A stretch of DNA of 64,000 bases from Mariniflexile fucanivorans (GTDB lineage Bacteria > Bacteroidota > Bacteroidia > Flavobacteriales > Flavobacteriaceae). The DNA lies in the NCBI RefSeq assembly GCF_004341235.1, contig NZ_SLUP01000005.1, positions 248,001 to 312,000 on the forward strand, read 5' to 3'. The first letter of the stretch is position 1. Each line of letters begins with the position of its first letter. Positions 1 through 64,000 of the stretch are shown here, piece after piece. The notes beneath the pieces were generated by a model that saw only the letters and a program-made list of their open reading frames with translations, did no database searches and had not been told where the DNA came from. The translations under genes and the position numbers were made by a program.

Positions 1-637
1 CTATGAAATCAGTCGCTTGATCTCCTAAAAATTGTAACATTTTTATAGGAGCCATATGATCTATGACTTTATCATCTTTAATTATGGTATTCATGGATGC
101 TGAATGATGAAAACCTATGTATGAATCAAAACCACGAGATACCGGACCGTTAGGCACATGAGCTCCAATGGGCGCATCTAATAATTTTTTGCCTTCATAA
201 AGATCGTATGGTTTTCCAGCTTCATCCAAAAAGTTAAATCCTAAATGCCATTTACCCATGGCGGCCGTATTGTAACCTGCTTTTTTTAACATAGCCGGTA
301 CCGTTTCGAGGTTTTTGTCAATAAGTGCTTCAAATTCGTCACCACCACGTAATACACCTTCTTGTAACCTCGAACGCCATGAATAACGTCCTGTTAGAAT
401 GGCATATCTTGATGGTGTGCAAACGGCTGATGCAGAATGTGCATCGGTAAACGTCATCGATTCTTTTGAAAACGCATCTATTTTAGGAGTAGGGATTTTT
501 CCTTTTTCCGGGTTTAAAATCTGCACATCGCCATAGCCTAAATCATCACAAATGATATAAACAATATTGGGTTTTTGCTGTGCTGATGCGCAACCCACAA
601 TCAACATAAATAATAGTACTAATTTTGAAATTTTCAT
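1..637 (-). CDS. S1 family sulfatase, C-terminus cut by window edge
   Basis: About 212 N-terminal residues are visible, starting at 637 and running off the left edge. The protein opens with a hydrophobic signal peptide ending near GCASAQ. The alkaline-phosphatase-fold sulfatase start follows, with the metal-binding Asp pair in ICDDLGYG and the formylglycine motif CTPSR at residues 73-77. A GKWHLG motif lies further on. Members hydrolyse sulfate esters after the Cys is converted to formylglycine by a maturase, which is not in this window. It is the last visible gene of the minus-strand glycan operon, 93 bp after the GH20 gene. The exact sulfatase subfamily and substrate cannot be given from this fragment. 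Confidence 0.9.
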   Translation of the reverse strand, partial: MKISKLVLLFMLIVGCASAQQKPNIVYIICDDLGYGDVQILNPEKGKIPTPKIDAFSKESMTFTDAHSASAVCTPSRYAILTGRYSWRSRLQEGVLRGGDEFEALIDKNLETVPAMLKKAGYNTAAMGKWHLGFNFLDEAGKPYDLYEGKKLLDAPIGAHVPNGPVSRGFDSYIGFHHSASMNTIIKDDKVIDHMAPIKMLQFLGDQATDFI

Positions 638-670
638 GTGTTTTTTCTATTGTTTTTTATTGGTCACATG

Positions 671-722
671 TTGCTTCCATAAAATCATTCCCATAGGGAT
701 TTAAATATAGTAATGGAAGTTT
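671..722. repeat. nested inverted repeat between GH20 and sulfatase genes
   Basis: Outer arms CTTCCAT (674-680) and ATGGAAG (713-719) enclose a second imperfect palindrome, ATTCCCATAGGGAT (687-700). No T-run follows on either strand, so it is not a clear terminator. It could be an RNA-processing or stabilising stem in the polycistronic message. Confidence 0.35.
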
Positions 723-730
723 CATATTTT

Positions 731-2632
731 TTACTTTAATCTTATTTCTGTTATGGCTCCTAATAATTCTCCTGCTTCATTGAATAAGCCAGCTTTTAAA
801 AGTTTTTTAGGAGTCGTTTTAAAATCGCCTTCATATTTAATAGCGTTGATGGTTGGATCTTCTCCGTCGAGCGTGTAATAAATATTATAACCTACTGTTT
901 CGGTTTTTAAAAACACAATCGCTTCCGTATTTAATTGGTCGATAGCAAACGCAGGGTAAACTGTAAATATGCTTTTGGCTACATTAACATTTTCGCGCTC
1001 AAGCCTTTTAAAATGATCTGATACTAAAGCATTTTGAAAACGCTCCCAACTTTTTACTTTTGGTTGAATCCAAGACACCTCAGCACTTGCTAATGTTCTT
1101 GGGTATAACATATACTCAAAGTGCGATTCGGTTGGTGTAAATTCTGCCCATAAACTTGCTTGATTTCCTATAACCCTGTTGGCTTCCTCGGCTGTTAATT
1201 CGGATGGAATTGGTTCGTGATTATACACAACAGACAAAGGCAATACCGAATTTGGACCTTCCGGTTCCATAAAGGTTGGTCCTTGCACTCTACTAATATA
1301 CGAGTGCAAATACGAGGTCATAATGGTTGGATACCCTTCTCTTGGTGCTTGTGTTTCGGGGGTATGCATGCCTCTTCGCCATGCCATAATGGTGGCGCCT
1401 TTAACACCATGACCGCTTAAAACTTCATCCCAACCAATCATCGTTTTCTTTTGCGCCGTTACTATTTTATGCATTCTTTGAATGAAGTAACTTTGCAATT
1501 CTTCTTCATCTTTTAAATTGTTGTCTGTTTTTACTTTTTGGCAATGCGGACATTTTTTCCAGTTGCTTTTATTACACTCATCGCCACCAATATGCAGATA
1601 TTTTGATGGAAATAACGCAGCCACTTCTTTAATAACATCTTCTAAAAAGGCATAAGTCGTTTCTTTACCAGCACATAACGCATTATCGGGTGCTTTACCA
1701 CCCACAGCCACTTCAAAATTCACTCCCTCAGGAACGTCATCATAACAAAATAAATGAGGATAGGATGCTATCAACGCTTTACTGTGCGCAGGCACATCAA
1801 TTTCTGGAATAATTTCTACATTTCTAACTTTAGCATAAGCTATGATTTCTTTTAAATCCTCTTGTGTATAAAAACCTCCTACGGTTTTAGGTTCATCAGA
1901 TGTAGCTGCTTCTCGTTCCCACCAGGCAATTCCTGTTCTATCGGCTCTCCAAGCTCCTTTTTTTGTCAGATTTGGATATTTTTTTATCTCCATTCTCCAA
2001 CCTTGGTCGTCGGTTAAATGCAAATGGAATGTGTTTATTTTATACGATGATAACACATCAATCTGCTTTAATAAAAACTCCTTTGTTTGAAAATGACGTG
2101 ATACATCGGCCAAAACACCGCGCCAGTGAAACCTAGGATTATCGGTTATTGTCATGCTTGGTATGGCTGTAGTTCCGAGACTTCCTACAGGAATGGCTTG
2201 TCTTAAGGTTTGAAACCCATTAAAAAATCCAGCGTAATCTGTAGCTTTTATGGTGATGCTTGATGCATTAATTTCTAAAATATAACCTTCAGCTTCTATA
2301 GAGGCATCTTTTACATTTTGAAATACTATATAATTTGAATTTTTGCTAACACGACTGGTTTTTATATTCAAATTTAAGCCCGTATCATTCTTTAATTTTG
2401 AATTTACAATTGGTATTAAATCTGAATATTTTTTTGGAATACAAATTTCTGTTTCAACATTTAAATTAAAACCTCCCGATTGCATGACTACAGACTCTGG
2501 TTGCGGAATGAAAGTATTCTGCCTTTTTTGCGCAAAGGAAACATTAGTAAAAACAAGCATTATTATAGTCAAAAACGCTATACTTTTATTATATAAGTTA
2601 ATTATTCTATTTATGTTTTGCGAGTGTTTCAT
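731..2632 (-). CDS. GH20 beta-N-acetylhexosaminidase, exported
   Basis: This 633-residue protein has an N-terminal hydrophobic export segment (about residues 16-35). A GH20 N-terminal domain follows (about 40-160), then the GH20 barrel. The hallmark HIGGDE gives the Asp-Glu pair D351-E352, which drives substrate-assisted catalysis through the N-acetyl group. The last ~70 residues look like the chitobiase/hexosaminidase C-terminal beta-sandwich (YYTLDGEDPT). It should remove terminal beta-linked GlcNAc or GalNAc in the periplasm or at the surface. It lies between GH30 and a sulfatase in the same operon, so desulfation probably precedes its action. The family call is firm; linkage preference is not known. 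Confidence 0.95.
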   Translation of the reverse strand: MKHSQNINRIINLYNKSIAFLTIIMLVFTNVSFAQKRQNTFIPQPESVVMQSGGFNLNVETEICIPKKYSDLIPIVNSKLKNDTGLNLNIKTSRVSKNSNYIVFQNVKDASIEAEGYILEINASSITIKATDYAGFFNGFQTLRQAIPVGSLGTTAIPSMTITDNPRFHWRGVLADVSRHFQTKEFLLKQIDVLSSYKINTFHLHLTDDQGWRMEIKKYPNLTKKGAWRADRTGIAWWEREAATSDEPKTVGGFYTQEDLKEIIAYAKVRNVEIIPEIDVPAHSKALIASYPHLFCYDDVPEGVNFEVAVGGKAPDNALCAGKETTYAFLEDVIKEVAALFPSKYLHIGGDECNKSNWKKCPHCQKVKTDNNLKDEEELQSYFIQRMHKIVTAQKKTMIGWDEVLSGHGVKGATIMAWRRGMHTPETQAPREGYPTIMTSYLHSYISRVQGPTFMEPEGPNSVLPLSVVYNHEPIPSELTAEEANRVIGNQASLWAEFTPTESHFEYMLYPRTLASAEVSWIQPKVKSWERFQNALVSDHFKRLERENVNVAKSIFTVYPAFAIDQLNTEAIVFLKTETVGYNIYYTLDGEDPTINAIKYEGDFKTTPKKLLKAGLFNEAGELLGAITEIRLK

Positions 2633-2644
2633 AAATAAGTCTTT

Positions 2645-4075
2645 CTAATTTAAATTAACGACCATCGTATTGAATGACTTTGGTTCTAAAGAGGCTTTTA
2701 CCACTTTATTAGCGATGTCTAATTTTAATTCTTGTTGAATATCTTGATCATTATAAGTAAGAATAACAACTTCATTAGCATCGTGATTATAAAAAACGAT
2801 GGCATTTTTAGTATCACCAGATGTTGCTAATTTTACAGAACCTGGTGCCACAAATGCACTTAAATGTTTCATTAAATAAAACTCCGGATTGTATTTAATA
2901 GCTTTTGTTTTACTATCAATAGAAATCATAGAATTTTGTTTCCATCCCCATTGGCTTTTGCCAGTTTCATCTAAAACCATATTCCAATACATATAAGAAT
3001 TAGCACCATTTTCAAAATAATGTTTCATTAAATTGAAGGTGTATTCGGCAGCTTTCCAATCGTTAGAACCATCGCCACATTCGGTTTCGGTTTGCATCAA
3101 TTGCATTTCTGGATATTTGGCGTGAACCGCTTCAATCGCACCTTTTCCGGCCCATTGAAAACCGACACCTTTTACAATATCTCGGGTGTTTTTATATTGC
3201 AACACATCATCAACCCGTTCTATTTGCGGACGCTCAATCGTGCCCAACCAAATATCGGTTTCTAAATTATCTTCTTTAAACTTTGGACCTAAATAGTCCG
3301 CAATAAATATGCCTAAATCTTGAGGTTTCCATACACACGATGGGAAATTTTGTGCTGAATTTGGTTCATTTTGAACATGTACCGCAGAAATATCGATACC
3401 CTCCTTTTCATAAGCTTTTATAAACTTTGAAAAATACAATGCATAAGCTTCAAAATATTTTGGTTCCGTGATGAAACGTGACACTAATTCTTCGGTATTA
3501 CTCCATTCAATTGGTAAATCGTTAAATTCTGGATTGGATTTACATGCGTAATGTTTGCTGTGTTTCATCCATGATGGCGGACACCAAGGTGAGGCCCAAA
3601 TTTCGATTTCGGAATTTATTTTTTGTGCTCCCTTGATGTAAGGAATCAATCGTTTTTTGTCGCGGTCAATTGAAAAATTAGTCATTGCAAAATCCCCTTC
3701 GGTTTCGTTATGGCTGTACCAATCTACCGCATAATCATTCGCACCAATGGGCATTCTGCAAATATTGAATTTACAACCTTTTTCCTGACTGAACAAATCG
3801 TTTAAAATTTGTTGTTTTTCTTCTGGAGTTACCATGCCTAAAGCATCCCAACCCAATTCATTAAAACAACCGCCAAAACCATCTATTTTTTGTTCTTGCT
3901 TAGTTACATCAATAGAAATTGAAATATCAGAAGCCTTTTTGCTTTTTATCGGTTTATATTTTTTTTTCACCCAAGCATTTTCATTAGTGGTACTTACCCA
4001 ACTAACTTTAGCTTTTTGAGCGTTGACTGTTATACTTAACAGACATAGCACTATTGTAAGTTTAAATATTTGCAT
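2645..4075 (-). CDS. GH30 family glycoside hydrolase, exported
   Basis: The 476-residue protein has a signal peptide ending near VNAQ (residue 20). It has the GH30 barrel with the general acid/base in VQNEPNS (E237). The nucleophile lies in QTETECG (E330 or E332; I cannot choose by eye). A C-terminal beta-domain follows. GH30 members are retaining beta-glycosidases acting on glucosyl, xylosyl, fucosyl or galactosyl linkages. The domain layout resembles the glucosylceramidase-like subfamilies more than the xylanase subfamilies. It is 12 bp from GH20 and 7 bp from a GH3 gene, clearly co-transcribed. The substrate is probably a beta-linked sugar in the same sulfated glycan, by context only. Confidence 0.92.
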   Translation of the reverse strand: MQIFKLTIVLCLLSITVNAQKAKVSWVSTTNENAWVKKKYKPIKSKKASDISISIDVTKQEQKIDGFGGCFNELGWDALGMVTPEEKQQILNDLFSQEKGCKFNICRMPIGANDYAVDWYSHNETEGDFAMTNFSIDRDKKRLIPYIKGAQKINSEIEIWASPWCPPSWMKHSKHYACKSNPEFNDLPIEWSNTEELVSRFITEPKYFEAYALYFSKFIKAYEKEGIDISAVHVQNEPNSAQNFPSCVWKPQDLGIFIADYLGPKFKEDNLETDIWLGTIERPQIERVDDVLQYKNTRDIVKGVGFQWAGKGAIEAVHAKYPEMQLMQTETECGDGSNDWKAAEYTFNLMKHYFENGANSYMYWNMVLDETGKSQWGWKQNSMISIDSKTKAIKYNPEFYLMKHLSAFVAPGSVKLATSGDTKNAIVFYNHDANEVVILTYNDQDIQQELKLDIANKVVKASLEPKSFNTMVVNLN

Positions 4076-4082
4076 AATTTCT

Positions 4083-6773
4083 TTATTTTACATTTAAAAT
4101 TCCTCGTAAACGAATGTCTTTTGATGAGGCTCCAATCATAATTCTGAAATCGCCTGCTTCAACCAATTTTTTCAGATCCTTATCCAACATGGAAAGCTCC
4201 TCTGTCCCTAATTGAAAACTTAGTTTTTTAGTTTCACCTGCTTTTAAAGCAATGCGTTGAAATCCTTTTAATTCTTTTATGGGTCTTGAAACGGATGCTA
4301 ATTCATCTCGGATGTACAATTGTACCACTTCGTCACCATCTACAGATCCTGTATTTTTTACAGTAAATGAAACGGTTGTTATTTCATTGGGGTTAATATT
4401 ATTTTTACTGAATTCCAAATTCGAATATTCAAATGATGTGTAACTTAATCCGTAACCAAAAGGAAATAATGGTTGCCCAGTTAAGTTATGATAATTATCG
4501 CCTCTTCCAGTCGGTTTGTGGTTATAATACAACGGACATTGTGCTGCATCCACCGGAAAGGTTATTGGCAAACGACCTGCTGGATTTTCATCCCCAAAAA
4601 GAACATCGGCAAAACCATTTCCACCATTTTCTCCTGAGTACCATGCCATAATGATGCCATCCACATCGTTTATCCAATTTGCCATGGTAATAGCGCTACC
4701 GCCCACCAATACTACAACAGTTGGTTTACCTGTTTTGGCTACCGCTTTTATTAATGCTTCTTGATGCCCCGGAAGTGACAATAATGCACGGTCTTGAAAT
4801 TCACCTTCATGAATACCGGCAACTACTACCGCTACGTCGCTTTTTTTGGCGGCTTCAACAGCTTCGGCTATTTGTTGTTCCCATTCGTTTTGATGTGTGG
4901 CATCCCAAACCAATTTAAATTTCGCATTTCCTGCCGATTCAAAAAATTCAATTTTAATGTCGTATTCTTTATCTGCTTCAAAAGAAAACGCTTTTAAAAT
5001 GGTATTGTACGATTGTTTTTGCCAATTATCAATAAGTAATTTACCATCTAAATACATGCGATACCCATCATTTCCTTCAATACCAATATTAAAAACGCCT
5101 GATTTTGGTGCTTTTAATTTCCCAGTCCATCGTGCAGAAAACCAATCGTATGGCAGACTTTCATCTGGTGAAAAAAGTGTCCAACCAAACTGTAATTGCT
5201 TGTCTATGCGCTCCACTTTTGGTTGTCCGCTTAACTTGATATTATCAAAATAATCACCTTTTAAACCTTCAAATCTTTTGCCATCTTGCATGGTTGATAA
5301 AAACGAAGAAGCTACCACTTGATAATTTTCTTCTTTAAAGGCAACCCCTAGAGCATAAATGATATTTTCTTTTCCAATTTTATTTGAAACCCCGTCCAAC
5401 ATGGAAACTACATTATTTCCTGGGCCACTGTAACCTCCCAAACGGGCAGCTTTAGCATCGTATCCAATAAGTGCCATTTTTGTAATAGACTGATTTAATG
5501 GAAGGATTTTATTCTCGTTTTTCAATAAAACCATCGATTTAGCAGCTGCTACTCTCGCTAGTTCTCGGTGTGTTTGATGACCGTTCCAAAGTGCTGCTTC
5601 TTTGGCATCCACATAAGGGTTTTCAAACAAACCTAACTCGAACTTAATGGTTAAAATGCGCCGTACCGCTTCATCAATCGCTTTAATATCTACCAAGCCT
5701 TTTTCATAGGCTTCCCAAAATAATGGGTAGTGATTGTAGTTGGTTTGAAACAAAACATCCAATCCTGCTTCAACAGCATCTTCGGTAGCTTCTGCATAAT
5801 TCGCCGCCGTAAAATGCAACACATTGGCACCACCTACAGCACCAGCATCAGAAATCACGAATCCCTTAAAACCCCATTCTTCTTTTAATTTTTTAGTTAG
5901 CAACCATTCGTTGGAAGTACACGGTGTGCCATCTAAAGAATTGTAAGAGGTCATGACGGATCGTGCACCTGCTTTTTGAAACACTGCTTTAAATGCTGGA
6001 AAATAAACTTCCTCTAATAGACGCTCATTAAAATGGATTGGGTAACTATCACGACCACCATCACCCACATTGGCGACAAAGTGTTTTGGCGATGTTACAA
6101 CGCCCTCTTTTTCAAATTGGCTTATGTACGAAACCGCCATTTGAGTTGTTAAATACGGATCTTCACCATAAGTTTCTTCGGTTCTTCCCCAACGTACATC
6201 GCGAGCAATATTTAACACGGGAGATAAAATTTGACGAATCCCTCTGGTTTTGGTTTCTTTTGAAATAGCCTTTGCCACATTTCCAACCAAAGTCGTATCC
6301 CAAGTTGCTGCTAAAGCAATGGCTTGTGGATAGGTTGTTGCCCCATCACGAGCCAAACCATGTAAGGCTTCATTAAAAGGAATTATAGGAATTCCTAAAG
6401 GGGTTTCTTCTAAAAAATACTTTTGAAGTTCGTTAATTTCTTCAGCCATTTTTTGCGCAGTTCCTGTAGAACCGTAGTCCATTATTTGTTCTGCAGCATT
6501 GTCATTTTTACCTTTTGAAGAAATTTGAAAGCCGAAAATACCATGCTTAAGCTTATCTTTTCCAATGCTTAAATCTCCCGGAATCATGAACATTTGCCAA
6601 AATTTATCTTCCAAACTCATGCGGCTCATTAAATCTTTTACCCGTTCTTGAACTGGTAACTTAGGATTTTTATAGGGTGGATCTTTTTTAGTTGAAAGCG
6701 CAAGTGAACTGGCAACAACAATCCCAACAACTAATATTTTTATAACGCTTTTCATACTATTTAATCTTTTCAT
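4083..6773 (-). CDS. GH3 glycosidase with inserted PA14 domain
   Basis: This 896-residue enzyme has an uncleaved or late signal segment at residues 7-27. The start could also be the Met at residue 7. The GH3 N-terminal barrel carries the nucleophile Asp in FVISDAG (D309). A PA14 domain interrupts the second GH3 domain (about 501-630), followed by the rest of the alpha/beta sandwich and a C-terminal fibronectin-III-like domain. PA14 inserts in GH3 enzymes narrow the active site and bias them to short oligosaccharides. Family members are beta-glucosidases, xylosidases or N-acetylhexosaminidases, and the specificity here is open. It lies between the GH30 gene and a sulfatase gene. Confidence 0.93.
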   Translation of the reverse strand: MKRLNSMKSVIKILVVGIVVASSLALSTKKDPPYKNPKLPVQERVKDLMSRMSLEDKFWQMFMIPGDLSIGKDKLKHGIFGFQISSKGKNDNAAEQIMDYGSTGTAQKMAEEINELQKYFLEETPLGIPIIPFNEALHGLARDGATTYPQAIALAATWDTTLVGNVAKAISKETKTRGIRQILSPVLNIARDVRWGRTEETYGEDPYLTTQMAVSYISQFEKEGVVTSPKHFVANVGDGGRDSYPIHFNERLLEEVYFPAFKAVFQKAGARSVMTSYNSLDGTPCTSNEWLLTKKLKEEWGFKGFVISDAGAVGGANVLHFTAANYAEATEDAVEAGLDVLFQTNYNHYPLFWEAYEKGLVDIKAIDEAVRRILTIKFELGLFENPYVDAKEAALWNGHQTHRELARVAAAKSMVLLKNENKILPLNQSITKMALIGYDAKAARLGGYSGPGNNVVSMLDGVSNKIGKENIIYALGVAFKEENYQVVASSFLSTMQDGKRFEGLKGDYFDNIKLSGQPKVERIDKQLQFGWTLFSPDESLPYDWFSARWTGKLKAPKSGVFNIGIEGNDGYRMYLDGKLLIDNWQKQSYNTILKAFSFEADKEYDIKIEFFESAGNAKFKLVWDATHQNEWEQQIAEAVEAAKKSDVAVVVAGIHEGEFQDRALLSLPGHQEALIKAVAKTGKPTVVVLVGGSAITMANWINDVDGIIMAWYSGENGGNGFADVLFGDENPAGRLPITFPVDAAQCPLYYNHKPTGRGDNYHNLTGQPLFPFGYGLSYTSFEYSNLEFSKNNINPNEITTVSFTVKNTGSVDGDEVVQLYIRDELASVSRPIKELKGFQRIALKAGETKKLSFQLGTEELSMLDKDLKKLVEAGDFRIMIGASSKDIRLRGILNVK

Positions 6774-6783
6774 TCGATCTTTT

Positions 6784-8154
6784 CTAATTAAATTGATGCT
6801 GATTTTTCTTCATATCGGCATCAAAATCTATCATCATTTTATGCAACTTCTTTACAATTTTTGGATATTGAGATGCTACATTATTACTTTCTGAAATATC
6901 TTCTTCCAAATTATATAGAGCGACTTTATCATCCACTATTCTTAATTTCCAATGGTCTTTGCGTACACCTTCTAAAATTGAATTTTTATTATGATAATAA
7001 AATCCTTCTTTTTTGTGAGGTGATTTGCTTTTCTTCCCTGATAGTAATTTCCAAATATTTTTTCCATCAATTGGTTTTTCTGGTAATTCGCTATCCGTTA
7101 AATAAGCCAAAGTTGGTAAAATATCAATAGTTGAAGCAAGCTCATTACAAACTGTACTTGCTGGTATTTTCCCTTTCCATTGCGCTATCATAGGTTCGCG
7201 CATGCCACCTTCGAAAGTGTCAAATTTAAAACCGCGTAATGGCAATGCACTTCCTCCTTGTCCGTTTTTTAAATCCCATGGCCCATTATCTGAAGTAAAA
7301 ATCACTAACGTATTATCCTCAATTCCTAAAGATTCTAGGGTTTTTAAAATTTCACCTGTACTCCAATCTATTTCTTCAATCACATCACCATACAAACCAC
7401 GTTTGCTTTTTCCTAAAAAATCTGGGGAAGCATATAATGGAATATGAGGCATGGAGTGTGCGAGATACAAAAAGAACGGTTGTTCTTTATTTTCATTAAT
7501 AAACTCCAACGCTTTTTTAGTATAGCGTTGTGTTAATGAGGACTGATCTACTGGATACTCTATAATTTCATCTTGTTGCGTCAATGGCACTTTGCCTTTT
7601 CTCCATTTTTCTTGTCTAATGCTATCTATAGTCATCCCTTCTCTAAACAAAATGTTTTCGGAAACTTTTGCTTGTGGATATACAGACATATCGTTGCTGT
7701 ACGGAATTCCATAATAAGAATCAAAACCATTAGCAGTTGGCATATACTCATCTTTATCCCCCAAATGCCATTTTCCAATACAAGCTGTGGCATAATTTTT
7801 AGCCTTTAGCATATCGGCAATGGTTAATTCTTGATTCGATAATCCGCCTGGTCTGTTAGGCCAAAGTACACTTGTAACACCCACTCTTGCTGGATAAGCA
7901 CCTGTTAACAAAGCAGCTCTTGATGGCGAACATACAGGTGAAGCCGAATAAAAATCGGTGAATTTTATACCGTTTTTAGCCATGTTATCTAGGTTGGGGG
8001 TACTGATTAATGGTGAACCGAAAACCCCCACATCTTGATACCCTTGATCGTCAGTAAAAATGATAATGACATTAGGTTTTGCTGTTTTACTTTGTGCTTT
8101 AATTGAATAACTCCAACTAAAAACTACTATTAATATAACTGCTACTTTATTCAT
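6784..8154 (-). CDS. S1 family sulfatase
   Basis: A 456-residue exported sulfatase with a signal peptide ending near SIKAQ. Metal-binding Asp residues lie in FTDDQGYQD and the formylglycine motif CSPSR is at 75-79. A GKWHLGD motif and a second metal/catalytic motif SDNGPW follow. The GGxxLPLRG...EGGMREP stretch is typical of arylsulfatase-A-like members. It removes a sulfate ester from a sugar outside the cytoplasm. It lies 9 bp from GH95 and 10 bp from GH3, so it is part of the operon. Substrate position cannot be told from sequence alone. Confidence 0.93.
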   Translation of the reverse strand: MNKVAVILIVVFSWSYSIKAQSKTAKPNVIIIFTDDQGYQDVGVFGSPLISTPNLDNMAKNGIKFTDFYSASPVCSPSRAALLTGAYPARVGVTSVLWPNRPGGLSNQELTIADMLKAKNYATACIGKWHLGDKDEYMPTANGFDSYYGIPYSNDMSVYPQAKVSENILFREGMTIDSIRQEKWRKGKVPLTQQDEIIEYPVDQSSLTQRYTKKALEFINENKEQPFFLYLAHSMPHIPLYASPDFLGKSKRGLYGDVIEEIDWSTGEILKTLESLGIEDNTLVIFTSDNGPWDLKNGQGGSALPLRGFKFDTFEGGMREPMIAQWKGKIPASTVCNELASTIDILPTLAYLTDSELPEKPIDGKNIWKLLSGKKSKSPHKKEGFYYHNKNSILEGVRKDHWKLRIVDDKVALYNLEEDISESNNVASQYPKIVKKLHKMMIDFDADMKKNQHQFN

Positions 8155-8163
8155 GTTTATTTT

Positions 8164-10476
8164 TTATATTGATTTTAACGAACCATCAAATTGGTACGTT
8201 TTTCCTTTAGTTGTTTCAAACGCTATCCATTTATCTTTGTACACAAGGATACATTTTTCACCTGCTTTAGAAAGTACTTCTACCTTTTTTAAAGTGGTAT
8301 TTTCCCAAGAAAAAGACAACTCAAAGCCGCCTCTAGCCACCATACCTGAAACACTTCCAGTTGGTAAAGCCTCTGGTAACGCTGGTAATAATTCTATTTT
8401 ATTTAACTGACTTTGTAATAACATTTCCAATATACCAGAAGCACCACCAAAATTACCGTCGATTTGAAACGGTGGATGGGCATCAAAAAGATTCGGGTAC
8501 GAACCTCCTCCAATTTTTCGTTCTTCATGTTCCGCAGGACTTAACAAATTATGTAATAATTTATAAGCTCTATCACCATCTCTAAAACGTGACCAGAAAT
8601 TGATTTTCCATGCTAAACTCCAGCCTGTACCACCATCGCCTCTATATTCTAAAGATTGTTTAGCGGCTTTCATTAAATCGGGGGTTTCTTCGTAATTAAT
8701 TTCATTACCAGGGTGTACCGCCCATAAATGGGATACGTGACGGTGATGATTTTCTGGGTCATCAACATCTTCCATCCATTCTTGCAATTGCCCATGCTTT
8801 CCTATTTTGTTTGGCGCTATTTTAGGAATCATGGTTTTTAATTGTTCAGAAAAATCTTGATCTGTTTTTAAAATAGTCGACGCTTCAATAATCGTATTGA
8901 ACAAGGCTCTAATCAATTGATGATCCATAGTTGGACCCGCCACTAAACCGCCAATTTCTGGAGAATTTGATGGTGAACTTATTAAATACCCTGTGTTTGG
9001 GTCTTCGTATAAAAACTGAGAATAAAAAAGAGCCGCATCCCGCATCAACGGATATTTTTCTTTTAAAAATTCTTTATCCTGTGTGAATAAATAATGCTCC
9101 CAAATATGAGAACTCAACCAAGCAGCACCTCCTAACCAAATGCCGTGGTGGGAGGCATTTACTGGAGCAGCACCTCGCCAAATATCAACATTATGGTGTA
9201 CTATCCAACCTTCAGCATTATAATGTTCTTTTGCTACTGTTTTTCCTGTTTGGGCGATGTCTTCAATAAAATCAAACAAAGGCTCGTGGCATTCACTTAA
9301 ATTATACATTTCAACAGGCCAATAGTTCATTTCCAAATTTATATTGGTGGTATAACTGCTAAACCATGGTGGATTTAATTTATGGTTCCATATCCCCTGA
9401 AGCGTGGCTGGTTTGGTTCCTGGTCGGCTACTTGCAATGGTTAAATAACGGGCGTATTGTACATAAAGTGCAACGAGTTGTGGATCGTTTGGGTCTTTCC
9501 AAAAATCATAAATTCTTTTTTCAGTGGTATTTGTTGATTTTCCGTTATCGCTAAAATTCAATTTAAAACGATTGAATAAAGATTGATAATCATTTATGTG
9601 TTTTGTTTTTACATCCGAATATTTTTCGTTTGAAACCTTAGCCAAAACAGCGGAGGTAATTTGCAGTGGATTGCCCGTTACGTCTTTAAAATTGATGAAA
9701 TTAGTGGCAGCCGATAAATAAATAGTTGCTTTTGATGCTTTGGTGATTTGTAATTTGCCGTCAACCACTTTCAACTTCCCATTGGTGGTTATTTTAAATG
9801 TGGCGATGCCTTTTAAAACACCATCTTTTACTTTCACTTCAAGTGTTTGGGAATTCCCATTGGTTGTTATCGACTTATCTTCATGAATAGCATCTAACCA
9901 AAGTTCAAAATTCAATGCTTTTGCTTTGCTAGATGTTAGGTTTACGGCAATGATTTTATCTGGAAAACTAGAGAATACCTCACGTTTAAATGCCATACCT
10001 TTTACTTTATAAGATACGGTATGTACGGCGTTTTCTAAGTTTAATGTTCTGTTATAATCTGTGAATTTTTCATGACCTTTAAATGCCAGATATAAATCTC
10101 CAAATGGCTGATAATGAATTTGCTTAATAGGGTCGCTCATAAATTCTTCTTGAGCTAAATTTTGAGCGTCACGTTGTTTTCCATCAGCTAAAAGTTGTCT
10201 TATTTCTGGCAGATACTTACTGGCCCCTTTATGGGAATAATCATGTGGTTGCCCTCTCCATAATGTTTCTTCATTAAACTGAATATGCTCTTCTGTAACA
10301 CCTCCAAAAATCATGGCACCAAGGCTACCATTTCCTATGGGTAAAGCTTCTGTCCATTCAACAGCAGGTTTGTCATAAAAAAGTTTGAAGTTGTCTTGTG
10401 CTTGCATGGTGTTAACAACCATGCAAGCAGAAAAACTTACTATAAATATTTTTATATGAATTAAACTTTTAATCAT
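8164..10476 (-). CDS. GH95 alpha-L-fucosidase (or alpha-L-galactosidase)
   Basis: I choose the Met at 10476 because it directly precedes the hydrophobic export segment. It leaves an 8-bp ATGATTAA overlap with the upstream sulfatase stop, a typical coupled start; an upstream Met at 10500 is possible. The protein has the GH95 N-terminal beta-domain (EALPIGNGSLGAM), the (alpha/alpha)6 core with INLEMNYWP, the general-acid segment QEWMED followed by HHRHVSHL, and QIDGNFGG. GH95 are inverting enzymes acting mainly on alpha-1,2-linked L-fucose, with some acting on L-galactose. With GH29 in the same operon it implies a fucosylated substrate. Confidence 0.95.
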   Translation of the reverse strand: MIKSLIHIKIFIVSFSACMVVNTMQAQDNFKLFYDKPAVEWTEALPIGNGSLGAMIFGGVTEEHIQFNEETLWRGQPHDYSHKGASKYLPEIRQLLADGKQRDAQNLAQEEFMSDPIKQIHYQPFGDLYLAFKGHEKFTDYNRTLNLENAVHTVSYKVKGMAFKREVFSSFPDKIIAVNLTSSKAKALNFELWLDAIHEDKSITTNGNSQTLEVKVKDGVLKGIATFKITTNGKLKVVDGKLQITKASKATIYLSAATNFINFKDVTGNPLQITSAVLAKVSNEKYSDVKTKHINDYQSLFNRFKLNFSDNGKSTNTTEKRIYDFWKDPNDPQLVALYVQYARYLTIASSRPGTKPATLQGIWNHKLNPPWFSSYTTNINLEMNYWPVEMYNLSECHEPLFDFIEDIAQTGKTVAKEHYNAEGWIVHHNVDIWRGAAPVNASHHGIWLGGAAWLSSHIWEHYLFTQDKEFLKEKYPLMRDAALFYSQFLYEDPNTGYLISSPSNSPEIGGLVAGPTMDHQLIRALFNTIIEASTILKTDQDFSEQLKTMIPKIAPNKIGKHGQLQEWMEDVDDPENHHRHVSHLWAVHPGNEINYEETPDLMKAAKQSLEYRGDGGTGWSLAWKINFWSRFRDGDRAYKLLHNLLSPAEHEERKIGGGSYPNLFDAHPPFQIDGNFGGASGILEMLLQSQLNKIELLPALPEALPTGSVSGMVARGGFELSFSWENTTLKKVEVLSKAGEKCILVYKDKWIAFETTKGKTYQFDGSLKSI

Positions 10477-12070
10477 TCCAATGTGCTGCAATTGTTTCAA
10501 GAACCTCCTGATTATCTTGATCGGTGTCGCCTAATTCTTTTCTTTGATTCAAAATTTCATCCTTCATTGTTTTAATGATGTCTTGATATTCTGGGTCGTT
10601 ATAAGCATTGTGAATTTGAAGTGGATCTTTATCCAAATCGAAGAAATCCCAATACTTTTTTGGTTGATTTTCTTTCGTATAACCATTGACCTTAAACCCA
10701 TGTCCGTATGAAAATGATAAGGTATAGCGTTCTCCTTTAATGCCAAAATGTCCCGGACGGTCTTTGGTGTGGTCCCAATAGCGATAATAGCCATATTTGC
10801 GCCAATCCTTAGGAGTGTTGCCTTTTAAATTTTCGCGAAAACTACGCCCTTGCATGGTTTTAGGATATTCAAGACCTGCATAATCTGCAAATAAAGCCGA
10901 GAAATCCACATTTTCTATCAAGTCAGAATTACGTTTTCCTGCTGGAATTTCTTTGGGATATCTAATTACGAAAGGCATGTGGATGGATTCTTCATAAATC
11001 AAGCGTTTATCAAAAAAACCATGCTCTCCTAAAAAGTATCCTTGATCTGCTGTGTAAATAACTATGGTGTTTTCAGCTAATCCAGACTCATCAAGATATT
11101 TTAAAATTTTACCAATATTATCATCTATTGCAGCACCACATCGTAAAAAATCTTTCACATATTTTTGATAGGTTTTGTAACGTGCTTGCATTCTATCCAA
11201 TCCATCTACATTAAAAGGCAATTCTGGATACTTCATAAATCCTGGTACATTATCAGGATCTTTTGAAGCTACTAAATATCTGTTTTTTAAACTATCAATA
11301 GATTGTCCGTTGAAAGAACGACCTGTAGTTTCTGGTCCTTCATCGTAAAAAGTAGAAGGCACTGGAAAATCTTTATCTCTATATAAATGGCTGAAACGCT
11401 CTGGATAATCAAATGGTTCATGAGTTGCCTTAAAGTGACACATGGTCATGAATGGTTTGGATTTATCACGGTTTTCAATCCAATCAATCGTCATATCTGT
11501 AATAACATCGGTACTGAAACCTTTGTATGGTTTTCCGCCGTCCTCATAATCTTGCCAGTTATCTTTTGTTTTTAAAACCGGATCCCAATAACGTCCTTGA
11601 CCTGGTAAAACGCAGTAATAATCAAACTCTTTTGTAGGCTCTTGTTTCATGTGCCATTTACCAATTATAGACGTTTGATACCCACCTCTTTGTAGAACAC
11701 CAGCGATAGTTGGATAGCTTGATGATAAACCAGCACCTAAAGTAGTTACACCATTTATATGGCTGTATTGCCCAGTAAGAATTGTGGCTCTACTAGGTGT
11801 ACATAGTGAATTGGATGCCAAACAGTTATCCAACACCAAGCCTTCTGATGCTAAAGTTTGAATATTTGGTGTATGTGCATAGTCTTTTAAAATACCATCG
11901 TAAATACTCATGGCTTGCGAGGTATGGTCATCTGCCATGATAAAAAGAATATTAGGTCTTTCTGCAGCGGTTTCCTGTGTTTTTTCTTCCGATTTATTTT
12001 TACAACTTGAAATTATTAAACAGACAAGTGCCACTAAAATAAACTGTGTGTGTGTTTTAATTTTGTTCAT
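10469..12070 (-). CDS. S1 family sulfatase, lipoprotein, GlcNAc-6-sulfatase-like
   Basis: A 533-residue sulfatase with a lipoprotein signal (LIISSC, Cys23), so probably membrane-anchored. The formylglycine motif CTPSR is at 90-94, with metal-binding DD near the N-terminus and a later TADQGYFLGEHGFFDKR segment. The DKR...YEE...P layout resembles the N-acetylglucosamine-6-sulfatase branch, but that is only a tentative subfamily call. It is a close paralogue of the sulfatase at 17860-19458. Its stop codon overlaps the GH95 start. Confidence 0.93.
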   Translation of the reverse strand: MNKIKTHTQFILVALVCLIISSCKNKSEEKTQETAAERPNILFIMADDHTSQAMSIYDGILKDYAHTPNIQTLASEGLVLDNCLASNSLCTPSRATILTGQYSHINGVTTLGAGLSSSYPTIAGVLQRGGYQTSIIGKWHMKQEPTKEFDYYCVLPGQGRYWDPVLKTKDNWQDYEDGGKPYKGFSTDVITDMTIDWIENRDKSKPFMTMCHFKATHEPFDYPERFSHLYRDKDFPVPSTFYDEGPETTGRSFNGQSIDSLKNRYLVASKDPDNVPGFMKYPELPFNVDGLDRMQARYKTYQKYVKDFLRCGAAIDDNIGKILKYLDESGLAENTIVIYTADQGYFLGEHGFFDKRLIYEESIHMPFVIRYPKEIPAGKRNSDLIENVDFSALFADYAGLEYPKTMQGRSFRENLKGNTPKDWRKYGYYRYWDHTKDRPGHFGIKGERYTLSFSYGHGFKVNGYTKENQPKKYWDFFDLDKDPLQIHNAYNDPEYQDIIKTMKDEILNQRKELGDTDQDNQEVLETIAAHWND

Positions 12071-12075
12071 TGGTT

Positions 12076-14661
12076 TTAATTTACAATTTCTAAATTAACT
12101 TTTATAAAATCATTTGAAGACGTGCCAACACCAACTTCAAATAAGCCAGGTTCAACCATTTGTTTTTCTTCTTCAAAATCATAGAAAGATAAGTCCTCTG
12201 GTTTTACCATAAAATATATTTGTTTTGTTTCTTGAGGTTTAAGTGTAATTCGTTGAATTCCTCTAAGGCTTTTTAACGGTCTTACTTCGTTGCTTTCCAA
12301 ATCTTTTATATAAAGTTGCGCCATTTCATCCCCTTCGTAGTTACCTGAATTTGTTATTTCGACGGTTACTTTGGTAGAATCTTTACTGGTTATTTTTGAA
12401 TTGGATAACTGTAAGTTTTTATATTCAAATTTAGAATACCCAAGACCATAACCAAATGGATATAAAGTTTCGCCTTCAAAATAACGATAGGTTCTTCCTT
12501 TCATGCTGTAATTTACGAAATGCGACAAATCTTTAACCGATTTATAAAACGTAACAGGAAGTTTTCCTGATGGATTGTAATCTCCAAACAACACATTGGC
12601 GATTGCTGTCCCTCCTAATTCTCCCGGATACCATGCTTCAACAATTGCTGGTAAGTTTTCATTTTCCCAATTAACCGCCAGTGCACTGCCGTTAAGTAAT
12701 ACTAAAATCACTGGTTTTCCTGTTGCATGCAATTCCTTTAATAATTTTTTTTGAATTTCTGGCAACTCGATGTTGGTACGGTCGCCACCTTTAAAACCCT
12801 CGTAATTTACCCGCATTTCTTCACCTTCTACACTTGGTGAAATGCCTCCAACAAATACGACAATATCCGCTTTTTTAGCAATCTCAATCGCATTTTCAAA
12901 AGAAGATTTTGTTGGTTGTTTCCAAAGCAATTTAAGTTTTGCGGGATATCCTGAATGTACATATTCAATATTTACAGGATATGTTTCACCTTTTTTAAGT
13001 GTTACTTTCTTTTCTATTAACTTTCTAACTGGTTTCGTCCAATTATCTGCTTCCAAATCGCCAATACTAAGTTTATATTTAGTATCGGCTTCTAAAGCAA
13101 ACACATAATCACCCGTAACATCCACTACAATATCTCCAGTTACTTTAACTGAAAAATTGGATTCGTTAAGTCCTTTTATCGGATTTAAATTCCAATTAGA
13201 ATTAATCGTGTTTTCTATTCCTGTTTGAATTGGGTTTCCTGAGAAATTATCGTTGTTATAATAAGAAACTTGTAAGCCAGCATTTTTGCCGGTTTTCAAA
13301 TAATTTGTTGGTACTAATGACAATGCGCTAATTGTATCGACTAATTGACACCCCATTTCGTAATAAACTTTTGTATTTGAAGACACTTTGGCTTTTATAC
13401 CATCAAGCGGCGTTGTATAAGTAGCTGGAAAACCGTTGTAGTTTCCTAGTAAAACTCCTAAATCGTTCGCATTCGGACCAATAACCGCGATGGCATTTAC
13501 GTTTTTACTTAATGGCAAGGTTTGATTGGCATTCTTTAATAAAACCATCGATTTTTCGGCAGTTTCCAGAGCTAGTTTTCTATGCTTTTCCGAACTCACA
13601 ACACTCATAGGAATACTTGTATATGGCACTATTTCGGCAGGATCGAACATTCCTAATTTAAAACGTGCTAGAAAAATACGTTTTAGAGATACATCAATTT
13701 CATATTCAGCAATTAAGCCCTTTTTAACAGCATTTGATAAATAAGTGTATCTGTCTCCACAATTGAGGTCGCAACCTGCCTGCACAGAAACAGCTGCAGC
13801 TGCTTCTTTAGAATCTGCAAAATTATGATAATCATGAACATCTCTAATGGCACCACAATCGGATACCACATACCCTTGAAAATTCCATTTTTTCCTTAAA
13901 ATATCATCCAATAATTCGTGACTTGCGCAACATGGTTTACCCATATATCTGTTATAAGCACCCATAATTGAATAGGCTTTTCCTTCTACAATAGACGCTT
14001 CAAATGCTGGCAAATAGGTGTCGTATAAATCTCTTTTATTGGTTATGGCATCAAAAAAATGTCTTTCTGGTTCTGGTCCGCTATGCACCGCAAAATGTTT
14101 TGGTGTTGCTACTAATTTAAAATATTTAGGATCGTCACCTTGTAATCCTTTAATAAAATTAACGCCCATTTGTGCCGTTAAATAGGGGTCTTCCCCATAG
14201 GTTTCTTGCCCTCTGCCCCAACGTGGATCTCTAAAAATATTAATGTTCGGCGTCCAATACGTTAAACCTTCATACCTTTTAAAGGAGTTGTTTCGTAAAG
14301 CTTCGTGGTGTTTTGCTCTAGCTTCATCTGAAATTACTGAAGCCGATCTAAAAATTAAGTCGGTGTCAAAAGTTGCCGCAAGCCCTATAGCCTGAGGAAA
14401 AACCGTTGCTTTACCTGCTCGTGCTACACCATGAAGACACTCGTTCCAATATTCGTGTGCAGGAATATTGAGTCGAGAAATGGCAGGTGCATTGTTCATC
14501 ATTTGTCCTACTTTTTCTTCTAAAGTCATTCGTGCGACTAAATCGTTCACCCGTTCTTCAAACGTTAATGCCGTATTTTGATAAGGAAGTTTCTGTTGTG
14601 CGAAATTTGCATGAAAACAACATAGGAAAACAAAAAGCGAAATACACTGAATTTTTTTCAT
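12076..14661 (-). CDS. GH3 glycosidase with PA14 domain, beta-xylosidase-like
   Basis: The 861-residue exported enzyme has a signal peptide ending at HANFAQ. The GH3 barrel has nucleophile D268 in YVVSDCGAI, a PA14 insert at about 450-585, the second GH3 domain, and a C-terminal fibronectin-III-like domain. The SDCGAI form and the NECLHGVARAG start resemble the beta-xylosidase/arabinosidase branch more than the paralogue at 4083-6773. A beta-xylosidase would suit plant- or alga-type N-glycans, which carry core xylose, but this is inference. It lies 5 bp from both neighbours and is certainly in the operon. Confidence 0.93.
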   Translation of the reverse strand: MKKIQCISLFVFLCCFHANFAQQKLPYQNTALTFEERVNDLVARMTLEEKVGQMMNNAPAISRLNIPAHEYWNECLHGVARAGKATVFPQAIGLAATFDTDLIFRSASVISDEARAKHHEALRNNSFKRYEGLTYWTPNINIFRDPRWGRGQETYGEDPYLTAQMGVNFIKGLQGDDPKYFKLVATPKHFAVHSGPEPERHFFDAITNKRDLYDTYLPAFEASIVEGKAYSIMGAYNRYMGKPCCASHELLDDILRKKWNFQGYVVSDCGAIRDVHDYHNFADSKEAAAAVSVQAGCDLNCGDRYTYLSNAVKKGLIAEYEIDVSLKRIFLARFKLGMFDPAEIVPYTSIPMSVVSSEKHRKLALETAEKSMVLLKNANQTLPLSKNVNAIAVIGPNANDLGVLLGNYNGFPATYTTPLDGIKAKVSSNTKVYYEMGCQLVDTISALSLVPTNYLKTGKNAGLQVSYYNNDNFSGNPIQTGIENTINSNWNLNPIKGLNESNFSVKVTGDIVVDVTGDYVFALEADTKYKLSIGDLEADNWTKPVRKLIEKKVTLKKGETYPVNIEYVHSGYPAKLKLLWKQPTKSSFENAIEIAKKADIVVFVGGISPSVEGEEMRVNYEGFKGGDRTNIELPEIQKKLLKELHATGKPVILVLLNGSALAVNWENENLPAIVEAWYPGELGGTAIANVLFGDYNPSGKLPVTFYKSVKDLSHFVNYSMKGRTYRYFEGETLYPFGYGLGYSKFEYKNLQLSNSKITSKDSTKVTVEITNSGNYEGDEMAQLYIKDLESNEVRPLKSLRGIQRITLKPQETKQIYFMVKPEDLSFYDFEEEKQMVEPGLFEVGVGTSSNDFIKVNLEIVN

Positions 14662-14666
14662 TTTAA

Positions 14667-16316
14667 TTATGACTTGATAGATTGAAATTTTGCTTTTAAA
14701 ACTATTGGGTAACTTCTTCCGTTTATTGTTGGTAACGTTATTGCTAAATACTCTTGTGTTTGTTTGTACTTAACTTTGTCATCAGAGTCTAAACGTTCCA
14801 GTTTCTCCAACTTTCCAGAACCTATTACACTATTTTTACCAAATGTCGGAATTCTAACTTCGCCTTTCTTTGGATTCATAATCAAAATATATAAATTATC
14901 ACCCTTTTTAGTGAATCTCACTTCATCTGAAGCAAATTCTGGAGACCCCGTTGTTCTTTGGTTGTAGTGTTCACCTTGTTTGGTTTTTTCTGCAATATCA
15001 TCTCCTGCATTCCGAATCTCTCCATTTTCAGTAGCGTTGTTTTCACCTCTTACACTTTTACCATCACCATATACTTTCCATGGTCGTGTTCCGTAAATAG
15101 CTTCGCCATTTACTTTCAACCAATCACCTACTATATCTATAATTTCTCTTAATTCCCCAGGGATGGTGCCATCTGGTTTTAATTCGATATTAAGTAACAA
15201 GTTTCCATTTTTACTAACGGCTTCAATAAGCATTTCCAAAATGGTGCGTGCGTTGTGTGTTAAATGTCTATCGGTTTTATAAAACCAGTCGGTAAACGTG
15301 ATTTCCGATTGCCATGGTTCATCGCGAAGTGTATTGCTTCCTCCCGATTCTACTTCGTTAACAGTACCCTTTTCTTTTCTCTTTAGTAGCATTACTGCTT
15401 GCACAGAACCATTTTCGTTATAATTATTATTATAAAGTGTACGCGCTACTTCTTTCCCATATTCACCATAAGTAAAACTGAATCCATCGTTATACAATAA
15501 ATCTGGTTTGTACTTGGTTACCAACTCAACATGACGCTTTTGCCAGTTTTTCTTAATATTTTCAATAATTTCGGGTGTACGATTTTCTAGTGTAGGACCG
15601 TATAAATCTGCTGGATCTAAACCTTCCCACCATTTGCCTTTACCATCTGCTTTGGTTAATCGCCCATCATAAGGGACGCCTTTAAATTCGCCACTTTCAT
15701 CGGCGCCAAAAGCTGGTTTCCACCATTCTAAAAAACGATCGTCATGACTTGTTACTCCGAATTTTAATCCTTCTTTACGCGTTGCTTTTTCAAACGCTCC
15801 TATAATGTCTTTTTTAGGTCCCACATTAACAGCGTTCCATGGATGGTAGGATGAATCAAACAAATCGAAATGGTCATGATGGTTTGCTAATGCCACAATA
15901 TATTTTGCACCATTGTCTTTTGAAAATTTAATAAGTGCATCGGCATCAAATTTTTCTGCTTTCCATAAATTTATGACATCTTTAAAACCAAATTCTGATG
16001 GATGTCCATAGGTTTGTAAATGGTACGGATTTGCCATTTTTCCGAATTTTTGTTTACCAACATCTTTCATATACATGTGTCGCGCATACCATCCTCCACC
16101 TTGTTCGGGAACACTTTGTGGCCCCCAATGAAACCAAATACCGAATTTTGCATCTCTAAACCACTCCGGACATTCGTATTGTGAAGCCAACTCATCCCAT
16201 GATAATTGCTTTTCTTGTGCATACGAATCATGAATATTGCACAAAAAAATCATTGCAATAAAAAACAGATTTTTTCTTAATGGTTGAAATGATTTACGTG
16301 CAATTAAAAAGGTCAT
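14667..16316 (-). CDS. GH29 alpha-L-fucosidase
   Basis: A 549-residue exported enzyme. An N-terminal hydrophobic stretch ends near DSYAQ (residue 34). The GH29 barrel shows FGIWFHWGP, HHDHFDLF and the probable nucleophile Asp in PDLLYNDG (D277). A C-terminal beta-sandwich follows. GH29 enzymes are retaining fucosidases releasing alpha-1,2/3/4/6-linked L-fucose. It lies 5 bp from GH3 and 1 bp from a sulfatase. Together with GH95 it gives the operon two different fucosidase mechanisms, suggesting at least two fucose linkages in the target. Confidence 0.95.
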   Translation of the reverse strand: MTFLIARKSFQPLRKNLFFIAMIFLCNIHDSYAQEKQLSWDELASQYECPEWFRDAKFGIWFHWGPQSVPEQGGGWYARHMYMKDVGKQKFGKMANPYHLQTYGHPSEFGFKDVINLWKAEKFDADALIKFSKDNGAKYIVALANHHDHFDLFDSSYHPWNAVNVGPKKDIIGAFEKATRKEGLKFGVTSHDDRFLEWWKPAFGADESGEFKGVPYDGRLTKADGKGKWWEGLDPADLYGPTLENRTPEIIENIKKNWQKRHVELVTKYKPDLLYNDGFSFTYGEYGKEVARTLYNNNYNENGSVQAVMLLKRKEKGTVNEVESGGSNTLRDEPWQSEITFTDWFYKTDRHLTHNARTILEMLIEAVSKNGNLLLNIELKPDGTIPGELREIIDIVGDWLKVNGEAIYGTRPWKVYGDGKSVRGENNATENGEIRNAGDDIAEKTKQGEHYNQRTTGSPEFASDEVRFTKKGDNLYILIMNPKKGEVRIPTFGKNSVIGSGKLEKLERLDSDDKVKYKQTQEYLAITLPTINGRSYPIVLKAKFQSIKS

Positions 16317-16317
16317 C

Positions 16318-17835
16318 TTACTTTTTATTTTTAAAATTATAATCTTCAGGATGATCGAAAAGTCCGAATTCCTTCTTTGTTAAATCTGCAGGATCTCCTG
16401 TTTCTTTTATTAGTTTTTGAAGTTCTTCTAACAAGTCTTTTTTAACATCTTGATATTTTTCATTTTCAATAAGGTTATTCAATTCCCAAGTATCATTTTT
16501 CAAATCGAACAATTGATAGGTAAAAACATCATGTTTTGCGCTTACTACCAATTTAAAGTCCCCTTTTCGAACCGCTCTGTGCCCACCGCCTGGGTTATGA
16601 TTTTGATTTTTAGCCAATAAATCACCCGGCCACGAATTATACGCATACATCATACTGCTTCTTACTTCTTTTTTATCGCCTTTAATAACAGGTGTTAAAT
16701 CTTTAGTTTCAACCGATTTTGGAATTTCCAACCCTGTTAAACCGCATAATGTTGGAAACACATCGTGTAAATAAGCAAAAGCACCGTTCTTTTCGTTTTT
16801 AGGTATGTTTCGTCCCACAAAAATTAATGGTACGCTCACACTATGCTCATAGACACTTTGTTTTCCTAATAGGCCGTGTTGCCCTAATGCCAAACCATTG
16901 TCGCCCGCAAAAACGATGATGGTATTATCTGCTTCACCAGAATCTTCAAGCGCTTTTAAAATCCGACCAATTTGAGCATCGGTAGCCGTAATCATAGCAT
17001 AATAATCTGAAATTTCTTTTTGAATGATGGCTTCAGTTCTTGGAAATGGCGCTAAAACTTCATCTCTAATTTTATTATCTGCAATATCAAACGGATGCCG
17101 AGGCATAAAATTAGTGGGTAACTCTATGCTTTCTGAAGGATACATATCATGAAATTCTTGAGGTGCCGTACGCGGGTCGTGAGGTGCTGTAAAAGCCACA
17201 TACATTAAAAAAGGTTTTTCTTCTTTATAATCGTTTAAGAAATCAACCGCAGCGTCTGCAAAAACTTCACTGCTAAATTTTTCTTTATTTTGATAAGCTT
17301 CAGACCAGCCTGTTTCTGGCGAAAAATCTTGAACCTTAGTTCCAAAATGTGTTGTCATACCGCCTAAAAAAGCAGATTTAATATGGTTAAATCCGCGTTC
17401 CAACCAAATCTCCCCATTATGTTGCTTTCCTGTTGCAAAAGTTGTATAACCATTTGCCTTAAAATATTCAGGAAAGGTTAATTTATCACTTTTTCCTTGT
17501 TCTTCCTTAGGAAACGCAAATTGCGCGTAAACGTTGGGTTCAATATTGAAATAGTGACGCCCCGTCATTAACATGGCTCTACTTGGAGAGCAAACTGCTG
17601 CACTATTTGCTCCAAGAATATAGGAGTTTGTAAATGAAGTTCCACTATGGACTAATTTATCCATGTTGGGCGTTTGAACATGGTACTTATCCATCGCTCC
17701 AATGGTTCCCCCACGCTGATCATCAGTAAAAAGAAAAAGTATATTTGGCTTTTTCGGCTCTTCTTGTGCTTTCGTTTTACAGCTTGTAAATAGAGCAATT
17801 GATAGTATTAGGAATGCTTTAGTTAAGTTACGCAT
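16318..17835 (-). CDS. S1 family sulfatase, lipoprotein
   Basis: A 505-residue sulfatase with a lipoprotein signal (IALFTSC, Cys19). The formylglycine motif CSPSR is at 82-86, with metal residues in FTDDQRGG and a later AGDNGLALGQHGLLGKQ. That last stretch places it in a different subgroup from the two GEHG-FDKR sulfatases in this operon, so it probably acts on another sulfate position. It starts 24 bp after the upstream sulfatase and ends 1 bp before the GH29 start. Confidence 0.93.
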   Translation of the reverse strand: MRNLTKAFLILSIALFTSCKTKAQEEPKKPNILFLFTDDQRGGTIGAMDKYHVQTPNMDKLVHSGTSFTNSYILGANSAAVCSPSRAMLMTGRHYFNIEPNVYAQFAFPKEEQGKSDKLTFPEYFKANGYTTFATGKQHNGEIWLERGFNHIKSAFLGGMTTHFGTKVQDFSPETGWSEAYQNKEKFSSEVFADAAVDFLNDYKEEKPFLMYVAFTAPHDPRTAPQEFHDMYPSESIELPTNFMPRHPFDIADNKIRDEVLAPFPRTEAIIQKEISDYYAMITATDAQIGRILKALEDSGEADNTIIVFAGDNGLALGQHGLLGKQSVYEHSVSVPLIFVGRNIPKNEKNGAFAYLHDVFPTLCGLTGLEIPKSVETKDLTPVIKGDKKEVRSSMMYAYNSWPGDLLAKNQNHNPGGGHRAVRKGDFKLVVSAKHDVFTYQLFDLKNDTWELNNLIENEKYQDVKKDLLEELQKLIKETGDPADLTKKEFGLFDHPEDYNFKNKK

Positions 17836-17859
17836 TGTGCTTGTTTTTAGTTTGATGGA

Positions 17860-19458
17860 TTAATGGTTACTGATTTTACCCTTTAACACTCTATTTAAAC
17901 TAGCTTGGTTTAGTTCATCACTATCCCCATATTTGGTTCTCATTTTTTCTAATTGCTCGTGCATGTTGTTTTTAACATCGGCATAAGATGGATCGTTGTA
18001 AACATTTTTCATTTCGGATGGATCTTTTTCTAAATCAAACAATTCCCATTGATCGATATCATAATAGAAATGAATGAGTTTATAACGATCTGTTCGTACG
18101 CCATAATGACGTTTCACTTTATGTTCTCCCGGAAATTCATAAAAAGTATAATAAATAGCATCTCGCCACTCGCTTGCTTCCCCTTTAACCAACTTTCTTA
18201 ACGATTCTCCTTGAATATCTGTTGGAATATCTACCCCTGCATAATCTAAAAATGTAGGTGCAAAATCTAAATTCTGAACCAATTCATCAATAACGGTTCC
18301 TGCTTTAATTTCTTTAGGATACTTCACTAAAATTGGGGTTCTAAACGATTCTTCGTACATAAAACGTTTATCAAACCAGCCATGTTCACCTAAATAAAAA
18401 CCTTGATCGGAGGTGTAAACTACAATGGTGTTTTCTTCTAATCCGTTTTCTTTTAAATAATCCAACACTTGCCCAACACCATCATCTACAGATTGTACAG
18501 TTCTCAAATAGTCGTGCATGTACCTGTTGTATTTCCATAATGCCAAGTCTTTCCCTTGTGGGTTTTTAGCTTTAAAATCTGCAATAATAGGGTCGTAATA
18601 AGCGTCCCAAGCGGCTTTTTGCTCGTCGGTCATTCTATCGTATTTTCTTTGAAACATGCCTCGATACTTCGTTTTTATATCGCCTTCTTTATCCAGCATT
18701 TTTAAATCGTACACCAAATCCATGTCGTTAAAAATGCTCATTTCTTGTGTGGCAGCTGCTGGTCTTCCTTCATAATCATCAAAGAAATTTGCGGGCGGAT
18801 CGAATGTTTTGTCGTCAAACAAGGTGAAATATTTTTCCTCGGGCATCCAAGTTCTATGTGGTGCTTTTTGATGATAGAGCAATAAAAACGGCTTATCCTT
18901 TTCTCTTTTATTTTTAAGCCAGTTTAAGGCAATATCGGTGGTTATTGTAGTAATATATCCTGGAATAATTTTTTTTACGCCATTTTCAATAAATTCTGGA
19001 GAATAATATTCTCCTTGCCCTGGCAATACGTTAGAATAATCGAACCCTTGTGGCAATCCATCCATATGAATTTTACCAACTAAAGCGGTTTGATAGCCCG
19101 ATTTTTGTAATGATTTAGCAAAATTATCTTGATCCCAATTAAAAGCACTCACATTATCAACCTTACCATTTACAAAGCTGTGTTTTCCGGTAAGCATCAC
19201 AGCTCTACTGGGTGCACAAATAGAATTGGTTACATACCCTCTATTAAAAATAGCACCTTCTTTGGCAATTCTATCAATATTCGGGGTGTTGTTTAATCCA
19301 TGACCATAAGCACTAATCGCTTGGTAAGCATGATCATCGGTCATAATAAACACGATGTTTGGTCTTCTTGTTTTATTAACTTCGCTTTTGCTTTTACAAC
19401 TATTAAAAATTACAACTAGTATTAAAAAAACCAAGGTAATCCACTTATTTTTAACCAT
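17860..19458 (-). CDS. S1 family sulfatase, lipoprotein, first gene of operon
   Basis: A 532-residue sulfatase with a lipoprotein signal (FNSC, Cys21). The formylglycine motif is CAPSR (81-85), metal-binding DD lies in MTDDHAY, and the C-terminal half has TSDQGFYLGEHGWFDKR. It is the closest relative in the window of the 10469-12070 sulfatase and shares its GlcNAc-6-sulfatase-like layout (tentative). As the first gene of the minus-strand operon its upstream region (19459-19822) should hold the operon promoter. Confidence 0.93.
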   Translation of the reverse strand: MVKNKWITLVFLILVVIFNSCKSKSEVNKTRRPNIVFIMTDDHAYQAISAYGHGLNNTPNIDRIAKEGAIFNRGYVTNSICAPSRAVMLTGKHSFVNGKVDNVSAFNWDQDNFAKSLQKSGYQTALVGKIHMDGLPQGFDYSNVLPGQGEYYSPEFIENGVKKIIPGYITTITTDIALNWLKNKREKDKPFLLLYHQKAPHRTWMPEEKYFTLFDDKTFDPPANFFDDYEGRPAAATQEMSIFNDMDLVYDLKMLDKEGDIKTKYRGMFQRKYDRMTDEQKAAWDAYYDPIIADFKAKNPQGKDLALWKYNRYMHDYLRTVQSVDDGVGQVLDYLKENGLEENTIVVYTSDQGFYLGEHGWFDKRFMYEESFRTPILVKYPKEIKAGTVIDELVQNLDFAPTFLDYAGVDIPTDIQGESLRKLVKGEASEWRDAIYYTFYEFPGEHKVKRHYGVRTDRYKLIHFYYDIDQWELFDLEKDPSEMKNVYNDPSYADVKNNMHEQLEKMRTKYGDSDELNQASLNRVLKGKISNH

Positions 19459-19822
19459 AACTCTATTTATTATCCTGTTTTTATTTCGTTAAATTTCTAA
19501 AAAATAATAAGACTGTTAATTTAAGCATAACTATTAAATTAAAGAGTGAAATTAGTATAAAACCCCTATCTTCAATAACCAATTAATTCAAACTAACAGC
19601 CCTAAAATAAACAACAAAATAGCATAGCCTAAAATTAGTTCGACCAACAACAAATCCAAAAAGGTGTTGGTAATGAAAACATATATTTAGTTTACAAAAA
19701 CGTCTAAATTGTTAAGATAATAATAAATTTCACGAAAGAACTCGCTGAAAAGATTTTTCAACATAAATGCTCATAAAACCTAAAGTATTTAGATAGACCT
19801 GAAATTGCCATATTACAGAATC
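19459..19822 (-). promoter_or_regulatory. upstream region of the sulfatase/glycosidase operon
   Basis: This gene-free stretch lies between the first sulfatase and the LamG-gene terminator and must drive the operon. On the minus strand a TTTG, then 19 nt, then TAATTTTA fits the Bacteroidota -33/-7 pattern with one mismatch (roughly 19629-19659). It overlaps the 22-bp motif at 19650-19671 shared with the LamG gene. The arms ACCAACA (19643-19649) and TGTTGGT (19665-19671) form an inverted repeat with a 15-nt spacer. I see no ORF here. Confidence 0.45.
19650..19671 (-). promoter_or_regulatory. shared 22-bp upstream motif, copy 1
   Basis: Read on the plus strand the motif is ACAAAT-N3-AAAAGGTGTTGGT. 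It recurs at 21068-21089 with identical spacing, 19 of 22 bases equal. This copy is about 190 nt upstream of the sulfatase operon start. It is a candidate binding site for a regulator common to the two units. Confidence 0.5.
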
Positions 19823-19863
19823 AAAAAAAAAAAATCCTGTTATATGTTTTAGATATAACAGGA
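19823..19863 (-). terminator. rho-independent terminator of the LamG gene
   Basis: Arms TCCTGTTATAT (19835-19845) and ATATAACAGGA (19853-19863) form an 11-bp perfect stem with a 7-nt loop. On the minus strand it is followed by a run of about 12 T (19834 to 19823). It lies 34 bp past the stop of the LamG gene. Confidence 0.9.
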
Positions 19864-19896
19864 TATTCTATATGAATTTGCTAAACTTTTAGGTAA

Positions 19897-20994
19897 TTAT
19901 TTTTTAAGAATTTTTAAGTTCGCTACTTTATTATCTTCTCTAACTTTAACAATATATAAGCCAGAAGTTAAACCACGCATATCTACTGATTTACCAAAGG
20001 TTCTTATAATGTTTTTTCCAGTAATATCGAATACACTAATATGTAACGAACTGTTAGTTGTAGTTTCAAGATATAAAAAGTCTTCTACAGCATTTGGGTA
20101 GGCATTAAGTTCGTTTTCTCCAAAAGCAATATCTCCTACACTAAGATAACCACCGCCATAAATTGATGTGATTTGTGCTGCAGAAAGTGCAGAATCATAA
20201 ACCCTAAGATCATCGATACCGCCTCCATCAAACCATTTTTGAGAATTATTTTGATGACCTCTACTTCCAATAACAAGTTTGTCTGAAGTTGTATTAAAAG
20301 CAACAGTGCTACTACCTCCATCATTAGTTGTTTGTACACCATCTATGTAAAATTTAACGTCATTCAAAGTTGTTCCACCGGCGTAAGTAAACGCTACATG
20401 ATGCCAAACACCAACTTCTTCTAAACTTGGTGTTGTAATACCATTAACGTCATAATTACCGTTAACATTACCCCCGCCTACAGCTATTTGTATTCTATTG
20501 TTAGCACCATCTAATGTCCAAGTAACCCTTCCTTGAGCTGCAGAAAAACGATCTCCCATATTCAATATAACATGTGACCCTCCGCCAGAAGATATATCAT
20601 CAAATCTTATCCAAGCTGCAAAAGTACGAGCAGAATTACCTGTAATGAATAAAGCATTATCACTTTCAATTTTAGCATCAAGAGAATTACTAATTAAACC
20701 TTCACTGCCCGTATAAGCCCCAGTACCATCAACAGGATAACTAGAAAAGTCTAAAGCATAACTACCTTCTTTAGGTGTACCACTATTATAAAGAGCTGGA
20801 GACACATCTGAACCAATAACTTGAAAAGCAACAGGAAGTGTCATTCCTGGAGTTGCACCAACGTTTGTGGTTCCATTTAAATTGTTTTCAAATTGCACAT
20901 GTAACCAAGCATTAGGATCTTGTGCTTGTACAGTTGCAACTATTAAAGATACTATTGCAACAAAAGATAATTTTTTAAGTAATTTTTTCATCAT
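19897..20994 (-). CDS. LamG-like domain protein with T9SS sorting domain
   Basis: A 365-residue secreted protein with a signal peptide ending VQAQ (residue 25). One LamG/concanavalin-A-like jelly-roll spans about residues 50-280, with typical phrases such as GVWHHVAFTYAG and KFYIDGVQ. A type IX secretion C-terminal domain (about 295-365) starts at the AYPNAVEDFLYLE stretch and ends KVANLKILKK. It has no catalytic domain and is probably a surface glycan-binding protein. It has its own promoter region and terminator, so it is a single-gene unit between the two minus-strand operons. The 22-bp motif upstream links it to the sulfatase operon. Confidence 0.88.
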   Translation of the reverse strand: MMKKLLKKLSFVAIVSLIVATVQAQDPNAWLHVQFENNLNGTTNVGATPGMTLPVAFQVIGSDVSPALYNSGTPKEGSYALDFSSYPVDGTGAYTGSEGLISNSLDAKIESDNALFITGNSARTFAAWIRFDDISSGGGSHVILNMGDRFSAAQGRVTWTLDGANNRIQIAVGGGNVNGNYDVNGITTPSLEEVGVWHHVAFTYAGGTTLNDVKFYIDGVQTTNDGGSSTVAFNTTSDKLVIGSRGHQNNSQKWFDGGGIDDLRVYDSALSAAQITSIYGGGYLSVGDIAFGENELNAYPNAVEDFLYLETTTNSSLHISVFDITGKNIIRTFGKSVDMRGLTSGLYIVKVREDNKVANLKILKK

Positions 20995-21067
20995 AAAAAG
21001 GTTTATATGGATTAATTACTTAAAATTCTGAAAAAAGATATGTAAACCACTATTTTTTAGACGAATA

Positions 21068-21089
21068 ACAAATATGAAAAGGTGTTGGT
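21068..21089 (-). promoter_or_regulatory. shared 22-bp upstream motif, copy 2
   Basis: ACAAAT-N3-AAAAGGTGTTGGT on the plus strand, about 73 nt upstream of the LamG gene start. It matches the copy at 19650-19671 upstream of the sulfatase operon. Confidence 0.5.
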
Positions 21090-21164
21090 TAAAAAATTCA
21101 CTTTTTCGGTTCCCATTTATGCTTTTAATGTACCAGAATTGATAAATTTAATATTATACAACAA

Positions 21165-22349
21165 TCAATCTTCATAAGTAATATATGCTGAAACCAACCA
21201 ATGGTTTGATTTGTCCTTTTCTGCTTTAGTAGCCGGAATAGAAATTTTTAATGTTTGATTTCCAGATTTTAAATCTCCTAAGTCAACAACATAAGGTTCT
21301 ACTTTGGAACCTGGACACCAATTTGATCTTGACAAATCAGAGGATGCTAAACGTTCTTCAATTTCTTTTACTTGATATGTTTTTGTATTACGATCCATAT
21401 AAGCCGTGGAGTCTTTTTTTAACCAAACTCCAGAGGTCGGGTTAAATCTTCTAAACGACGCACAGTCATCACGCCACGGAATGGTATCTAAAACCAATTT
21501 ATTATTAATATAAACGCTATTTTTTATTTTAATGAATTCATCGCCGCCACTATGCCCACCATGACCCGTGGTTATATAATGTAATTTTGCGTTTTTAAGA
21601 TTCTTTTTCAATTCAAACGTATAATCCAGAGGGCCATCAGCAAAAAAATACGGTAATCCTTGTCCTTTTACGTAGCTAATCGTGTTTACTAAAGGAATAA
21701 CCTGAGTCGTTTTTCTGGGTCTGTTTGAATAGGATAAACTCAAATCTATAATGTAACCTTCTTTAACCCAAGAATCAATCCAAACACCAATATAAAACGT
21801 TCCTGTAACGATACTTTCAAGATCTGAGATATCTTGATTCCAAACCACTTCATTTTCCCATTTAGGAATATACACGGGTTTTCTGTGCTTCCCTTCTTCG
21901 TTGCTATAAAACCCAACTCCAAAAGGTGTCATAAATCGTAATAATTCAACAACAGGTTTATAGTCTTCAGTAGCTAAAACACCTCCATGTTTCTCACTCA
22001 TAAAAGAGGCTTCTGGAAACTTTTCTTCGTCTTTTGAAACATCTATTATGGATATTTGATTAGGGTCTGTAACCACAAAACACGACCCTGATTTATCCCA
22101 TCTATCGCCATTTGATTTTAAAGTTAGTTTGATAGAAACATCCGTTCCTTTAGGAAATTTTGGAACGGTTACTTTTTTTAAAACCACTCTTCCTCCTTGA
22201 AGCCTTATAACATCGGGATCTTGATTGGGGTCTGCTTTTCCGAAATTGATTATCTGATTTTTAAAAATGATTTTTTTGGAAGTATTTTGAGAAACTACCT
22301 TTTGATTTGTAATTAGAATTAGAAACAAAAAGATTAATCTGATGTTCAT
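21165..22349 (-). CDS. PNGase F-like peptide-N-glycosidase
   Basis: A 394-residue exported protein with a signal peptide ending VVSQ. It aligns by eye with the two jelly-roll domains of flavobacterial PNGase F. The W-D pair in NGDRWD (D85) matches catalytic D60, GGDEF (E271) matches E206, and SNWCPGS matches the conserved AGWCPG loop. The position of E118 is Asp here (WIDSW, D192). PNGase F hydrolyses the GlcNAc-Asn amide and frees whole N-glycans. Its start overlaps the GH92 stop by 4 bp, and glycosylasparaginase is the next gene upstream, both supporting an N-glycan role. Activity with the E-to-D change is not certain. Confidence 0.85.
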   Translation of the reverse strand: MNIRLIFLFLILITNQKVVSQNTSKKIIFKNQIINFGKADPNQDPDVIRLQGGRVVLKKVTVPKFPKGTDVSIKLTLKSNGDRWDKSGSCFVVTDPNQISIIDVSKDEEKFPEASFMSEKHGGVLATEDYKPVVELLRFMTPFGVGFYSNEEGKHRKPVYIPKWENEVVWNQDISDLESIVTGTFYIGVWIDSWVKEGYIIDLSLSYSNRPRKTTQVIPLVNTISYVKGQGLPYFFADGPLDYTFELKKNLKNAKLHYITTGHGGHSGGDEFIKIKNSVYINNKLVLDTIPWRDDCASFRRFNPTSGVWLKKDSTAYMDRNTKTYQVKEIEERLASSDLSRSNWCPGSKVEPYVVDLGDLKSGNQTLKISIPATKAEKDKSNHWLVSAYITYED

Positions 22350-24571
22350 TTTAAATTGATTTTTAATTTCGACCCTTTTACTAAATCTGAATGGTTTATA
22401 AAGTAACTTTTATGAATTTTATCATCCAACCAAATTTCACTAATCACCCCTTCTTTATTGCCTGTTTTTTCAGTAACTAATTCTTTTCCTTGATAATAAT
22501 TAGAATCTAGAGTTATAATTATTTTATCGAATACTGGAGTTGTTATCGTGTAAATTGGTTCGCCGGGAACTATAGGATAAATACCCATCATACTATAAAT
22601 TAACCAAGCGGACATGGTTCCTGTGTCATCATTTCCTGGAAGTCCTGCTGGCTTATTTTGAAAGTATTCCTTTATCAATTTAGTAACCATTTTTTGTGTT
22701 CGCCATTCTTCACCTTTTACATAGTTGAACAAATAAGGATAAGCGATGTCTGGTTCGTTAGCCATATCAAATTGATTGGTATCAAACACTTTTTGTAATT
22801 GTGCACTAAACGCTTTTGGTCCGCCCATTAATTTCATTAACCCATTAATGTCGTGCGACACCATAAAGGCATATTGCCATGCATTGCCTTCAATAAAGCC
22901 AATGTTTTTGGTGAAATTGGCACCTGCTAAAGGGTCAAATGGCTCGTAAAATGTGCCATCATTATTTCGGGGACGTAAGAGTTTTAAATTTTTATCGAAC
23001 AATGCTCTGTATGAAATGGCGCGTTTTGAAAATCGTTTGTAATCTTCTTTTTTATTTAATGCTTTTGCTAATAATGCTATTGAAAAATCGGTCGTATTGT
23101 ATTCTTGTGTGGTAGAAACGGAGCCTTCTTGTTCTGTGGTTAAATAGCCTTTTTCTATATAGGTTTTTATTCCAGGTCGTAACGGATTATTTTCTAGTGC
23201 ATCAGCGCTCTTAACCATAGCTTGGTATGCCTTTTCAATATCAAAATCCTGAATACCTTTTAAATAGGTATCGGTTAATATGATACCCGCTGGGTCGCCT
23301 ACCATTGTGGTTGTTTCGGTAGCGTTTAGTTCCCATTTGGGCAACCAGCCACTTTCATCATAAATATCCAACATGCTTTTTACCATGTCTGACTGCTGCC
23401 TAGGATACACTAATGACATCAGCGCATGAAGGTTTCTATACGTATCCCAAAAAGAGAATACTGTAAACCGGGTCCCTGCTGTTTTTAGAGTCTCGCGCGT
23501 TGCCATTTTTGGATAATCGCCATTATAATCATTAAGAATATTTGGGTGAATTAACGTGTGATACAAGGCCGTATAAAATATGGTTTTATCATCTTCTGTT
23601 CCGCCTTCCACTTTAATTTTTGACAAGTTTTCGTTCCAAGAAGATGCTGTTTGATTATAAATTTCTTCAAACGATAAATCGTGTGTTTCCTTTTCTAAAT
23701 TTTCTCTTGCATTTTGGATACTTACATACGACACGCCCACTTTCACTTCTATTTGCGTAGGTTTTTCAAAAGTATAGCTAAAATAACTTCCAATGCTATC
23801 GCCTAAAACCTCTTTACGATAGCCTTCCAACAATCTTGTTTTACCATTATAAGACATCCATTTTGCTTCTTCACCTTTGTATGTACTGGGTGTTTTCCAA
23901 ACTCCAAAAACATCCGCTGGTTTACTAAATTTCGCAACAAAATAAACAGGATATGCTTCTTCTGGTTTGTAATAACAAAACGACCCAACTGTTCTCATTC
24001 CCTCAATTTCGGTGGAGGATACAATTTTAATAGACGCGCCTTCTTCATTGGTTAAACCTAAACCTAGATTTAATAAGATATTGGATTTTCCTTTAGGAAA
24101 CGAATATCTGGAAACACCCGTTCTTGTTGTTGCTGTGGTTTCTACTTTTATATTGTACTTATTTAAAACCGAGCTGTAATAACCTGCTTTTGCTGATTCA
24201 TTGGAATATGTAGAACCGTATTTTAAATGATTGGTTTCAACATTTCCAGTGGTTGGCATGAGTAAAATAACACCCAAATCTGGACAGCCAACACCACTTA
24301 AATTAACATGCGAAAAGCCCGTTAAAAACGTATTTTCATTCACGTATGGGTTGGACAACCACCGACTGTCCTTTTCTAAAATATTTTGTTTTCCTGCTAC
24401 GTTAAAAGGTGACACACTTACCATGCCTCTTGGCGCAATGGCACCGGGGTTGGTAGCTCCATAATTAGACGTTCCTATAAACGGGTTTACATACGTAGCA
24501 TACTCTTGAGCTGCTACGTACGAAACACTTGAACAAAACAAAATTAAAAACAAAATGACTTTTCTATACAT
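22346..24571 (-). CDS. GH92 alpha-mannosidase
   Basis: A 741-residue exported enzyme with a signal peptide ending YVAAQ. It has the GH92 signature at the N-terminus (YVNPFIGTSNYG...PGAIAPRGMVSVSPFN), the conserved EGNAWQYAF motif and GNDDTGTMSAW near the C-terminus. GH92 are calcium-dependent inverting exo-alpha-mannosidases, mostly acting on N-glycan alpha-1,2/3/6-linked mannose. It follows glycosylasparaginase directly and overlaps the PNGase F-like gene. It is a distant paralogue of the GH92 at 31042-33288; two members probably cover different mannose linkages. Confidence 0.95.
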   Translation of the reverse strand: MYRKVILFLILFCSSVSYVAAQEYATYVNPFIGTSNYGATNPGAIAPRGMVSVSPFNVAGKQNILEKDSRWLSNPYVNENTFLTGFSHVNLSGVGCPDLGVILLMPTTGNVETNHLKYGSTYSNESAKAGYYSSVLNKYNIKVETTATTRTGVSRYSFPKGKSNILLNLGLGLTNEEGASIKIVSSTEIEGMRTVGSFCYYKPEEAYPVYFVAKFSKPADVFGVWKTPSTYKGEEAKWMSYNGKTRLLEGYRKEVLGDSIGSYFSYTFEKPTQIEVKVGVSYVSIQNARENLEKETHDLSFEEIYNQTASSWNENLSKIKVEGGTEDDKTIFYTALYHTLIHPNILNDYNGDYPKMATRETLKTAGTRFTVFSFWDTYRNLHALMSLVYPRQQSDMVKSMLDIYDESGWLPKWELNATETTTMVGDPAGIILTDTYLKGIQDFDIEKAYQAMVKSADALENNPLRPGIKTYIEKGYLTTEQEGSVSTTQEYNTTDFSIALLAKALNKKEDYKRFSKRAISYRALFDKNLKLLRPRNNDGTFYEPFDPLAGANFTKNIGFIEGNAWQYAFMVSHDINGLMKLMGGPKAFSAQLQKVFDTNQFDMANEPDIAYPYLFNYVKGEEWRTQKMVTKLIKEYFQNKPAGLPGNDDTGTMSAWLIYSMMGIYPIVPGEPIYTITTPVFDKIIITLDSNYYQGKELVTEKTGNKEGVISEIWLDDKIHKSYFINHSDLVKGSKLKINLK

Positions 24572-25594
24572 TTATTTATCTTCTTTCGACATTTTTGAAC
24601 TTGCAGATTCCATTCTATTTCCCTTTTCATCATCGCAAACAGCATAATTAAAACCTGGTCTTATACTGTAACCAGCATGCTCACCATTTTTATTAACCGC
24701 TATAAAACCCACTTGCAAGTATGCCATGTCTTTGTGGTTTTTATGTTTATTATAAATACGCTCCACAATTTCTTTACACGCTTCATGGGGTGATTTTCCT
24801 TGTCGCATAAGTTCTACTACCATGGCGCTTCCTGCGGTTCTTATAACCGCTTCACCTAAACCTGTTGCAGCTGCTGCACCAACTTCGTTATCTAGAAAAA
24901 GACCAGCTCCAATAATAGGAGAATCGCCAACACGACCATGCATTTTCCAAGCAGCACCACTCGTGGTACAACCGCCTGATAAATTGCCTTCTTCATCTAA
25001 AACCAACATACTAATGGTATCGTGGTTTTCAATATTTATGATTGGCTTATATTTTGAATTTTCTAACCACTTTTCCCAAGCCAACTTGGATTTTTCAGTT
25101 AGCAAATTTTCTTCTTTAAAACCTTCAGAAAGTGCAAATTGCAAAGCGCCTTCACCAGTAAGCATAACGTGCGGCGTGTTCTCTAATACTTTTTGCGCCA
25201 CAGCAATGGGGTGTTTAATGCCTTGTAGAAAAGACACCGCACCACAATCGCTATTTTTATCCATAACGCAGGCATCCAACGTTACTTTACCCTCTCTATC
25301 GGGTAAACCACCATAACCTACGCTTCTCACTTCTGGGTCTGCTTCGGGAATACCAACACCAGCCACAATAGCATCCAAAGTAGACGCTCCGTTTTTTAAT
25401 TGGTTCCAAGCTTCTTCATTGGCAGGTAAACCATGATTCCATGTTGAAATTATCAATGGTTTTTTTATTGGTTTTTTTGGAACTACTTTTTGAGTTGAAG
25501 TGACTACGTTTGCATGTGAAGCACAGGAAAATAACGCACTAAGTCCGACAGATCCTAATGCTGCTTTTTTTATAAATTTTCTTCTATCTGACAT
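24572..25594 (-). CDS. N4-(beta-N-acetylglucosaminyl)-L-asparaginase (glycosylasparaginase)
   Basis: I start at the Met at 25594, which opens a twin-arginine-like signal (SDRRKFIKKAALG) with a Cys near residue 24. A longer reading to 25732 adds an unlikely leader that crosses a palindromic repeat. The 340-residue protein has the family's self-cleavage site: T193 in NHDTISM becomes the N-terminal nucleophile of the beta-subunit. A GRVGDSPIIGAG stretch follows. The enzyme cleaves the GlcNAc-Asn bond once peptide has been removed, complementing PNGase. It is 0 bp from the GH92 start, with a 161-bp gap upstream. Confidence 0.93.
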   Translation of the reverse strand: MSDRRKFIKKAALGSVGLSALFSCASHANVVTSTQKVVPKKPIKKPLIISTWNHGLPANEEAWNQLKNGASTLDAIVAGVGIPEADPEVRSVGYGGLPDREGKVTLDACVMDKNSDCGAVSFLQGIKHPIAVAQKVLENTPHVMLTGEGALQFALSEGFKEENLLTEKSKLAWEKWLENSKYKPIINIENHDTISMLVLDEEGNLSGGCTTSGAAWKMHGRVGDSPIIGAGLFLDNEVGAAAATGLGEAVIRTAGSAMVVELMRQGKSPHEACKEIVERIYNKHKNHKDMAYLQVGFIAVNKNGEHAGYSIRPGFNYAVCDDEKGNRMESASSKMSKEDK

Positions 25595-25642
25595 ATTGCT
25601 ATTACATAAAAAACTACTGAGTACATGACAAAAATAAAAAAG

Positions 25643-25715
25643 TATCACATTGAGTGCAATCGAAATACTTTTGAAAACGATATCTCTATTGTCTTCGACT
25701 GCGCTCAGACTGATA
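25643..25715. repeat. REP-like imperfect palindrome
   Basis: The left arm 25643-25666 and right arm 25692-25715 are inverted copies with about 17 of 24 bases paired. Both carry the core TGAG-N-GCA-N-TCGAA. It sits in the 161-bp gap between the glycosylasparaginase and GHL10-like genes. The half-core recurs near 38075-38090 in the larger palindrome. It may form a stem inside the operon message. Confidence 0.55.
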
Positions 25716-25755
25716 CCTGAATAAATAATCAATTTTTGTCATATACTAAAAACTG

Positions 25756-26868
25756 TTATTCTTTTGAAGTTTTAATTACTTCAAATTGTTCATCAGTCAT
25801 ATGATAATCATCAAAAAACGCAACGCCTTTCGCGCCATTATCTTTTGCCATTTGGATGGCTTCGTTTAATTCGGCACTAGTCAATTTTGGCGTGTATAAA
25901 CCTGTATGCAATTCTGTTGACTTACCTTCCAAATCATCAATTCCTTGTTTAGTTGCATAACCAATCCAATCTAATTCTTCATTGTAAAAGTTATAATAAA
26001 TCATTGGCAACACCATATCAACTTTCCATTTATCCCAACGTTGGCGCACCATGTGGTCTGCCATTTCTGGGTACGGAAATACGGCGGCACTTAATTTTTT
26101 GTTGTGTTTATGAACCATATCATAAGCCTCAGCAACCAACGATTTTATTTCGTTTAAACGGAAATTTTTCCACTCCATATCAATCGCTGGGTTTTCCATT
26201 TCTCGCGGATTTTTATGGTGTATTGCCATAAATTTTTCGACACTAGCATCCGAATAATCGAAATCGTAATCCGGTAACTCTTCTTCTTGTTTTAAATCAT
26301 ATTTCGGCAATAAACCAATGGGCAAATACACGTCTGGGTAACGAATATAATCTAAATGGACGCTGGTTACACCTTCAACCTCTGCTAAACCTTCCACCAA
26401 ACTTAAAATGTGTTTTCTAGCTTCAGGGTGACTTGGTGATAACCATTGGTAATACCCCACGTATGGTCTTTCATCTTTATTAAAACAAGATTTTCCGCTA
26501 CGGCTAACCATGTACCATTCTGGGTGTTGTAACGCTATGGAATCTCCTGGTCTGTTCGTTGTAAACATCCACGCATGCACTTCTAAACCAGCCGCTTTTG
26601 CTAATGGCGTGACTCTTTTTAATAATTTTGGATCTGCACCGGTATTGATTAAAACCGCATCTATACCATTGCTTTTCAATTTATTGAAATGAGCTGTGAA
26701 TTCTGAATCTGATTTTTTATTCCCAACCGTAATCCAATTCCAATATTTGAAACTTGGTTCTATCACATTTGATGCTTCACTTTCGGTTATTTCCTTAGAT
26801 TTTACTTTCGTATTGCATGACACAAAAATCAGAGCAAGTGAAAAAAAGGCTATTTTTAATAATTTCAT
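25756..26868 (-). CDS. GHL10-like (family-10-like glycosyl hydrolase) lipoprotein
   Basis: The start at 26868 is chosen because it opens directly into a lipoprotein signal (ALIFVSC). An upstream in-frame Met exists at 26910 but overlaps the preceding gene. The mature protein is a TIM-barrel-type sequence of the COG1649/GHL10 type, with INTGAD, HAWMFTTN, VHLDYIRYPD and LPMIYYNFY. The conserved Asp in HLDYIRYPD is likely catalytic by analogy. No activity is firmly assigned to most of this group. Its place between glycosylasparaginase and a CBM9-like lipoprotein suggests action on N-glycan or glycopeptide fragments, which is inference. Confidence 0.75.
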   Translation of the reverse strand: MKLLKIAFFSLALIFVSCNTKVKSKEITESEASNVIEPSFKYWNWITVGNKKSDSEFTAHFNKLKSNGIDAVLINTGADPKLLKRVTPLAKAAGLEVHAWMFTTNRPGDSIALQHPEWYMVSRSGKSCFNKDERPYVGYYQWLSPSHPEARKHILSLVEGLAEVEGVTSVHLDYIRYPDVYLPIGLLPKYDLKQEEELPDYDFDYSDASVEKFMAIHHKNPREMENPAIDMEWKNFRLNEIKSLVAEAYDMVHKHNKKLSAAVFPYPEMADHMVRQRWDKWKVDMVLPMIYYNFYNEELDWIGYATKQGIDDLEGKSTELHTGLYTPKLTSAELNEAIQMAKDNGAKGVAFFDDYHMTDEQFEVIKTSKE

Positions 26869-26875
26869 ACTTAAT

Positions 26876-27946
26876 TTATTTTGATATGAATTTTCCATCT
26901 TCTTTAACAATCAATAGTTTATTTGTAAATGGGCTTTGAATGGATACATTAAAACCCGTTTTATGATTTTCTAATTTAGGAATTATTGTTTTTCCTTCGA
27001 CTTTTATGTCCGATTTTGTTAAGCTATCCATTGAAGTTAAATAGCTACCATGTTCTTTAAAATGAGCGTTTTGCTTGCGATACAGTTTGTACAATTCCCA
27101 TTTAATTTTTTCATCTTTAGAAATTTGGAAACTATCTAAATCACCAACTGGTTTTGAAGAAAAATACACATAGCCCCATTTTTCAGGTTCGTGCATATTG
27201 ATAACGCCCATGGGCGACCACACCCAGTTGTATTCGTGTAAAAATTTGCCGTTTGCACCCTTTTTTCTTTCGTATTTACCATCGGTAATTTGAAAATCCC
27301 AATTAACACGAGAAAAATTCACTCTCCAAAATGTATCGGTTGGTACATTTTTTTGGAAATATCCTGTTTTATAAGCTGACCACGGAATAGCCATTTCTAA
27401 AGTCCAGCCTGCATCTACATCGTTTGGATTGTTGATGGTTCCATGTACTTTTACTGCCGATTTTAATCCTGTAATATTCCAATCGTTTAATACTATGTTT
27501 TCATCGCGATATGGTTTCGAAACAAATAAATCCCACGCCGTATTTAAGGCATTGATTTCTAATTCGTAATAATTATGAGTATCGCCATCAGGGTCTATAA
27601 ATACCTCAAAATCATTGTTATAAAAAATAATAGTGTCGCGTTTTGTTAAATTTGCCCAAACATGAGGTTCTTCCATTTTTGCCAAAATGTAAAAATAAGT
27701 ATCGTCCCATAGCATTTTTACTTGGGTTTTGTACTTGGGCTGTTTTACGCCTTCAATATCGATAAAAGGGTTTGACCATTGGGTTTTATTCCAAGAACTA
27801 TCGGAATCTTCACCATCAATTTTAATGGTTTCAGAAGTTTTATAGGCAATATAGCTTTTCGGCATTATTTCAATATTAGATTGCGAACAACCCAAGGCTG
27901 AAATGCCTCCAAATAATGTTATTAAGAATTTAAGTTTTAAACTCAT
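26876..27946 (-). CDS. CBM9-like carbohydrate-binding lipoprotein
   Basis: A 356-residue protein with a lipoprotein signal (ISALGC). The CBM9/DOMON-like fold spans about residues 40-240: KIDGEDSDSSW, WDDTYFYILAKMEEP, NDFEVFIDPDGD and YYELEINALNTAWD are typical. A ~110-residue C-terminal tail has no clear match. No glycosidase active site is visible, so it is probably a surface or periplasmic sugar-binding partner. It is 8 bp from GH130 upstream and 7 bp from the GHL10-like gene downstream; both neighbours suggest use on mannose/GlcNAc oligosaccharides. Confidence 0.8.
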   Translation of the reverse strand: MSLKLKFLITLFGGISALGCSQSNIEIMPKSYIAYKTSETIKIDGEDSDSSWNKTQWSNPFIDIEGVKQPKYKTQVKMLWDDTYFYILAKMEEPHVWANLTKRDTIIFYNNDFEVFIDPDGDTHNYYELEINALNTAWDLFVSKPYRDENIVLNDWNITGLKSAVKVHGTINNPNDVDAGWTLEMAIPWSAYKTGYFQKNVPTDTFWRVNFSRVNWDFQITDGKYERKKGANGKFLHEYNWVWSPMGVINMHEPEKWGYVYFSSKPVGDLDSFQISKDEKIKWELYKLYRKQNAHFKEHGSYLTSMDSLTKSDIKVEGKTIIPKLENHKTGFNVSIQSPFTNKLLIVKEDGKFISK

Positions 27947-27954
27947 TTTAACCT

Positions 27955-28920
27955 TTATAAGCTATTGTTTTTTGTAAATTCTACTACCTCACTAAGTTTT
28001 CCGAAAGCCAAAGCTACCACAGTATCTGCTGCCCCATAATAAACTGCTAGTTTATCTTCTTCAGTATCGTGCAATGCCGCACATGGAAATACCACATTAG
28101 GCACATCACCAACTTGTTCGTATAACTCCGCTGGCCCTAATAAATAAGGTTGCGTTCTATATTTCACTTTATCAGGTTCATTTTCTTCTAAAAGCGCGGA
28201 ACCCATCGCATATCGAAATCCGTTACAAGTATTTATTACTCCATGATAAATCATGAGCCAACCTTCGTTTGTTAGAATAGGAATGGGGCCTGCTCCAATT
28301 TTTGTGCATTGCCACGCACTATCTGCAAAATTTGAGGCTTTCATAACGCAACGGTGCTCGCCCCAGTATTTCATATCTGGACTGAAACTAACGTAAATAT
28401 CGCCAAAAGGTGTATGCCCATTATCACTCGGTCTGCTTAACATGGCGTATTTTCCATTTATTTTCTTCGGAAATAACACCCCATTTCTATTAAAAGGAAG
28501 AAAAGCATTTTCACACTGAAAAAATTCTTTAAAATCGAATGTGTATCCAATACCAATAGTTGGTCCGTGATACCCATTACACCAAGTTATCCAATAGCGG
28601 TCTTCAATAAAAACAACTCGGGGGTCGTATTTATAATCGGATTGAATCATGTCGGTATTTCCTGCTTTCATCTGTATAGGTTCGTGCTCGATATCCCAAT
28701 TAATGCCATCTTTACTAAAACCAGCAAAAATATTCATTTGTACCGCTTTATTATCACATCTAAAAACACCTGCAAATCCATCTTTAAAAGGTACAACGGC
28801 ACTATTAAAAACACTATTAGATGTTGGTATAGCATACCTGTCAATTATAGGGTTTTCACTATAACGCCACATCACATCATTACAATTTTCTGGCTTATCT
28901 TGCCATGGCATATTACTCAT
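27955..28920 (-). CDS. GH130 beta-mannoside phosphorylase/hydrolase
   Basis: A 321-residue five-bladed propeller protein with no signal peptide, so cytoplasmic. GH130 signatures are [25 protein letters not shown] and KIGAGPIPI. Family members phosphorolyse or hydrolyse beta-1,4-mannosides, including the Man-beta-1,4-GlcNAc core left after N-glycan trimming. The neighbouring GH92, PNGase F-like and transporter genes make that core the likely substrate. An upstream Met four residues before the second one makes the exact start slightly uncertain. Confidence 0.9.
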
Positions 28921-28931
28921 ATTCTTACTTC

Positions 28932-29141
28932 TTATTTTTTGTGTTTTATAATTCTATCTAACCATGTGTATTTTAAAATAACCGAAGTTATTATAAATAC
29001 AGCGAAAGTTATAAATGTTTTTGGGTAATCTTGTGAAGCAAAAAATATTGGCAACAAAATCATACTCGATTGCCATATAATAAAGACCATGAAACTTAAC
29101 TTTTCTGGTTTATCTTGATAGATTATCCCGATTGTTTTCAT
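28932..29141 (-). CDS. 69-aa membrane ORF, duplicate of the symporter tail
   Basis: Two predicted membrane segments. It is a paralogue of the last ~55 residues of the adjacent symporter: both share [17 protein letters not shown] and [10 protein letters not shown]. The DNA shows a tandem duplication with a 212-bp offset, with the two stop codons aligned at 28932 and 29144. Blocks of 30 or more bases are nearly identical. It starts 2 bp after the symporter stop and could be translated by coupling. It is either a remnant or a small partner protein; I cannot tell. Confidence 0.6.
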
Positions 29142-29353
29142 TCTTAATCTTTGTATTTTTTCACTTTATCTAACCACGTGTATTTTAAAATAACCGAAGT
29201 TAAAATAAATACCACTAACGCCATCCCTGTTTTAGGATAATCCCGTATCATAAAATAAATTGGCAATAAAATCATACTCGATTGCCAAATAATACCAATG
29301 ATACAATTTAACATGTCCATGCTAAAATCTGTGTTTTTAGTAACACTTTCGTC
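28932..29353. repeat. 212-bp tandem duplication of the symporter 3' end
   Basis: Copy 1 (about 28932-29141) and copy 2 (about 29144-29353) match at a fixed 212-bp offset. At 28958-28990 versus 29170-29202, 32 of 33 bases agree. A second similar block starts at 29050 versus 29262. Divergence is higher at the N-terminal end of the copy. Confidence 0.85.
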
Positions 29354-31021
29354 TTCGACTTTTAACGCTTTATAAACAGGACTCCACCAACCCCAAGGTC
29401 GTACGTTTTTATAAAAACTTTTTAAAGTTTCAATATGGGTTGCTGGGGTTAAAAGGGTTCCTAAAAACGATCCTAATAACGATACAATAAAAATAACGGG
29501 GAAAATATAAATAGCTGGAATTTGGGCAATTTCGTATAAACTTGAACCGACTTCAAAATTAGCTTTATTTTGATCCAATAAAAACTGTAATGTTGCAACA
29601 ATTAATCCTGATGTCATTCCCCAAAAATAGCCCCAACCATTAAAACGCCACCATATCCATTTTAAAAAATTTGCTGCTACATAACCACCATATAAGGCAC
29701 TCGTAATCCATAATGTGATGGAGTTAATAGATTCTGCAAAGAAGCCCATAATTACCCCTAATATAACCACCACAAAAGAAGCCACATGACTTACTCTTAT
29801 ATAGTGCTGACTTGTTGCAGATGGTTTGAAATATTTTTTATAAATATCATTTACAATATATGCAGGACTTGAATTTACAAACGCAGAAAACGTAGACATA
29901 AATGCCGCTAAAAGACCTGCTAGCAATAACCCTTTTATTCCCACAGGCACATGATTATTAATGACTTTTGGCAAAATAATTTCTAAATCGGCTAAACTTA
30001 ATTCGTTTGATATAGCCATAGAAGGTGCTAAATAAGCGAGTGCCAATACCACAACACCACCAATGAGTAGGTATCGAGGAATAAAAAGAATTAGGTTCGT
30101 AAAACCACTCATATAGGCAGCTTCTTTAACCGACTTTGTAGATAAAATACGTTGCATATCGTAACTTGGTGTTGGACCTGCAATACTTGCGAAGAAGCCT
30201 TTAAATAGCGACATCCCAATGAGTGCTCCAAACATTTTATAACCCTGCGTATCAATCAAATTATTAAATGCTTCATATTTTCCCACCCAACCGCCTTTTA
30301 GCTCCATATCAAAGAAAATATTGCTCCATTCTGCTGTTATAATACTGTTTATCTGTACATCAGAAACCGTAATAAAGGCATAAACTGCTATTAATATGCC
30401 TGCAATTACCATAATACCATATTGTAATACTTCGGTAGCTACCACCGAAAACATACCACCTTTAACTGTATATATAGTGGTTAAAAGAATAATTAGCAAT
30501 GCATAACTTTGATCGGATGTTAAAACGACATTGTTATTGAAAACACATGTTAAATCCCATGGAAGAATAATGGTCATGAATTTTCCAACACCTTCAAAAA
30601 AATAAGCTATAAAACCAATAGACGCTATAACTGCAAAAATGGCAACAATAAGATGCGATGCTCTACCTGCTTTATCATCACCAAAACGGGTTAAAATCCA
30701 TTCTGAACCAGTCATTATATTTGATCGACGAATCCATGCCGCTAAAAAAATCATAATGAAAATTTGATTCCAAATAGGCCACATCCACATAAACATAAAA
30801 CTCTTGGCTCCATATAAAAACAAGATCCCTACCATCCAAGCAGTTCCTGATACATCGAACATACCGGAACCATTGCTTAAACCCAAGTAGTACCATTTGA
30901 TACTCTTTCCGCCAAGGAAATAATAATCCAATCCTTTTGATGCTTTTTTAGACACCCAAATACCAACACCCAGTGTTAAAATTATATAAAGCGCTATTAT
31001 TAAAACATCTATTAAATTCAT
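29144..31021 (-). CDS. sodium:solute symporter (SSS family)
   Basis: A 625-residue integral membrane protein with about 13-14 hydrophobic segments and the SSS-family features at the N-terminus (DYFLGGKSIKWYYLGLSNGSGMFDVSG) and GPTPSYDMQRILSTK. It should couple Na+ entry to uptake of a small solute across the inner membrane. In this operon a mannose, GlcNAc or disaccharide cargo is likely. It is 20 bp from the GH92 start region and 2 bp from the 69-aa duplicate of its own tail. Cargo is inferred from neighbours only. Confidence 0.92.
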   Translation of the reverse strand: MNLIDVLIIALYIILTLGVGIWVSKKASKGLDYYFLGGKSIKWYYLGLSNGSGMFDVSGTAWMVGILFLYGAKSFMFMWMWPIWNQIFIMIFLAAWIRRSNIMTGSEWILTRFGDDKAGRASHLIVAIFAVIASIGFIAYFFEGVGKFMTIILPWDLTCVFNNNVVLTSDQSYALLIILLTTIYTVKGGMFSVVATEVLQYGIMVIAGILIAVYAFITVSDVQINSIITAEWSNIFFDMELKGGWVGKYEAFNNLIDTQGYKMFGALIGMSLFKGFFASIAGPTPSYDMQRILSTKSVKEAAYMSGFTNLILFIPRYLLIGGVVVLALAYLAPSMAISNELSLADLEIILPKVINNHVPVGIKGLLLAGLLAAFMSTFSAFVNSSPAYIVNDIYKKYFKPSATSQHYIRVSHVASFVVVILGVIMGFFAESINSITLWITSALYGGYVAANFLKWIWWRFNGWGYFWGMTSGLIVATLQFLLDQNKANFEVGSSLYEIAQIPAIYIFPVIFIVSLLGSFLGTLLTPATHIETLKSFYKNVRPWGWWSPVYKALKVEDESVTKNTDFSMDMLNCIIGIIWQSSMILLPIYFMIRDYPKTGMALVVFILTSVILKYTWLDKVKKYKD

Positions 31022-31041
31022 TATTGGTTGATGGTTGTTGG

Positions 31042-33288
31042 TTAATGGTTATTGGTTCCCCAGTTTTTATTTGGAGTATTGCCCATATCAAAATGAAGTG
31101 TACCACCACTTAAAATTGTTTTATGGGAAAGCGTAGTTTGATTAAATAAAGTACCATTTAATGTTGCAGACTGGATATATATATTTTTATCGGAAACATT
31201 TTCTGCTTTAATAGTGAATGTTTTTTTGTTCGGAACTGTTATAATAGATTTTTCAAAAACAGGACTTCCTATTTCGTACTCAGTTGACGCTGGATTTAAT
31301 GGATATAAACCTATGGAGCTTAATACATACCAAGCACTCATTTGTCCACAATCTTCGTTTCCACTTAAACCATTTGGTGTTGTATTGTATTGCGTTTTTA
31401 AAATATAGTTCGACCAATATTGTGTACGCCAAGGCTTATTTGCATGATTGAATAAGTAGGCTATATGATGACTTGGTTCATTTCCGTGCGCATATTGCCC
31501 AATTAAACCAGAAATATCGGCAGACACATTGCTACCTGTAATTTCTGAACTTTCTGTAAAAAGTTGTTCTAATCTATCTGTAAAAACAGCGTTGCTACCA
31601 TGTAATTTTATAAAATCTTCTACATTATGTGGTACAAACCAACTGTGTTGCCACGCATTCCCTTCGGTATAATCGGTATGTTCTCTATGGTTAGAATATT
31701 TAGCATCAAAAGGTTCATGCCATGAAACACCATCTTCGTGTTTACCGCGCATAAAACCTGTTTTATTATCAAATAGATATTGATATGCTTTGGAACGGTT
31801 TAAAAAGAATTTATAATCATCTTCCTTTCCTAATGCTTGTGCCATTTGGGCAACACACCAGTCGTTATAAGCATATTCGAGCGTAATGGTAACCGATTCA
31901 TCTAACAAATTATAAGGAATATATCCGTATTTTTTATAATGATTTAAACCACGCTCATCTTGCATCATGGTGGTTTTCATCGCTTCATAGGCTTTTTCAG
32001 CATCAAAACCTTTAATGCCTTTTAAATAAGCTTCCACAATAACCGGAATGGAATGATACCCCGTCATGGTATTGGTTTCGTTGCCATAAAGTGTCCAAAC
32101 AGGCAATATGTCTTTCGTATTATAATACTCAAGCATCGTGTTTACCATGTCGGACACGTTATCGGCTGCTATTAATGTAAGTAATGGGTGTTCAGCTCTA
32201 AACGTATCCCACAGTGAGAGTGTGGAATATGCGGTATAGTTACTTGCCGTTACTATACTATCATTTTCTTTTCTAAATTGGCCGTTTTTATCACTGAATG
32301 TAACGGGTGCCAATTGTGAATGATACATCGCGGTATAAAAAATGGTTTTTAAAGAATCGACTGATGTTTCAACTTTTATTTTAGATAAAGCTTCGTTCCA
32401 AGTGTTTTCTGCTTGGGTTTTTACTGCTTCAAAATCGAATCCGCCTTCATCTAAATTATCTTTTGCATTTTCTATACTTACCGATGATAAGGCCACTTTC
32501 ACCAGTAATTCATTCCCTTCCTTTTCATTAAAAAAGAATTGCGCCGCAGTTTTAATCGCAACCTCATCTATACTTTCAACCACTTTTTCATCTTGAACTA
32601 AACTATATTCCACTATTGGTTTAGAAAACTTAGCTACAAAAAATACTTTTTGATTTTTTGCCCATCCTGTGCTAAAACGGTAACCCGATACCGTATAATC
32701 GTCTTCTACCTGAATACCTGTATTTGTAGCTTTGTCCCAATTAATGCCAAAACCTAAATCGATTACAACCGACTGTTTTTCTACTTCTTTATATGTGTAC
32801 TTATGAAATGCCGTTCTAAGCGATGTTGTTAACTCGACATTGACGTTATGGTCTTCCAGAAAAACTTGATAATATCCTGGGCTTGCTTTCTCATTTGAAT
32901 GACTATATGCCGATTTATAAGGAAGTGAATCGCGGTTTGCAGGCATGATTGTTAAATCGACCTCTTTGTTAATTGGCATAAATAGTACATCGGCCAAATC
33001 GCCAATACCCGTGCCGCTTAAACTTAAATGACTAAAACCAATCGCAATAGAATCGGAGTAATGATATCCCGAACACCAATCCCAATCGCTTATACCATTC
33101 ACAGGGCTTACTTGCAGCATTCCAAATGGCACCGTGGCGCCTGGGTAAGTATGACCATGCCCGCCCGTACCAATAAACGGATTTACATATTTTGTTAAAA
33201 ATTGTGCTTCGGTATTCTTTTTACTAATATTTTTGTTACAACTAACTGCAAAAATTACAAGAAGAAAAAGTAGTAGTACGTGTTTCAT
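31042..33288 (-). CDS. GH92 alpha-mannosidase, lipoprotein
   Basis: I start at the Met at 33288, which opens a lipoprotein signal (LLVIFAVSC). A longer in-frame reading to 33462 would overlap the divergent kinase gene and adds a Cys-rich leader. The protein of about 748 residues has the GH92 N-terminal signature YVNPFIGTGGHGHTYPGATVPFGM, DYTEGNAWQHSWF and GNEDCGQMSAW. It should remove alpha-linked mannose from N-glycans in a calcium-dependent inverting reaction. It is the first gene of the N-glycan operon and divergent from the LytS-type kinase gene. Confidence 0.94.
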   Translation of the reverse strand: MKHVLLLFLLVIFAVSCNKNISKKNTEAQFLTKYVNPFIGTGGHGHTYPGATVPFGMLQVSPVNGISDWDWCSGYHYSDSIAIGFSHLSLSGTGIGDLADVLFMPINKEVDLTIMPANRDSLPYKSAYSHSNEKASPGYYQVFLEDHNVNVELTTSLRTAFHKYTYKEVEKQSVVIDLGFGINWDKATNTGIQVEDDYTVSGYRFSTGWAKNQKVFFVAKFSKPIVEYSLVQDEKVVESIDEVAIKTAAQFFFNEKEGNELLVKVALSSVSIENAKDNLDEGGFDFEAVKTQAENTWNEALSKIKVETSVDSLKTIFYTAMYHSQLAPVTFSDKNGQFRKENDSIVTASNYTAYSTLSLWDTFRAEHPLLTLIAADNVSDMVNTMLEYYNTKDILPVWTLYGNETNTMTGYHSIPVIVEAYLKGIKGFDAEKAYEAMKTTMMQDERGLNHYKKYGYIPYNLLDESVTITLEYAYNDWCVAQMAQALGKEDDYKFFLNRSKAYQYLFDNKTGFMRGKHEDGVSWHEPFDAKYSNHREHTDYTEGNAWQHSWFVPHNVEDFIKLHGSNAVFTDRLEQLFTESSEITGSNVSADISGLIGQYAHGNEPSHHIAYLFNHANKPWRTQYWSNYILKTQYNTTPNGLSGNEDCGQMSAWYVLSSIGLYPLNPASTEYEIGSPVFEKSIITVPNKKTFTIKAENVSDKNIYIQSATLNGTLFNQTTLSHKTILSGGTLHFDMGNTPNKNWGTNNH

Positions 33289-33414
33289 TTGATTAATTAG
33301 CATATTGATTTTATAAATTTTCATAAATTTAGTTATTAATGAAAGAAATTTAGACGGACAACATGTAAACGCAGTTAAACACCAGAAAAATAAACGCCAA
33401 ACAATTTTCTTACA

Positions 33415-34473
33415 ATGAAATTCAACTCTAAACAGGGCTACAAAGTATCCATAATTCATCATGTTATATTTTGGGCTATTTATTTTCTCTTCAATGTGTT
33501 TAAATGGGGAAGTTATTTTGATGATTATTTATACTCTTTTAAAACCAATTTGTTCGGTTTTCCTATTCATATGGCACTATGTTATTTTAACATTTACTTT
33601 CTTATGCCAAATTTTGTATTTAAAAAAAGGTATTTATCGTTTGTGGTTTTAATTTTATCTGCCATTTTTGTTATGGTGATTGTAAAATTCAATCTTACTT
33701 ATTATTTAGTTAGTAATAATGTTTGGCCAGAAGGCCCTGTACCAACAGACAGATTAACGCTTAATTATACCATAGATATGATGATAGGCGAGCTTTACGT
33801 TGTAACCTTTGTAACCGCCATTAAAATAACCTTAGATTTTTTAAAAGAACATAAACGAGTGGCCGATTTAGAAAAAGCACAGCTAGAAACCGAACTCCTG
33901 TTTTTAAAAACCCAAATATCGCCTCACTTCTTTTTTAACACCTTGAACAACATATATTCTTTGGCGGTTGAAAATTCAAAAAAAACACCAAAAATTATTT
34001 TAAAGTTATCGGAATTGATGCGCTATCTTTTATACGACACAGCAAACAAACGCCAAACTTTAGAAAACGAAATACTTTGCATTCAAAACTATATAGATTT
34101 AGAACGTATTCGGCATAATGATGAATTAGAAGTAAACATGTCTATTTCTGGCGATATACAAGATAAAGAAATAGCCCCTATATTACTTTTATCGTTTATA
34201 GAAAACGCCTTTAAACATGGCGCACATAAAAACATTGGAAAAGTTAAAATAGACATAAGCTTAATATTTAGAAAAGAATTTCTTTACTTTAGAATTTCAA
34301 ATCCTATGCCTTTAATTACAGAACACGAAGAGCGCTTTGGTCAATCAAGTGGTATAGGTTTAGAAAATGTAAAAAAGAGGCTAGCCTTAGGCTATAAAAA
34401 AAGTGATTATAAACTTATCATTAAAAATGACAAAAGTATGTTTGTTGTGAAACTTAAAATAAAAGTGTCATAA
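33415..34473 (+). CDS. LytS/YehU-type sensor histidine kinase
   Basis: A 352-residue membrane kinase with four hydrophobic segments in the first ~140 residues and a coiled linker. The His_kinase domain has its phospho-acceptor His in QISPHFFFNTLNNIY. A short HATPase region follows with ENAFKHGAHK and SSGIGLENVKKRL. It signals to the LytTR regulator 54 bp downstream. It is divergently placed from the N-glycan operon and directly upstream of the PNGase F-like and SusC/D genes, so it is probably the locus regulator in place of the usual hybrid sensor or ECF sigma/anti-sigma pair. Confidence 0.93.
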   Translation: MKFNSKQGYKVSIIHHVIFWAIYFLFNVFKWGSYFDDYLYSFKTNLFGFPIHMALCYFNIYFLMPNFVFKKRYLSFVVLILSAIFVMVIVKFNLTYYLVSNNVWPEGPVPTDRLTLNYTIDMMIGELYVVTFVTAIKITLDFLKEHKRVADLEKAQLETELLFLKTQISPHFFFNTLNNIYSLAVENSKKTPKIILKLSELMRYLLYDTANKRQTLENEILCIQNYIDLERIRHNDELEVNMSISGDIQDKEIAPILLLSFIENAFKHGAHKNIGKVKIDISLIFRKEFLYFRISNPMPLITEHEERFGQSSGIGLENVKKRLALGYKKSDYKLIIKNDKSMFVVKLKIKVS

Positions 34474-34527
34474 ATTTGATGCTTGATTTTTTCTTAAGAA
34501 ACAACTTTAACAGCAAAAACAAAAGCG

Positions 34528-35238
34528 ATGAAAATAAAATGTTTAATTGTAGATGATGAACCTTTGGCGATTAACGTAATTAAAAATTACCTAGAACAAA
34601 TTGAAGACTTTGAAGTAATTAATACATTTACCAATGCTATTTCCAGCTTAAATTTTTTAAAAACCAATAATGTTGATGTTATTTTTTTAGATATTAACAT
34701 GCCTGTTTTAGATGGTATCAATTTTATTAAAAGTTTAGAAAATCCGCCACTGGTAATTATTACAAGTGCTTACGAAGAATTTGCCGCAGAAACCTACGAT
34801 TTAGATGTGTTAGATTATTTAGTGAAGCCTATCGAGTTTCCTAGATTTATGAAAGCTCTAAACAAAATAAATAGAAGGCTAGATAATAATAAAACCTTTA
34901 ACGATACTACCAAAGATCGCCCGTATCTTTTTGTTAAAATTGACAAAAAGAAAATGAAAAAGATATTTTTAGATGAAATACTTATAATTGAATCGTTAAA
35001 AGATTATTTAAAAATAAGTACAACAACGGGAAAATATATTATACATAGCACACTATCTGACTTTACAGATTTGCTGCCTTCTAAAGATTTTATACGCATA
35101 CACAGATCGTATACCGTTGCCATGGATAAAATTGACGCGGTTGAAGGTAACAGTATAGAAATAGAAGGTCTTAGATATGTTATTGGCAGATCTTACATTG
35201 ATGAAGTGAAACAAAAAATATTGAATTCTTCTATATAA
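34528..35238 (+). CDS. LytTR-family response regulator
   Basis: A 236-residue protein. The receiver domain (about 1-120) has DDE near the N-terminus, phospho-acceptor Asp in VIFLDINMP and the conserved Lys in DYLVKP. A LytTR DNA-binding domain follows (about 130-235), with FIRIHRSYTVAMDKI. It is the partner of the LytS-type kinase. The likely targets are the divergent minus-strand N-glycan operon and the downstream secreted PNGase and SusC/D genes. LytTR proteins bind paired direct repeats; I could not identify a convincing pair upstream of these genes by eye. Confidence 0.93.
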   Translation: MKIKCLIVDDEPLAINVIKNYLEQIEDFEVINTFTNAISSLNFLKTNNVDVIFLDINMPVLDGINFIKSLENPPLVIITSAYEEFAAETYDLDVLDYLVKPIEFPRFMKALNKINRRLDNNKTFNDTTKDRPYLFVKIDKKKMKKIFLDEILIIESLKDYLKISTTTGKYIIHSTLSDFTDLLPSKDFIRIHRSYTVAMDKIDAVEGNSIEIEGLRYVIGRSYIDEVKQKILNSSI

Positions 35239-35440
35239 AAACCTCTCATCCTTTTACTCATATTCTGTAATGCTATTCCAGATAGTTCATTTTTTGCTTT
35301 AACCCTGTAAAACTGAGTTAAAAACAGTCTATCGTTTCTGTTAAGTTATCTGCCTAAGTAATCAATACCTTTAGAGAAAAAATTAGATATTTTTTCTTCT
35401 TCTTTCTATCTTCATAAGATTAATCCGCAACAAACTTTTT

Positions 35441-37936
35441 ATGATGAAAGAATTACTTAAAAATTTAATGCTCACTGTTTTATTGGTTGCAACTTCTGCA
35501 ACTTTTAGTCAAGCTAGTTTTAATTTCACAGGAAAACCAACGGAATTTCATCCAGATGGAACTTTAGCAACCTCTGCGCCTATTTCGTTTGTGATGAGCA
35601 ATGTTCCAAATGATACCGATAATATTATCCGTTTACGGTTATATCTATATGCCAATGGTATTTCTACTACAGATGCCTCTGGCAATCCAGTTGATGATGG
35701 CATAACCTGGAGTACAACTACTGATAAAAACAACTATTATCTGGGGCTTATAAATGATGCCGATGTAAATAACGGTTTTTACAGAACGGAAACAATAGAC
35801 AATGGCAATGGAACCTTCACAAAAACCTATACTATTTTTAATGTTTCAAATAACGGCTCTGGTGATACATATAGAAACGGCGGTATTGATGATGGTGCAT
35901 ATTATGCACCTATAATAATATTAATAAACGCAAATGGTCAGCCAAGGTATAACACCAATGGAGATTTGGGAACTGGTAATGGAAATGATCCACTTATAGT
36001 AGATCAAGCAACTTTAGACCAAAGTCCAGATGAAATTGCAGCACATTTAGCGTTTTCTTACTATCCACCAGAAGAAAACGAAACCACAGGTAATGGTGAA
36101 TTTCCACATATTCTCGCAAACTCATCCATCGATTTACTTGGTACTGGAGATGGATCTGGAAAACAAAATCAAATTATAACTTTTGATACCGTAGGCAAAA
36201 AAAGTACAACTGATGCTCCTTTTAATGTTTCGGCTTCATCCACTTCCGGCTTAACCGATATATTTTACAGTGTTACATCAGGGCCTGCAACAATTAATGG
36301 TAGTACGGTAACATTAAATGGTACTGTTGGTACTGTAACCTTAAAAGCAGAACAAGCAGGTAATGCAGATTTTAATGCAGCAGAAACCTTTCAGCAATTT
36401 GAAGTTATAGATCTTAGCACTTTTTCGCCTTCCATTTCAACACCACTTACTGAAGATTATCCTTTAGAGATGCCCGCATTTTATGCCTATCCAATTTATG
36501 TAACATCTGCTATTGAAGAAGCTGATTTAATAACCATAAATAATATAGAAATTACGGTTGATGAGACACCTATAGCAGTAACCAGCAAAAACAACTTGCA
36601 TTATGCGCTATGGACTCCAACTTCATATGGATCTCATACCATAAAAATTACAGCTTATGGATCCAATGGTGTTAATACAACCATTACAAAAACCATTCAA
36701 GTTACCGATGTTATAAATACTCAAAATGTAAAAACTATGGATGATGTTATCATAGAATACAACACTACAAATAGCCGTAATTTCTATGGAACTTTTACCA
36801 TGCCACAACATGTTGGCAGTTATAACCAAATAATAGCAAATTTATTAGTAGAATGTCCATCTACAACCGGAGATTGTGATAATTGGGACCGTAGAGCATT
36901 TATTGATGTTATGGGGCCAGACAGAAACTGGATTCAAATTATCCGCTACGTGACTCCTTTTGGTGTGGGTTGTAGCCATACTATTGATTTAACCGATTAT
37001 GCAAGTCTACTTCAAGGTGAAGTACAATTTAGAATGTTTATTGATACTTGGGGTACAGGTGGTTGGCAAATATCTTTAGATTTTGATTTCAATAAAGGGA
37101 CACCTCAATATTTATATTCCAAAGTAGATGAATTATGGGATGGCAACTGGGATCTTGGAAATCCAGACGACCTACAACCTGTTCCTGTGGCAAACTATAC
37201 TTATGATGCTAATATATTAAGCTCTCATTTGCGTTTATCTAATACTGGGCATGGTTGGGGAAGTAATAATTCTCAAAATGCTGCTGAATTTTATCATGCT
37301 ACTAATTATATTGATATTGATGGTGTACAAAATTACGAGCAAAACTTATGGAATACATGTAATCCAAACCCTGATGGTTGTAGTCCGCAAGGAGGTACAT
37401 GGACCTACAACCGGGCAGGATGGTGCCCAGGCTCCATTGCGCCTCCAGACATTGTTGATATGACCTCTCAGATTTCTAAAGGTTCTGTTAACTTCAGTTA
37501 TAGATTCGACCCAACCTATGTTGATTATTGTCATCCTAATAATCCTGATTGTGTTACTGGAGTTACTTGTACCGATTGTAATGATGGATATAAGGCACAA
37601 TACTATATTGATGGTCAACTTATTAATTTTAGTAACACCCCATTATTACAAGTTAGTTTAGACGTGGAAGAGGTTAATAACACAGCAAACTACAAGTTCC
37701 TTGCACACCCAAACCCATCAAATGGCATTTTCCATATATCGAGTACAGGTACTATGGGTAAATCTGTAATGCATGTAGTATCTGTTTCTGGAGAAATTTT
37801 AAAAACCTATTATTTTAATTCTTCTGAAGAAATAAATAACACAACGTTTAATTTATCATCGCTGGCTAAAGGTCTATATTTTGTAACTATAGAAAATAAT
37901 GCTGGTCAAGGAAATTTAAAGCTTATTATTAAATAA
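35441..37936 (+). CDS. secreted multidomain PNGase F-like protein (T9SS)
   Basis: An 831-residue protein with a signal peptide ending TFSQ (residue 24). Residues 25-235 form a beta-rich domain I do not recognise, followed by two Ig-like domains (about 240-325 and 330-425). PNGase F-like N and C domains follow (about 440-745), with a type IX sorting domain at 755-831. Active-site matches to PNGase F are NWDRR (D483 for D60) and NAAEF (E616 for E206); the E118 position is Asp (FIDTW, D535). The AGWCPG loop is present. The T9SS tail predicts surface or extracellular action, so it could free glycans before SusC/D uptake. Confidence 0.85.
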   Translation: MMKELLKNLMLTVLLVATSATFSQASFNFTGKPTEFHPDGTLATSAPISFVMSNVPNDTDNIIRLRLYLYANGISTTDASGNPVDDGITWSTTTDKNNYYLGLINDADVNNGFYRTETIDNGNGTFTKTYTIFNVSNNGSGDTYRNGGIDDGAYYAPIIILINANGQPRYNTNGDLGTGNGNDPLIVDQATLDQSPDEIAAHLAFSYYPPEENETTGNGEFPHILANSSIDLLGTGDGSGKQNQIITFDTVGKKSTTDAPFNVSASSTSGLTDIFYSVTSGPATINGSTVTLNGTVGTVTLKAEQAGNADFNAAETFQQFEVIDLSTFSPSISTPLTEDYPLEMPAFYAYPIYVTSAIEEADLITINNIEITVDETPIAVTSKNNLHYALWTPTSYGSHTIKITAYGSNGVNTTITKTIQVTDVINTQNVKTMDDVIIEYNTTNSRNFYGTFTMPQHVGSYNQIIANLLVECPSTTGDCDNWDRRAFIDVMGPDRNWIQIIRYVTPFGVGCSHTIDLTDYASLLQGEVQFRMFIDTWGTGGWQISLDFDFNKGTPQYLYSKVDELWDGNWDLGNPDDLQPVPVANYTYDANILSSHLRLSNTGHGWGSNNSQNAAEFYHATNYIDIDGVQNYEQNLWNTCNPNPDGCSPQGGTWTYNRAGWCPGSIAPPDIVDMTSQISKGSVNFSYRFDPTYVDYCHPNNPDCVTGVTCTDCNDGYKAQYYIDGQLINFSNTPLLQVSLDVEEVNNTANYKFLAHPNPSNGIFHISSTGTMGKSVMHVVSVSGEILKTYYFNSSEEINNTTFNLSSLAKGLYFVTIENNAGQGNLKLIIK

Positions 37937-37980
37937 GTTAAGGTAACTTATTTAAGTAATTTACACAGTATTAAAAAAAA

Positions 37981-38128
37981 CGAGGCTGTCTAAAAAGTGT
38001 CATTCTGCGTTATATTGTCCCGAAAGATATCGGGACTGTCGAAATATTTTAATTTATTGATAATCAATATCAGTTTCGACACACTCAACCGCACAAAGTA
38101 AATATAATACACTTTTCAGACCGTCTCG
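37981..38128. repeat. large imperfect palindrome, REP/MITE-like
   Basis: The outer arms 37981-38000 and 38109-38128 pair at about 17 of 20 bases. Inside lies a perfect small hairpin, TCCCGA (38018-38023) with TCGGGA (38030-38035), and the core related to the 25643-25715 repeat. It begins 45 bp after the secreted PNGase stop and could end that transcript, but it looks more like a dispersed repeat. Confidence 0.6.
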
Positions 38129-38610
38129 CTTTATATTATAAATTATGAGTATTACCGAGTTTCTTCATTATTAAATTCTTTTCTAAAATTGAATTAAAAA
38201 CTTGTCTAAACTATTTATTAAAAGAACTTAATTTTTAAAAAGTATAGGGTGTTTAAAAACAAATTAAGTGAATCAACTACAAATCTCTATAAAAAAATTC
38301 CAATTCATAAAAACTTACAATTCTGTAAAAACAGTACTTTAGTTTTCAACAATTACCACTAAATCTTCCAAATAATTAAGGTTTATTTAACATAATAATC
38401 CATTTTTTGTCGAAGCACCGAAGTTATTGGTCGAAATTATTCATTTATATAATGAGGAAACATTTAAGTTTAATGAATAGTAATAAAATTAGTTTTCGTA
38501 AATTAAACGTGTAACTAACTAAAAGTGTTTATAATTTTGAATTAAAAACCAATATCTTTTACAATAAAAAAATTTAAACTAATTCAATTATTAACTAAAA
38601 CCTAACATGT

Positions 38611-38727
38611 ATGATAAAAAAACTACTCCTAATTACTAAACACACGCAGCTTCTAAGAAACTTACTCGAATATTTTAGACTGTACAAAAAGTATCAAGGT
38701 TTAGCTCCCTTTTAAAAAATTACTAAT
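38611..38727 (+). CDS. possible 38-aa leader ORF before susC
   Basis: A short ORF (starts MIKKLLLITK) ending 36 bp before the susC start. It is basic and Leu-rich. In AT-rich intergenic DNA such an ORF can occur by chance and nothing else supports it. Confidence 0.2.
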
Positions 38728-38763
38728 TAACTAATTGTCTAACAATAATAACTAAACAAGCTT

Positions 38764-41700
38764 ATGAAAATTAAATTAAACAGTACTTTTTTCTTTTTCA
38801 GAAAAAGGCTACTACTAACCATTTTAAATTCTTTTGCTTTTTTGTGCTTCACAAGTGTTTTTAGTTTACCTACAAACACGATTGGAACCGAAGAAAAAAC
38901 AGATAAAACTACACAACAACTTCAAATATCTGGTGTAGTTACAGATGCTAACGGGCAACCGCTATCTGGCGCAAATATTCTTGAAAAAGGAACTACTAAT
39001 GGGGTACAAGCAGATTTTGACGGTAAATTTTTAATTAAAGTATCGAGTGAAAAATCAATCATTGTAGCTTCTTATATTGGTTTTGTTACTAAAGAGGTTA
39101 CTGTAAACAATCAAAAAAATATAAACATTGTTTTAAATGAAGATGTATCAGCACTTGATGAAGTAGTGGTGGTTGGGTATGGTACTCAGAAAAAGGTAAA
39201 CTTAACAGCAGCTTTATCTGTAGTAGGCACTGAAGTTTTTGCAGATAGACCAACAGCTAATGCTGTGCGTTCTTTACAAGGTACAGTGCCAGGTTTGGTA
39301 ATTTCAAACTCTACTTCTGGTGGTGAGCCTGGTGCTGATTCTAATATCAACATTCGTGGTTTTATTACGGCTAGTGGTGGAACTGGAAACATTGGGGATG
39401 CTGAGCCCTTAGTGCTCGTAGATGGCATCCGAATGAATATGAACGATATTAATCCAGAAGACATAGAATCTGTCTCTGTACTTAAAGATGCTGCGGCTGC
39501 CTCCATATATGGTTCTAATGCAGCGGCAGGTGCTATTTTAGTAACCACTAAAACCGGTAAAAATTCAAAGGGCAAGGCTAAAGTGAGTTACAGGAGCAAC
39601 ATATCCTTTACGCAACCAACAACATATCCAAAATTGGCGAGTCCCATCGACTTTGCTTATACCATGAATGATGCACGTATTAATAACTTTCAAGCCCCAT
39701 ATCATGATGAGACCGATTTAGCCAATATTAGAGCTAATATGGCAAACCCTGGTAGCGCACCTTCTATTGTAAGTAATGCAAATGGAAATGATTGGAATTA
39801 TGGCGTTATAGGTCTTGAAGGTACAGGTGCAACAAATTGGGATGATATTATTATAAAAAAATGGTCTCAAAGAACAAAACACGATTTAAGTATAAGTGGT
39901 GGTGACCAAAAATTAAACTACTACGTTTCTGTTGGTGCTTATGATGAAGATGGATTACTTGCCGTTACGGACGAATCTTTCCAAAGGTATAATCTAGATG
40001 CCAAATTTAGTGCACAGGTCAATAAATGGTTAACCGTAGAACTGTATAGTAAATTCTTGAAAAGTTTTACTGATTTCCCTACACAAACTGGTAATGGAAG
40101 TACCATACGAAACAAAACTCAGGTATTAGATTTACTTACAAAAATAAAACCTACATTGCCACAATTCGATCCTATTTATGGTGAAGAATTAATAGCACAC
40201 ACGTATTATCCATTTTGGAAGTATCAACGTATAAAAACTAAAAACGATCAGATTATACTGTCTCCTAAATTTATTATACAAGCGTCAAAAGATCTTAAAT
40301 TAAACGTAGATTTAAACTACAGAAGAAATAATAATTTTCAAGAAATAAGTATTTTGGCGCATCAAATGATAGTTCCAAATGGCCTTGTTGATAGGGTTTC
40401 TCAAAAAGAATCGTCGTATTCACCAACGGTCTCAAGGACCGAATATTTTTCGCCAAATTTCTACGCCACGTATGATAAATCTATAAATAATCACAATTTT
40501 AATGTAACCACAGGTATTACGTCCGAGTTAAATAATTTTTATTCGCTTAATGGGAACACGGGCAATACTTATTTAATTTCTAACAGCATAGTCTCCTTAA
40601 ATGCAACTGCAACAGATGCAGATACTCCAATTCAAGAAGTTAATGAATCCATAACCAACTGGTCAACCGTGGGTTATTTTGGTAGATTCAGATATAATTA
40701 TAAAGAAAAATATTTACTGGAATTTACCTACAGAAGGGATGCGGCTTCACGATTTGCGCCAGAAGATAGGTGGGTAGGTTTACCTAGTTTTTCTGCTGGT
40801 TACAACATTGCTAAAGAAGATTTTTGGCCTATCGATGCCATCAATACCTTTAAACTAAGAGGTTCTTATGGGTCTCTTGGTAATCAAAATGTAGCGAATT
40901 ACCTGTATCTGTCATTAATAAATACAGGCAATACAACAGGATTCTTATTCGATGGTCAACAAGCCAATTTTTCTCAAACACCCGGCTTATTAAGTGAAAG
41001 CTTAACTTGGGAAACAGTAAAAACCACAGATATCGGTTTTGATTTAGGTGCTTTTAATAATAAGTTAAGCATGGCGTTTTCTTGGTATAGAGTAGATACT
41101 GAAGACATGGCTGGTCCAGGTCTTGATTTACCCGCACAATTAGGAACAGCTCCTCCATTACGTAATGTTGGAACTTCTAGAGTACAAGGTTTTGATTTTG
41201 AAGTAAATTGGAGACAACAACTGGGAGACTTTGGCTATAATATTAGAGCTGTTTTAAATGATTATAAGCAGACTATTACAGAGTATCCAAATGATACCAA
41301 TAACCTTAATAATTATTATGAAGGACAAAATTTAGGAGAAATCTATGGGTATGAAACAGACGGCTTATTTCAAACTAATGAAGAAGCTACGGCATATACT
41401 GATATGGTAGACCAATCATTCGTTAACGGTTTTGCCTACACCGCTGGAGATTTGAAATATGTAGATCAAAATGGAGATGGTGTCATTGATAATGGCAGTA
41501 ATACTTTAGGCGATAGTGGAGACCTTAAAGTTATAGGTAACACGACGCCTCGTTACCAATATGGGATTACGCTTGGTTTTAATTATAAAAATTTTGATTT
41601 TAATGCCTTTGTACAAGGTGTGGGAAAGCGCGATGTTAATATGGTTCAAGGTAATTCTCAAGGGTTTAGAGGGCCATCTAACGGGCCATTCCACGCCTTT

Positions 41701-42099
41701 GTTTGGGAAGGTCATTTAGATTATTTTAGAGGAGAAGATACCGTAAACCCACTAGGCCCAAATTTAGATGCCTATTTCCCAAAACCTTATTTGAATGGTG
41801 GCGGTAGAACCAATAAAAACTATAGACTAAATACAACGCACTTTATACAAAGTGGTGCTTATACGAGACTTAAAAGTTTACAAATAGGATATACCATCCC
41901 TAAGAATGTTACAAAAGATCTCAACATCGATAATATAAGAATGTACGTTACAGGTGAAAATTTATTTACTGTAACTGATTTAATGTTTTTCGACCCCGAA
42001 CAGGTAAGAGATTTTCCGGGTAATAATGATCTTTTAGGTAGTGCATCATCCTATCCATTATCTAGAATAGTTTCATTTGGAGTAAATGTATCATTTTAA
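38764..42099 (+). CDS. SusC-like TonB-dependent receptor
   Basis: An 1111-residue outer-membrane receptor. After the export signal comes a CarboxypepD_reg-like domain (about 55-130, ISGVVTDANGQPLSGANI), a TonB-box-like stretch (DEVVVVGYGTQKK), the plug domain with IRGF and the 22-strand barrel ending in a Phe-terminated strand (GVNVSF). It imports oligosaccharides or glycopeptides with SusD and TonB energy. It is 12 bp upstream of susD. The position after the secreted PNGase F-like gene suggests released N-glycans or glycopeptides as cargo. Confidence 0.96.
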   Translation: MKIKLNSTFFFFRKRLLLTILNSFAFLCFTSVFSLPTNTIGTEEKTDKTTQQLQISGVVTDANGQPLSGANILEKGTTNGVQADFDGKFLIKVSSEKSIIVASYIGFVTKEVTVNNQKNINIVLNEDVSALDEVVVVGYGTQKKVNLTAALSVVGTEVFADRPTANAVRSLQGTVPGLVISNSTSGGEPGADSNINIRGFITASGGTGNIGDAEPLVLVDGIRMNMNDINPEDIESVSVLKDAAAASIYGSNAAAGAILVTTKTGKNSKGKAKVSYRSNISFTQPTTYPKLASPIDFAYTMNDARINNFQAPYHDETDLANIRANMANPGSAPSIVSNANGNDWNYGVIGLEGTGATNWDDIIIKKWSQRTKHDLSISGGDQKLNYYVSVGAYDEDGLLAVTDESFQRYNLDAKFSAQVNKWLTVELYSKFLKSFTDFPTQTGNGSTIRNKTQVLDLLTKIKPTLPQFDPIYGEELIAHTYYPFWKYQRIKTKNDQIILSPKFIIQASKDLKLNVDLNYRRNNNFQEISILAHQMIVPNGLVDRVSQKESSYSPTVSRTEYFSPNFYATYDKSINNHNFNVTTGITSELNNFYSLNGNTGNTYLISNSIVSLNATATDADTPIQEVNESITNWSTVGYFGRFRYNYKEKYLLEFTYRRDAASRFAPEDRWVGLPSFSAGYNIAKEDFWPIDAINTFKLRGSYGSLGNQNVANYLYLSLINTGNTTGFLFDGQQANFSQTPGLLSESLTWETVKTTDIGFDLGAFNNKLSMAFSWYRVDTEDMAGPGLDLPAQLGTAPPLRNVGTSRVQGFDFEVNWRQQLGDFGYNIRAVLNDYKQTITEYPNDTNNLNNYYEGQNLGEIYGYETDGLFQTNEEATAYTDMVDQSFVNGFAYTAGDLKYVDQNGDGVIDNGSNTLGDSGDLKVIGNTTPRYQYGITLGFNYKNFDFNAFVQGVGKRDVNMVQGNSQGFRGPSNGPFHAFVWEGHLDYFRGEDTVNPLGPNLDAYFPKPYLNGGGRTNKNYRLNTTHFIQSGAYTRLKSLQIGYTIPKNVTKDLNIDNIRMYVTGENLFTVTDLMFFDPEQVRDFPGNNDLLGSASSYPLSRIVSFGVNVSF

Positions 42100-42111
42100 A
42101 AAAGAATAATT

Positions 42112-43827
42112 ATGAAAAATATATTAAAATTACTTATTCTAAGTTCAATTTTTACTTTAACATCTTGTGAAGATTTCTTAGATAAAATTCCCTTAGATAC
42201 CGTTTCTGAAGCATCTTTTTATCAAAATGCTTCAGACCTACAAGCAGCCGTTAATGGCTTTTATAATGATTTACCGGGTTGGGCAAGTCTTGGTGTCGGT
42301 TATAATATTTTACCAGATAGCAATACTGACATGGGCTTGACCGAAGATCCTAGCAATAGACTCAGTGGCTTAAGTTATGACGTACCAAGCTCTGCTAATG
42401 CCTCTACATGGAGTTGGGATGAAGTAAGGGAAGTAAACTGGCTCATAGATCATTTAGATCAAGCATCAGCAAGTAGTGGCTCAGAGCAAACTTTAATTGA
42501 CCAATACTCTGGTGAAGCTTATTTTTTTAGAGCGTATTATTATTTTGAATTATTAACGAGGTATGGGGATTTACCAATATTTGCTGAATATTTTGACAAT
42601 AATGATACAGAATATGTTTTTGCAGGACGAGACCCTAGAAATGAAGTTGTAGATTTTATGCTTTCAGATTTAGACAAAGCGATAAGTCTCATGCAGTCCT
42701 TCCCAGAAATCTCAGGTCACCCCAGAATTAGTAAAGAAGTCGCTCAACTATTTAAAGCAAGAGTAGCCTTATATGAAGGTACTTGGGAAAAATACCATAA
42801 CGGTACCCCTTTTGGTGTTGCTGGATCAGACGGAACCCGTTTTCTTCAAATAGCGGCAAGTGCTGCTGAAGCTGTAATGAATAGTGGTGTGTTTTCTTTA
42901 CATGGCGACTATAGTTCCTTATTTAATCAAGTTGGATTAAGTGGTAATAGTGAGGTGATGTTGTGGAGAGATTTTAATTCTGTTACTCTAGGTATTGCTA
43001 ATGTGTTACAAAAATCATGGCCTAATAGGTGTGGGTACACGAAGTTTGCTGTTGATAGTTATTTGGCTGCGGATGGCCTCCCTACTGCGATTAGTGCTGT
43101 CGACGGAAGCAATAAAGACTTAAATACTATCGAAATTGGTAGAGATCCTAGATTAGCTGCCTTAATAATGGTTCCAGGAGATGTAGTGGAAGTACGTGAT
43201 GGTGTCACTACTGTATGGGAGTACCCAAACTTTAATGACGCTAACACCGGTAATACGGGTTATGAAAGCCAAAAGTATAGAAACGTAAACTATGTTGCTG
43301 CTTTTAACGATTTTACTGAGGATACATCAAAAATTATATTTCGTTACGCTGAGGCCTTATTGATTTTTGCTGAAGCAAAAGCTGAATTAGGTACTATTAC
43401 ACAAACAGATTTAAATAAATCTATTAACTTATTACGTGCTCGTGTTAATATGCCTGGAATTACTTTAGGAGCTATTGTTACAGACCCTAATTGGCCAAAT
43501 TATGGTCACACATTAACACCTATTATCTACGAAGTACGTAGAGAACGTACTGTTGAATTAATGGCTGAAGGTTTTAGAGATGACGATTTGTATCGATGGA
43601 GAGCTCATACTTTATTTGATGGCGATCAACCAAGAGGTGCATTTTATAATGATGGTGTCGTAAATACCATTTCCATTACAACACCTGTAGATTCTGATGG
43701 GTTTCTACTACCTTTTTCAAACTTTGGAAATTACAATTTTGATGAAACCAAAGCTTATCTAAACCCTCTACCATTAGATGAATTACAGCTTAACCCTAAC
43801 CTAACACAAAACCCAGGTTGGGAATAA
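42112..43827 (+). CDS. SusD/RagB-type glycan-binding lipoprotein
   Basis: A 571-residue surface lipoprotein: signal with lipobox ending TSC (Cys19), then EDFLDKIPLDTVSEASFY, a typical SusD start. Helical TPR-like segments follow, and the conserved C-terminal part includes YEVRRERTVELMAEGFRDDDLYRW and NPNLTQNPGW. It forms a lid on the SusC barrel and captures glycans. The cargo is inferred as for SusC. Confidence 0.96.
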   Translation: MKNILKLLILSSIFTLTSCEDFLDKIPLDTVSEASFYQNASDLQAAVNGFYNDLPGWASLGVGYNILPDSNTDMGLTEDPSNRLSGLSYDVPSSANASTWSWDEVREVNWLIDHLDQASASSGSEQTLIDQYSGEAYFFRAYYYFELLTRYGDLPIFAEYFDNNDTEYVFAGRDPRNEVVDFMLSDLDKAISLMQSFPEISGHPRISKEVAQLFKARVALYEGTWEKYHNGTPFGVAGSDGTRFLQIAASAAEAVMNSGVFSLHGDYSSLFNQVGLSGNSEVMLWRDFNSVTLGIANVLQKSWPNRCGYTKFAVDSYLAADGLPTAISAVDGSNKDLNTIEIGRDPRLAALIMVPGDVVEVRDGVTTVWEYPNFNDANTGNTGYESQKYRNVNYVAAFNDFTEDTSKIIFRYAEALLIFAEAKAELGTITQTDLNKSINLLRARVNMPGITLGAIVTDPNWPNYGHTLTPIIYEVRRERTVELMAEGFRDDDLYRWRAHTLFDGDQPRGAFYNDGVVNTISITTPVDSDGFLLPFSNFGNYNFDETKAYLNPLPLDELQLNPNLTQNPGWE

Positions 43828-43877
43828 ATAAAAATATAACTTTTTAGTAAATATTAACCTGTTAAGTTAAATTTTAT

Positions 43878-43950
43878 GAATTGCCCATGAGTTAGGTTCT
43901 ATATGTATTATTTTTTATACGAAAACCTGATTTTTGGGCAATTCTTTTTT
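43878..43950 (+). terminator. terminator after susD with long loop
   Basis: GAATTGCCCA (43878-43887) pairs with TGGGCAATTC (43935-43944), followed directly by six T. An inner partial pairing (TTAGGTT with AACCTGA) extends the stem across a ~47-nt interval. It ends 77 bp before the MFS gene and probably limits susCD read-through. Confidence 0.7.
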
Positions 43951-44026
43951 AAAAATTAGAATTTTAGTTTCTCAATAAACGAACAACAAAATAATATTTT
44001 ACTAAAATTCATTTTAAATAAATTAT

Positions 44027-45355
44027 ATGACAGAACCTCAAAACCCATCAACAAAAAAGAATAATCTAGTTCCCATAATCATCATAGCCAGTTTATTCTT
44101 CATCTTCGGTTTTGTAACCTGGATAAACGGTGCGCTAATACCCTTCATGAAAACCATTAACGAGTTGACCGATGCGCAGTCCTATTTGGTAGCCTCTGCT
44201 TCGTATATATCATTTGTGGTGATGGCATTACCAGCTTCGTGGATTTTAAACAAAATAGGCTACAAAAAAGGCATGTCTCTAGGACTTATCATTATGGCCA
44301 TAGGTGCGTTAGTTTTTATTCCAGCGGCCGAAGCAAGAACCTATTGGGTATTTTTAACTGGCATATTCATACAAGGTATAGGCATGACCTTATTACAAAC
44401 AGCAGCCAATCCCTATATTACCATTTTAGGCCCCATAGAAAGCGGCGCAAAACGTATTGCCATTATGGGAATAGCAAACAAAGTAGCTGGTGCATTGGGA
44501 TCTTTAATTTTTGGTGCTTTGCTCCTTTCGGGCATAGATAAAGTAAAAGAACAACTGGAAACGGCATCCGCAGAAGAAAAGGGCGTGCTTTTGGACACCA
44601 TGGCAGATAGTGTTTTTATGCCTTATTTAATCATGGCTATTGTACTAGTCGTATTAGGGCTTTTGATTAGAAAAGCACCATTACCCCATGTGGAAGCAGC
44701 TGAAGTTGACGAACCCAAAAAAGGTACAACAGCAAAAACAAGCATTTTTCAATTTCCACATTTATGGTTGGGTGTATTAACTCTATTTGTATATGTAGGT
44801 GCCGAGGTTATTGCTGGCGATACTATTATAGCCTACGGTATATCCTTAGGTTTTCCTGCTGCCGATGCAAAGTTTTTTACCACATTAACGCTGTTTGCTA
44901 TGGTATGCACCTATGCAGTAGGTGTTATATTAATACCAAAATATTTAAAACAGGTAACAGCCCTTAAAATCAGTGCTGTATTAGGAATCATTTTTAGTAT
45001 TTGCATCCTGCTTACTACCGGATTTACATCTGTTTTGTTTGTAGCTGCATTAGGCATTTCCAATGCATTGGTTTGGCCGGCAGTATGGCCTTTAACTTTA
45101 GAGGGCTTGGGGAAATTCACAAAAACAGGTTCTGCATTATTAATTATGGCCATTTCAGGCGGTGCCATTATTCCGCCACTTTATGGCAGAATGGTAGACG
45201 CTAATAAACATACACTTATTTCCAATGGTATAAATGAAGTAGATGCTATTGCAACATCTTCCACACAAAGCTACTGGATCCTAATACCATGCTACGCTTT
45301 AATTTTATTCTTTGCCATGTGGGGTCATAAATATAAAAGTTGGTCAACAAAATAA
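44027..45355 (+). CDS. FucP/NagP-type MFS sugar transporter
   Basis: A 442-residue inner-membrane protein with about 12 transmembrane segments. It matches the FucP/GluP/NagP group of sugar:H+ symporters by FFIFGFVTWINGALIPF near the N-terminus and LLQTAANPYITILGP in segment 5. The next gene is NagB-like, so GlcNAc or glucosamine is the likely cargo. Fucose or another monosaccharide remains possible. It follows the susD terminator, so it may have its own promoter in the ~75-bp gap. Confidence 0.92.
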   Translation: MTEPQNPSTKKNNLVPIIIIASLFFIFGFVTWINGALIPFMKTINELTDAQSYLVASASYISFVVMALPASWILNKIGYKKGMSLGLIIMAIGALVFIPAAEARTYWVFLTGIFIQGIGMTLLQTAANPYITILGPIESGAKRIAIMGIANKVAGALGSLIFGALLLSGIDKVKEQLETASAEEKGVLLDTMADSVFMPYLIMAIVLVVLGLLIRKAPLPHVEAAEVDEPKKGTTAKTSIFQFPHLWLGVLTLFVYVGAEVIAGDTIIAYGISLGFPAADAKFFTTLTLFAMVCTYAVGVILIPKYLKQVTALKISAVLGIIFSICILLTTGFTSVLFVAALGISNALVWPAVWPLTLEGLGKFTKTGSALLIMAISGGAIIPPLYGRMVDANKHTLISNGINEVDAIATSSTQSYWILIPCYALILFFAMWGHKYKSWSTK

Positions 45356-45401
45356 GTTTTAAGAAAATAGGATATATAATTAAAAACACAAAACGAACAC
45401 C

Positions 45402-47330
45402 ATGTTACAAAGTAATATAGACAAATCGACAGATTTTGAAAAAAGGTTTGAGAACGCAGGAACTATTGTTTTTGAAAACTCCACGAGCGCATCAAAAGCA
45501 GTTGCAAAACAAATTGCAGACCTAATACGCGTTAAACAAGCCCAAAAACAACCTTGTATATTAGGGTTAGCAACCGGTTCATCTCCTAAAGGTTTGTATG
45601 CGGAATTAGTACGTTTGCATAAAGAAGAAGGGTTAAGTTTTAAAAACGTGATAGCTTTCAATCTAGATGAATACTATCCTATGGAGCCCGACTCCATAAA
45701 TAGTTACGTGCGTTTTATGAAAGAATTATTGTTTAACCACGTAGATATTTTGCCAGAAAACTATCATATACCAGACGGCACCTTATCTAAAGATGATATT
45801 GCCGATTATTGCAGTAAATATGAAGCAAAAATAGAAGCTTTAGGTGGAATTGATTTACAAGTACTAGGCATTGGTGGTAATGGGCATATTGGGTTTAACG
45901 AATCTGGCTCATTACAAAACTCAAAAACGCGCTTAGTAGCCCTAGACCATATTACAAGAGTTGCAGCAAGTGGTGATTTTTCAGGATTGAATAATACGCC
46001 AAGAACCGCCATAACATTAGGTGTAAAAAAAATAATGGAAGCCAAAAGAGTGATACTTATGGCTTGGGGAGAAAGCAAATCCAACATCATCAGAGCATCT
46101 GTAGAGGGTCCCGTAACAAACCAAGTACCTGCTTCATTTTTGCAAGAACATAATAATGCCACTTTTGTACTAGATAAAGAAGCCGCATCTAAACTAACCC
46201 GTATTAACAGACCTTGGTTAGTTGAAAAAATTAATTGGACAGACAAACTGATAAGAAAAGCCGTATTAGGTTTAGCGCTTGACCTAAAGAAACCTATTTT
46301 AATGCTTACTGATGCCGATTATATAGAAAACGGTATGAGTGATTTGTTGGCAGATTCTGGGCCAGCTTACGATATTAACATTAAAATTTTCAACAGGCTA
46401 CAAAACACCATTACCGGATGGCCGGGAGGCAAGCCAAATGCTGATGATAGCAAACGACCAGAGCGCGCAGAACCAGCCAAAAAACGTGTGCTTATTTTTA
46501 GTCCGCACCCAGATGATGATATCATTAGTATGGGAGGTACTTTTAGACGTTTACATGAACAAGAGCACGAAGTACATATAGGTTATCAAACCTCAGGAAA
46601 CATAGCTGTAGCCGATGATGAAGCATTGCGTTTTGCAAGTTTTGTATGCGATTACAACACTAAATTTGGTATAGAAAGTAAAGAAGCCGAAGATATCTAC
46701 AAAAAAGCGTTAACCTTCTTAAAAAACAAGAAAGCTAGCGAAATAGATATTCCAGAGGTGCGATACATTAAAGGGATTATTAGGCAAGGGGAAGCACGCT
46801 CTACCTGCCATTTTATAGGGATACCAGACGCTCAAATTCATTTTATGGAACTTCCGTTTTATGAAACAGGTACTATTGAGAAAAAACCTTTAGGCGAAGA
46901 AGACATCCAGATAACGATGGATCTTATCAAACAAATAAAACCACATCAAATATTTGCGGCAGGTGATTTAGCCGATCCACACGGCACACACAAAGTTTGT
47001 TTAGATGCTATTTTTGCAGCTGTAAAACAATTAAAACCAGAAAAGTTTATGAAAGACTGTTGGGTTTGGTTATACCGTGGTGCATGGCAAGAATGGAGTA
47101 TTGACGATATTGAAATGGCAGTACCTATGAGTCCAGACCAAGTATTAGAAAAACGCAAAGGTATTTTTAAACATCAATCTCAAAAAGATGGTGTGGTATT
47201 TCAAGGAACCGATAGTAGAGAGTTCTGGCAACGTGCCGAAGATAGAAATAGAGAAACAGCCGATTTATACCACCAACTCGGGTTGTCTCGATACGCTGCT
47301 ATGGAAGCCTTTGTAAGGTGGGAATATTAA
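45402..47330 (+). CDS. nagB: glucosamine-6-phosphate deaminase fused to PIG-L/LmbE deacetylase domain
   Basis: A 642-residue cytoplasmic protein. Residues ~15-280 are NagB-like, with catalytic Asp in FNLDEYYPM (D89) and GNGHIGFNE (His162). Residues ~360-640 are a PIG-L/LmbE-type zinc deacetylase domain with SPHPDDD (H369-D371-D372) and DPHGTH. NagB converts glucosamine-6-P to fructose-6-P plus ammonia. The second domain could deacetylate GlcNAc-6-P first, making a two-step enzyme; this is inference. No separate nagA is in the window. It ends the plus-strand glycan block with a strong terminator. Confidence 0.9.
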   Translation: MLQSNIDKSTDFEKRFENAGTIVFENSTSASKAVAKQIADLIRVKQAQKQPCILGLATGSSPKGLYAELVRLHKEEGLSFKNVIAFNLDEYYPMEPDSINSYVRFMKELLFNHVDILPENYHIPDGTLSKDDIADYCSKYEAKIEALGGIDLQVLGIGGNGHIGFNESGSLQNSKTRLVALDHITRVAASGDFSGLNNTPRTAITLGVKKIMEAKRVILMAWGESKSNIIRASVEGPVTNQVPASFLQEHNNATFVLDKEAASKLTRINRPWLVEKINWTDKLIRKAVLGLALDLKKPILMLTDADYIENGMSDLLADSGPAYDINIKIFNRLQNTITGWPGGKPNADDSKRPERAEPAKKRVLIFSPHPDDDIISMGGTFRRLHEQEHEVHIGYQTSGNIAVADDEALRFASFVCDYNTKFGIESKEAEDIYKKALTFLKNKKASEIDIPEVRYIKGIIRQGEARSTCHFIGIPDAQIHFMELPFYETGTIEKKPLGEEDIQITMDLIKQIKPHQIFAAGDLADPHGTHKVCLDAIFAAVKQLKPEKFMKDCWVWLYRGAWQEWSIDDIEMAVPMSPDQVLEKRKGIFKHQSQKDGVVFQGTDSREFWQRAEDRNRETADLYHQLGLSRYAAMEAFVRWEY

Positions 47331-47364
47331 TAAATTAGGTATAACAAATTATTATATATTAACT

Positions 47365-47399
47365 AAAATAGCTTGGGTAAAAACCCAAGCTATTTTTTT
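47365..47399 (+). terminator. rho-independent terminator after the nagB fusion
   Basis: Arms 47365-47378 and 47383-47396 form a perfect 14-bp stem with a 4-nt loop followed by a T-run. The A-run on the other flank could let it also end the convergent Usp transcript from the minus strand. Confidence 0.9.
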
Positions 47400-47460
47400 A
47401 TGGTTTATTGAGTGATAATACCGTGCAAAATTCTCAAACATCAAAATTTCGGAAGCAAAT

Positions 47461-48351
47461 CTAATACGTTACTTCATTTTTAACGTTAGTTGTCTTTACC
47501 ACTTTAAGTTTAGCACTTTGCTTATTAAAAGCAAGTACTGGAATTGTTACCACTGCCTCTAACTCTTTTACTAAATCTTTGTGAAATAGTCCGTTAAAGC
47601 TATTTTTGTTCGTGCGCTCTAGCATTACCAACATATTGGCATTTTCTTTTTTTAGAAAAGCCAATAACCCTGATTTAATTTTACCCGATGCAATGGTTCT
47701 AAAAGTGATTTCTGGATAAGAAACTTGTTTCAAAATAAGGTTTTTGAATATTTCCATACTTTTTTTTATGGAATCTTCATCATTTTCATATACATGTATT
47801 ACTTCAATCAATGCGGAAAATGGCTTAGCAATTTCTACTAGTTTTTTAATGGATAAAATGTCTTCTTGTTCAAAAGCCGTAGCATATACTATGGTTGAAA
47901 GACTATTGCAACCAAAACTATTTGGAACGATTAATATAGGGACTTCAACTCTATCTAATAAAGCGTTAGCAATATTGCCAGAAAAATAGCCTCTTGTACT
48001 TTCAGGGTCTTTCATACCCAAAACAACTAAATCTGGTGACAGTTTTTTAGAAAGCTTAATAATACCATTAGTAATTGAATCATTTTCAACGGCATGAATG
48101 GTAATAGGTTTTTTTCGAAATTCATTTTTAAGATGTGTAGTACAATACTTGGTCACCATATCTTTTTGTTCATCATGTATGCGCTTACTCAAGGTCTCTT
48201 TGGGGTGAATAGTTGAAAGATTAATTGGCGGCATATCATAAACATGTATTACATGTAAATCGGCTTTCATCATAGAACTGAAACGATACGCGTAGCACAA
48301 AGATGATGAGGCATTGGTGCTACAATCTGTTGCATATATAATTGTTTTCAT
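47461..48351 (-). CDS. universal stress protein, tandem Usp domains
   Basis: I start at the Met at 48351 (MKTIIYATDCSTNASS), which begins the first Usp strand; an upstream Met at 48393 would overlap the promoter palindrome region. The 296-residue protein has two Usp domains of about 140 residues. The nucleotide-binding glycine motif is degenerate (GMKDPESTRGYFSGN has Asp where the second Gly is expected), so ATP binding is doubtful. A TGAT-N4-ATCA palindrome lies 51 nt upstream of the start. Confidence 0.9.
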   Translation of the reverse strand: MKTIIYATDCSTNASSSLCYAYRFSSMMKADLHVIHVYDMPPINLSTIHPKETLSKRIHDEQKDMVTKYCTTHLKNEFRKKPITIHAVENDSITNGIIKLSKKLSPDLVVLGMKDPESTRGYFSGNIANALLDRVEVPILIVPNSFGCNSLSTIVYATAFEQEDILSIKKLVEIAKPFSALIEVIHVYENDEDSIKKSMEIFKNLILKQVSYPEITFRTIASGKIKSGLLAFLKKENANMLVMLERTNKNSFNGLFHKDLVKELEAVVTIPVLAFNKQSAKLKVVKTTNVKNEVTY

Positions 48352-48371
48352 AATACCTTTTTTTAGGGACA

Positions 48372-48414
48372 TAAAATTAAGAATATATATCATTTTTAGT
48401 AATGATAAATATCA
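48372..48414 (-). promoter_or_regulatory. CRP/FNR-type operator and -7 element for Usp gene
   Basis: Palindrome TGAT-N4-ATCA at 48403-48414. On the minus strand, 23 nt later comes TAATTTTA (48379-48372). The start codon is 20 nt further. The spacing puts the palindrome centre near -41.5 if the -7 element begins near -12. Confidence 0.75.
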
Positions 48415-48430
48415 TAAAAACAAGATCTAT

Positions 48431-48670
48431 TTATTTAATTTTAAAGTCCTTAGTACTCTTATCTTGATTTCTTACTTTTTTAATTCGAATATTAAGAATA
48501 GCCCCTACAATAAGCCCTATACTGAGTCCTAAAATCCCACCAGCTGTCATACCAACCGAACAATCTACTTTTATAATCATACTAACAATTATTCCTATAA
48601 TACTACCGAGCGGTATGCCTATGGCAATTGCTAATGGTATTTTACTTTGTTGTTTATAAACATCATTCAT
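48431..48670 (-). CDS. 79-aa membrane protein with glycine-rich segments
   Basis: A small protein with two hydrophobic, Gly-rich segments (about residues 11-33 and 38-59) and a basic tail. The glycine-zipper-like spacing suggests tight helix packing. I do not recognise the family. It lies 26 bp after the PNPOx-like gene and is probably co-transcribed from the operator-bearing promoter at 49256-49298. Confidence 0.7.
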   Translation of the reverse strand: MNDVYKQQSKIPLAIAIGIPLGSIIGIIVSMIIKVDCSVGMTAGGILGLSIGLIVGAILNIRIKKVRNQDKSTKDFKIK

Positions 48671-48696
48671 AACCCTTGCTTTTAGTAGAAACTGTT

Positions 48697-49155
48697 CTAA
48701 ATTGGCTTCCTTATTTTTCCAGTTATTTCTTCTATTTTTAAAATGTAAACTATAGGAACCGCTTCAAAATTAACTTTACCCGAAAATTCGTTAATAAAAT
48801 TAAGATCTTTATCTTCTTTTTTAGAGACAAGTTTTTTTACTCCAAGTGAAAACTGATGTAATTGATATTTTGCAGTAGCTCCATCCAATTCATGAAAAGT
48901 TCCTTGTATTAATATAGATTGCCAATTATTAATTGATTGTATTTCGCAAACTTCAAGTGCAATAGCATTATTTAATCGTAATGCTTTTGTTTTGTGTCCT
49001 TCACCAGAATAACCTATAACCGTAATGTTTTTTTGGTCGTAATAATAAGTAATGGGAATTACAAAAGGTGAATTATTATATACGTATGCCAAGTGGCCAA
49101 TGTAATTCTCACTTAGCATTTTTAAACATTCTTTTTTATTTAAATCTCTTATCAT
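48697..49155 (-). CDS. PNPOx-like (pyridoxamine 5'-phosphate oxidase family) flavoprotein
   Basis: A 152-residue split-barrel protein that starts IRDLNKKECLKMLSENYIGHLAYV, typical of the NimA/PNPOx-like group binding FMN or F420. Family members are small oxidoreductases, some tied to nitroimidazole resistance or redox stress. The true substrate is unknown. It sits between stress genes and has its own promoter palindrome 131 nt upstream, so a stress or redox role is likely. Confidence 0.85.
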   Translation of the reverse strand: MIRDLNKKECLKMLSENYIGHLAYVYNNSPFVIPITYYYDQKNITVIGYSGEGHKTKALRLNNAIALEVCEIQSINNWQSILIQGTFHELDGATAKYQLHQFSLGVKKLVSKKEDKDLNFINEFSGKVNFEAVPIVYILKIEEITGKIRKPI

Positions 49156-49469
49156 GGCTTCTAATAAATTTAATTTTTATAAGCACTGCTTCGGTATTTT
49201 TTCGTTTATCTCGATAGTTTTTTAGGGATGCATAAAGATAAACTCCGTTGAAATATGAAGATATTTATTATTTCAACAAAAAACCATGATAAAAATCAGT
49301 TTATAAGTTTAAAACTACAATATTGGTAATTTAAATCTGCAATTTTAATTCTCAAAGCTTAATATTCGGATGTACCGAAAAAGCATCAAAATATTGTTTT
49401 GTTGATTACTTTTTAATTCCTGTAAGTTGGAATGTGTAAGAGTAAAATTTTAAAACTTATTTTATGATG
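49156..49469. other. intergenic region with one operator
   Basis: This 314-bp gap between the PNPOx-like and MscS-like genes holds the operator/-7 pair at 49256-49298. It leaves a ~100-nt leader before the PNPOx-like start. I see no ORF or clear terminator in the rest. Confidence 0.5.
49256..49298 (-). promoter_or_regulatory. CRP/FNR-type operator and -7 element for PNPOx-like gene
   Basis: Palindrome TGAT-N4-ATCA at 49287-49298 and, after 23 nt on the minus strand, TATCTTCA (49263-49256). This -7 match is weaker at its last two bases. Confidence 0.65.
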
Positions 49470-50375
49470 CTAAATTTTATTTTTAACATCAACTTTCAAC
49501 TCAGGTATTTTAATAAGTTCAAAAGTTGTTGATGCCAAAGTAACTTTACCTTTGGTTTTTTCAACTTCCAAAAGAATTTTATCATTTAAAATATGTTTTG
49601 TTAAACGTCTTTTCTTATAGTCAACAATAAATCTTAAATTGAATTGTATCCAGTTATCTGTTAATGTAACGGCAAGTGTTGGGTCCACAACGGCATCTTC
49701 TATGTAATATTTATTTACTATTTCCGTCCATTGCGATTTTGAATTTGCAGTATATTCAGAAAGGGTTTCAGAAGCAATTTTAATGACGATGGATTTCGCC
49801 AATTCTATATCGGAACCATATTTAATGGGTAAATTAAATTCATCCCAAATAAAAGGAAAATCTTGCGAATAGTTGTAAATAGGTCCTTTAAAAACAAACG
49901 CGTTACTCAATTTTACGATGCGACCGCTATAATTATCGCTGCTTACCCACTGGCCAATTTCCATCATGGTGGTGTAGGTGCTATTTACATCTATAACATC
50001 GCCTTTAATACCGTTAATTTCAATACGGTCTCCAGGTTTGTAAACTTTAACTATAAATATAAAAAATGAACCTGCAATACTTAAAATAAGTTCTTGTAAT
50101 GTAAAAGCGATGCCGGCTGAAAACAAACCTATGGCAAGGGTAAAATCTTCAATGCTTCCCGTAAAATACGAAAAAGACAAAACGATTAACACCATATAAC
50201 CTATAATTTCTATGCCTTTTTGAGACTTATATCGGGCATCTGTATCGGTAACATGTTTTCTTAAAAACCGACGTAAAAGTTGAATTAAAATAAGCACAAA
50301 AGCAACTAACAACACATACTTAAAAACACTGTAAAGCGTTGGGTTTTCTATAGTCCATTGTTTTATTGCTTCCAT
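49470..50375 (-). CDS. MscS-family mechanosensitive channel
   Basis: A 301-residue membrane protein with three hydrophobic segments in the first ~110 residues. The MscS beta-domain follows with GDRIEINGIKGDV and the ST-TT-M stretch, then a cytoplasmic alpha/beta part. It should release solutes on hypo-osmotic shock. It is the last gene of an operon with CbpM- and CbpA-like genes, 8 bp from CbpM, an unusual partner for a co-chaperone pair. Confidence 0.88.
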   Translation of the reverse strand: MEAIKQWTIENPTLYSVFKYVLLVAFVLILIQLLRRFLRKHVTDTDARYKSQKGIEIIGYMVLIVLSFSYFTGSIEDFTLAIGLFSAGIAFTLQELILSIAGSFFIFIVKVYKPGDRIEINGIKGDVIDVNSTYTTMMEIGQWVSSDNYSGRIVKLSNAFVFKGPIYNYSQDFPFIWDEFNLPIKYGSDIELAKSIVIKIASETLSEYTANSKSQWTEIVNKYYIEDAVVDPTLAVTLTDNWIQFNLRFIVDYKKRRLTKHILNDKILLEVEKTKGKVTLASTTFELIKIPELKVDVKNKI

Positions 50376-50383
50376 TTTAATGT

Positions 50384-50680
50384 TTATAAATCTTCGTAAA
50401 GTCTTAATCTATTATGCAACATTGTAATTTCTTGTTTTAAGGATTTTACTTGTTTTAGTAAGTTATAAATAGCATCGACACCCTCTAAATTTATCTCCAA
50501 ATCGTAGTGTAAACGTATCATTTTTTCAACCTCTTTTATTTGCTTGGTATGGATATAATAGTCTTCATTTTCAACTATAATTTCTACCAATTGAAATTCT
50601 TGTAACGTGTTTATAAAAGAAACCGGCACGTTATAACGATTGCAAATTAATTGAATGGGTATTAATTTCTGTGTTTCCAT
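50384..50680 (-). CDS. cbpM: CbpM-like chaperone modulator
   Basis: A 98-residue MerR-like helix-turn-helix protein with a C-terminal coiled coil (KQVKSLKQEITMLHNRL). Its size and its place 2 bp after a zinc-finger-less DnaJ fit the CbpA modulator CbpM, which inhibits CbpA's J-domain. The call rests on context and length as much as on sequence. Confidence 0.75.
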   Translation of the reverse strand: METQKLIPIQLICNRYNVPVSFINTLQEFQLVEIIVENEDYYIHTKQIKEVEKMIRLHYDLEINLEGVDAIYNLLKQVKSLKQEITMLHNRLRLYEDL

Positions 50681-50682
50681 TA

Positions 50683-51570
50683 TTAACGTAGTTTTTGAAG
50701 TTCTTCTATTAATGTTTTTTCTTTTTCGGAAAGATTAGTTGGTATTTTTATTTGATAGGTAATGTATAAATCTCCAAACTGATCTTCTTTTTTGTACTTA
50801 GGAAAACCTTTCCCTTTAAGTTTTACTTGAGTTCCGTTTTCTGTTTCTGGTTTTATGTTTAGTTTCACTTTTCCTTTAAACGTATCAACCATAAGTTCGC
50901 CTCCTAACATGGCTTTATACAAATCTAAATCTACAGTAACATAAAGATTGTCTTTGTCTCTTTTGAATTTTGTATTATTTACAACTGAAAACTGAATAAA
51001 TAAATCGCCATTGGGCCCGCCATTAACACCTGCTCCTCCATGGCCTTTAATTTTAATGGTTTGCCCATTTTCAATACCCGCAGGAATGGTTATTCTAATA
51101 TTTTTGTTATTAACTGTTAAGGTTCGTTTGTGTGCTTCGTAAACATCTTTTAGGTCTAGTTGTAATTCGGCATTAAAATCCTGACCTCTAAATTTTACTT
51201 GTCTGCCACCACTACCCGAAGCGCGACCACCAAACATATTTCCGAAAAAATCTGAAAAATCTTCTTCGGAGTATCCTCCTGAAGCTCCTTTATAATTTTG
51301 TTGATAAGCCCCCTGTTGCTGTTTTGCTTTTTCATATGCCTCGGCATTTTGCCAATGCTCACCATATTCATCGTATTTTTTTCTGTTTTCTTTATGGCTT
51401 AAAACTTCGTTAGCTTCGTTAATTTCCTTGAATTTTTTTTCGGAAACTTTATCATTCGGGTTTAAGTCTGGGTGGTATTTACGTGCCAATTTCCGATATG
51501 CTTTTTTTATATCGGACTCTGACGCTGTTTTAGGAATACCTAATATGCTATAATAATCTATATAAGCCAT
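50683..51570 (-). CDS. cbpA: CbpA-like DnaJ co-chaperone
   Basis: A 295-residue J-domain protein: HPD in KYHPDLNP (residues ~33-35), then a Gly/Ser-rich linker, then two C-terminal substrate-binding beta-domains ([16 protein letters not shown] and [16 protein letters not shown]). The CxxCxGxG zinc fingers of DnaJ are absent, which matches CbpA. It stimulates DnaK and binds nucleoid or unfolded protein in stress. A near-match operator lies 73 nt upstream. Confidence 0.88.
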
Positions 51571-51612
51571 TTACTTGTTTTTTTATAGGTTCAAAAAGAA
51601 TGCTTTAATAAC

Positions 51613-51655
51613 TAAAAGTAAGTTTAAAAATACAAATTTTAAATGACAAATATCA
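51613..51655 (-). promoter_or_regulatory. near-match operator and -7 element for the cbpA operon
   Basis: The palindrome is TGAC-N4-ATCA (51644-51655), one base off. On the minus strand TACTTTTA (51620-51613) follows after exactly 23 nt. The conserved spacing makes it likely part of the same set. Confidence 0.55.
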
Positions 51656-51704
51656 GCTGTTTTTAAGCCAAGTTGAATAAAATAACCATTTAACAAATAA
51701 ATAA

Positions 51705-52379
51705 TTAAGCAATAATTTTACCATCTTCCATGGTAATAATTCGATCTGTTTTTTTTGCAAAATCCTCATCATGAGTTACAATTAACAGCGACAAACCTTG
51801 TTCTTTACTAAGCTGTTTAAAAATATTAAATACATTTTCAGAATTATGGCTATCCAAATTTCCCGTAGGCTCATCGCCCATAATTATGGAAGGATTATTA
51901 ATTAAGGCCCTTGCAATGGCAACGCGTTGTTTTTCGCCACCCGAAATACGAGATGCTTTTTTTGTGGCAAGATGTTCGATATTTAAAATTTTAAGTTTTT
52001 GCATCGCGTCATTTTCAATTTCCTGATATGATTTTTCACCAAGTTTTTTCGCCGGAAGCATCACATTTTCTAAAACCGTAAATTCTGAAAGCAAATAATG
52101 AAACTGAAACACAAAGCCAATATGCTTGTTTCTTATATAGGATAATTGATCTCTAGTATTACCAGTTATCAATTCATTATTTAAAAGCAATTCACCTTCA
52201 TAATCGGTATCCATGGTTGATAAAATGTATAGTAGCGTAGATTTTCCACAACCCGATTTCCCCATTATAGACACAAATTCACCCTTATTTATTTTGAAAC
52301 TAATATCCTTTAACACATGAAAAAGCACGGGTTTTTTAAAGTATTTATTAACGTTTTTAGCTTCTAATACAGTGCTCAT
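51705..52379 (-). CDS. ABC transporter ATPase, MacB/LolD type
   Basis: A 224-residue ATPase with Walker A GKSGCGKST, signature ISGGEKQRVAIARAL, Walker B IIMGDEPTG and the LolD/MacB-type QFHYLL stretch after the Q-loop. It powers the FtsX-type permease whose stop is 1 bp upstream. With the MFP gene it forms a three-part ABC export or lipoprotein-release-like system. Confidence 0.93.
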   Translation of the reverse strand: MSTVLEAKNVNKYFKKPVLFHVLKDISFKINKGEFVSIMGKSGCGKSTLLYILSTMDTDYEGELLLNNELITGNTRDQLSYIRNKHIGFVFQFHYLLSEFTVLENVMLPAKKLGEKSYQEIENDAMQKLKILNIEHLATKKASRISGGEKQRVAIARALINNPSIIMGDEPTGNLDSHNSENVFNIFKQLSKEQGLSLLIVTHDEDFAKKTDRIITMEDGKIIA

Positions 52380-52380
52380 G

Positions 52381-53643
52381 TTATTGACCTCTAATAATGG
52401 TTACTGGATCTATTTTTTTAGCTTTTCGAGATGGTAAATAACCAGCAAAAAATGTGGATACCATAGCGAACAATATTCCTATAAAATAAAACCAAGGATT
52501 AAAATTTATAGGATACGTTTTTATTCTTGGTAATGCTTGCGTTTGAAAAGGAATGGTGCTGATTATGTTTGTGAAGATTAGCCCTATTAGCAAGCCTAAA
52601 ACACCACCAATAAAACCAATTATCATGGCTTGACTCATAAAAATAAGCTGTACATCTTTACCTGAAAACCCCGTGGCTTTTAAAATGGCGATATCATTCA
52701 TTTTCTCATAAATAAACATATTTAGAATGTTATAAATGCCAAAACCCGCTACAACAAGCAGTGTAATTGAAACCGCATAAGTTATCAAATTCCTAATATT
52801 GGTGCCTGTTTCAAATTGTGCATTGGCCGTATTAATGTCTACTGCTTTTAGTTTGAATTGCTGTTCAATTTTTTTTGACAAAGGCAATGCGTTCTCAATA
52901 TTATAAAGTTTCACATTAATATCTGTAACATAATTTTCTGCTTCACCAAGAATACGCTGTACAGTTTTTAAATTTGAAAAGCTTTGCATGGCATCAATAT
53001 CCGCAATACCACTTTGGTATAAACCAACAATTTTTAAAGGGAAAACTTCGCCTGTAATGGTACTAATTTGTATGCGGTCTCCAACATCTAAAGCCATTTT
53101 TTCGGCAATACCAATACCTAATAGAATGCCATTTTCAGTATTGAACAAAGCTTCAGGCGAACCTTTAACTATATAATCATTAAGATTGAAAAGTTTAGCT
53201 TCATCCAATATATTAACACCTAGTAAATTACCACCAATTTCAATAGAGCCAGCAATATAAAATATGGTAGCCTTTATCTGCGGAAGCGCCCCACGAACCT
53301 GCTCATTTTCTTCTAAATAATTAATAATTGGTAATGCATTATGGATTTTCTTCTGACTCAATTTGGGCTTTATAGAATGCACCACATTCATGCTATTTTT
53401 AAATTCATCATATAAAGAGATGGGCTGGTTTTTAGAAGGTTCTATTTCATTATAAATATGAATATGTGGCGTTTGATTCAGAATCAAATCGTCTAACATA
53501 GTGTTTAAACCCGTCATAAAACTTACTAAAGTAATATAAGCGCCAATGCCAAAAGTAACCCCTAAAGCAGCAATAGCCGTTTGCTTAATTTTGGTTAGCA
53601 AATGTGTTTTAGCAATGTTTAGTATGACTTTCCAATTAACCAT
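52381..53643 (-). CDS. FtsX/MacB-type ABC permease
   Basis: A 420-residue permease with one N-terminal membrane segment, a ~250-residue periplasmic MacB-PCD-like domain, and three C-terminal segments. NILNMFIYEKMNDIAILKATGFSGKDV is a typical FtsX-domain stretch. The start overlaps the MFP stop by one base (TAATG). Substrate unknown. Confidence 0.92.
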   Translation of the reverse strand: MVNWKVILNIAKTHLLTKIKQTAIAALGVTFGIGAYITLVSFMTGLNTMLDDLILNQTPHIHIYNEIEPSKNQPISLYDEFKNSMNVVHSIKPKLSQKKIHNALPIINYLEENEQVRGALPQIKATIFYIAGSIEIGGNLLGVNILDEAKLFNLNDYIVKGSPEALFNTENGILLGIGIAEKMALDVGDRIQISTITGEVFPLKIVGLYQSGIADIDAMQSFSNLKTVQRILGEAENYVTDINVKLYNIENALPLSKKIEQQFKLKAVDINTANAQFETGTNIRNLITYAVSITLLVVAGFGIYNILNMFIYEKMNDIAILKATGFSGKDVQLIFMSQAMIIGFIGGVLGLLIGLIFTNIISTIPFQTQALPRIKTYPINFNPWFYFIGILFAMVSTFFAGYLPSRKAKKIDPVTIIRGQ

Positions 53644-54722
53644 TATTCAGGTTTATAAATACTAGTGGTTTCGGTAATTCCAGAAATAACCTCTATAAAT
53701 TCCATGTTCTGCAAACCCGTAGTAATGGCTATTATTCCATCGTCTGTTTTCACTTTGTTATCATCAATAATATATTCTTTGGGTATGGTAAGCACCTGTT
53801 CTTTATTCGAAATAACAATATTAGCTTCTCCGGAAAGTCCTGGATAAAGGGTTTTTGGAGCTTCAATAAATAGCGCTTCTACCGTAAAAGTTTGATTGCG
53901 TTCGTCTTTTTTTGGATATATTTTTGAAACTTTTCCTGTGAATACGGTACCATTATATGCATCTAAAATAATGATTACTTTTTGGTCTTTTGAAATTTTT
54001 ACAATATCCACTTCATCAACCAACATTTCGATAACAAATTTAGTAGCGCTACCTATGGAAGCAAGGGGATCCATAGTAGAAACGATTTCTCCGGGCTCTT
54101 TATACAAAGCATAAACTTTACCGTTTATGGTACTTTTTATGGTAAAATCTGTAGTGTTAATTAATGAAGATTGATAGTTGTTTTGTGCTTGTTTTAATGC
54201 TGTTTGTAGTTCGTTTTTGGTTCTATCGTATTTACTTTGTAAAAGTTGCAGGTTATTAGAAGCTAATTGATAATTAAGTTGCTTGGTATCATACTCTACT
54301 TTCGTACCAATATTTTGATTCCAAAGATTTTTTTGTCTGAAATAATTAACAGAATCATTTTTGTATTTCAGGTTTGCTGCAATAATTTCATCTTTAACAC
54401 CTCTTAATACAGCGGCACTACCATTATAATTTTCTTTAGCTAATTCTAAGGATAATTTGGCATTTTGTGTGTTAAGTTTAGGTGTGCTATTGTTAATTTG
54501 CAACAACGCATTACCTTTTGAAACTAAATCGCCTTCTTCAACTAAATTTTTATCTAAAATTCCAGCTACAATAGCATGAACTTGATAAAGACTGTCTGGT
54601 TGAATGGTTATAGAACTATATACAGATTCTGTTAAATCTCGTTTTTCTGGATGTATTTGATCTGTGTTTTTAGAGCAAGATACCATCAATAAAAACAGAC
54701 TTATTAATTGAAATAGTTTCAT
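53643..54722 (-). CDS. MacA-like periplasmic adaptor lipoprotein
   Basis: A 359-residue HlyD/RND-MFP-type protein with a lipoprotein signal (LLMVSC). The biotinyl-lipoyl half-motifs lie at ~65-90 and ~195-225, a coiled-coil hairpin lies between them, and a beta-barrel domain follows (KVSKIYPKKDERNQTFTVEA). It links the permease to an outer-membrane partner not seen here. It lies 50 bp from the TerB-like gene. Confidence 0.9.
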   Translation of the reverse strand: MKLFQLISLFLLMVSCSKNTDQIHPEKRDLTESVYSSITIQPDSLYQVHAIVAGILDKNLVEEGDLVSKGNALLQINNSTPKLNTQNAKLSLELAKENYNGSAAVLRGVKDEIIAANLKYKNDSVNYFRQKNLWNQNIGTKVEYDTKQLNYQLASNNLQLLQSKYDRTKNELQTALKQAQNNYQSSLINTTDFTIKSTINGKVYALYKEPGEIVSTMDPLASIGSATKFVIEMLVDEVDIVKISKDQKVIIILDAYNGTVFTGKVSKIYPKKDERNQTFTVEALFIEAPKTLYPGLSGEANIVISNKEQVLTIPKEYIIDDNKVKTDDGIIAITTGLQNMEFIEVISGITETTSIYKPE

Positions 54723-54772
54723 ATTTAATTTGGGTTTTCTATAATATCATTAAAATCCGTCCTCATAAAAAA

Positions 54773-55159
54773 TTAATTTTTTAATTCGATATCCAACTTT
54801 GCAAGCATAATCAATTCCGATTTATTTAACCCTGAAAAAGAAGTAGCAATGCCATTGGCTGTTTTCATAATAAGCATTTTAACATCCGCAGTAAATAAAG
54901 AAGGATGGTTCTTTTTGAAAGTTAAAAAATCTTCAAAACATGTTTCAGCATCAAGTGCTTTGTTTTTTAACCTATCAAAAACAATTTCTATGTGTTTCGC
55001 GGCATCTTTAGATTCATCATTTTCAGTTAAATCAACATCCAACCATTTTTCCTTTACAAGTCCTTTTAATTTACTTAACTCTGTAGGGTGTACTTTTTTA
55101 TCTGCTGCAGCAATAGCATAAAACAGTTTACCAATATTTTGGTAAAATTCAAGTATCAT
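54773..55159 (-). CDS. TerB-like helical protein
   Basis: A 128-residue helical protein with features of the TerB/DUF-type fold: FYAIAAADKKVHPTELSKLKGLV near the N-terminus and acidic patches suited to metal binding. Such proteins are tied to envelope stress. It is the first gene of the MFP-permease-ATPase unit and divergent from the LOV kinase, sharing its operator. Function unknown. Confidence 0.7.
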   Translation of the reverse strand: MILEFYQNIGKLFYAIAAADKKVHPTELSKLKGLVKEKWLDVDLTENDESKDAAKHIEIVFDRLKNKALDAETCFEDFLTFKKNHPSLFTADVKMLIMKTANGIATSFSGLNKSELIMLAKLDIELKN

Positions 55160-55195
55160 CTTTTTTTAGTTTACGTTTTTTAAAAATTATTTTTC

Positions 55196-55238
55196 CTAAA
55201 ATACGAACAAACTACAGGTTTACCTATGATAAAAATCA
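55196..55238 (-). promoter_or_regulatory. operator and -7 element for TerB-like/ABC unit
   Basis: Palindrome TGAT-N4-ATCA at 55227-55238. On the minus strand TATTTTAG (55203-55196) follows after exactly 23 nt. The same palindrome faces the LOV kinase on the other side. Confidence 0.7.
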
Positions 55239-55279
55239 GTCATTAATAACTAAAAAACGTGCATTTTTCCTTACTTTTA
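55227..55279 (+). promoter_or_regulatory. same operator read toward the LOV kinase
   Basis: From palindrome 55227-55238 the plus strand shows TACTTTTA (55272-55279) after 33 nt, one helical turn more than the 23 nt of the other promoters. The start codon is 28 nt further. A regulator here would control its own kinase. Confidence 0.5.
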
Positions 55280-55307
55280 AAGTGCTATTTTTAAAGGCCT
55301 CACTTTT

Positions 55308-57194
55308 ATGTTCAGACAAGACCAAGAAATATTCAACATCTTACTGGAAACTGTTTCTGAAGGTGTCATTATTGTTGATGACCACCAAAAAATAGTTGAG
55401 GCAAATAGTGCTTTAGAACACATTTTTGGATATAGCAGTAAAAATTTGATAAACAATCAATTAAACCTCCTTATTCCATCTCATTACCACAATAACCTTT
55501 CTGAATATTTCAAAAAATTCCTTGAAAGAGGTAAACGCCGAAAACTGGGTGAAGCCACCGATATTTTTGCTTTAAAAAAAGATGGTGATATGTTTCCTGT
55601 TGAAGTAGAACTAAACCCTTTCTCAATCTATAACAAAACCTATGTGATGGTTTTGGTTAAAGATATTTCAGAAAAAAAAGAGATTGAAAGAAACCTCATG
55701 TTACGCACCAAGGCCTTACAATCTGCCAATAACGGCATCGTGATTACCGATGCTTTAAAATACGATAATCCCATTATGTATTTTAATGCGGCATTTCAAA
55801 AACTTACAGGATATGCTGATTATGAAATACTTAACCGAAATTGCAGGTTTTTACAGGGTATAGACAGAAACCAAGCAGACCTTATAAAACTTAGGGAAGC
55901 TATAAAAAATGGCGAAAGTTGTCAAGCCACTTTGCGTAATTACAAGAAAGATGGCACTATGTTTTGGAACGATATATACGTTTTTCCAATAACAAATATT
56001 GATGGTGTGGTTACCAATTTTATTGGCATACAAAACGATGTAACACTTCGTAAAAAAGTAGAAGACGAACGCCACCACCTAGCTGCTATTTTTGATGAAT
56101 CTTTAAATGAAATCCATGTTTTTGATGCCAAAACATTAAAGTTTATCAATATGAATTTTGGCGCGCAAAAAAGTTTGGGATATACCATGGACGAATTGTT
56201 AAAAATGACACCCATTCATATTACTCCCTACAAAGATGAACTTGAGTTTAGAAAAGTGATTGACGTTTTGCTCGATAAAACGGTTGAAAAATTAGAGATT
56301 GAAACGGTTCAACAGCGAAAAGATGGCACAGAATATCCGGTTGAAGTGCATTTACAGTTGTCTAATTTAGGTGAACGCGAAGTTTTTGTTGCGATTATAT
56401 TAGATATTACCGAACGAAAAAATTACACGGCAAAACTTGAAAAAACAGTTGAAGAGCGCACACAACAACTTAAATTGGCACTTAACAAAGAAAAAGAACT
56501 CAATGATTTGAAAACCAATTTTTTATCATTAGTGTCGCACGAGTTTAAAACACCTTTAAGTGGTATTTTATCATCTAGCGAATTGCTTAGCAGGTACCAA
56601 TTAACAGAACACCAAGAAAAGCGTGATAAGTACATAAAAAACATTACCGATAAAGTCTATTATTTAAATAATATTTTAACCGATTTTCTATCCGTTGAAA
56701 AACTGGAAAAAGGAAAAGCCAGTTATAGTTTTACCCATTTTAAACTTAGCAAAGTTGTTAATGAGGTTGTTTACAATGCCAATATGCTTTTAAAAGATGG
56801 ACAACAAATAAAATACCCAGAAAATGTTGATGAGATATCGCTATACCAAGACGAGAAAATTATTCAGCTCATTTTAACCAACCTATTACACAATGCCATA
56901 AAGTATTCGCCTGAAGGCGCATTTATATATATGTATGTAACTCAAGATGAAAACTTAACAACAGTAATAATTAAAGATAACGGGGTAGGAATCCCCGAAA
57001 AAGACCAAAAGAACATTTTTCAACGCTATTTTAGGGCGCAAAACGTGGTTAACACCCAAGGTACGGGCATTGGTTTAAATATCGTTAAAAGCCATTGCGA
57101 AAACCTAGGTGGCAGCATTTCATTTGAAAGCGAAGAGCACAAAGGCTCAACGTTTACCATCACGATTCCTAACAAAGCAATAAATGAAACTTAA
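55308..57194 (+). CDS. PAS-LOV-PAS sensor histidine kinase (blue-light type)
   Basis: A 628-residue kinase with no membrane segment. PAS1 spans ~8-125, a LOV domain ~133-248, PAS3 ~255-372, then a coiled coil, HisKA with His411 (SHEFKTPL) and HATPase with NAIKYS, DNGVGIPE and GTGIGLNIVK. The LOV domain has the photoactive Cys179 in NCRFLQG. It also has flavin-contact N211 and N221 at the same 32- and 42-residue offsets from Cys as in YtvA, and a GIQND Gln (Q242). LOV domains form a Cys-FMN adduct in blue light; some also sense redox. It precedes the REC-CRP gene by 62 bp, forming a two-component pair. Confidence 0.93.
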   Translation: MFRQDQEIFNILLETVSEGVIIVDDHQKIVEANSALEHIFGYSSKNLINNQLNLLIPSHYHNNLSEYFKKFLERGKRRKLGEATDIFALKKDGDMFPVEVELNPFSIYNKTYVMVLVKDISEKKEIERNLMLRTKALQSANNGIVITDALKYDNPIMYFNAAFQKLTGYADYEILNRNCRFLQGIDRNQADLIKLREAIKNGESCQATLRNYKKDGTMFWNDIYVFPITNIDGVVTNFIGIQNDVTLRKKVEDERHHLAAIFDESLNEIHVFDAKTLKFINMNFGAQKSLGYTMDELLKMTPIHITPYKDELEFRKVIDVLLDKTVEKLEIETVQQRKDGTEYPVEVHLQLSNLGEREVFVAIILDITERKNYTAKLEKTVEERTQQLKLALNKEKELNDLKTNFLSLVSHEFKTPLSGILSSSELLSRYQLTEHQEKRDKYIKNITDKVYYLNNILTDFLSVEKLEKGKASYSFTHFKLSKVVNEVVYNANMLLKDGQQIKYPENVDEISLYQDEKIIQLILTNLLHNAIKYSPEGAFIYMYVTQDENLTTVIIKDNGVGIPEKDQKNIFQRYFRAQNVVNTQGTGIGLNIVKSHCENLGGSISFESEEHKGSTFTITIPNKAINET

Positions 57195-57256
57195 ACAACC
57201 TAAAAAAAGTTACATCACACAACAACTTAAGGATGTTTAAAATAAAAATATAACAG

Positions 57257-58309
57257 ATGAAAACGATTTTACTTATTGAAGACGATGTGGTTTTAAGAGA
57301 TTGCACGGTAGAACTTTTAGAACTATCAAACTATAAGGTTTTAAAAGCTTCAAATGGAAAAATAGGTGTTAAACTAGCCAAACAGTATGTACCAGATATT
57401 ATAGTATGCGATATCATGATGCCCGAATTGGATGGTTATGGCGTACTTAAAGCCCTCTCAAAAGACAAAACCACCAAGTATATTCCCTTTATATTTTTAT
57501 CCGCTAAAACAGAATTTAACGATGTTAGAAAGGGCATGAATTTGGGCGCAGACGATTACATAAGCAAACCTTTCGCCATAAAAGACCTTATAGACGCTAT
57601 AGAAAGCCGTTTAGCCAAAGTCGCCATTTTACAAGAATTGGCCACCAACGAGAACGACTCTAAAGAAGATATGGAGCACGAAATAAAAACCCTTAACGAT
57701 CTAAAAAACTTTTTTGACGATAATGGTACTGTTTTTACATTTAATAAAGATGATGTTATTTACCGTGAAGGCGATCATGCCAATTTTATATACTTAATAA
57801 ACAAAGGCGCGGTTAAATGCCACCAGATACAAGAACAAGGGAAAGAGCTTGTAACCGCCCTATATAAAGAAGACGACTTGTTTGGCTATACTTCATTCAC
57901 AAAAAACATACCCCATCAAGAAACCGTTACAGCGATTGAAGATGTTGAGCTAACAGGCGTTTCTACCATAGAATTTAATAAGATACTCAACAACAACCAT
58001 AAATTAGCATTAGAACTTATGCAGTTATTGTCTGAAGACCTGATAAGTACTAAAAGCCAGTTATTAGAAAAAGCCTATGCTTCAGTAAACAAAAAAACAG
58101 CAGCCACCATTTTAAAATTTGTCGAAAAAATAAACAAGAAACCAGAAGATCCCATAAAAATTTCAAGAACAGATTTGGCAAATGTTGCAGGAATCGCAAC
58201 CGAAACACTTATAAGAGCCCTTGCAGAATTTAAAAAAGATGGCATTATAACAACAGAAGGCAGAAACATAAAAGTAGTAGATATTGAAAAACTAAAAAAC
58301 ATAAATTAG
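57257..58309 (+). CDS. response regulator: receiver + cNMP-binding + CRP/FNR HTH
   Basis: A 350-residue fusion. Receiver ~1-125 with phospho-acceptor D52 (VCDIMMP) and Lys in SKPF. A CRP/FNR sensor-type beta-roll follows (~140-250; no FNR-type N-terminal Cys cluster). The Crp-type HTH lies at ~275-340, with a recognition helix reading ATETLIRALAEF. The Glu and Arg at E-T-L-I-R match the base-contacting Glu and Arg of CRP/FNR. That fits the TGAT half-sites found around it. Phosphorylation by the LOV kinase may replace ligand control. It is the best candidate to bind the palindromes in this region. Confidence 0.93.
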   Translation: MKTILLIEDDVVLRDCTVELLELSNYKVLKASNGKIGVKLAKQYVPDIIVCDIMMPELDGYGVLKALSKDKTTKYIPFIFLSAKTEFNDVRKGMNLGADDYISKPFAIKDLIDAIESRLAKVAILQELATNENDSKEDMEHEIKTLNDLKNFFDDNGTVFTFNKDDVIYREGDHANFIYLINKGAVKCHQIQEQGKELVTALYKEDDLFGYTSFTKNIPHQETVTAIEDVELTGVSTIEFNKILNNNHKLALELMQLLSEDLISTKSQLLEKAYASVNKKTAATILKFVEKINKKPEDPIKISRTDLANVAGIATETLIRALAEFKKDGIITTEGRNIKVVDIEKLKNIN

Positions 58310-58321
58310 TAATGGCCTAAA

Positions 58322-58364
58322 TGATGAATATCATTTCAACTAACACTCATAGTACATAAATTAG
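58322..58364 (+). promoter_or_regulatory. operator and -7 element for Usp gene at 58386
   Basis: Palindrome TGAT-N4-ATCA (58322-58333), 23 nt, then TAAATTAG (58357-58364). It lies 13 bp after the REC-CRP stop and 21 nt before the Usp start. Confidence 0.75.
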
Positions 58365-58385
58365 TAGTTGTAAAATTGTTGTTAG

Positions 58386-59237
58386 ATGAAAAAGATATTA
58401 CTACCCACCGATTTTTCAAAAAACTCATGGAACGCCATTAAGTACGCCATCCATTTCTTTGAAAACGAAACTTGCGACTTTTACATCCTTCATGTACATA
58501 AATTAAGCAATATAGTTGCTATTGATTATTCTTATGCCAATGAAGATGATGTTATTACAGAAGATGTGCATACAAAACCTGCAATGCAACAACTACGCAA
58601 AGTTTTAAGACAGATTAAAACACAATTTCCCGCTAATACAAATCACAGATTTTATCCTTTATACGATTATAACTTCTTTGTAGAATCTATTAGGAAACAT
58701 GTTGAAGAAAAAAAAATAGATATGATAGTTATGGGCACTAAAGGGACTTCTAGATTAAAAAAAATTATTGTGGGCAGCAATACAGGCGATGTTATCACTA
58801 AAGTAAAATGCCCTACGCTAGCCGTTCCAGAAAAAGCGCAATTTGTAAAACCCAAAGACATAGCCTTTCCTACAGATTTCTCTTTAAATTATGATATGCG
58901 CATGCTAGAACCACTATCCAACATATTAGAAAATTACAAACCCGCACTCAGAATACTTAATATAAGCCGAAATAAAACAGATTTGAATATGGAGCAAAAA
59001 AGAAACAGAGCCTTACTAGATGATTATTTTAGCTACATAACCCACAGTTTTCATTATTTAACGAATACAAACATAGAAAAAGCCATACAATTTTTTGTTG
59101 AAAGCAGGCACATACATATGGTATGCATGGTAGCGAAAAACCTAAACTATTTTCATCAAATTTTATTTCATTCAAAAGTTGAAGAAATTAGTTATCACAC
59201 AGAAATTCCTTTTTTAGTACTACACGAAAAAAATTAA
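58386..59237 (+). CDS. universal stress protein, tandem Usp domains
   Basis: A 283-residue cytoplasmic protein of two Usp domains. The first has the nucleotide-binding motif GTKG-x9-GS (MGTKGTSRLKKIIVGSN); the second lacks a clear one. It starts KKILLPTDFSKNSWNAIKYA, the form shared with the Usp genes at 60943 and 61798. Family members aid survival in starvation, hypoxia or redox stress. Its promoter carries the palindrome and it is 6 bp ahead of a small membrane protein gene. Confidence 0.93.
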   Translation: MKKILLPTDFSKNSWNAIKYAIHFFENETCDFYILHVHKLSNIVAIDYSYANEDDVITEDVHTKPAMQQLRKVLRQIKTQFPANTNHRFYPLYDYNFFVESIRKHVEEKKIDMIVMGTKGTSRLKKIIVGSNTGDVITKVKCPTLAVPEKAQFVKPKDIAFPTDFSLNYDMRMLEPLSNILENYKPALRILNISRNKTDLNMEQKRNRALLDDYFSYITHSFHYLTNTNIEKAIQFFVESRHIHMVCMVAKNLNYFHQILFHSKVEEISYHTEIPFLVLHEKN

Positions 59238-59243
59238 AACATT

Positions 59244-59630
59244 ATGGATACTTCAATCTTTTTAGCCAAGTTTTGGGGCTGGTACCTCATCATATTCTTT
59301 TTTATTTTAACATTAAACCCAAAACGCATCAAGCAAATTTTTACAGATTTAAAAGATGAGAAATTTCTAATTATATCATCTTTTGTAGCCATTATTGTTG
59401 GGTTGCTCAATATTTTATTTCATAATATCTGGGAACCAAACTGGAAATTTATAATAACAATTATTGGATGGCTTTCCCTTTTTATTGGGTTATCGCTCTT
59501 TATATTTCCAAAACGGACTGTAAAAACTTTAGAGATTATTAATGTAAAATTGGTACAACTTATTTATATGTTACTGTTTTTGGTTGGTGTGTTTTTGTTG
59601 AATATTGTGTACGGAATTTTACCCATGTAA
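59244..59630 (+). CDS. 128-aa membrane protein, four segments
   Basis: A small protein with four hydrophobic segments (about residues 8-24, 43-60, 69-88 and 103-124) and a cytoplasmic basic stretch. I do not recognise a family. It starts 6 bp after the Usp gene and is surely co-transcribed. Confidence 0.8.
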   Translation: MDTSIFLAKFWGWYLIIFFFILTLNPKRIKQIFTDLKDEKFLIISSFVAIIVGLLNILFHNIWEPNWKFIITIIGWLSLFIGLSLFIFPKRTVKTLEIINVKLVQLIYMLLFLVGVFLLNIVYGILPM

Positions 59631-59641
59631 TTTTTTCAAAC

Positions 59642-59684
59642 TGATATTTATCATTCCATATTAAGATATTATAATATAAATTAG
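59642..59684 (+). promoter_or_regulatory. operator and -7 element driving a gene-free stretch
   Basis: Palindrome TGAT-N4-ATCA (59642-59653), 23 nt, then TAAATTAG (59677-59684), the same -7 octamer as the promoter at 58357. No annotated gene follows before a terminator at 59939. Confidence 0.7.
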
Positions 59685-59810
59685 AGTCATAAACAAAGAA
59701 GTTCTTTTACATGTAATATAAGGTGTTGTTATTAAAAATGTTCAACACTGTTAAAAATGTTTGAAGCTATTTACCATCTTAACATTTAATATGGCTTTTA
59801 AGGGGTATTA

Positions 59811-59909
59811 ATGATTAATGAAAGTTGGTTAATAATGTCGAACATTTTTACAAGGAAACAGGGAGCAAAACTTCCTGTTTCCGTTTACTATTTTCAATAT
59901 GGCTATTAA
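59811..59909 (+). CDS. possible 32-aa ORF inside the candidate RNA
   Basis: Starts MINESWLIMSN and ends QYGY. An AAGGGG stretch lies just upstream of the ATG. The 59854-59882 stem overlaps it, so either the RNA structure or the ORF may be the selected feature. Weak support. Confidence 0.2.
   Translation: MINESWLIMSNIFTRKQGAKLPVSVYYFQYGY
59854..59882 (+). repeat. 9-bp perfect hairpin
   Basis: Arms GGAAACAGG (59854-59862) and CCTGTTTCC (59874-59882) with an 11-nt loop, inside the candidate RNA. No T-run follows directly. Confidence 0.6.
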
Positions 59910-59938
59910 TCAATTCGCATAAAAATATGTGATATGGT

Positions 59939-59970
59939 GGGGAATGTTTTATAAGCATTCCCCTTTTTTA
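59939..59970 (+). terminator. strong rho-independent terminator
   Basis: Arms GGGGAATG (59939-59946) and CATTCCCC (59956-59963), 9-nt loop, then six T. It ends the candidate small RNA and lies 99 bp before the next Usp start. Confidence 0.9.
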
Positions 59971-60007
59971 TTTTAATTAAAAATAAGAAATCTACTAATC
60001 TTCAATC

Positions 60008-60050
60008 TGATAAATATCATTGTTTCAATTTGTTATAGTACTTAACTTTA
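60008..60050 (+). promoter_or_regulatory. operator and -7 element for the three-Usp operon
   Basis: Palindrome TGAT-N4-ATCA (60008-60019), 23 nt, then TAACTTTA (60043-60050), and 18 nt to the start codon. This is the cleanest match of the set. Confidence 0.8.
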
Positions 60051-60068
60051 GTAATAATACTTGAAGCG

Positions 60069-60926
60069 ATGAGAAAAATATTAATTCCTACCGATTTTTC
60101 TGAAAATGCTATGAATGCTATAAAATTTGCTATGGACTTATTTAAATGTGAAGTAAGTGAATTTTACATCATGCATGTATATCAGGACGAGATTTATGCT
60201 GATGAATCTACATTAACCAACACAAAGTTGGATGATTTAAAAGCTATTGTGAGTAAGAAATCTGAGGAAGCATTGGAAAAAACGATAGCAAAAATTAAAG
60301 CCTTCTCTCAAAATCCCAGACACACTTATAATGCCATTTCTGCAAACAACTTACTTACAGAGGAAGCTGATAAAATAGTTGACGACCAAAATATAGACCT
60401 GATCGTAATGGGAACTAAAGGGAAAACCAACGATAAAAAAATAACCTTTGGTAGCCATACGCTTCAAGTTTTAAAATATGTACAATGTCCAGTACTAGCA
60501 ATACCCGAGAATTATAAATACGCAAACCCAACACACGTTCTCTTTCCTACTAATTATATGATACCATACAAAAGAAGAGAGTTAAAATTACTTTGTGAAA
60601 TGGTATCTCCTTTTAGAGTAGAATTAGATATGCTTTATATATCTAAAAGCGAACAACTATCTGTTAGACAACAAGACAATCAAAATTTCATAAAAGAAGA
60701 GTTGTGCAAAAATAAAATCAATTTTAAAATAATAAAAAGTAAACATATTATAAACACCGTTTACACATACATTAAAGAAAACCATGTAGATATGCTGGTT
60801 ATGGTAAACACAAGACATTCATTTTTAGAAAATATTTTATTTCAATCTACCACTATAGATGAATTGAGTTTAAATCTTGACATCCCTTTTTTAACATTGC
60901 AAAACATGAGACGTAACATAATATAA
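60069..60926 (+). CDS. universal stress protein, tandem Usp domains
   Basis: A 285-residue protein with two Usp domains; the first has MGTKGKTNDKKITFGSH, the GTKG-x9-GS nucleotide motif. It starts RKILIPTDFSENAMNAIKFA. First gene of a run of three Usp genes with 16- and 12-bp gaps. It is more divergent from the other members (for example, GSH in place of GSN). Confidence 0.93.
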   Translation: MRKILIPTDFSENAMNAIKFAMDLFKCEVSEFYIMHVYQDEIYADESTLTNTKLDDLKAIVSKKSEEALEKTIAKIKAFSQNPRHTYNAISANNLLTEEADKIVDDQNIDLIVMGTKGKTNDKKITFGSHTLQVLKYVQCPVLAIPENYKYANPTHVLFPTNYMIPYKRRELKLLCEMVSPFRVELDMLYISKSEQLSVRQQDNQNFIKEELCKNKINFKIIKSKHIINTVYTYIKENHVDMLVMVNTRHSFLENILFQSTTIDELSLNLDIPFLTLQNMRRNII

Positions 60927-60942
60927 ATTAAAATTTAATATC

Positions 60943-61785
60943 ATGAAAAATATTCTGCTTCCTACCGATTTTTCTGAAAACTCTTGGAATGCTATAAAGT
61001 ACGCTTTACAGCTTTTCAAAAACGAAACTTGTAAATTCTATTTACTAAACACATACACACCCGTAATTTACCATGTAGAATATGTATTGGTAGAACCAGC
61101 ACAATTTGGCATGATTGATAATGTAAGGGAAATAGCTTTAAAAAATTTAGAAGATTTTAAAACGCGCATAAAAAGCGAATTTAAAAACCCTAAACATACC
61201 ATAGAAACCATAGGCGCCTTTAATATGCTAATTCCAGAAATTGTAGAAATTGTTAAAGATAAAGCCATCGATTATGTGGTAATGGGCACCAAAGGAGCTA
61301 CGGGTACCAACGAAATTTTATTTGGATCGAATACAGTACATGTATTTAAAAACGTTAAATGCCCTGTACTAGCTATTCCAGATGGGTTTGAATTTGAAAC
61401 ACCACATGAAATTTTATTCCCAACAGATTATGCCATAACCTATGAAACACATCATGTAAAACCAATTATAGATATTAACAAGCTCTATCAAACTAGAATT
61501 CACATATTATACCTCACTTATGGTTATGATTTATCTGAAAAACAAGAAGAAAACAAACTAATTCTAGAAACACACTTAAAAAAAGAAACCTATTTAATTC
61601 ATGAAGTGGGCAACCAAACCGTAGAAGAAGGCATCACTAATTTTCAGTCAAAAACACGTGTTAACATGTTGGTTATGATTAATAATAAACACTCGTTTTT
61701 TGAAAATTTATTTTTCAAAAACACCATTAATCAAATCGGTTTTCATTTAAAAATTCCATTTTTAGTTATTCCAGCGAAACTATAA
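60943..61785 (+). CDS. universal stress protein, tandem Usp domains
   Basis: A 280-residue protein, two Usp domains. The first has MGTKGATGTNEILFGSN; the second shows no complete glycine motif. The ending (MINNKHSFFENLFFKNT) closely resembles the corresponding parts of the flanking Usp proteins, so the three arose by tandem duplication. Co-transcribed with both neighbours. Confidence 0.93.
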   Translation: MKNILLPTDFSENSWNAIKYALQLFKNETCKFYLLNTYTPVIYHVEYVLVEPAQFGMIDNVREIALKNLEDFKTRIKSEFKNPKHTIETIGAFNMLIPEIVEIVKDKAIDYVVMGTKGATGTNEILFGSNTVHVFKNVKCPVLAIPDGFEFETPHEILFPTDYAITYETHHVKPIIDINKLYQTRIHILYLTYGYDLSEKQEENKLILETHLKKETYLIHEVGNQTVEEGITNFQSKTRVNMLVMINNKHSFFENLFFKNTINQIGFHLKIPFLVIPAKL

Positions 61786-61797
61786 AAACCACAAATC

Positions 61798-62622
61798 ATG
61801 CAACGAAAAATTTTATTGCCAACCGATTTTTCCGATAACTCCTGGAGTGCTACCGTCTATGCCTTAAAACTGTTTAAGGATGAGTTCTGTACCTTCTATT
61901 TTTTAAACTCTGCAGCCATAAAAGCATCGATAATGTCTAATAAAAAACTAATCGAGTCCATGAAGGAAGACACCATGACAGAGTTAATGTCTTTAAAGGA
62001 TTTAGCAGAAACATCAAACGCTAATGCAAATCATGATTTTCAAATAATTTTCAGTACAAAAGATTTAATAAATGCCATTAAAACCGCCATAGAAGAATTT
62101 AACATCGATTTGGTTATTATGGGTACCAAAGGCACTACCCCAACAAAAGAATTTCTATTTGGTAGCAACACTATAAACATAATAACGAACTTAAAACTTT
62201 GTCCTATTTTGGTAATTCCAGAAGAATACGATTTTGTTAAACCATCGCAAATAGCATTTCCAACAGATTTTAATCGTTTTTATAGCGAAAAAGAACTAAA
62301 ACCATTAAAGGAATTAGCAGATTTATATAATTCTAAAATTAGAATTGTACACATTATTACTAAAGGCGAGCTTAATGAAACCCAGGAATATAACTTAATG
62401 ATACTAAAAAGCCATTTAAAAAATTATGAGTTTGAACTCCATTGGATGCCCAATTATGCGAAAAAAGTAACCGAAATAAATGATTTTATTCAAGAGCTTG
62501 AAATAAACATGCTGGCCATGGTAAATTACAAGCACAGTTTTATAGAAAAAATAATGCATGAGCCAGTAATAAAAAAAATAGGATTTCATCCCGATATACC
62601 ATTTTTGGTTATACCAGATTAA
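61798..62622 (+). CDS. universal stress protein, tandem Usp domains
   Basis: A 274-residue protein, two Usp domains, first domain with MGTKGTTPTKEFLFGSN. Third gene of the Usp run. The next gene starts 68 bp downstream with no clear terminator between, so read-through into the nuclease gene is possible. Confidence 0.93.
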   Translation: MQRKILLPTDFSDNSWSATVYALKLFKDEFCTFYFLNSAAIKASIMSNKKLIESMKEDTMTELMSLKDLAETSNANANHDFQIIFSTKDLINAIKTAIEEFNIDLVIMGTKGTTPTKEFLFGSNTINIITNLKLCPILVIPEEYDFVKPSQIAFPTDFNRFYSEKELKPLKELADLYNSKIRIVHIITKGELNETQEYNLMILKSHLKNYEFELHWMPNYAKKVTEINDFIQELEINMLAMVNYKHSFIEKIMHEPVIKKIGFHPDIPFLVIPD

Positions 62623-62690
62623 GTTAACTTTTATGGTTTTTTTTATTATTTCAATGGAACTACTTTGGTTTAATAACATAATCCCTAATC

Positions 62691-63533
62691 ATGGAAAAAG
62701 ACACTATCGATATCATTAAATCATCAGGTGAAAAAGCAAAATTTTCATTAAACAAATTAAAGGCATCCTTAAACCGAAGTGGTGCCGATAAACACACTGT
62801 TAATCAAATTATCGACAAGGTAAGAGACGAACTTTATCAAGGCATTTCAACAAAAGAAATTTACAACAGGGCTTATGCATTACTTAAAAAAAAGAAAAGC
62901 TATTTAGCTTCCAAGTATAAGTTAAAAAAAGCCATTTACGAACTCGGCCCTACAGGATTTCCTTTTGAGCGATTTGTGAGTGCTGTATTGCAATATTCAG
63001 GTTATAAAACCGAAGTGGGCAAAACTTTACAAGGGCAATGCGTCACCCACGAAATTGATGTTTTGGCACATAAAGACCACCAAACCATTGTGGTAGAATG
63101 TAAATTTCATAGCGACGAAGGCCTTAATTGTAACGTAAAAATTCCGCTATACATAAATTCACGCTATAATGATGTAAAAGCACACTGGAATGCCAACCCC
63201 AAAAACGGCTCTAAATTGGCTGAAGGTTGGGTTGTAACCAACACACGTTTTACACAAGATGCCATTCAATATGGTAAATGTGTTAATCTGTATCTTTTAA
63301 GTTGGGATTATCCTAAAAACGATGGTTTAAAAGATCGAATTGATCGCTTAGGCTTGTACCCAATAACCGTATCTACATTACTTACAAACCGAGAAAAACA
63401 GTTTTTATTAAGTAGAGATATTGTGCTTTGCAGAGAGTTAATTGGCGATGGTTTTTATTTGGACCATTTAGGTGTTTCAGAAATAAGAAAAGAAAAGATT
63501 TTAAATGAAATAAAAATGTTATGCGATAATTAA
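62691..63533 (+). CDS. ATP-cone domain fused to Mrr-like nuclease domain
   Basis: A 280-residue cytoplasmic protein. Residues ~4-92 look like an ATP-cone nucleotide-sensing domain (IKSSGEKAKFSLNKLKASL, GISTKEIYNRAYALL). Residues ~100-220 look like a restriction-endonuclease-like Mrr fold with EIDVLA and VVECKF, the D...E-x-K catalytic arrangement. A C-terminal helical tail follows. ATP-cones normally gate ribonucleotide reductase or NrdR by ATP/dATP. Joined to a nuclease it suggests nucleotide-gated DNA or RNA cleavage, unproven. The MBL-fold gene follows by 6 bp. Confidence 0.8.
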   Translation: MEKDTIDIIKSSGEKAKFSLNKLKASLNRSGADKHTVNQIIDKVRDELYQGISTKEIYNRAYALLKKKKSYLASKYKLKKAIYELGPTGFPFERFVSAVLQYSGYKTEVGKTLQGQCVTHEIDVLAHKDHQTIVVECKFHSDEGLNCNVKIPLYINSRYNDVKAHWNANPKNGSKLAEGWVVTNTRFTQDAIQYGKCVNLYLLSWDYPKNDGLKDRIDRLGLYPITVSTLLTNREKQFLLSRDIVLCRELIGDGFYLDHLGVSEIRKEKILNEIKMLCDN

Positions 63534-63539
63534 TAAGCT

Positions 63540-64000
63540 ATGGAACATATTGTAAAAATAAACTTTTTAGGAGCCGCTGGTGTGGTAACCGGCTCAAAAT
63601 TTCTTTTGGAAACTTCAGAAAAAAACATATTAATTGATTGTGGTATGTTTCAAGGCTTAAAAGAATTGAGAGCACTTAATTGGGATGATTTACCCGTAAA
63701 TGTTGAAAATATTGATGTGGTGCTGCTTACTCACGGGCATTTAGACCATGTTGGTTATTTACCTAGGCTAGTTAAACAAGGTTTTACAGGAAAAATTATA
63801 GGAACAGCGCCTACTTTAGCCATTGCCGAAATTATTTTAAAGGATAGTGCCAAAATCCAGGAAGAAGAGGCACAAAAAGCGAATAAGGAAAAATACACAA
63901 AACACAATCCCGCACTACCATTTTATACCATATTTGAAGCTGAAAAAACCATCAATCAGTTTCAAGTAGAAATGCCTGATAAATGGATTGCATTATCTAA
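63540..64000 (+). CDS. metallo-beta-lactamase-fold protein, C-terminus cut by window edge
   Basis: About 153 N-terminal residues are visible, starting at 63540. The MBL-fold motif THGHLDHVG supplies the HxHxDH metal ligands, and LGAAGVVTGSKFLL is typical of the beta-CASP RNase/exonuclease group. The remaining domain is outside the window. It lies 6 bp after the ATP-cone nuclease gene, probably in the same transcript. Confidence 0.85.
   Translation, partial: MEHIVKINFLGAAGVVTGSKFLLETSEKNILIDCGMFQGLKELRALNWDDLPVNVENIDVVLLTHGHLDHVGYLPRLVKQGFTGKIIGTAPTLAIAEIILKDSAKIQEEEAQKANKEKYTKHNPALPFYTIFEAEKTINQFQVEMPDKWIALS

Follow-up and report, generated by a model that had tools for sequence, protein, structure and literature searches.

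Between 48 and 60 kb of the 64-kb window (the whole stretch of DNA analysed, to which all positions refer), an earlier note had pointed to TGAT-N4-ATCA palindromes in the spaces between stress-related genes. This raises the question of whether the palindromes mark the promoters of a single regulon and, if so, which regulator reads them and in response to which signal. Promoters of the Bacteroidota are unlike those of model bacteria and, in our view, a regulator, its operator and its position rule can rarely be read together. The present locus yields all three, tied together by co-occurrence over 199 genomes.

The palindrome and its 23-nt rule

The exact palindrome TGATN4ATCA occurs 10 times in the window, a count reached by none of 100 dinucleotide shuffles, which averaged 1.72; when one mismatch is allowed, the palindrome is barely enriched (55 observed, 42.2 expected; 3 of 100 shuffles gave at least as many). 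Six of the exact copies, those which the earlier note had listed, are intergenic and lie at 48-60 kb (48403, 49287, 55227, 58322, 59642 and 60008), and each has TAnnTT exactly 23 nt past the palindrome on one strand. The remaining four (18050, 22773, 25802 and 43617) are genic, and none has TAnnTT at this distance. We refer to the combination of palindrome, 23 nt and TAnnTT as P-23. When both strands were scanned at seven sites, including a near match at 51644 (TGACAAATATCA), the exact spacing was found at 48403-, 49287-, 51644-, 55227-, 58322+, 59642+ and 60008+, with predicted transcription starts at 48367, 49251, 51608, 55191, 58369, 59689 and 60055, respectively. The earlier count of seven out of eight promoters was right, the exception being 55227+ on the kinase side, which has CATTTT at the 23-nt position rather than TAnnTT. 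The predicted promoters and their genes are as follows:

47461..48393, minus strand: universal stress protein (Usp) gene, by family match; predicted transcription start at 48367, which makes the ATG at 48351 the likely start codon, as judged from the sequence
48372..48414, minus strand: P-23 promoter of Usp gene 47461-48393, with TAATTTTA
48697..49155, minus strand: PNPOx-like protein (Pyridox_ox_2) gene, by family match
49256..49298, minus strand: P-23 promoter of PNPOx-like gene 48697-49155 (TATCTTCA)
49470..51570, minus strand: DnaJ/CbpA-family chaperone, CbpM-like protein and MscS-like channel genes
51613..51655, minus strand: P-23 promoter of CbpA-CbpM-MscS, with one mismatch (TGATATTTGTCA, TACTTTTA)
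51705..55159, minus strand: ABC ATPase, permease, HlyD-type protein and TerB-like protein genes
55196..55238, minus strand: P-23 promoter of the TerB-like gene and HlyD-ABC genes (TATTTTAG)
55227..55269, plus strand: imperfect eighth promoter, toward kinase gene 55308-57194 (CATTTTTC)
55308..57194, plus strand: sensor kinase with FixL/DosP-like PAS, LOV, third PAS, HisKA and HATPase_c domains
57257..58309, plus strand: receiver-CRP/FNR response regulator, proposed P-23 activator, adjoining kinase 55308-57194
58322..58364, plus strand: P-23 promoter of Usp gene 58386-59237 (TAAATTAG)
58386..62622, plus strand: Usp gene 58386-59237 (Pfam), gene for a 128-aa protein (59244-59630) and three Usp-like genes (by reading)
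59642..59684, plus strand: P-23 promoter of the small RNA (TAAATTAG)
59689..59889, plus strand: small RNA with a 5' GTTCTTT segment, a long-range stem and a terminator hairpin GAAACAGGGAG...CTTCCTGTTTC
60008..60050, plus strand: P-23 promoter of Usp-like gene 60069-60926 and the genes following (TAACTTTA)

Both the DnaJ/CbpA-family chaperone and the CbpM-like protein score under NCBIfam cut-offs, the ABC ATPase and permease labels come from reading, and the MscS-like and TerB-like labels are those of the earlier note; Pfam and NCBIfam scans gave no match for the TerB-like protein, and the 128-aa protein is without a family.

If the chance rate is taken from the relatives, where 59 other spacings gave 9.4 each per 608 oriented palindromes, TAnnTT would lie at 23 nt in six of six palindromes with a probability of ~9e-10, and in at least six of all ten exact window palindromes with one of 1.6e-7. 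Since the window sites had been picked by the earlier note, the relatives are the better test. Their 80 loci hold 304 palindromes (608 oriented), and because the loci are related, the counts are not independent events. TAnnTT is present at 23 nt on at least one strand for 238 of the 304, and the P-23 rule is obeyed by 237 of 267 intergenic palindromes vs 1 of 37 genic ones. The window is A+T-rich (GC 0.34) and TAnnTT is common, which would favor viewing the spacing as a by-product of A+T-rich intergenic sequence combined with palindromes that cluster by chance. However, the spacing of 23 was seen 244 times in the relatives, whereas the 59 other spacings at the same loci averaged 9.4 (sd 4.8), and genic palindromes do not follow the rule. 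Thus, the relatives' loci already refute a chance origin, the probability of which we regard as negligible, and both the spacing grammar and its conservation are borne out by sequence statistics.

The stress-gene targets named in the earlier note recur as well, as P-23 sites precede TerB-like genes at 27 loci and PNPOx-like genes at 11 (the window counted in both), while strict sites precede CbpA genes at 7 relative loci. Genes in the relatives' loci were called by a simple longest-ORF script, so the target names rest on clusters and a few family scans. Within the same genome, we surveyed the surroundings of 50 of 151 palindromes plus ten more stretches. P-23 sites outside the window precede Hsp20, Usp and pyruvate:ferredoxin oxidoreductase (PFOR) genes, the last of which scores over its NCBIfam cut-off; in the first set of stretches, P-23 was found at only 7 of 20 intergenic palindromes. 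The sites had been described as confined to 48-60 kb, which holds for the intergenic exact palindromes of the window, but not for the genome or the relatives, where sites of the same kind lie elsewhere.

An operator centered at -41.5 occupies the class II activation position, as established for CRP/FNR proteins. The promoter/RNA map of Flavobacterium psychrophilum contains a similar TAnnTTTG -7 box, which spans -12 to -5 (PMC9723704), and this placement together with the 23-nt spacing puts the center of the palindrome at -41.5. Relative to the predicted starts, the operators are therefore centered at ~-41.5, and the geometry proposed earlier is supported. The main text of PMC9723704 describes induction of the cbb3 oxidase by oxygen limitation, and contains neither Fnr nor TGAT, palindrom or universal stress. 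It had also been suggested that the palindrome simply replaces the usual -33 TTTG. In the relatives, the downstream flank has T in 95% at -35, T in 75% at -34 and T57/G30 at -33, with a mirrored upstream flank of C58/A33 at -48; rather than a simple replacement, the downstream half-site seems to have merged with a degenerate -33 element.

The receiver-CRP/FNR regulator

The CRP/FNR-type protein noted earlier in the middle of the region (57257-58309) can be refined to a receiver-CRP/FNR response regulator, as it combines a receiver (PF00072 at 94.5 bits; IEDD, CDIMMPE and SKPF by eye) with cNMP_binding (PF00027) and HTH_Crp_2 (PF13545) domains, the latter two over cut-off. As a two-component response regulator, it probably receives its input from the adjacent kinase; among the 80 loci, 78 have a kinase of this type and 77 a UspA1-type gene. 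Among solved structures, its C-terminal part is closest to FNR proteins (E 2.5e-15 to 6e-15), its recognition helix retains the E and R of FNR (ATETLIRAL vs TVETISRLL), and the pattern E[TS][LF][IV]R is found in 78 of 79 regulators. FNR proper carries a cysteine set for a 4Fe-4S cluster, and the FNR/ANR regulon uses TTGAT-N4-ATCAA in class II positions. The present system resembles it in its TGAT-N4-ATCA core, -41.5 geometry, DNA-binding helix and Usp plus PFOR-type targets, but differs in its flanks (C/A-TGAT...ATCA-T) and in having a receiver domain instead of the FNR-type Fe-S set. With only 3 cysteines in 350 aa, two of them within the receiver, FNR-type Fe-S sensing by the regulator was rejected.

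We compared oriented-palindrome sites with a control across 199 genomes. Those encoding the receiver-CRP regulator contain 398 sites and 96 control occurrences, vs 228 and 163 in those lacking it; these counts pool stress-type and cbb3-type regulators. The excess came to 5 or more sites in 31 genomes; in 6 of these, no regulator was matched at the threshold applied. A second candidate binder is CRP2, a 225-aa protein encoded beside the cbb3 locus, two genes past its receiver-CRP (C7). It resembles Fnr (92.9 bits, under the 228 cut-off), and each of the 10 copies seen retains E..IR in its recognition helix. CRP2 or another CRP/FNR paralogue might accordingly bind P-23 in a FixL-FixK-like cascade, with the receiver-CRP acting elsewhere. 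However, the 37 genomes having the regulator alone show 136 sites and 22 control occurrences, whereas the 70 having CRP2 alone show 159 and 124 (p 2.5e-6, a value that overstates independence, since the genomes are related). A regression on palindrome excess gave t 5.8 for the regulator and 0.3 for CRP2, and 10 cbb3-type loci hold no P-23 site. The palindrome excess follows the receiver-CRP regulator and not CRP2; this four-way comparison rejects CRP2 as the main binder, and a cascade through it or another paralogue appears improbable.

The cbb3-type loci, which have a paralogous regulator, thus contain P-23 at 0 of 10, and their (relaxed) palindrome lies 9 nt before a -7-like box in 8 of 8 cases seen; the other 2 of the 10 places had no palindrome. 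The shared operator may thus play a different role at these loci. At the cbb3-type kinase promoter, operators sit at ~-27.5, a repressing position, which would fit a receiver-CRP that represses or merely modulates P-23 promoters. We consider this still less probable than binding by a paralogue, given that 237 intergenic sites with the exact 23-nt spacing and a -41.5 center match class II activation and that the usual -33 element is degenerate at P-23 promoters.

We favor the reading, with a probability of roughly 0.78, that the seven sites form one regulon of class II activator promoters under the receiver-CRP/FNR regulator and its neighboring kinase. The kinase would switch the regulator by phosphorylation, and a regulator dimer would bind TGAT-N4-ATCA centered at -41.5, by a sigma-A-type -7 box (TAnnTTTR). 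It would thereby recruit RNA polymerase, for activation and not repression, to the Usp, CbpA, PNPOx-like, TerB/ABC and Hsp20 genes, as well as to a structured small RNA and, outside this region of the genome, to some genes of low-oxygen metabolism. Judged by sequence, this is a real class II-type regulon with a putative new RNA family.

A FixL-like kinase with a LOV domain

The earlier note had described the kinase as a LOV kinase. The LOV domain was indeed matched, and the protein can be further placed in a FixL-like family that has LOV in this branch. LOV photoreceptors have a GxNCRFLQ-type motif and flavin-contacting N, N and Q. The segment searched (55692-56066) has NCRFLQG, FWND and GIQND and matches a LOV protein of known structure at E 4e-31, which places it in the LOV fold; it scores below the full-length NCBIfam cut-offs. 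In the FixL/DosP-like PAS, Leu stands in place of the haem His and Thr in place of the Arg, and the FixL haem residues are thus lacking. With the haem ligands absent and LOV present, the kinase now most likely responds to blue light or to the redox state of its flavin.

A second FixL-like kinase in the same genome adjoins cbb3 oxidase genes, keeps both the predicted haem His and Arg, and matches the PAS of FixL (2cmn) at E 6e-18. The window system would share ancestry with a FixL-like haem-PAS kinase. This paralogue locus and the PFOR gene after a P-23 site form the low-oxygen link. A FixL-type PAS kinase with both haem residues beside cbb3 genes and a CRP/FNR protein downstream is reminiscent of rhizobial FixL-FixJ/FixK, of which hFixL-FxkR-FixK is described as a variant (PMC7888657). 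Unlike in that system, a single protein here combines receiver and CRP/FNR domain, which would make the response regulator itself the binder of the FNR-like box, and unlike FixL, the window kinase has LOV and no haem residues.

Most relatives keep the predicted oxygen sensor. Both haem residues are kept in 48 of 50 readable relatives without LOV (L033 and L009, whose haem positions are not fully readable, are outside the 50), and the haem His in 22 of 24 Cys-LOV kinases. The haem Arg is kept in 48 of 50 kinases without LOV vs 7 of 27 with LOV (Fisher 1e-10 on raw counts). On the regulator tree, which omits the L062 and L080 regulators (called as 297-aa ORFs) and includes two rows without a kinase label, four independent pairs on well supported branches changed the same way in 1.8 and the other way in 0.2 (median p 0.5). 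The link between LOV and haem Arg absence is suggestive only.

The retention of haem residues in these relatives, together with the low-oxygen genes among the P-23 targets, would also suit a window kinase that still senses oxygen, with a vestigial or tuning LOV. This seems unlikely in light of its Leu and Thr substitutions and its well-matched LOV domain. Returning to blue light or flavin redox as the input, we can tentatively propose, as a possibility somewhat short of even, a natural oxygen-to-light rewiring. In this marine flavobacterial branch, a FixL-like kinase would have lost its haem site and taken on LOV, and blue light or flavin redox would now control a receiver-CRP class II regulon plus RNA that is oxygen-run in relatives. 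If real, one output module would be under an oxygen sensor or a light sensor in close relatives, making sensor replacement in nature directly testable. It would also be the natural counterpart of YF1, the kinase engineered from YtvA LOV and FixL (PDB 4gcz; PMC6798134). Both carry a LOV module on a FixL-type kinase, and the window LOV matches 4gcz at E 4e-29. Unlike YF1, the window kinase is natural, retains the FixL-type PAS ahead of LOV and has a third PAS after it, and its neighboring regulator is a receiver-CRP rather than FixJ.

In the window, the promoter of the kinase gene itself matches P-23 only imperfectly, a point against the regulon model; a full P-23 precedes the kinase gene at 6 relative loci.

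A structured candidate small RNA behind the 59642 palindrome

The candidate RNA proposed earlier as a target is supported as a conserved, structured RNA downstream of the 59642 palindrome. Its fold has a z of -4.5, 20 of 28 pairs show compensatory change, and the RNA model matches the window at 59722-59885. An Rfam scan of 47000-61000 gave nothing over the gathering score and two sub-threshold matches, neither at the small RNA.

At each of 19 loci, the first RNA unit has P-23 upstream of it, in strict form at 15 and in relaxed form at 4. As 16 of these were collected by such a site, the free test consists only of L017, L038 and L044 (3 of 3). At 22 loci, the 128-aa gene is followed by a P-23 site and >250 nt of space; six of them (L002, L003, L028, L036, L040 and L051) went unmatched by the RNA model at E 0.01, and thus some such sites do not lead to the small RNA. 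L040 is among the six even though the model included one of its stretches.

GTTCTT is found near the RNA 5' end at 14 of 19 loci. Its complement AAAGAAC is not enriched at start regions (11 occurrences in 1497 starts, compared with a mean of 10.1 and a maximum of 25 for shuffled words), and AAAGAACG was found 3 times there (shuffled mean 0.6, maximum 3). Seed pairing of the 5' GTTCTT with start regions was therefore rejected, and we claim no target.

The small RNA appears to be a new, structured RNA family and part of the same regulon, which, together with its lack of an Rfam match, adds to the value of the locus. FnrS is an E. coli small RNA activated by FNR, and the window RNA would likewise be a small RNA with a terminator behind a CRP/FNR-type promoter. 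The likeness concerns promoter and terminator; the RNA described here differs in being ~200 nt, often in 2-3 tandem units, and in having a long-range covarying stem.

Fixed spacing between palindrome and promoter box

The earlier note, which was made by a model from the sequence alone, had proposed that TGATN4ATCA palindromes in the intergenic spaces at 48-60 kb are each followed, 23 nt later, by a promoter box. We refer to TGATN4ATCA, then exactly 23 nt, then TAnnTT, as a strict P-23 site, and to TGA[TC]N4[AG]TCA with T[AG]nnTT as its relaxed form. The window contains 10 exact palindromes versus a shuffle mean of 1.72, and none of 100 shuffles reached ten. Six are intergenic and lie at 48-60 kb, and all six have the box on one strand, as does the near match at 51644, just as had been claimed. 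The count of seven boxes in eight promoters was likewise reproduced, the exception being the kinase-facing promoter, which has CATTTT where the box is expected. The remaining four palindromes are genic, and the element is absent from all of them.

Features of the region
55308-57194, sensor kinase
57257-58309, receiver-CRP/FNR protein (receiver-CRP)
59244-59630, gene for a 128-aa protein
59642, palindrome
59689-59889, candidate small RNA

Of 531 confirmed relatives of the 57257-58309 protein, the 80 best were used to examine the spacing, each locus with at most 10 kb of flank per side (1.60 Mb in total); by title, all are from flavobacteria except one "Bacteroidia bacterium". Among the 304 palindromes in these loci, TAnnTT occurred 244 times at a spacing of 23 versus a mean of 9.4 (sd 4.8) over 59 alternative spacings, counts that are not independent events because the 80 loci are related. 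The rule was kept by 237 of 267 intergenic versus 1 of 37 genic palindromes, a contrast that is extreme despite this kinship. At least one P-23 site was present in 60 of the 80 loci and, by type, in 24 of 25 long LOV loci, 26 of 35 LOV-free non-cbb3 loci, and 0 of 10 cbb3-type loci. We conclude that a conserved class II-type regulon is real.

The whole genome of the window's strain contains 151 palindromes versus 91 for the reversed control. Eight of the first 50 were P-23 sites on at least one strand (7/20 intergenic, 1/30 genic), while ten later stretches, partly picked by the oriented motif, held 12 more palindromes outside the window, three of which obey the rule: one before an Hsp20 gene, one before a TonB-type gene and one right where a 588-aa ORF begins. 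Sites thus also occur outside 48-60 kb, scattered over the genome, but the majority of the palindromes examined there are non-sites without the 23-nt box.

With one site left out for lying too close to a locus end, 243 of the 244 sites in relatives give the profile a-a-[CA]-TGAT-[AT]2-A-T-ATCA-T-T-[TG] ... TAnnTT-T-[AG]. Because the sigma-A box TAnnTTTG of F. psychrophilum spans -12 to -5, according to PMC9723704, the palindrome would be centred at -41.5. The profile is asymmetric, with T in 95% at -35, T in 75% at -34 and T57/G30 at -33, unlike the mirrored position -48 (C58/A33). The original suggestion that the palindrome replaces the -33 element can accordingly be refined: given the T preference at -35/-34, we read the downstream half-site as probably merged with a weakened -33 element.

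The receiver-CRP protein and the sensor kinases

A CRP-type regulator had been placed in the middle of the region, and 57257-58309 indeed has cNMP-binding-type and HTH_Crp_2 domains plus a receiver domain, all above Pfam cut-offs; no NCBIfam cut-off was reached among the matches listed. The nearest solved structures to its C-terminal part are FNR proteins (E 2.5e-15 to 6e-15), and the FNR recognition helix TVETISRLL aligned on ATETLIRAL with Glu and Arg kept and Ser replaced by Ile. The search expression E[TS][LF][IV]R matched 78 of 79 regulators and missed one. The protein has three cysteines, two of them in the receiver, and therefore an FNR-type cluster is unlikely.

There are five HTH_Crp_2 matches in the genome: the window protein; on contig 7, another receiver-CRP with the 225-aa CRP/FNR protein (CRP2) near it; and two others, one of which is broken by a stop. 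Receiver-CRP was found at E 1e-30 in 19 of 148 genomes of the order. In 199 genomes of the family, we counted the oriented motif MTGATNWWTATCATT, with its reversed pattern as the control, and searched for receiver-CRP and CRP2 at E 1e-40, pooling stress-type and cbb3-type receiver-CRPs. The 86 genomes with receiver-CRP had 398 sites versus 96 control matches, and the 113 genomes without it had 228 versus 163.

Motif counts by regulator content (genomes; sites/control)
Receiver-CRP only: 37; 136/22
Receiver-CRP and CRP2: 49; 262/74
CRP2 only: 70; 159/124
Neither: 43; 69/39

The palindrome excess tracked receiver-CRP (t 5.8) rather than CRP2 (t 0.3), statistics that ignore kinship among the 199 genomes. 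This co-occurrence points to receiver-CRP as the putative regulator of P-23 promoters. An excess of at least 5 sites was seen in 31 genomes, six of them (G155, G193, G207, G266, G002 and G320) with no match to receiver-CRP at E 1e-40, where there may be another regulator or an incomplete genome.

One PAS domain of the window kinase matches DosP (E 4e-13) and FixL (8e-10). Its LOV domain (best E 4e-31) has NCRFLQG plus the N, N and Q positions, and is followed C-terminally by a third PAS, HisKA and HATPase_c. The contig 7 locus comprises cbb3 oxidase genes, a 414-aa kinase, receiver-CRP, Usp and CRP2, in that order (oxidase and Usp labels by sequence reading), and the PAS of this kinase aligns with FixL (E 6e-18), its His and Arg falling on those of FixL. 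In an alignment of 79 kinases (78 relatives plus the window), both haem residues were present in 48 of 50 readable LOV-free kinases; the His was kept by 22 of 24 readable Cys-LOV kinases and the Arg by 5 of 25. The His is replaced by Leu in the window kinase and L005. Both haem residues are present in the two kinases with a LOV lacking Cys. On the regulator tree, the minimum number of LOV changes is five by the starred branches and eight by the best tree; the link of LOV to Arg loss rests on four independent pairs, too few for significance. The window sensor has probably ceased to be a haem oxygen sensor, our best guess for its input being light or flavin redox, and a change of sensor in the window branch is likely. 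In L075 and L076 (Flagellimonas), Leu replaces the adduct-forming Cys of a LOV-like domain and the first-PAS haem residues are intact.

Ten cbb3-type kinase fronts were examined (nine relatives plus the own genome; L059 left out), and eight contain a relaxed palindrome, always 9 nt ahead of a -7-like box: that before the paralogous kinase on contig 7 (L140:11436-11447) and the same in seven relatives. The relaxed pattern found no palindrome in the fronts of L043 and L060. Since the centre of these palindromes would lie at about -27.5, bound protein is predicted to block transcription, suggesting feedback (auto)repression at cbb3-type kinase promoters. Confluentibacter lentus (L046, L060) has both stress-type and cbb3-type kinase/receiver-CRP pairs, like the window's genome.

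Predicted target genes and a candidate small RNA

Our target survey covered 259 strict sites, pooled from the window, the relatives' loci and the own-genome stretches around the first 50 palindromes; 241 had a downstream gene call, in 45 clusters, and 18 had none. The stress-gene targets originally named (Usp, PNPOx-like, CbpA and TerB-like) all recur.

Targets by number of sites
Usp: 108
TerB-like: 27
Hsp20: 17
WG-repeat: 13
PNPOx-like: 12
CbpA: 7
Kinase itself: 6
S30AE ribosome-hibernation-type: 5
Others

Own-genome targets include pyruvate:ferredoxin oxidoreductase (NCBIfam TIGR02176, above cut-off) and, by family scan, AhpC-type peroxiredoxin, Usp, Hsp20, an outer membrane efflux protein and an alginate-export-type protein. 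Family scans in relatives added one case each of radical SAM (which from its start we take to be HemN-like), ribonucleotide reductase, acetyl-CoA hydrolase/transferase, pyruvate phosphate dikinase and thioredoxin, single cases that may be accidental, since chance alone should yield about 9 of 244 sites. This mix of stress and low-oxygen targets resembles FNR/ANR-type regulons.

The site at 59642 precedes a gene-free stretch of 380 nt, for which a candidate RNA had been proposed, and relatives gave this proposal substance as conserved, covarying, terminated units. Behind the 128-aa gene they often have a P-23 site and, after it, one, two or three units of ~170-180 nt, each with a terminator hairpin at its end, GAAACAGGAAG...CTTCCTGTTTC-T. 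For the window RNA, the predicted folding energy is -49.9 kcal/mol (z -4.5). In an alignment of 24 units (the near-duplicate L049 was left out of 25), 28 pairs formed in 93.9% of cells and 20 pairs changed on both sides, versus at most 54.6% and 11 pairs in slid alignments; none of 500 shuffles reached any of five measures. With the covariance model, 19 of 85 sources, namely the window and 18 relatives' loci, gave 35 plus-strand units in all, none with an E above 2e-6. Of these units, 23 belong to the model and 12 lie outside it (three in L017, two each in L044 and L049, and one each in L015, L038, L046, L061 and L067); the L040 model unit was not recovered. A further 22 matches, on the minus strand, were weaker (E 5e-6 to 9e-3); they overlap the places of plus units and look like mirror hits to the hairpin. 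A P-23 site lies within 200 nt upstream of the first unit in all 19 loci (15 strict, 4 relaxed), of which only L017, L038 and L044 provide a free test (3/3) because the other 16 were collected by such a site.

Among 60 genomes, the RNA model matched eight at E 1e-3: 8 of 25 with receiver-CRP versus 0 of 35 without (Fisher 4e-4). Besides the own genome, G153, G174, G177, G179 and G194 have the RNA <2 kb from the receiver-CRP gene (distances by hand) and 33-45 nt downstream of a relaxed P-23 site; their species may overlap those of the 80 loci (the G194 score is identical to that of L038). Of the eight matches, those in G181 and G182 are the weakest, and they are doubtful. No Rfam family scored above its gathering score, and a simple seed test for targets was negative. 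Judged from its sequence, the small RNA is a new covarying family, often in tandem.

In the open-access literature, covered non-exhaustively and mostly as abstracts, we found no account of such a receiver-CRP regulon, of a naturally occurring flavobacterial FixL-type kinase with LOV, or of a small RNA of the 59689-59889 type, a silence that is weak evidence for the novelty of all three. Three neighbouring genes also recur: the 128-aa protein, which has no family match, has relatives in 34 of the 80 loci, the 62691-63533 gene, with ATP-cone and Mrr-type domains, in 32, and the metallo-beta-lactamase-like gene after it in 31.
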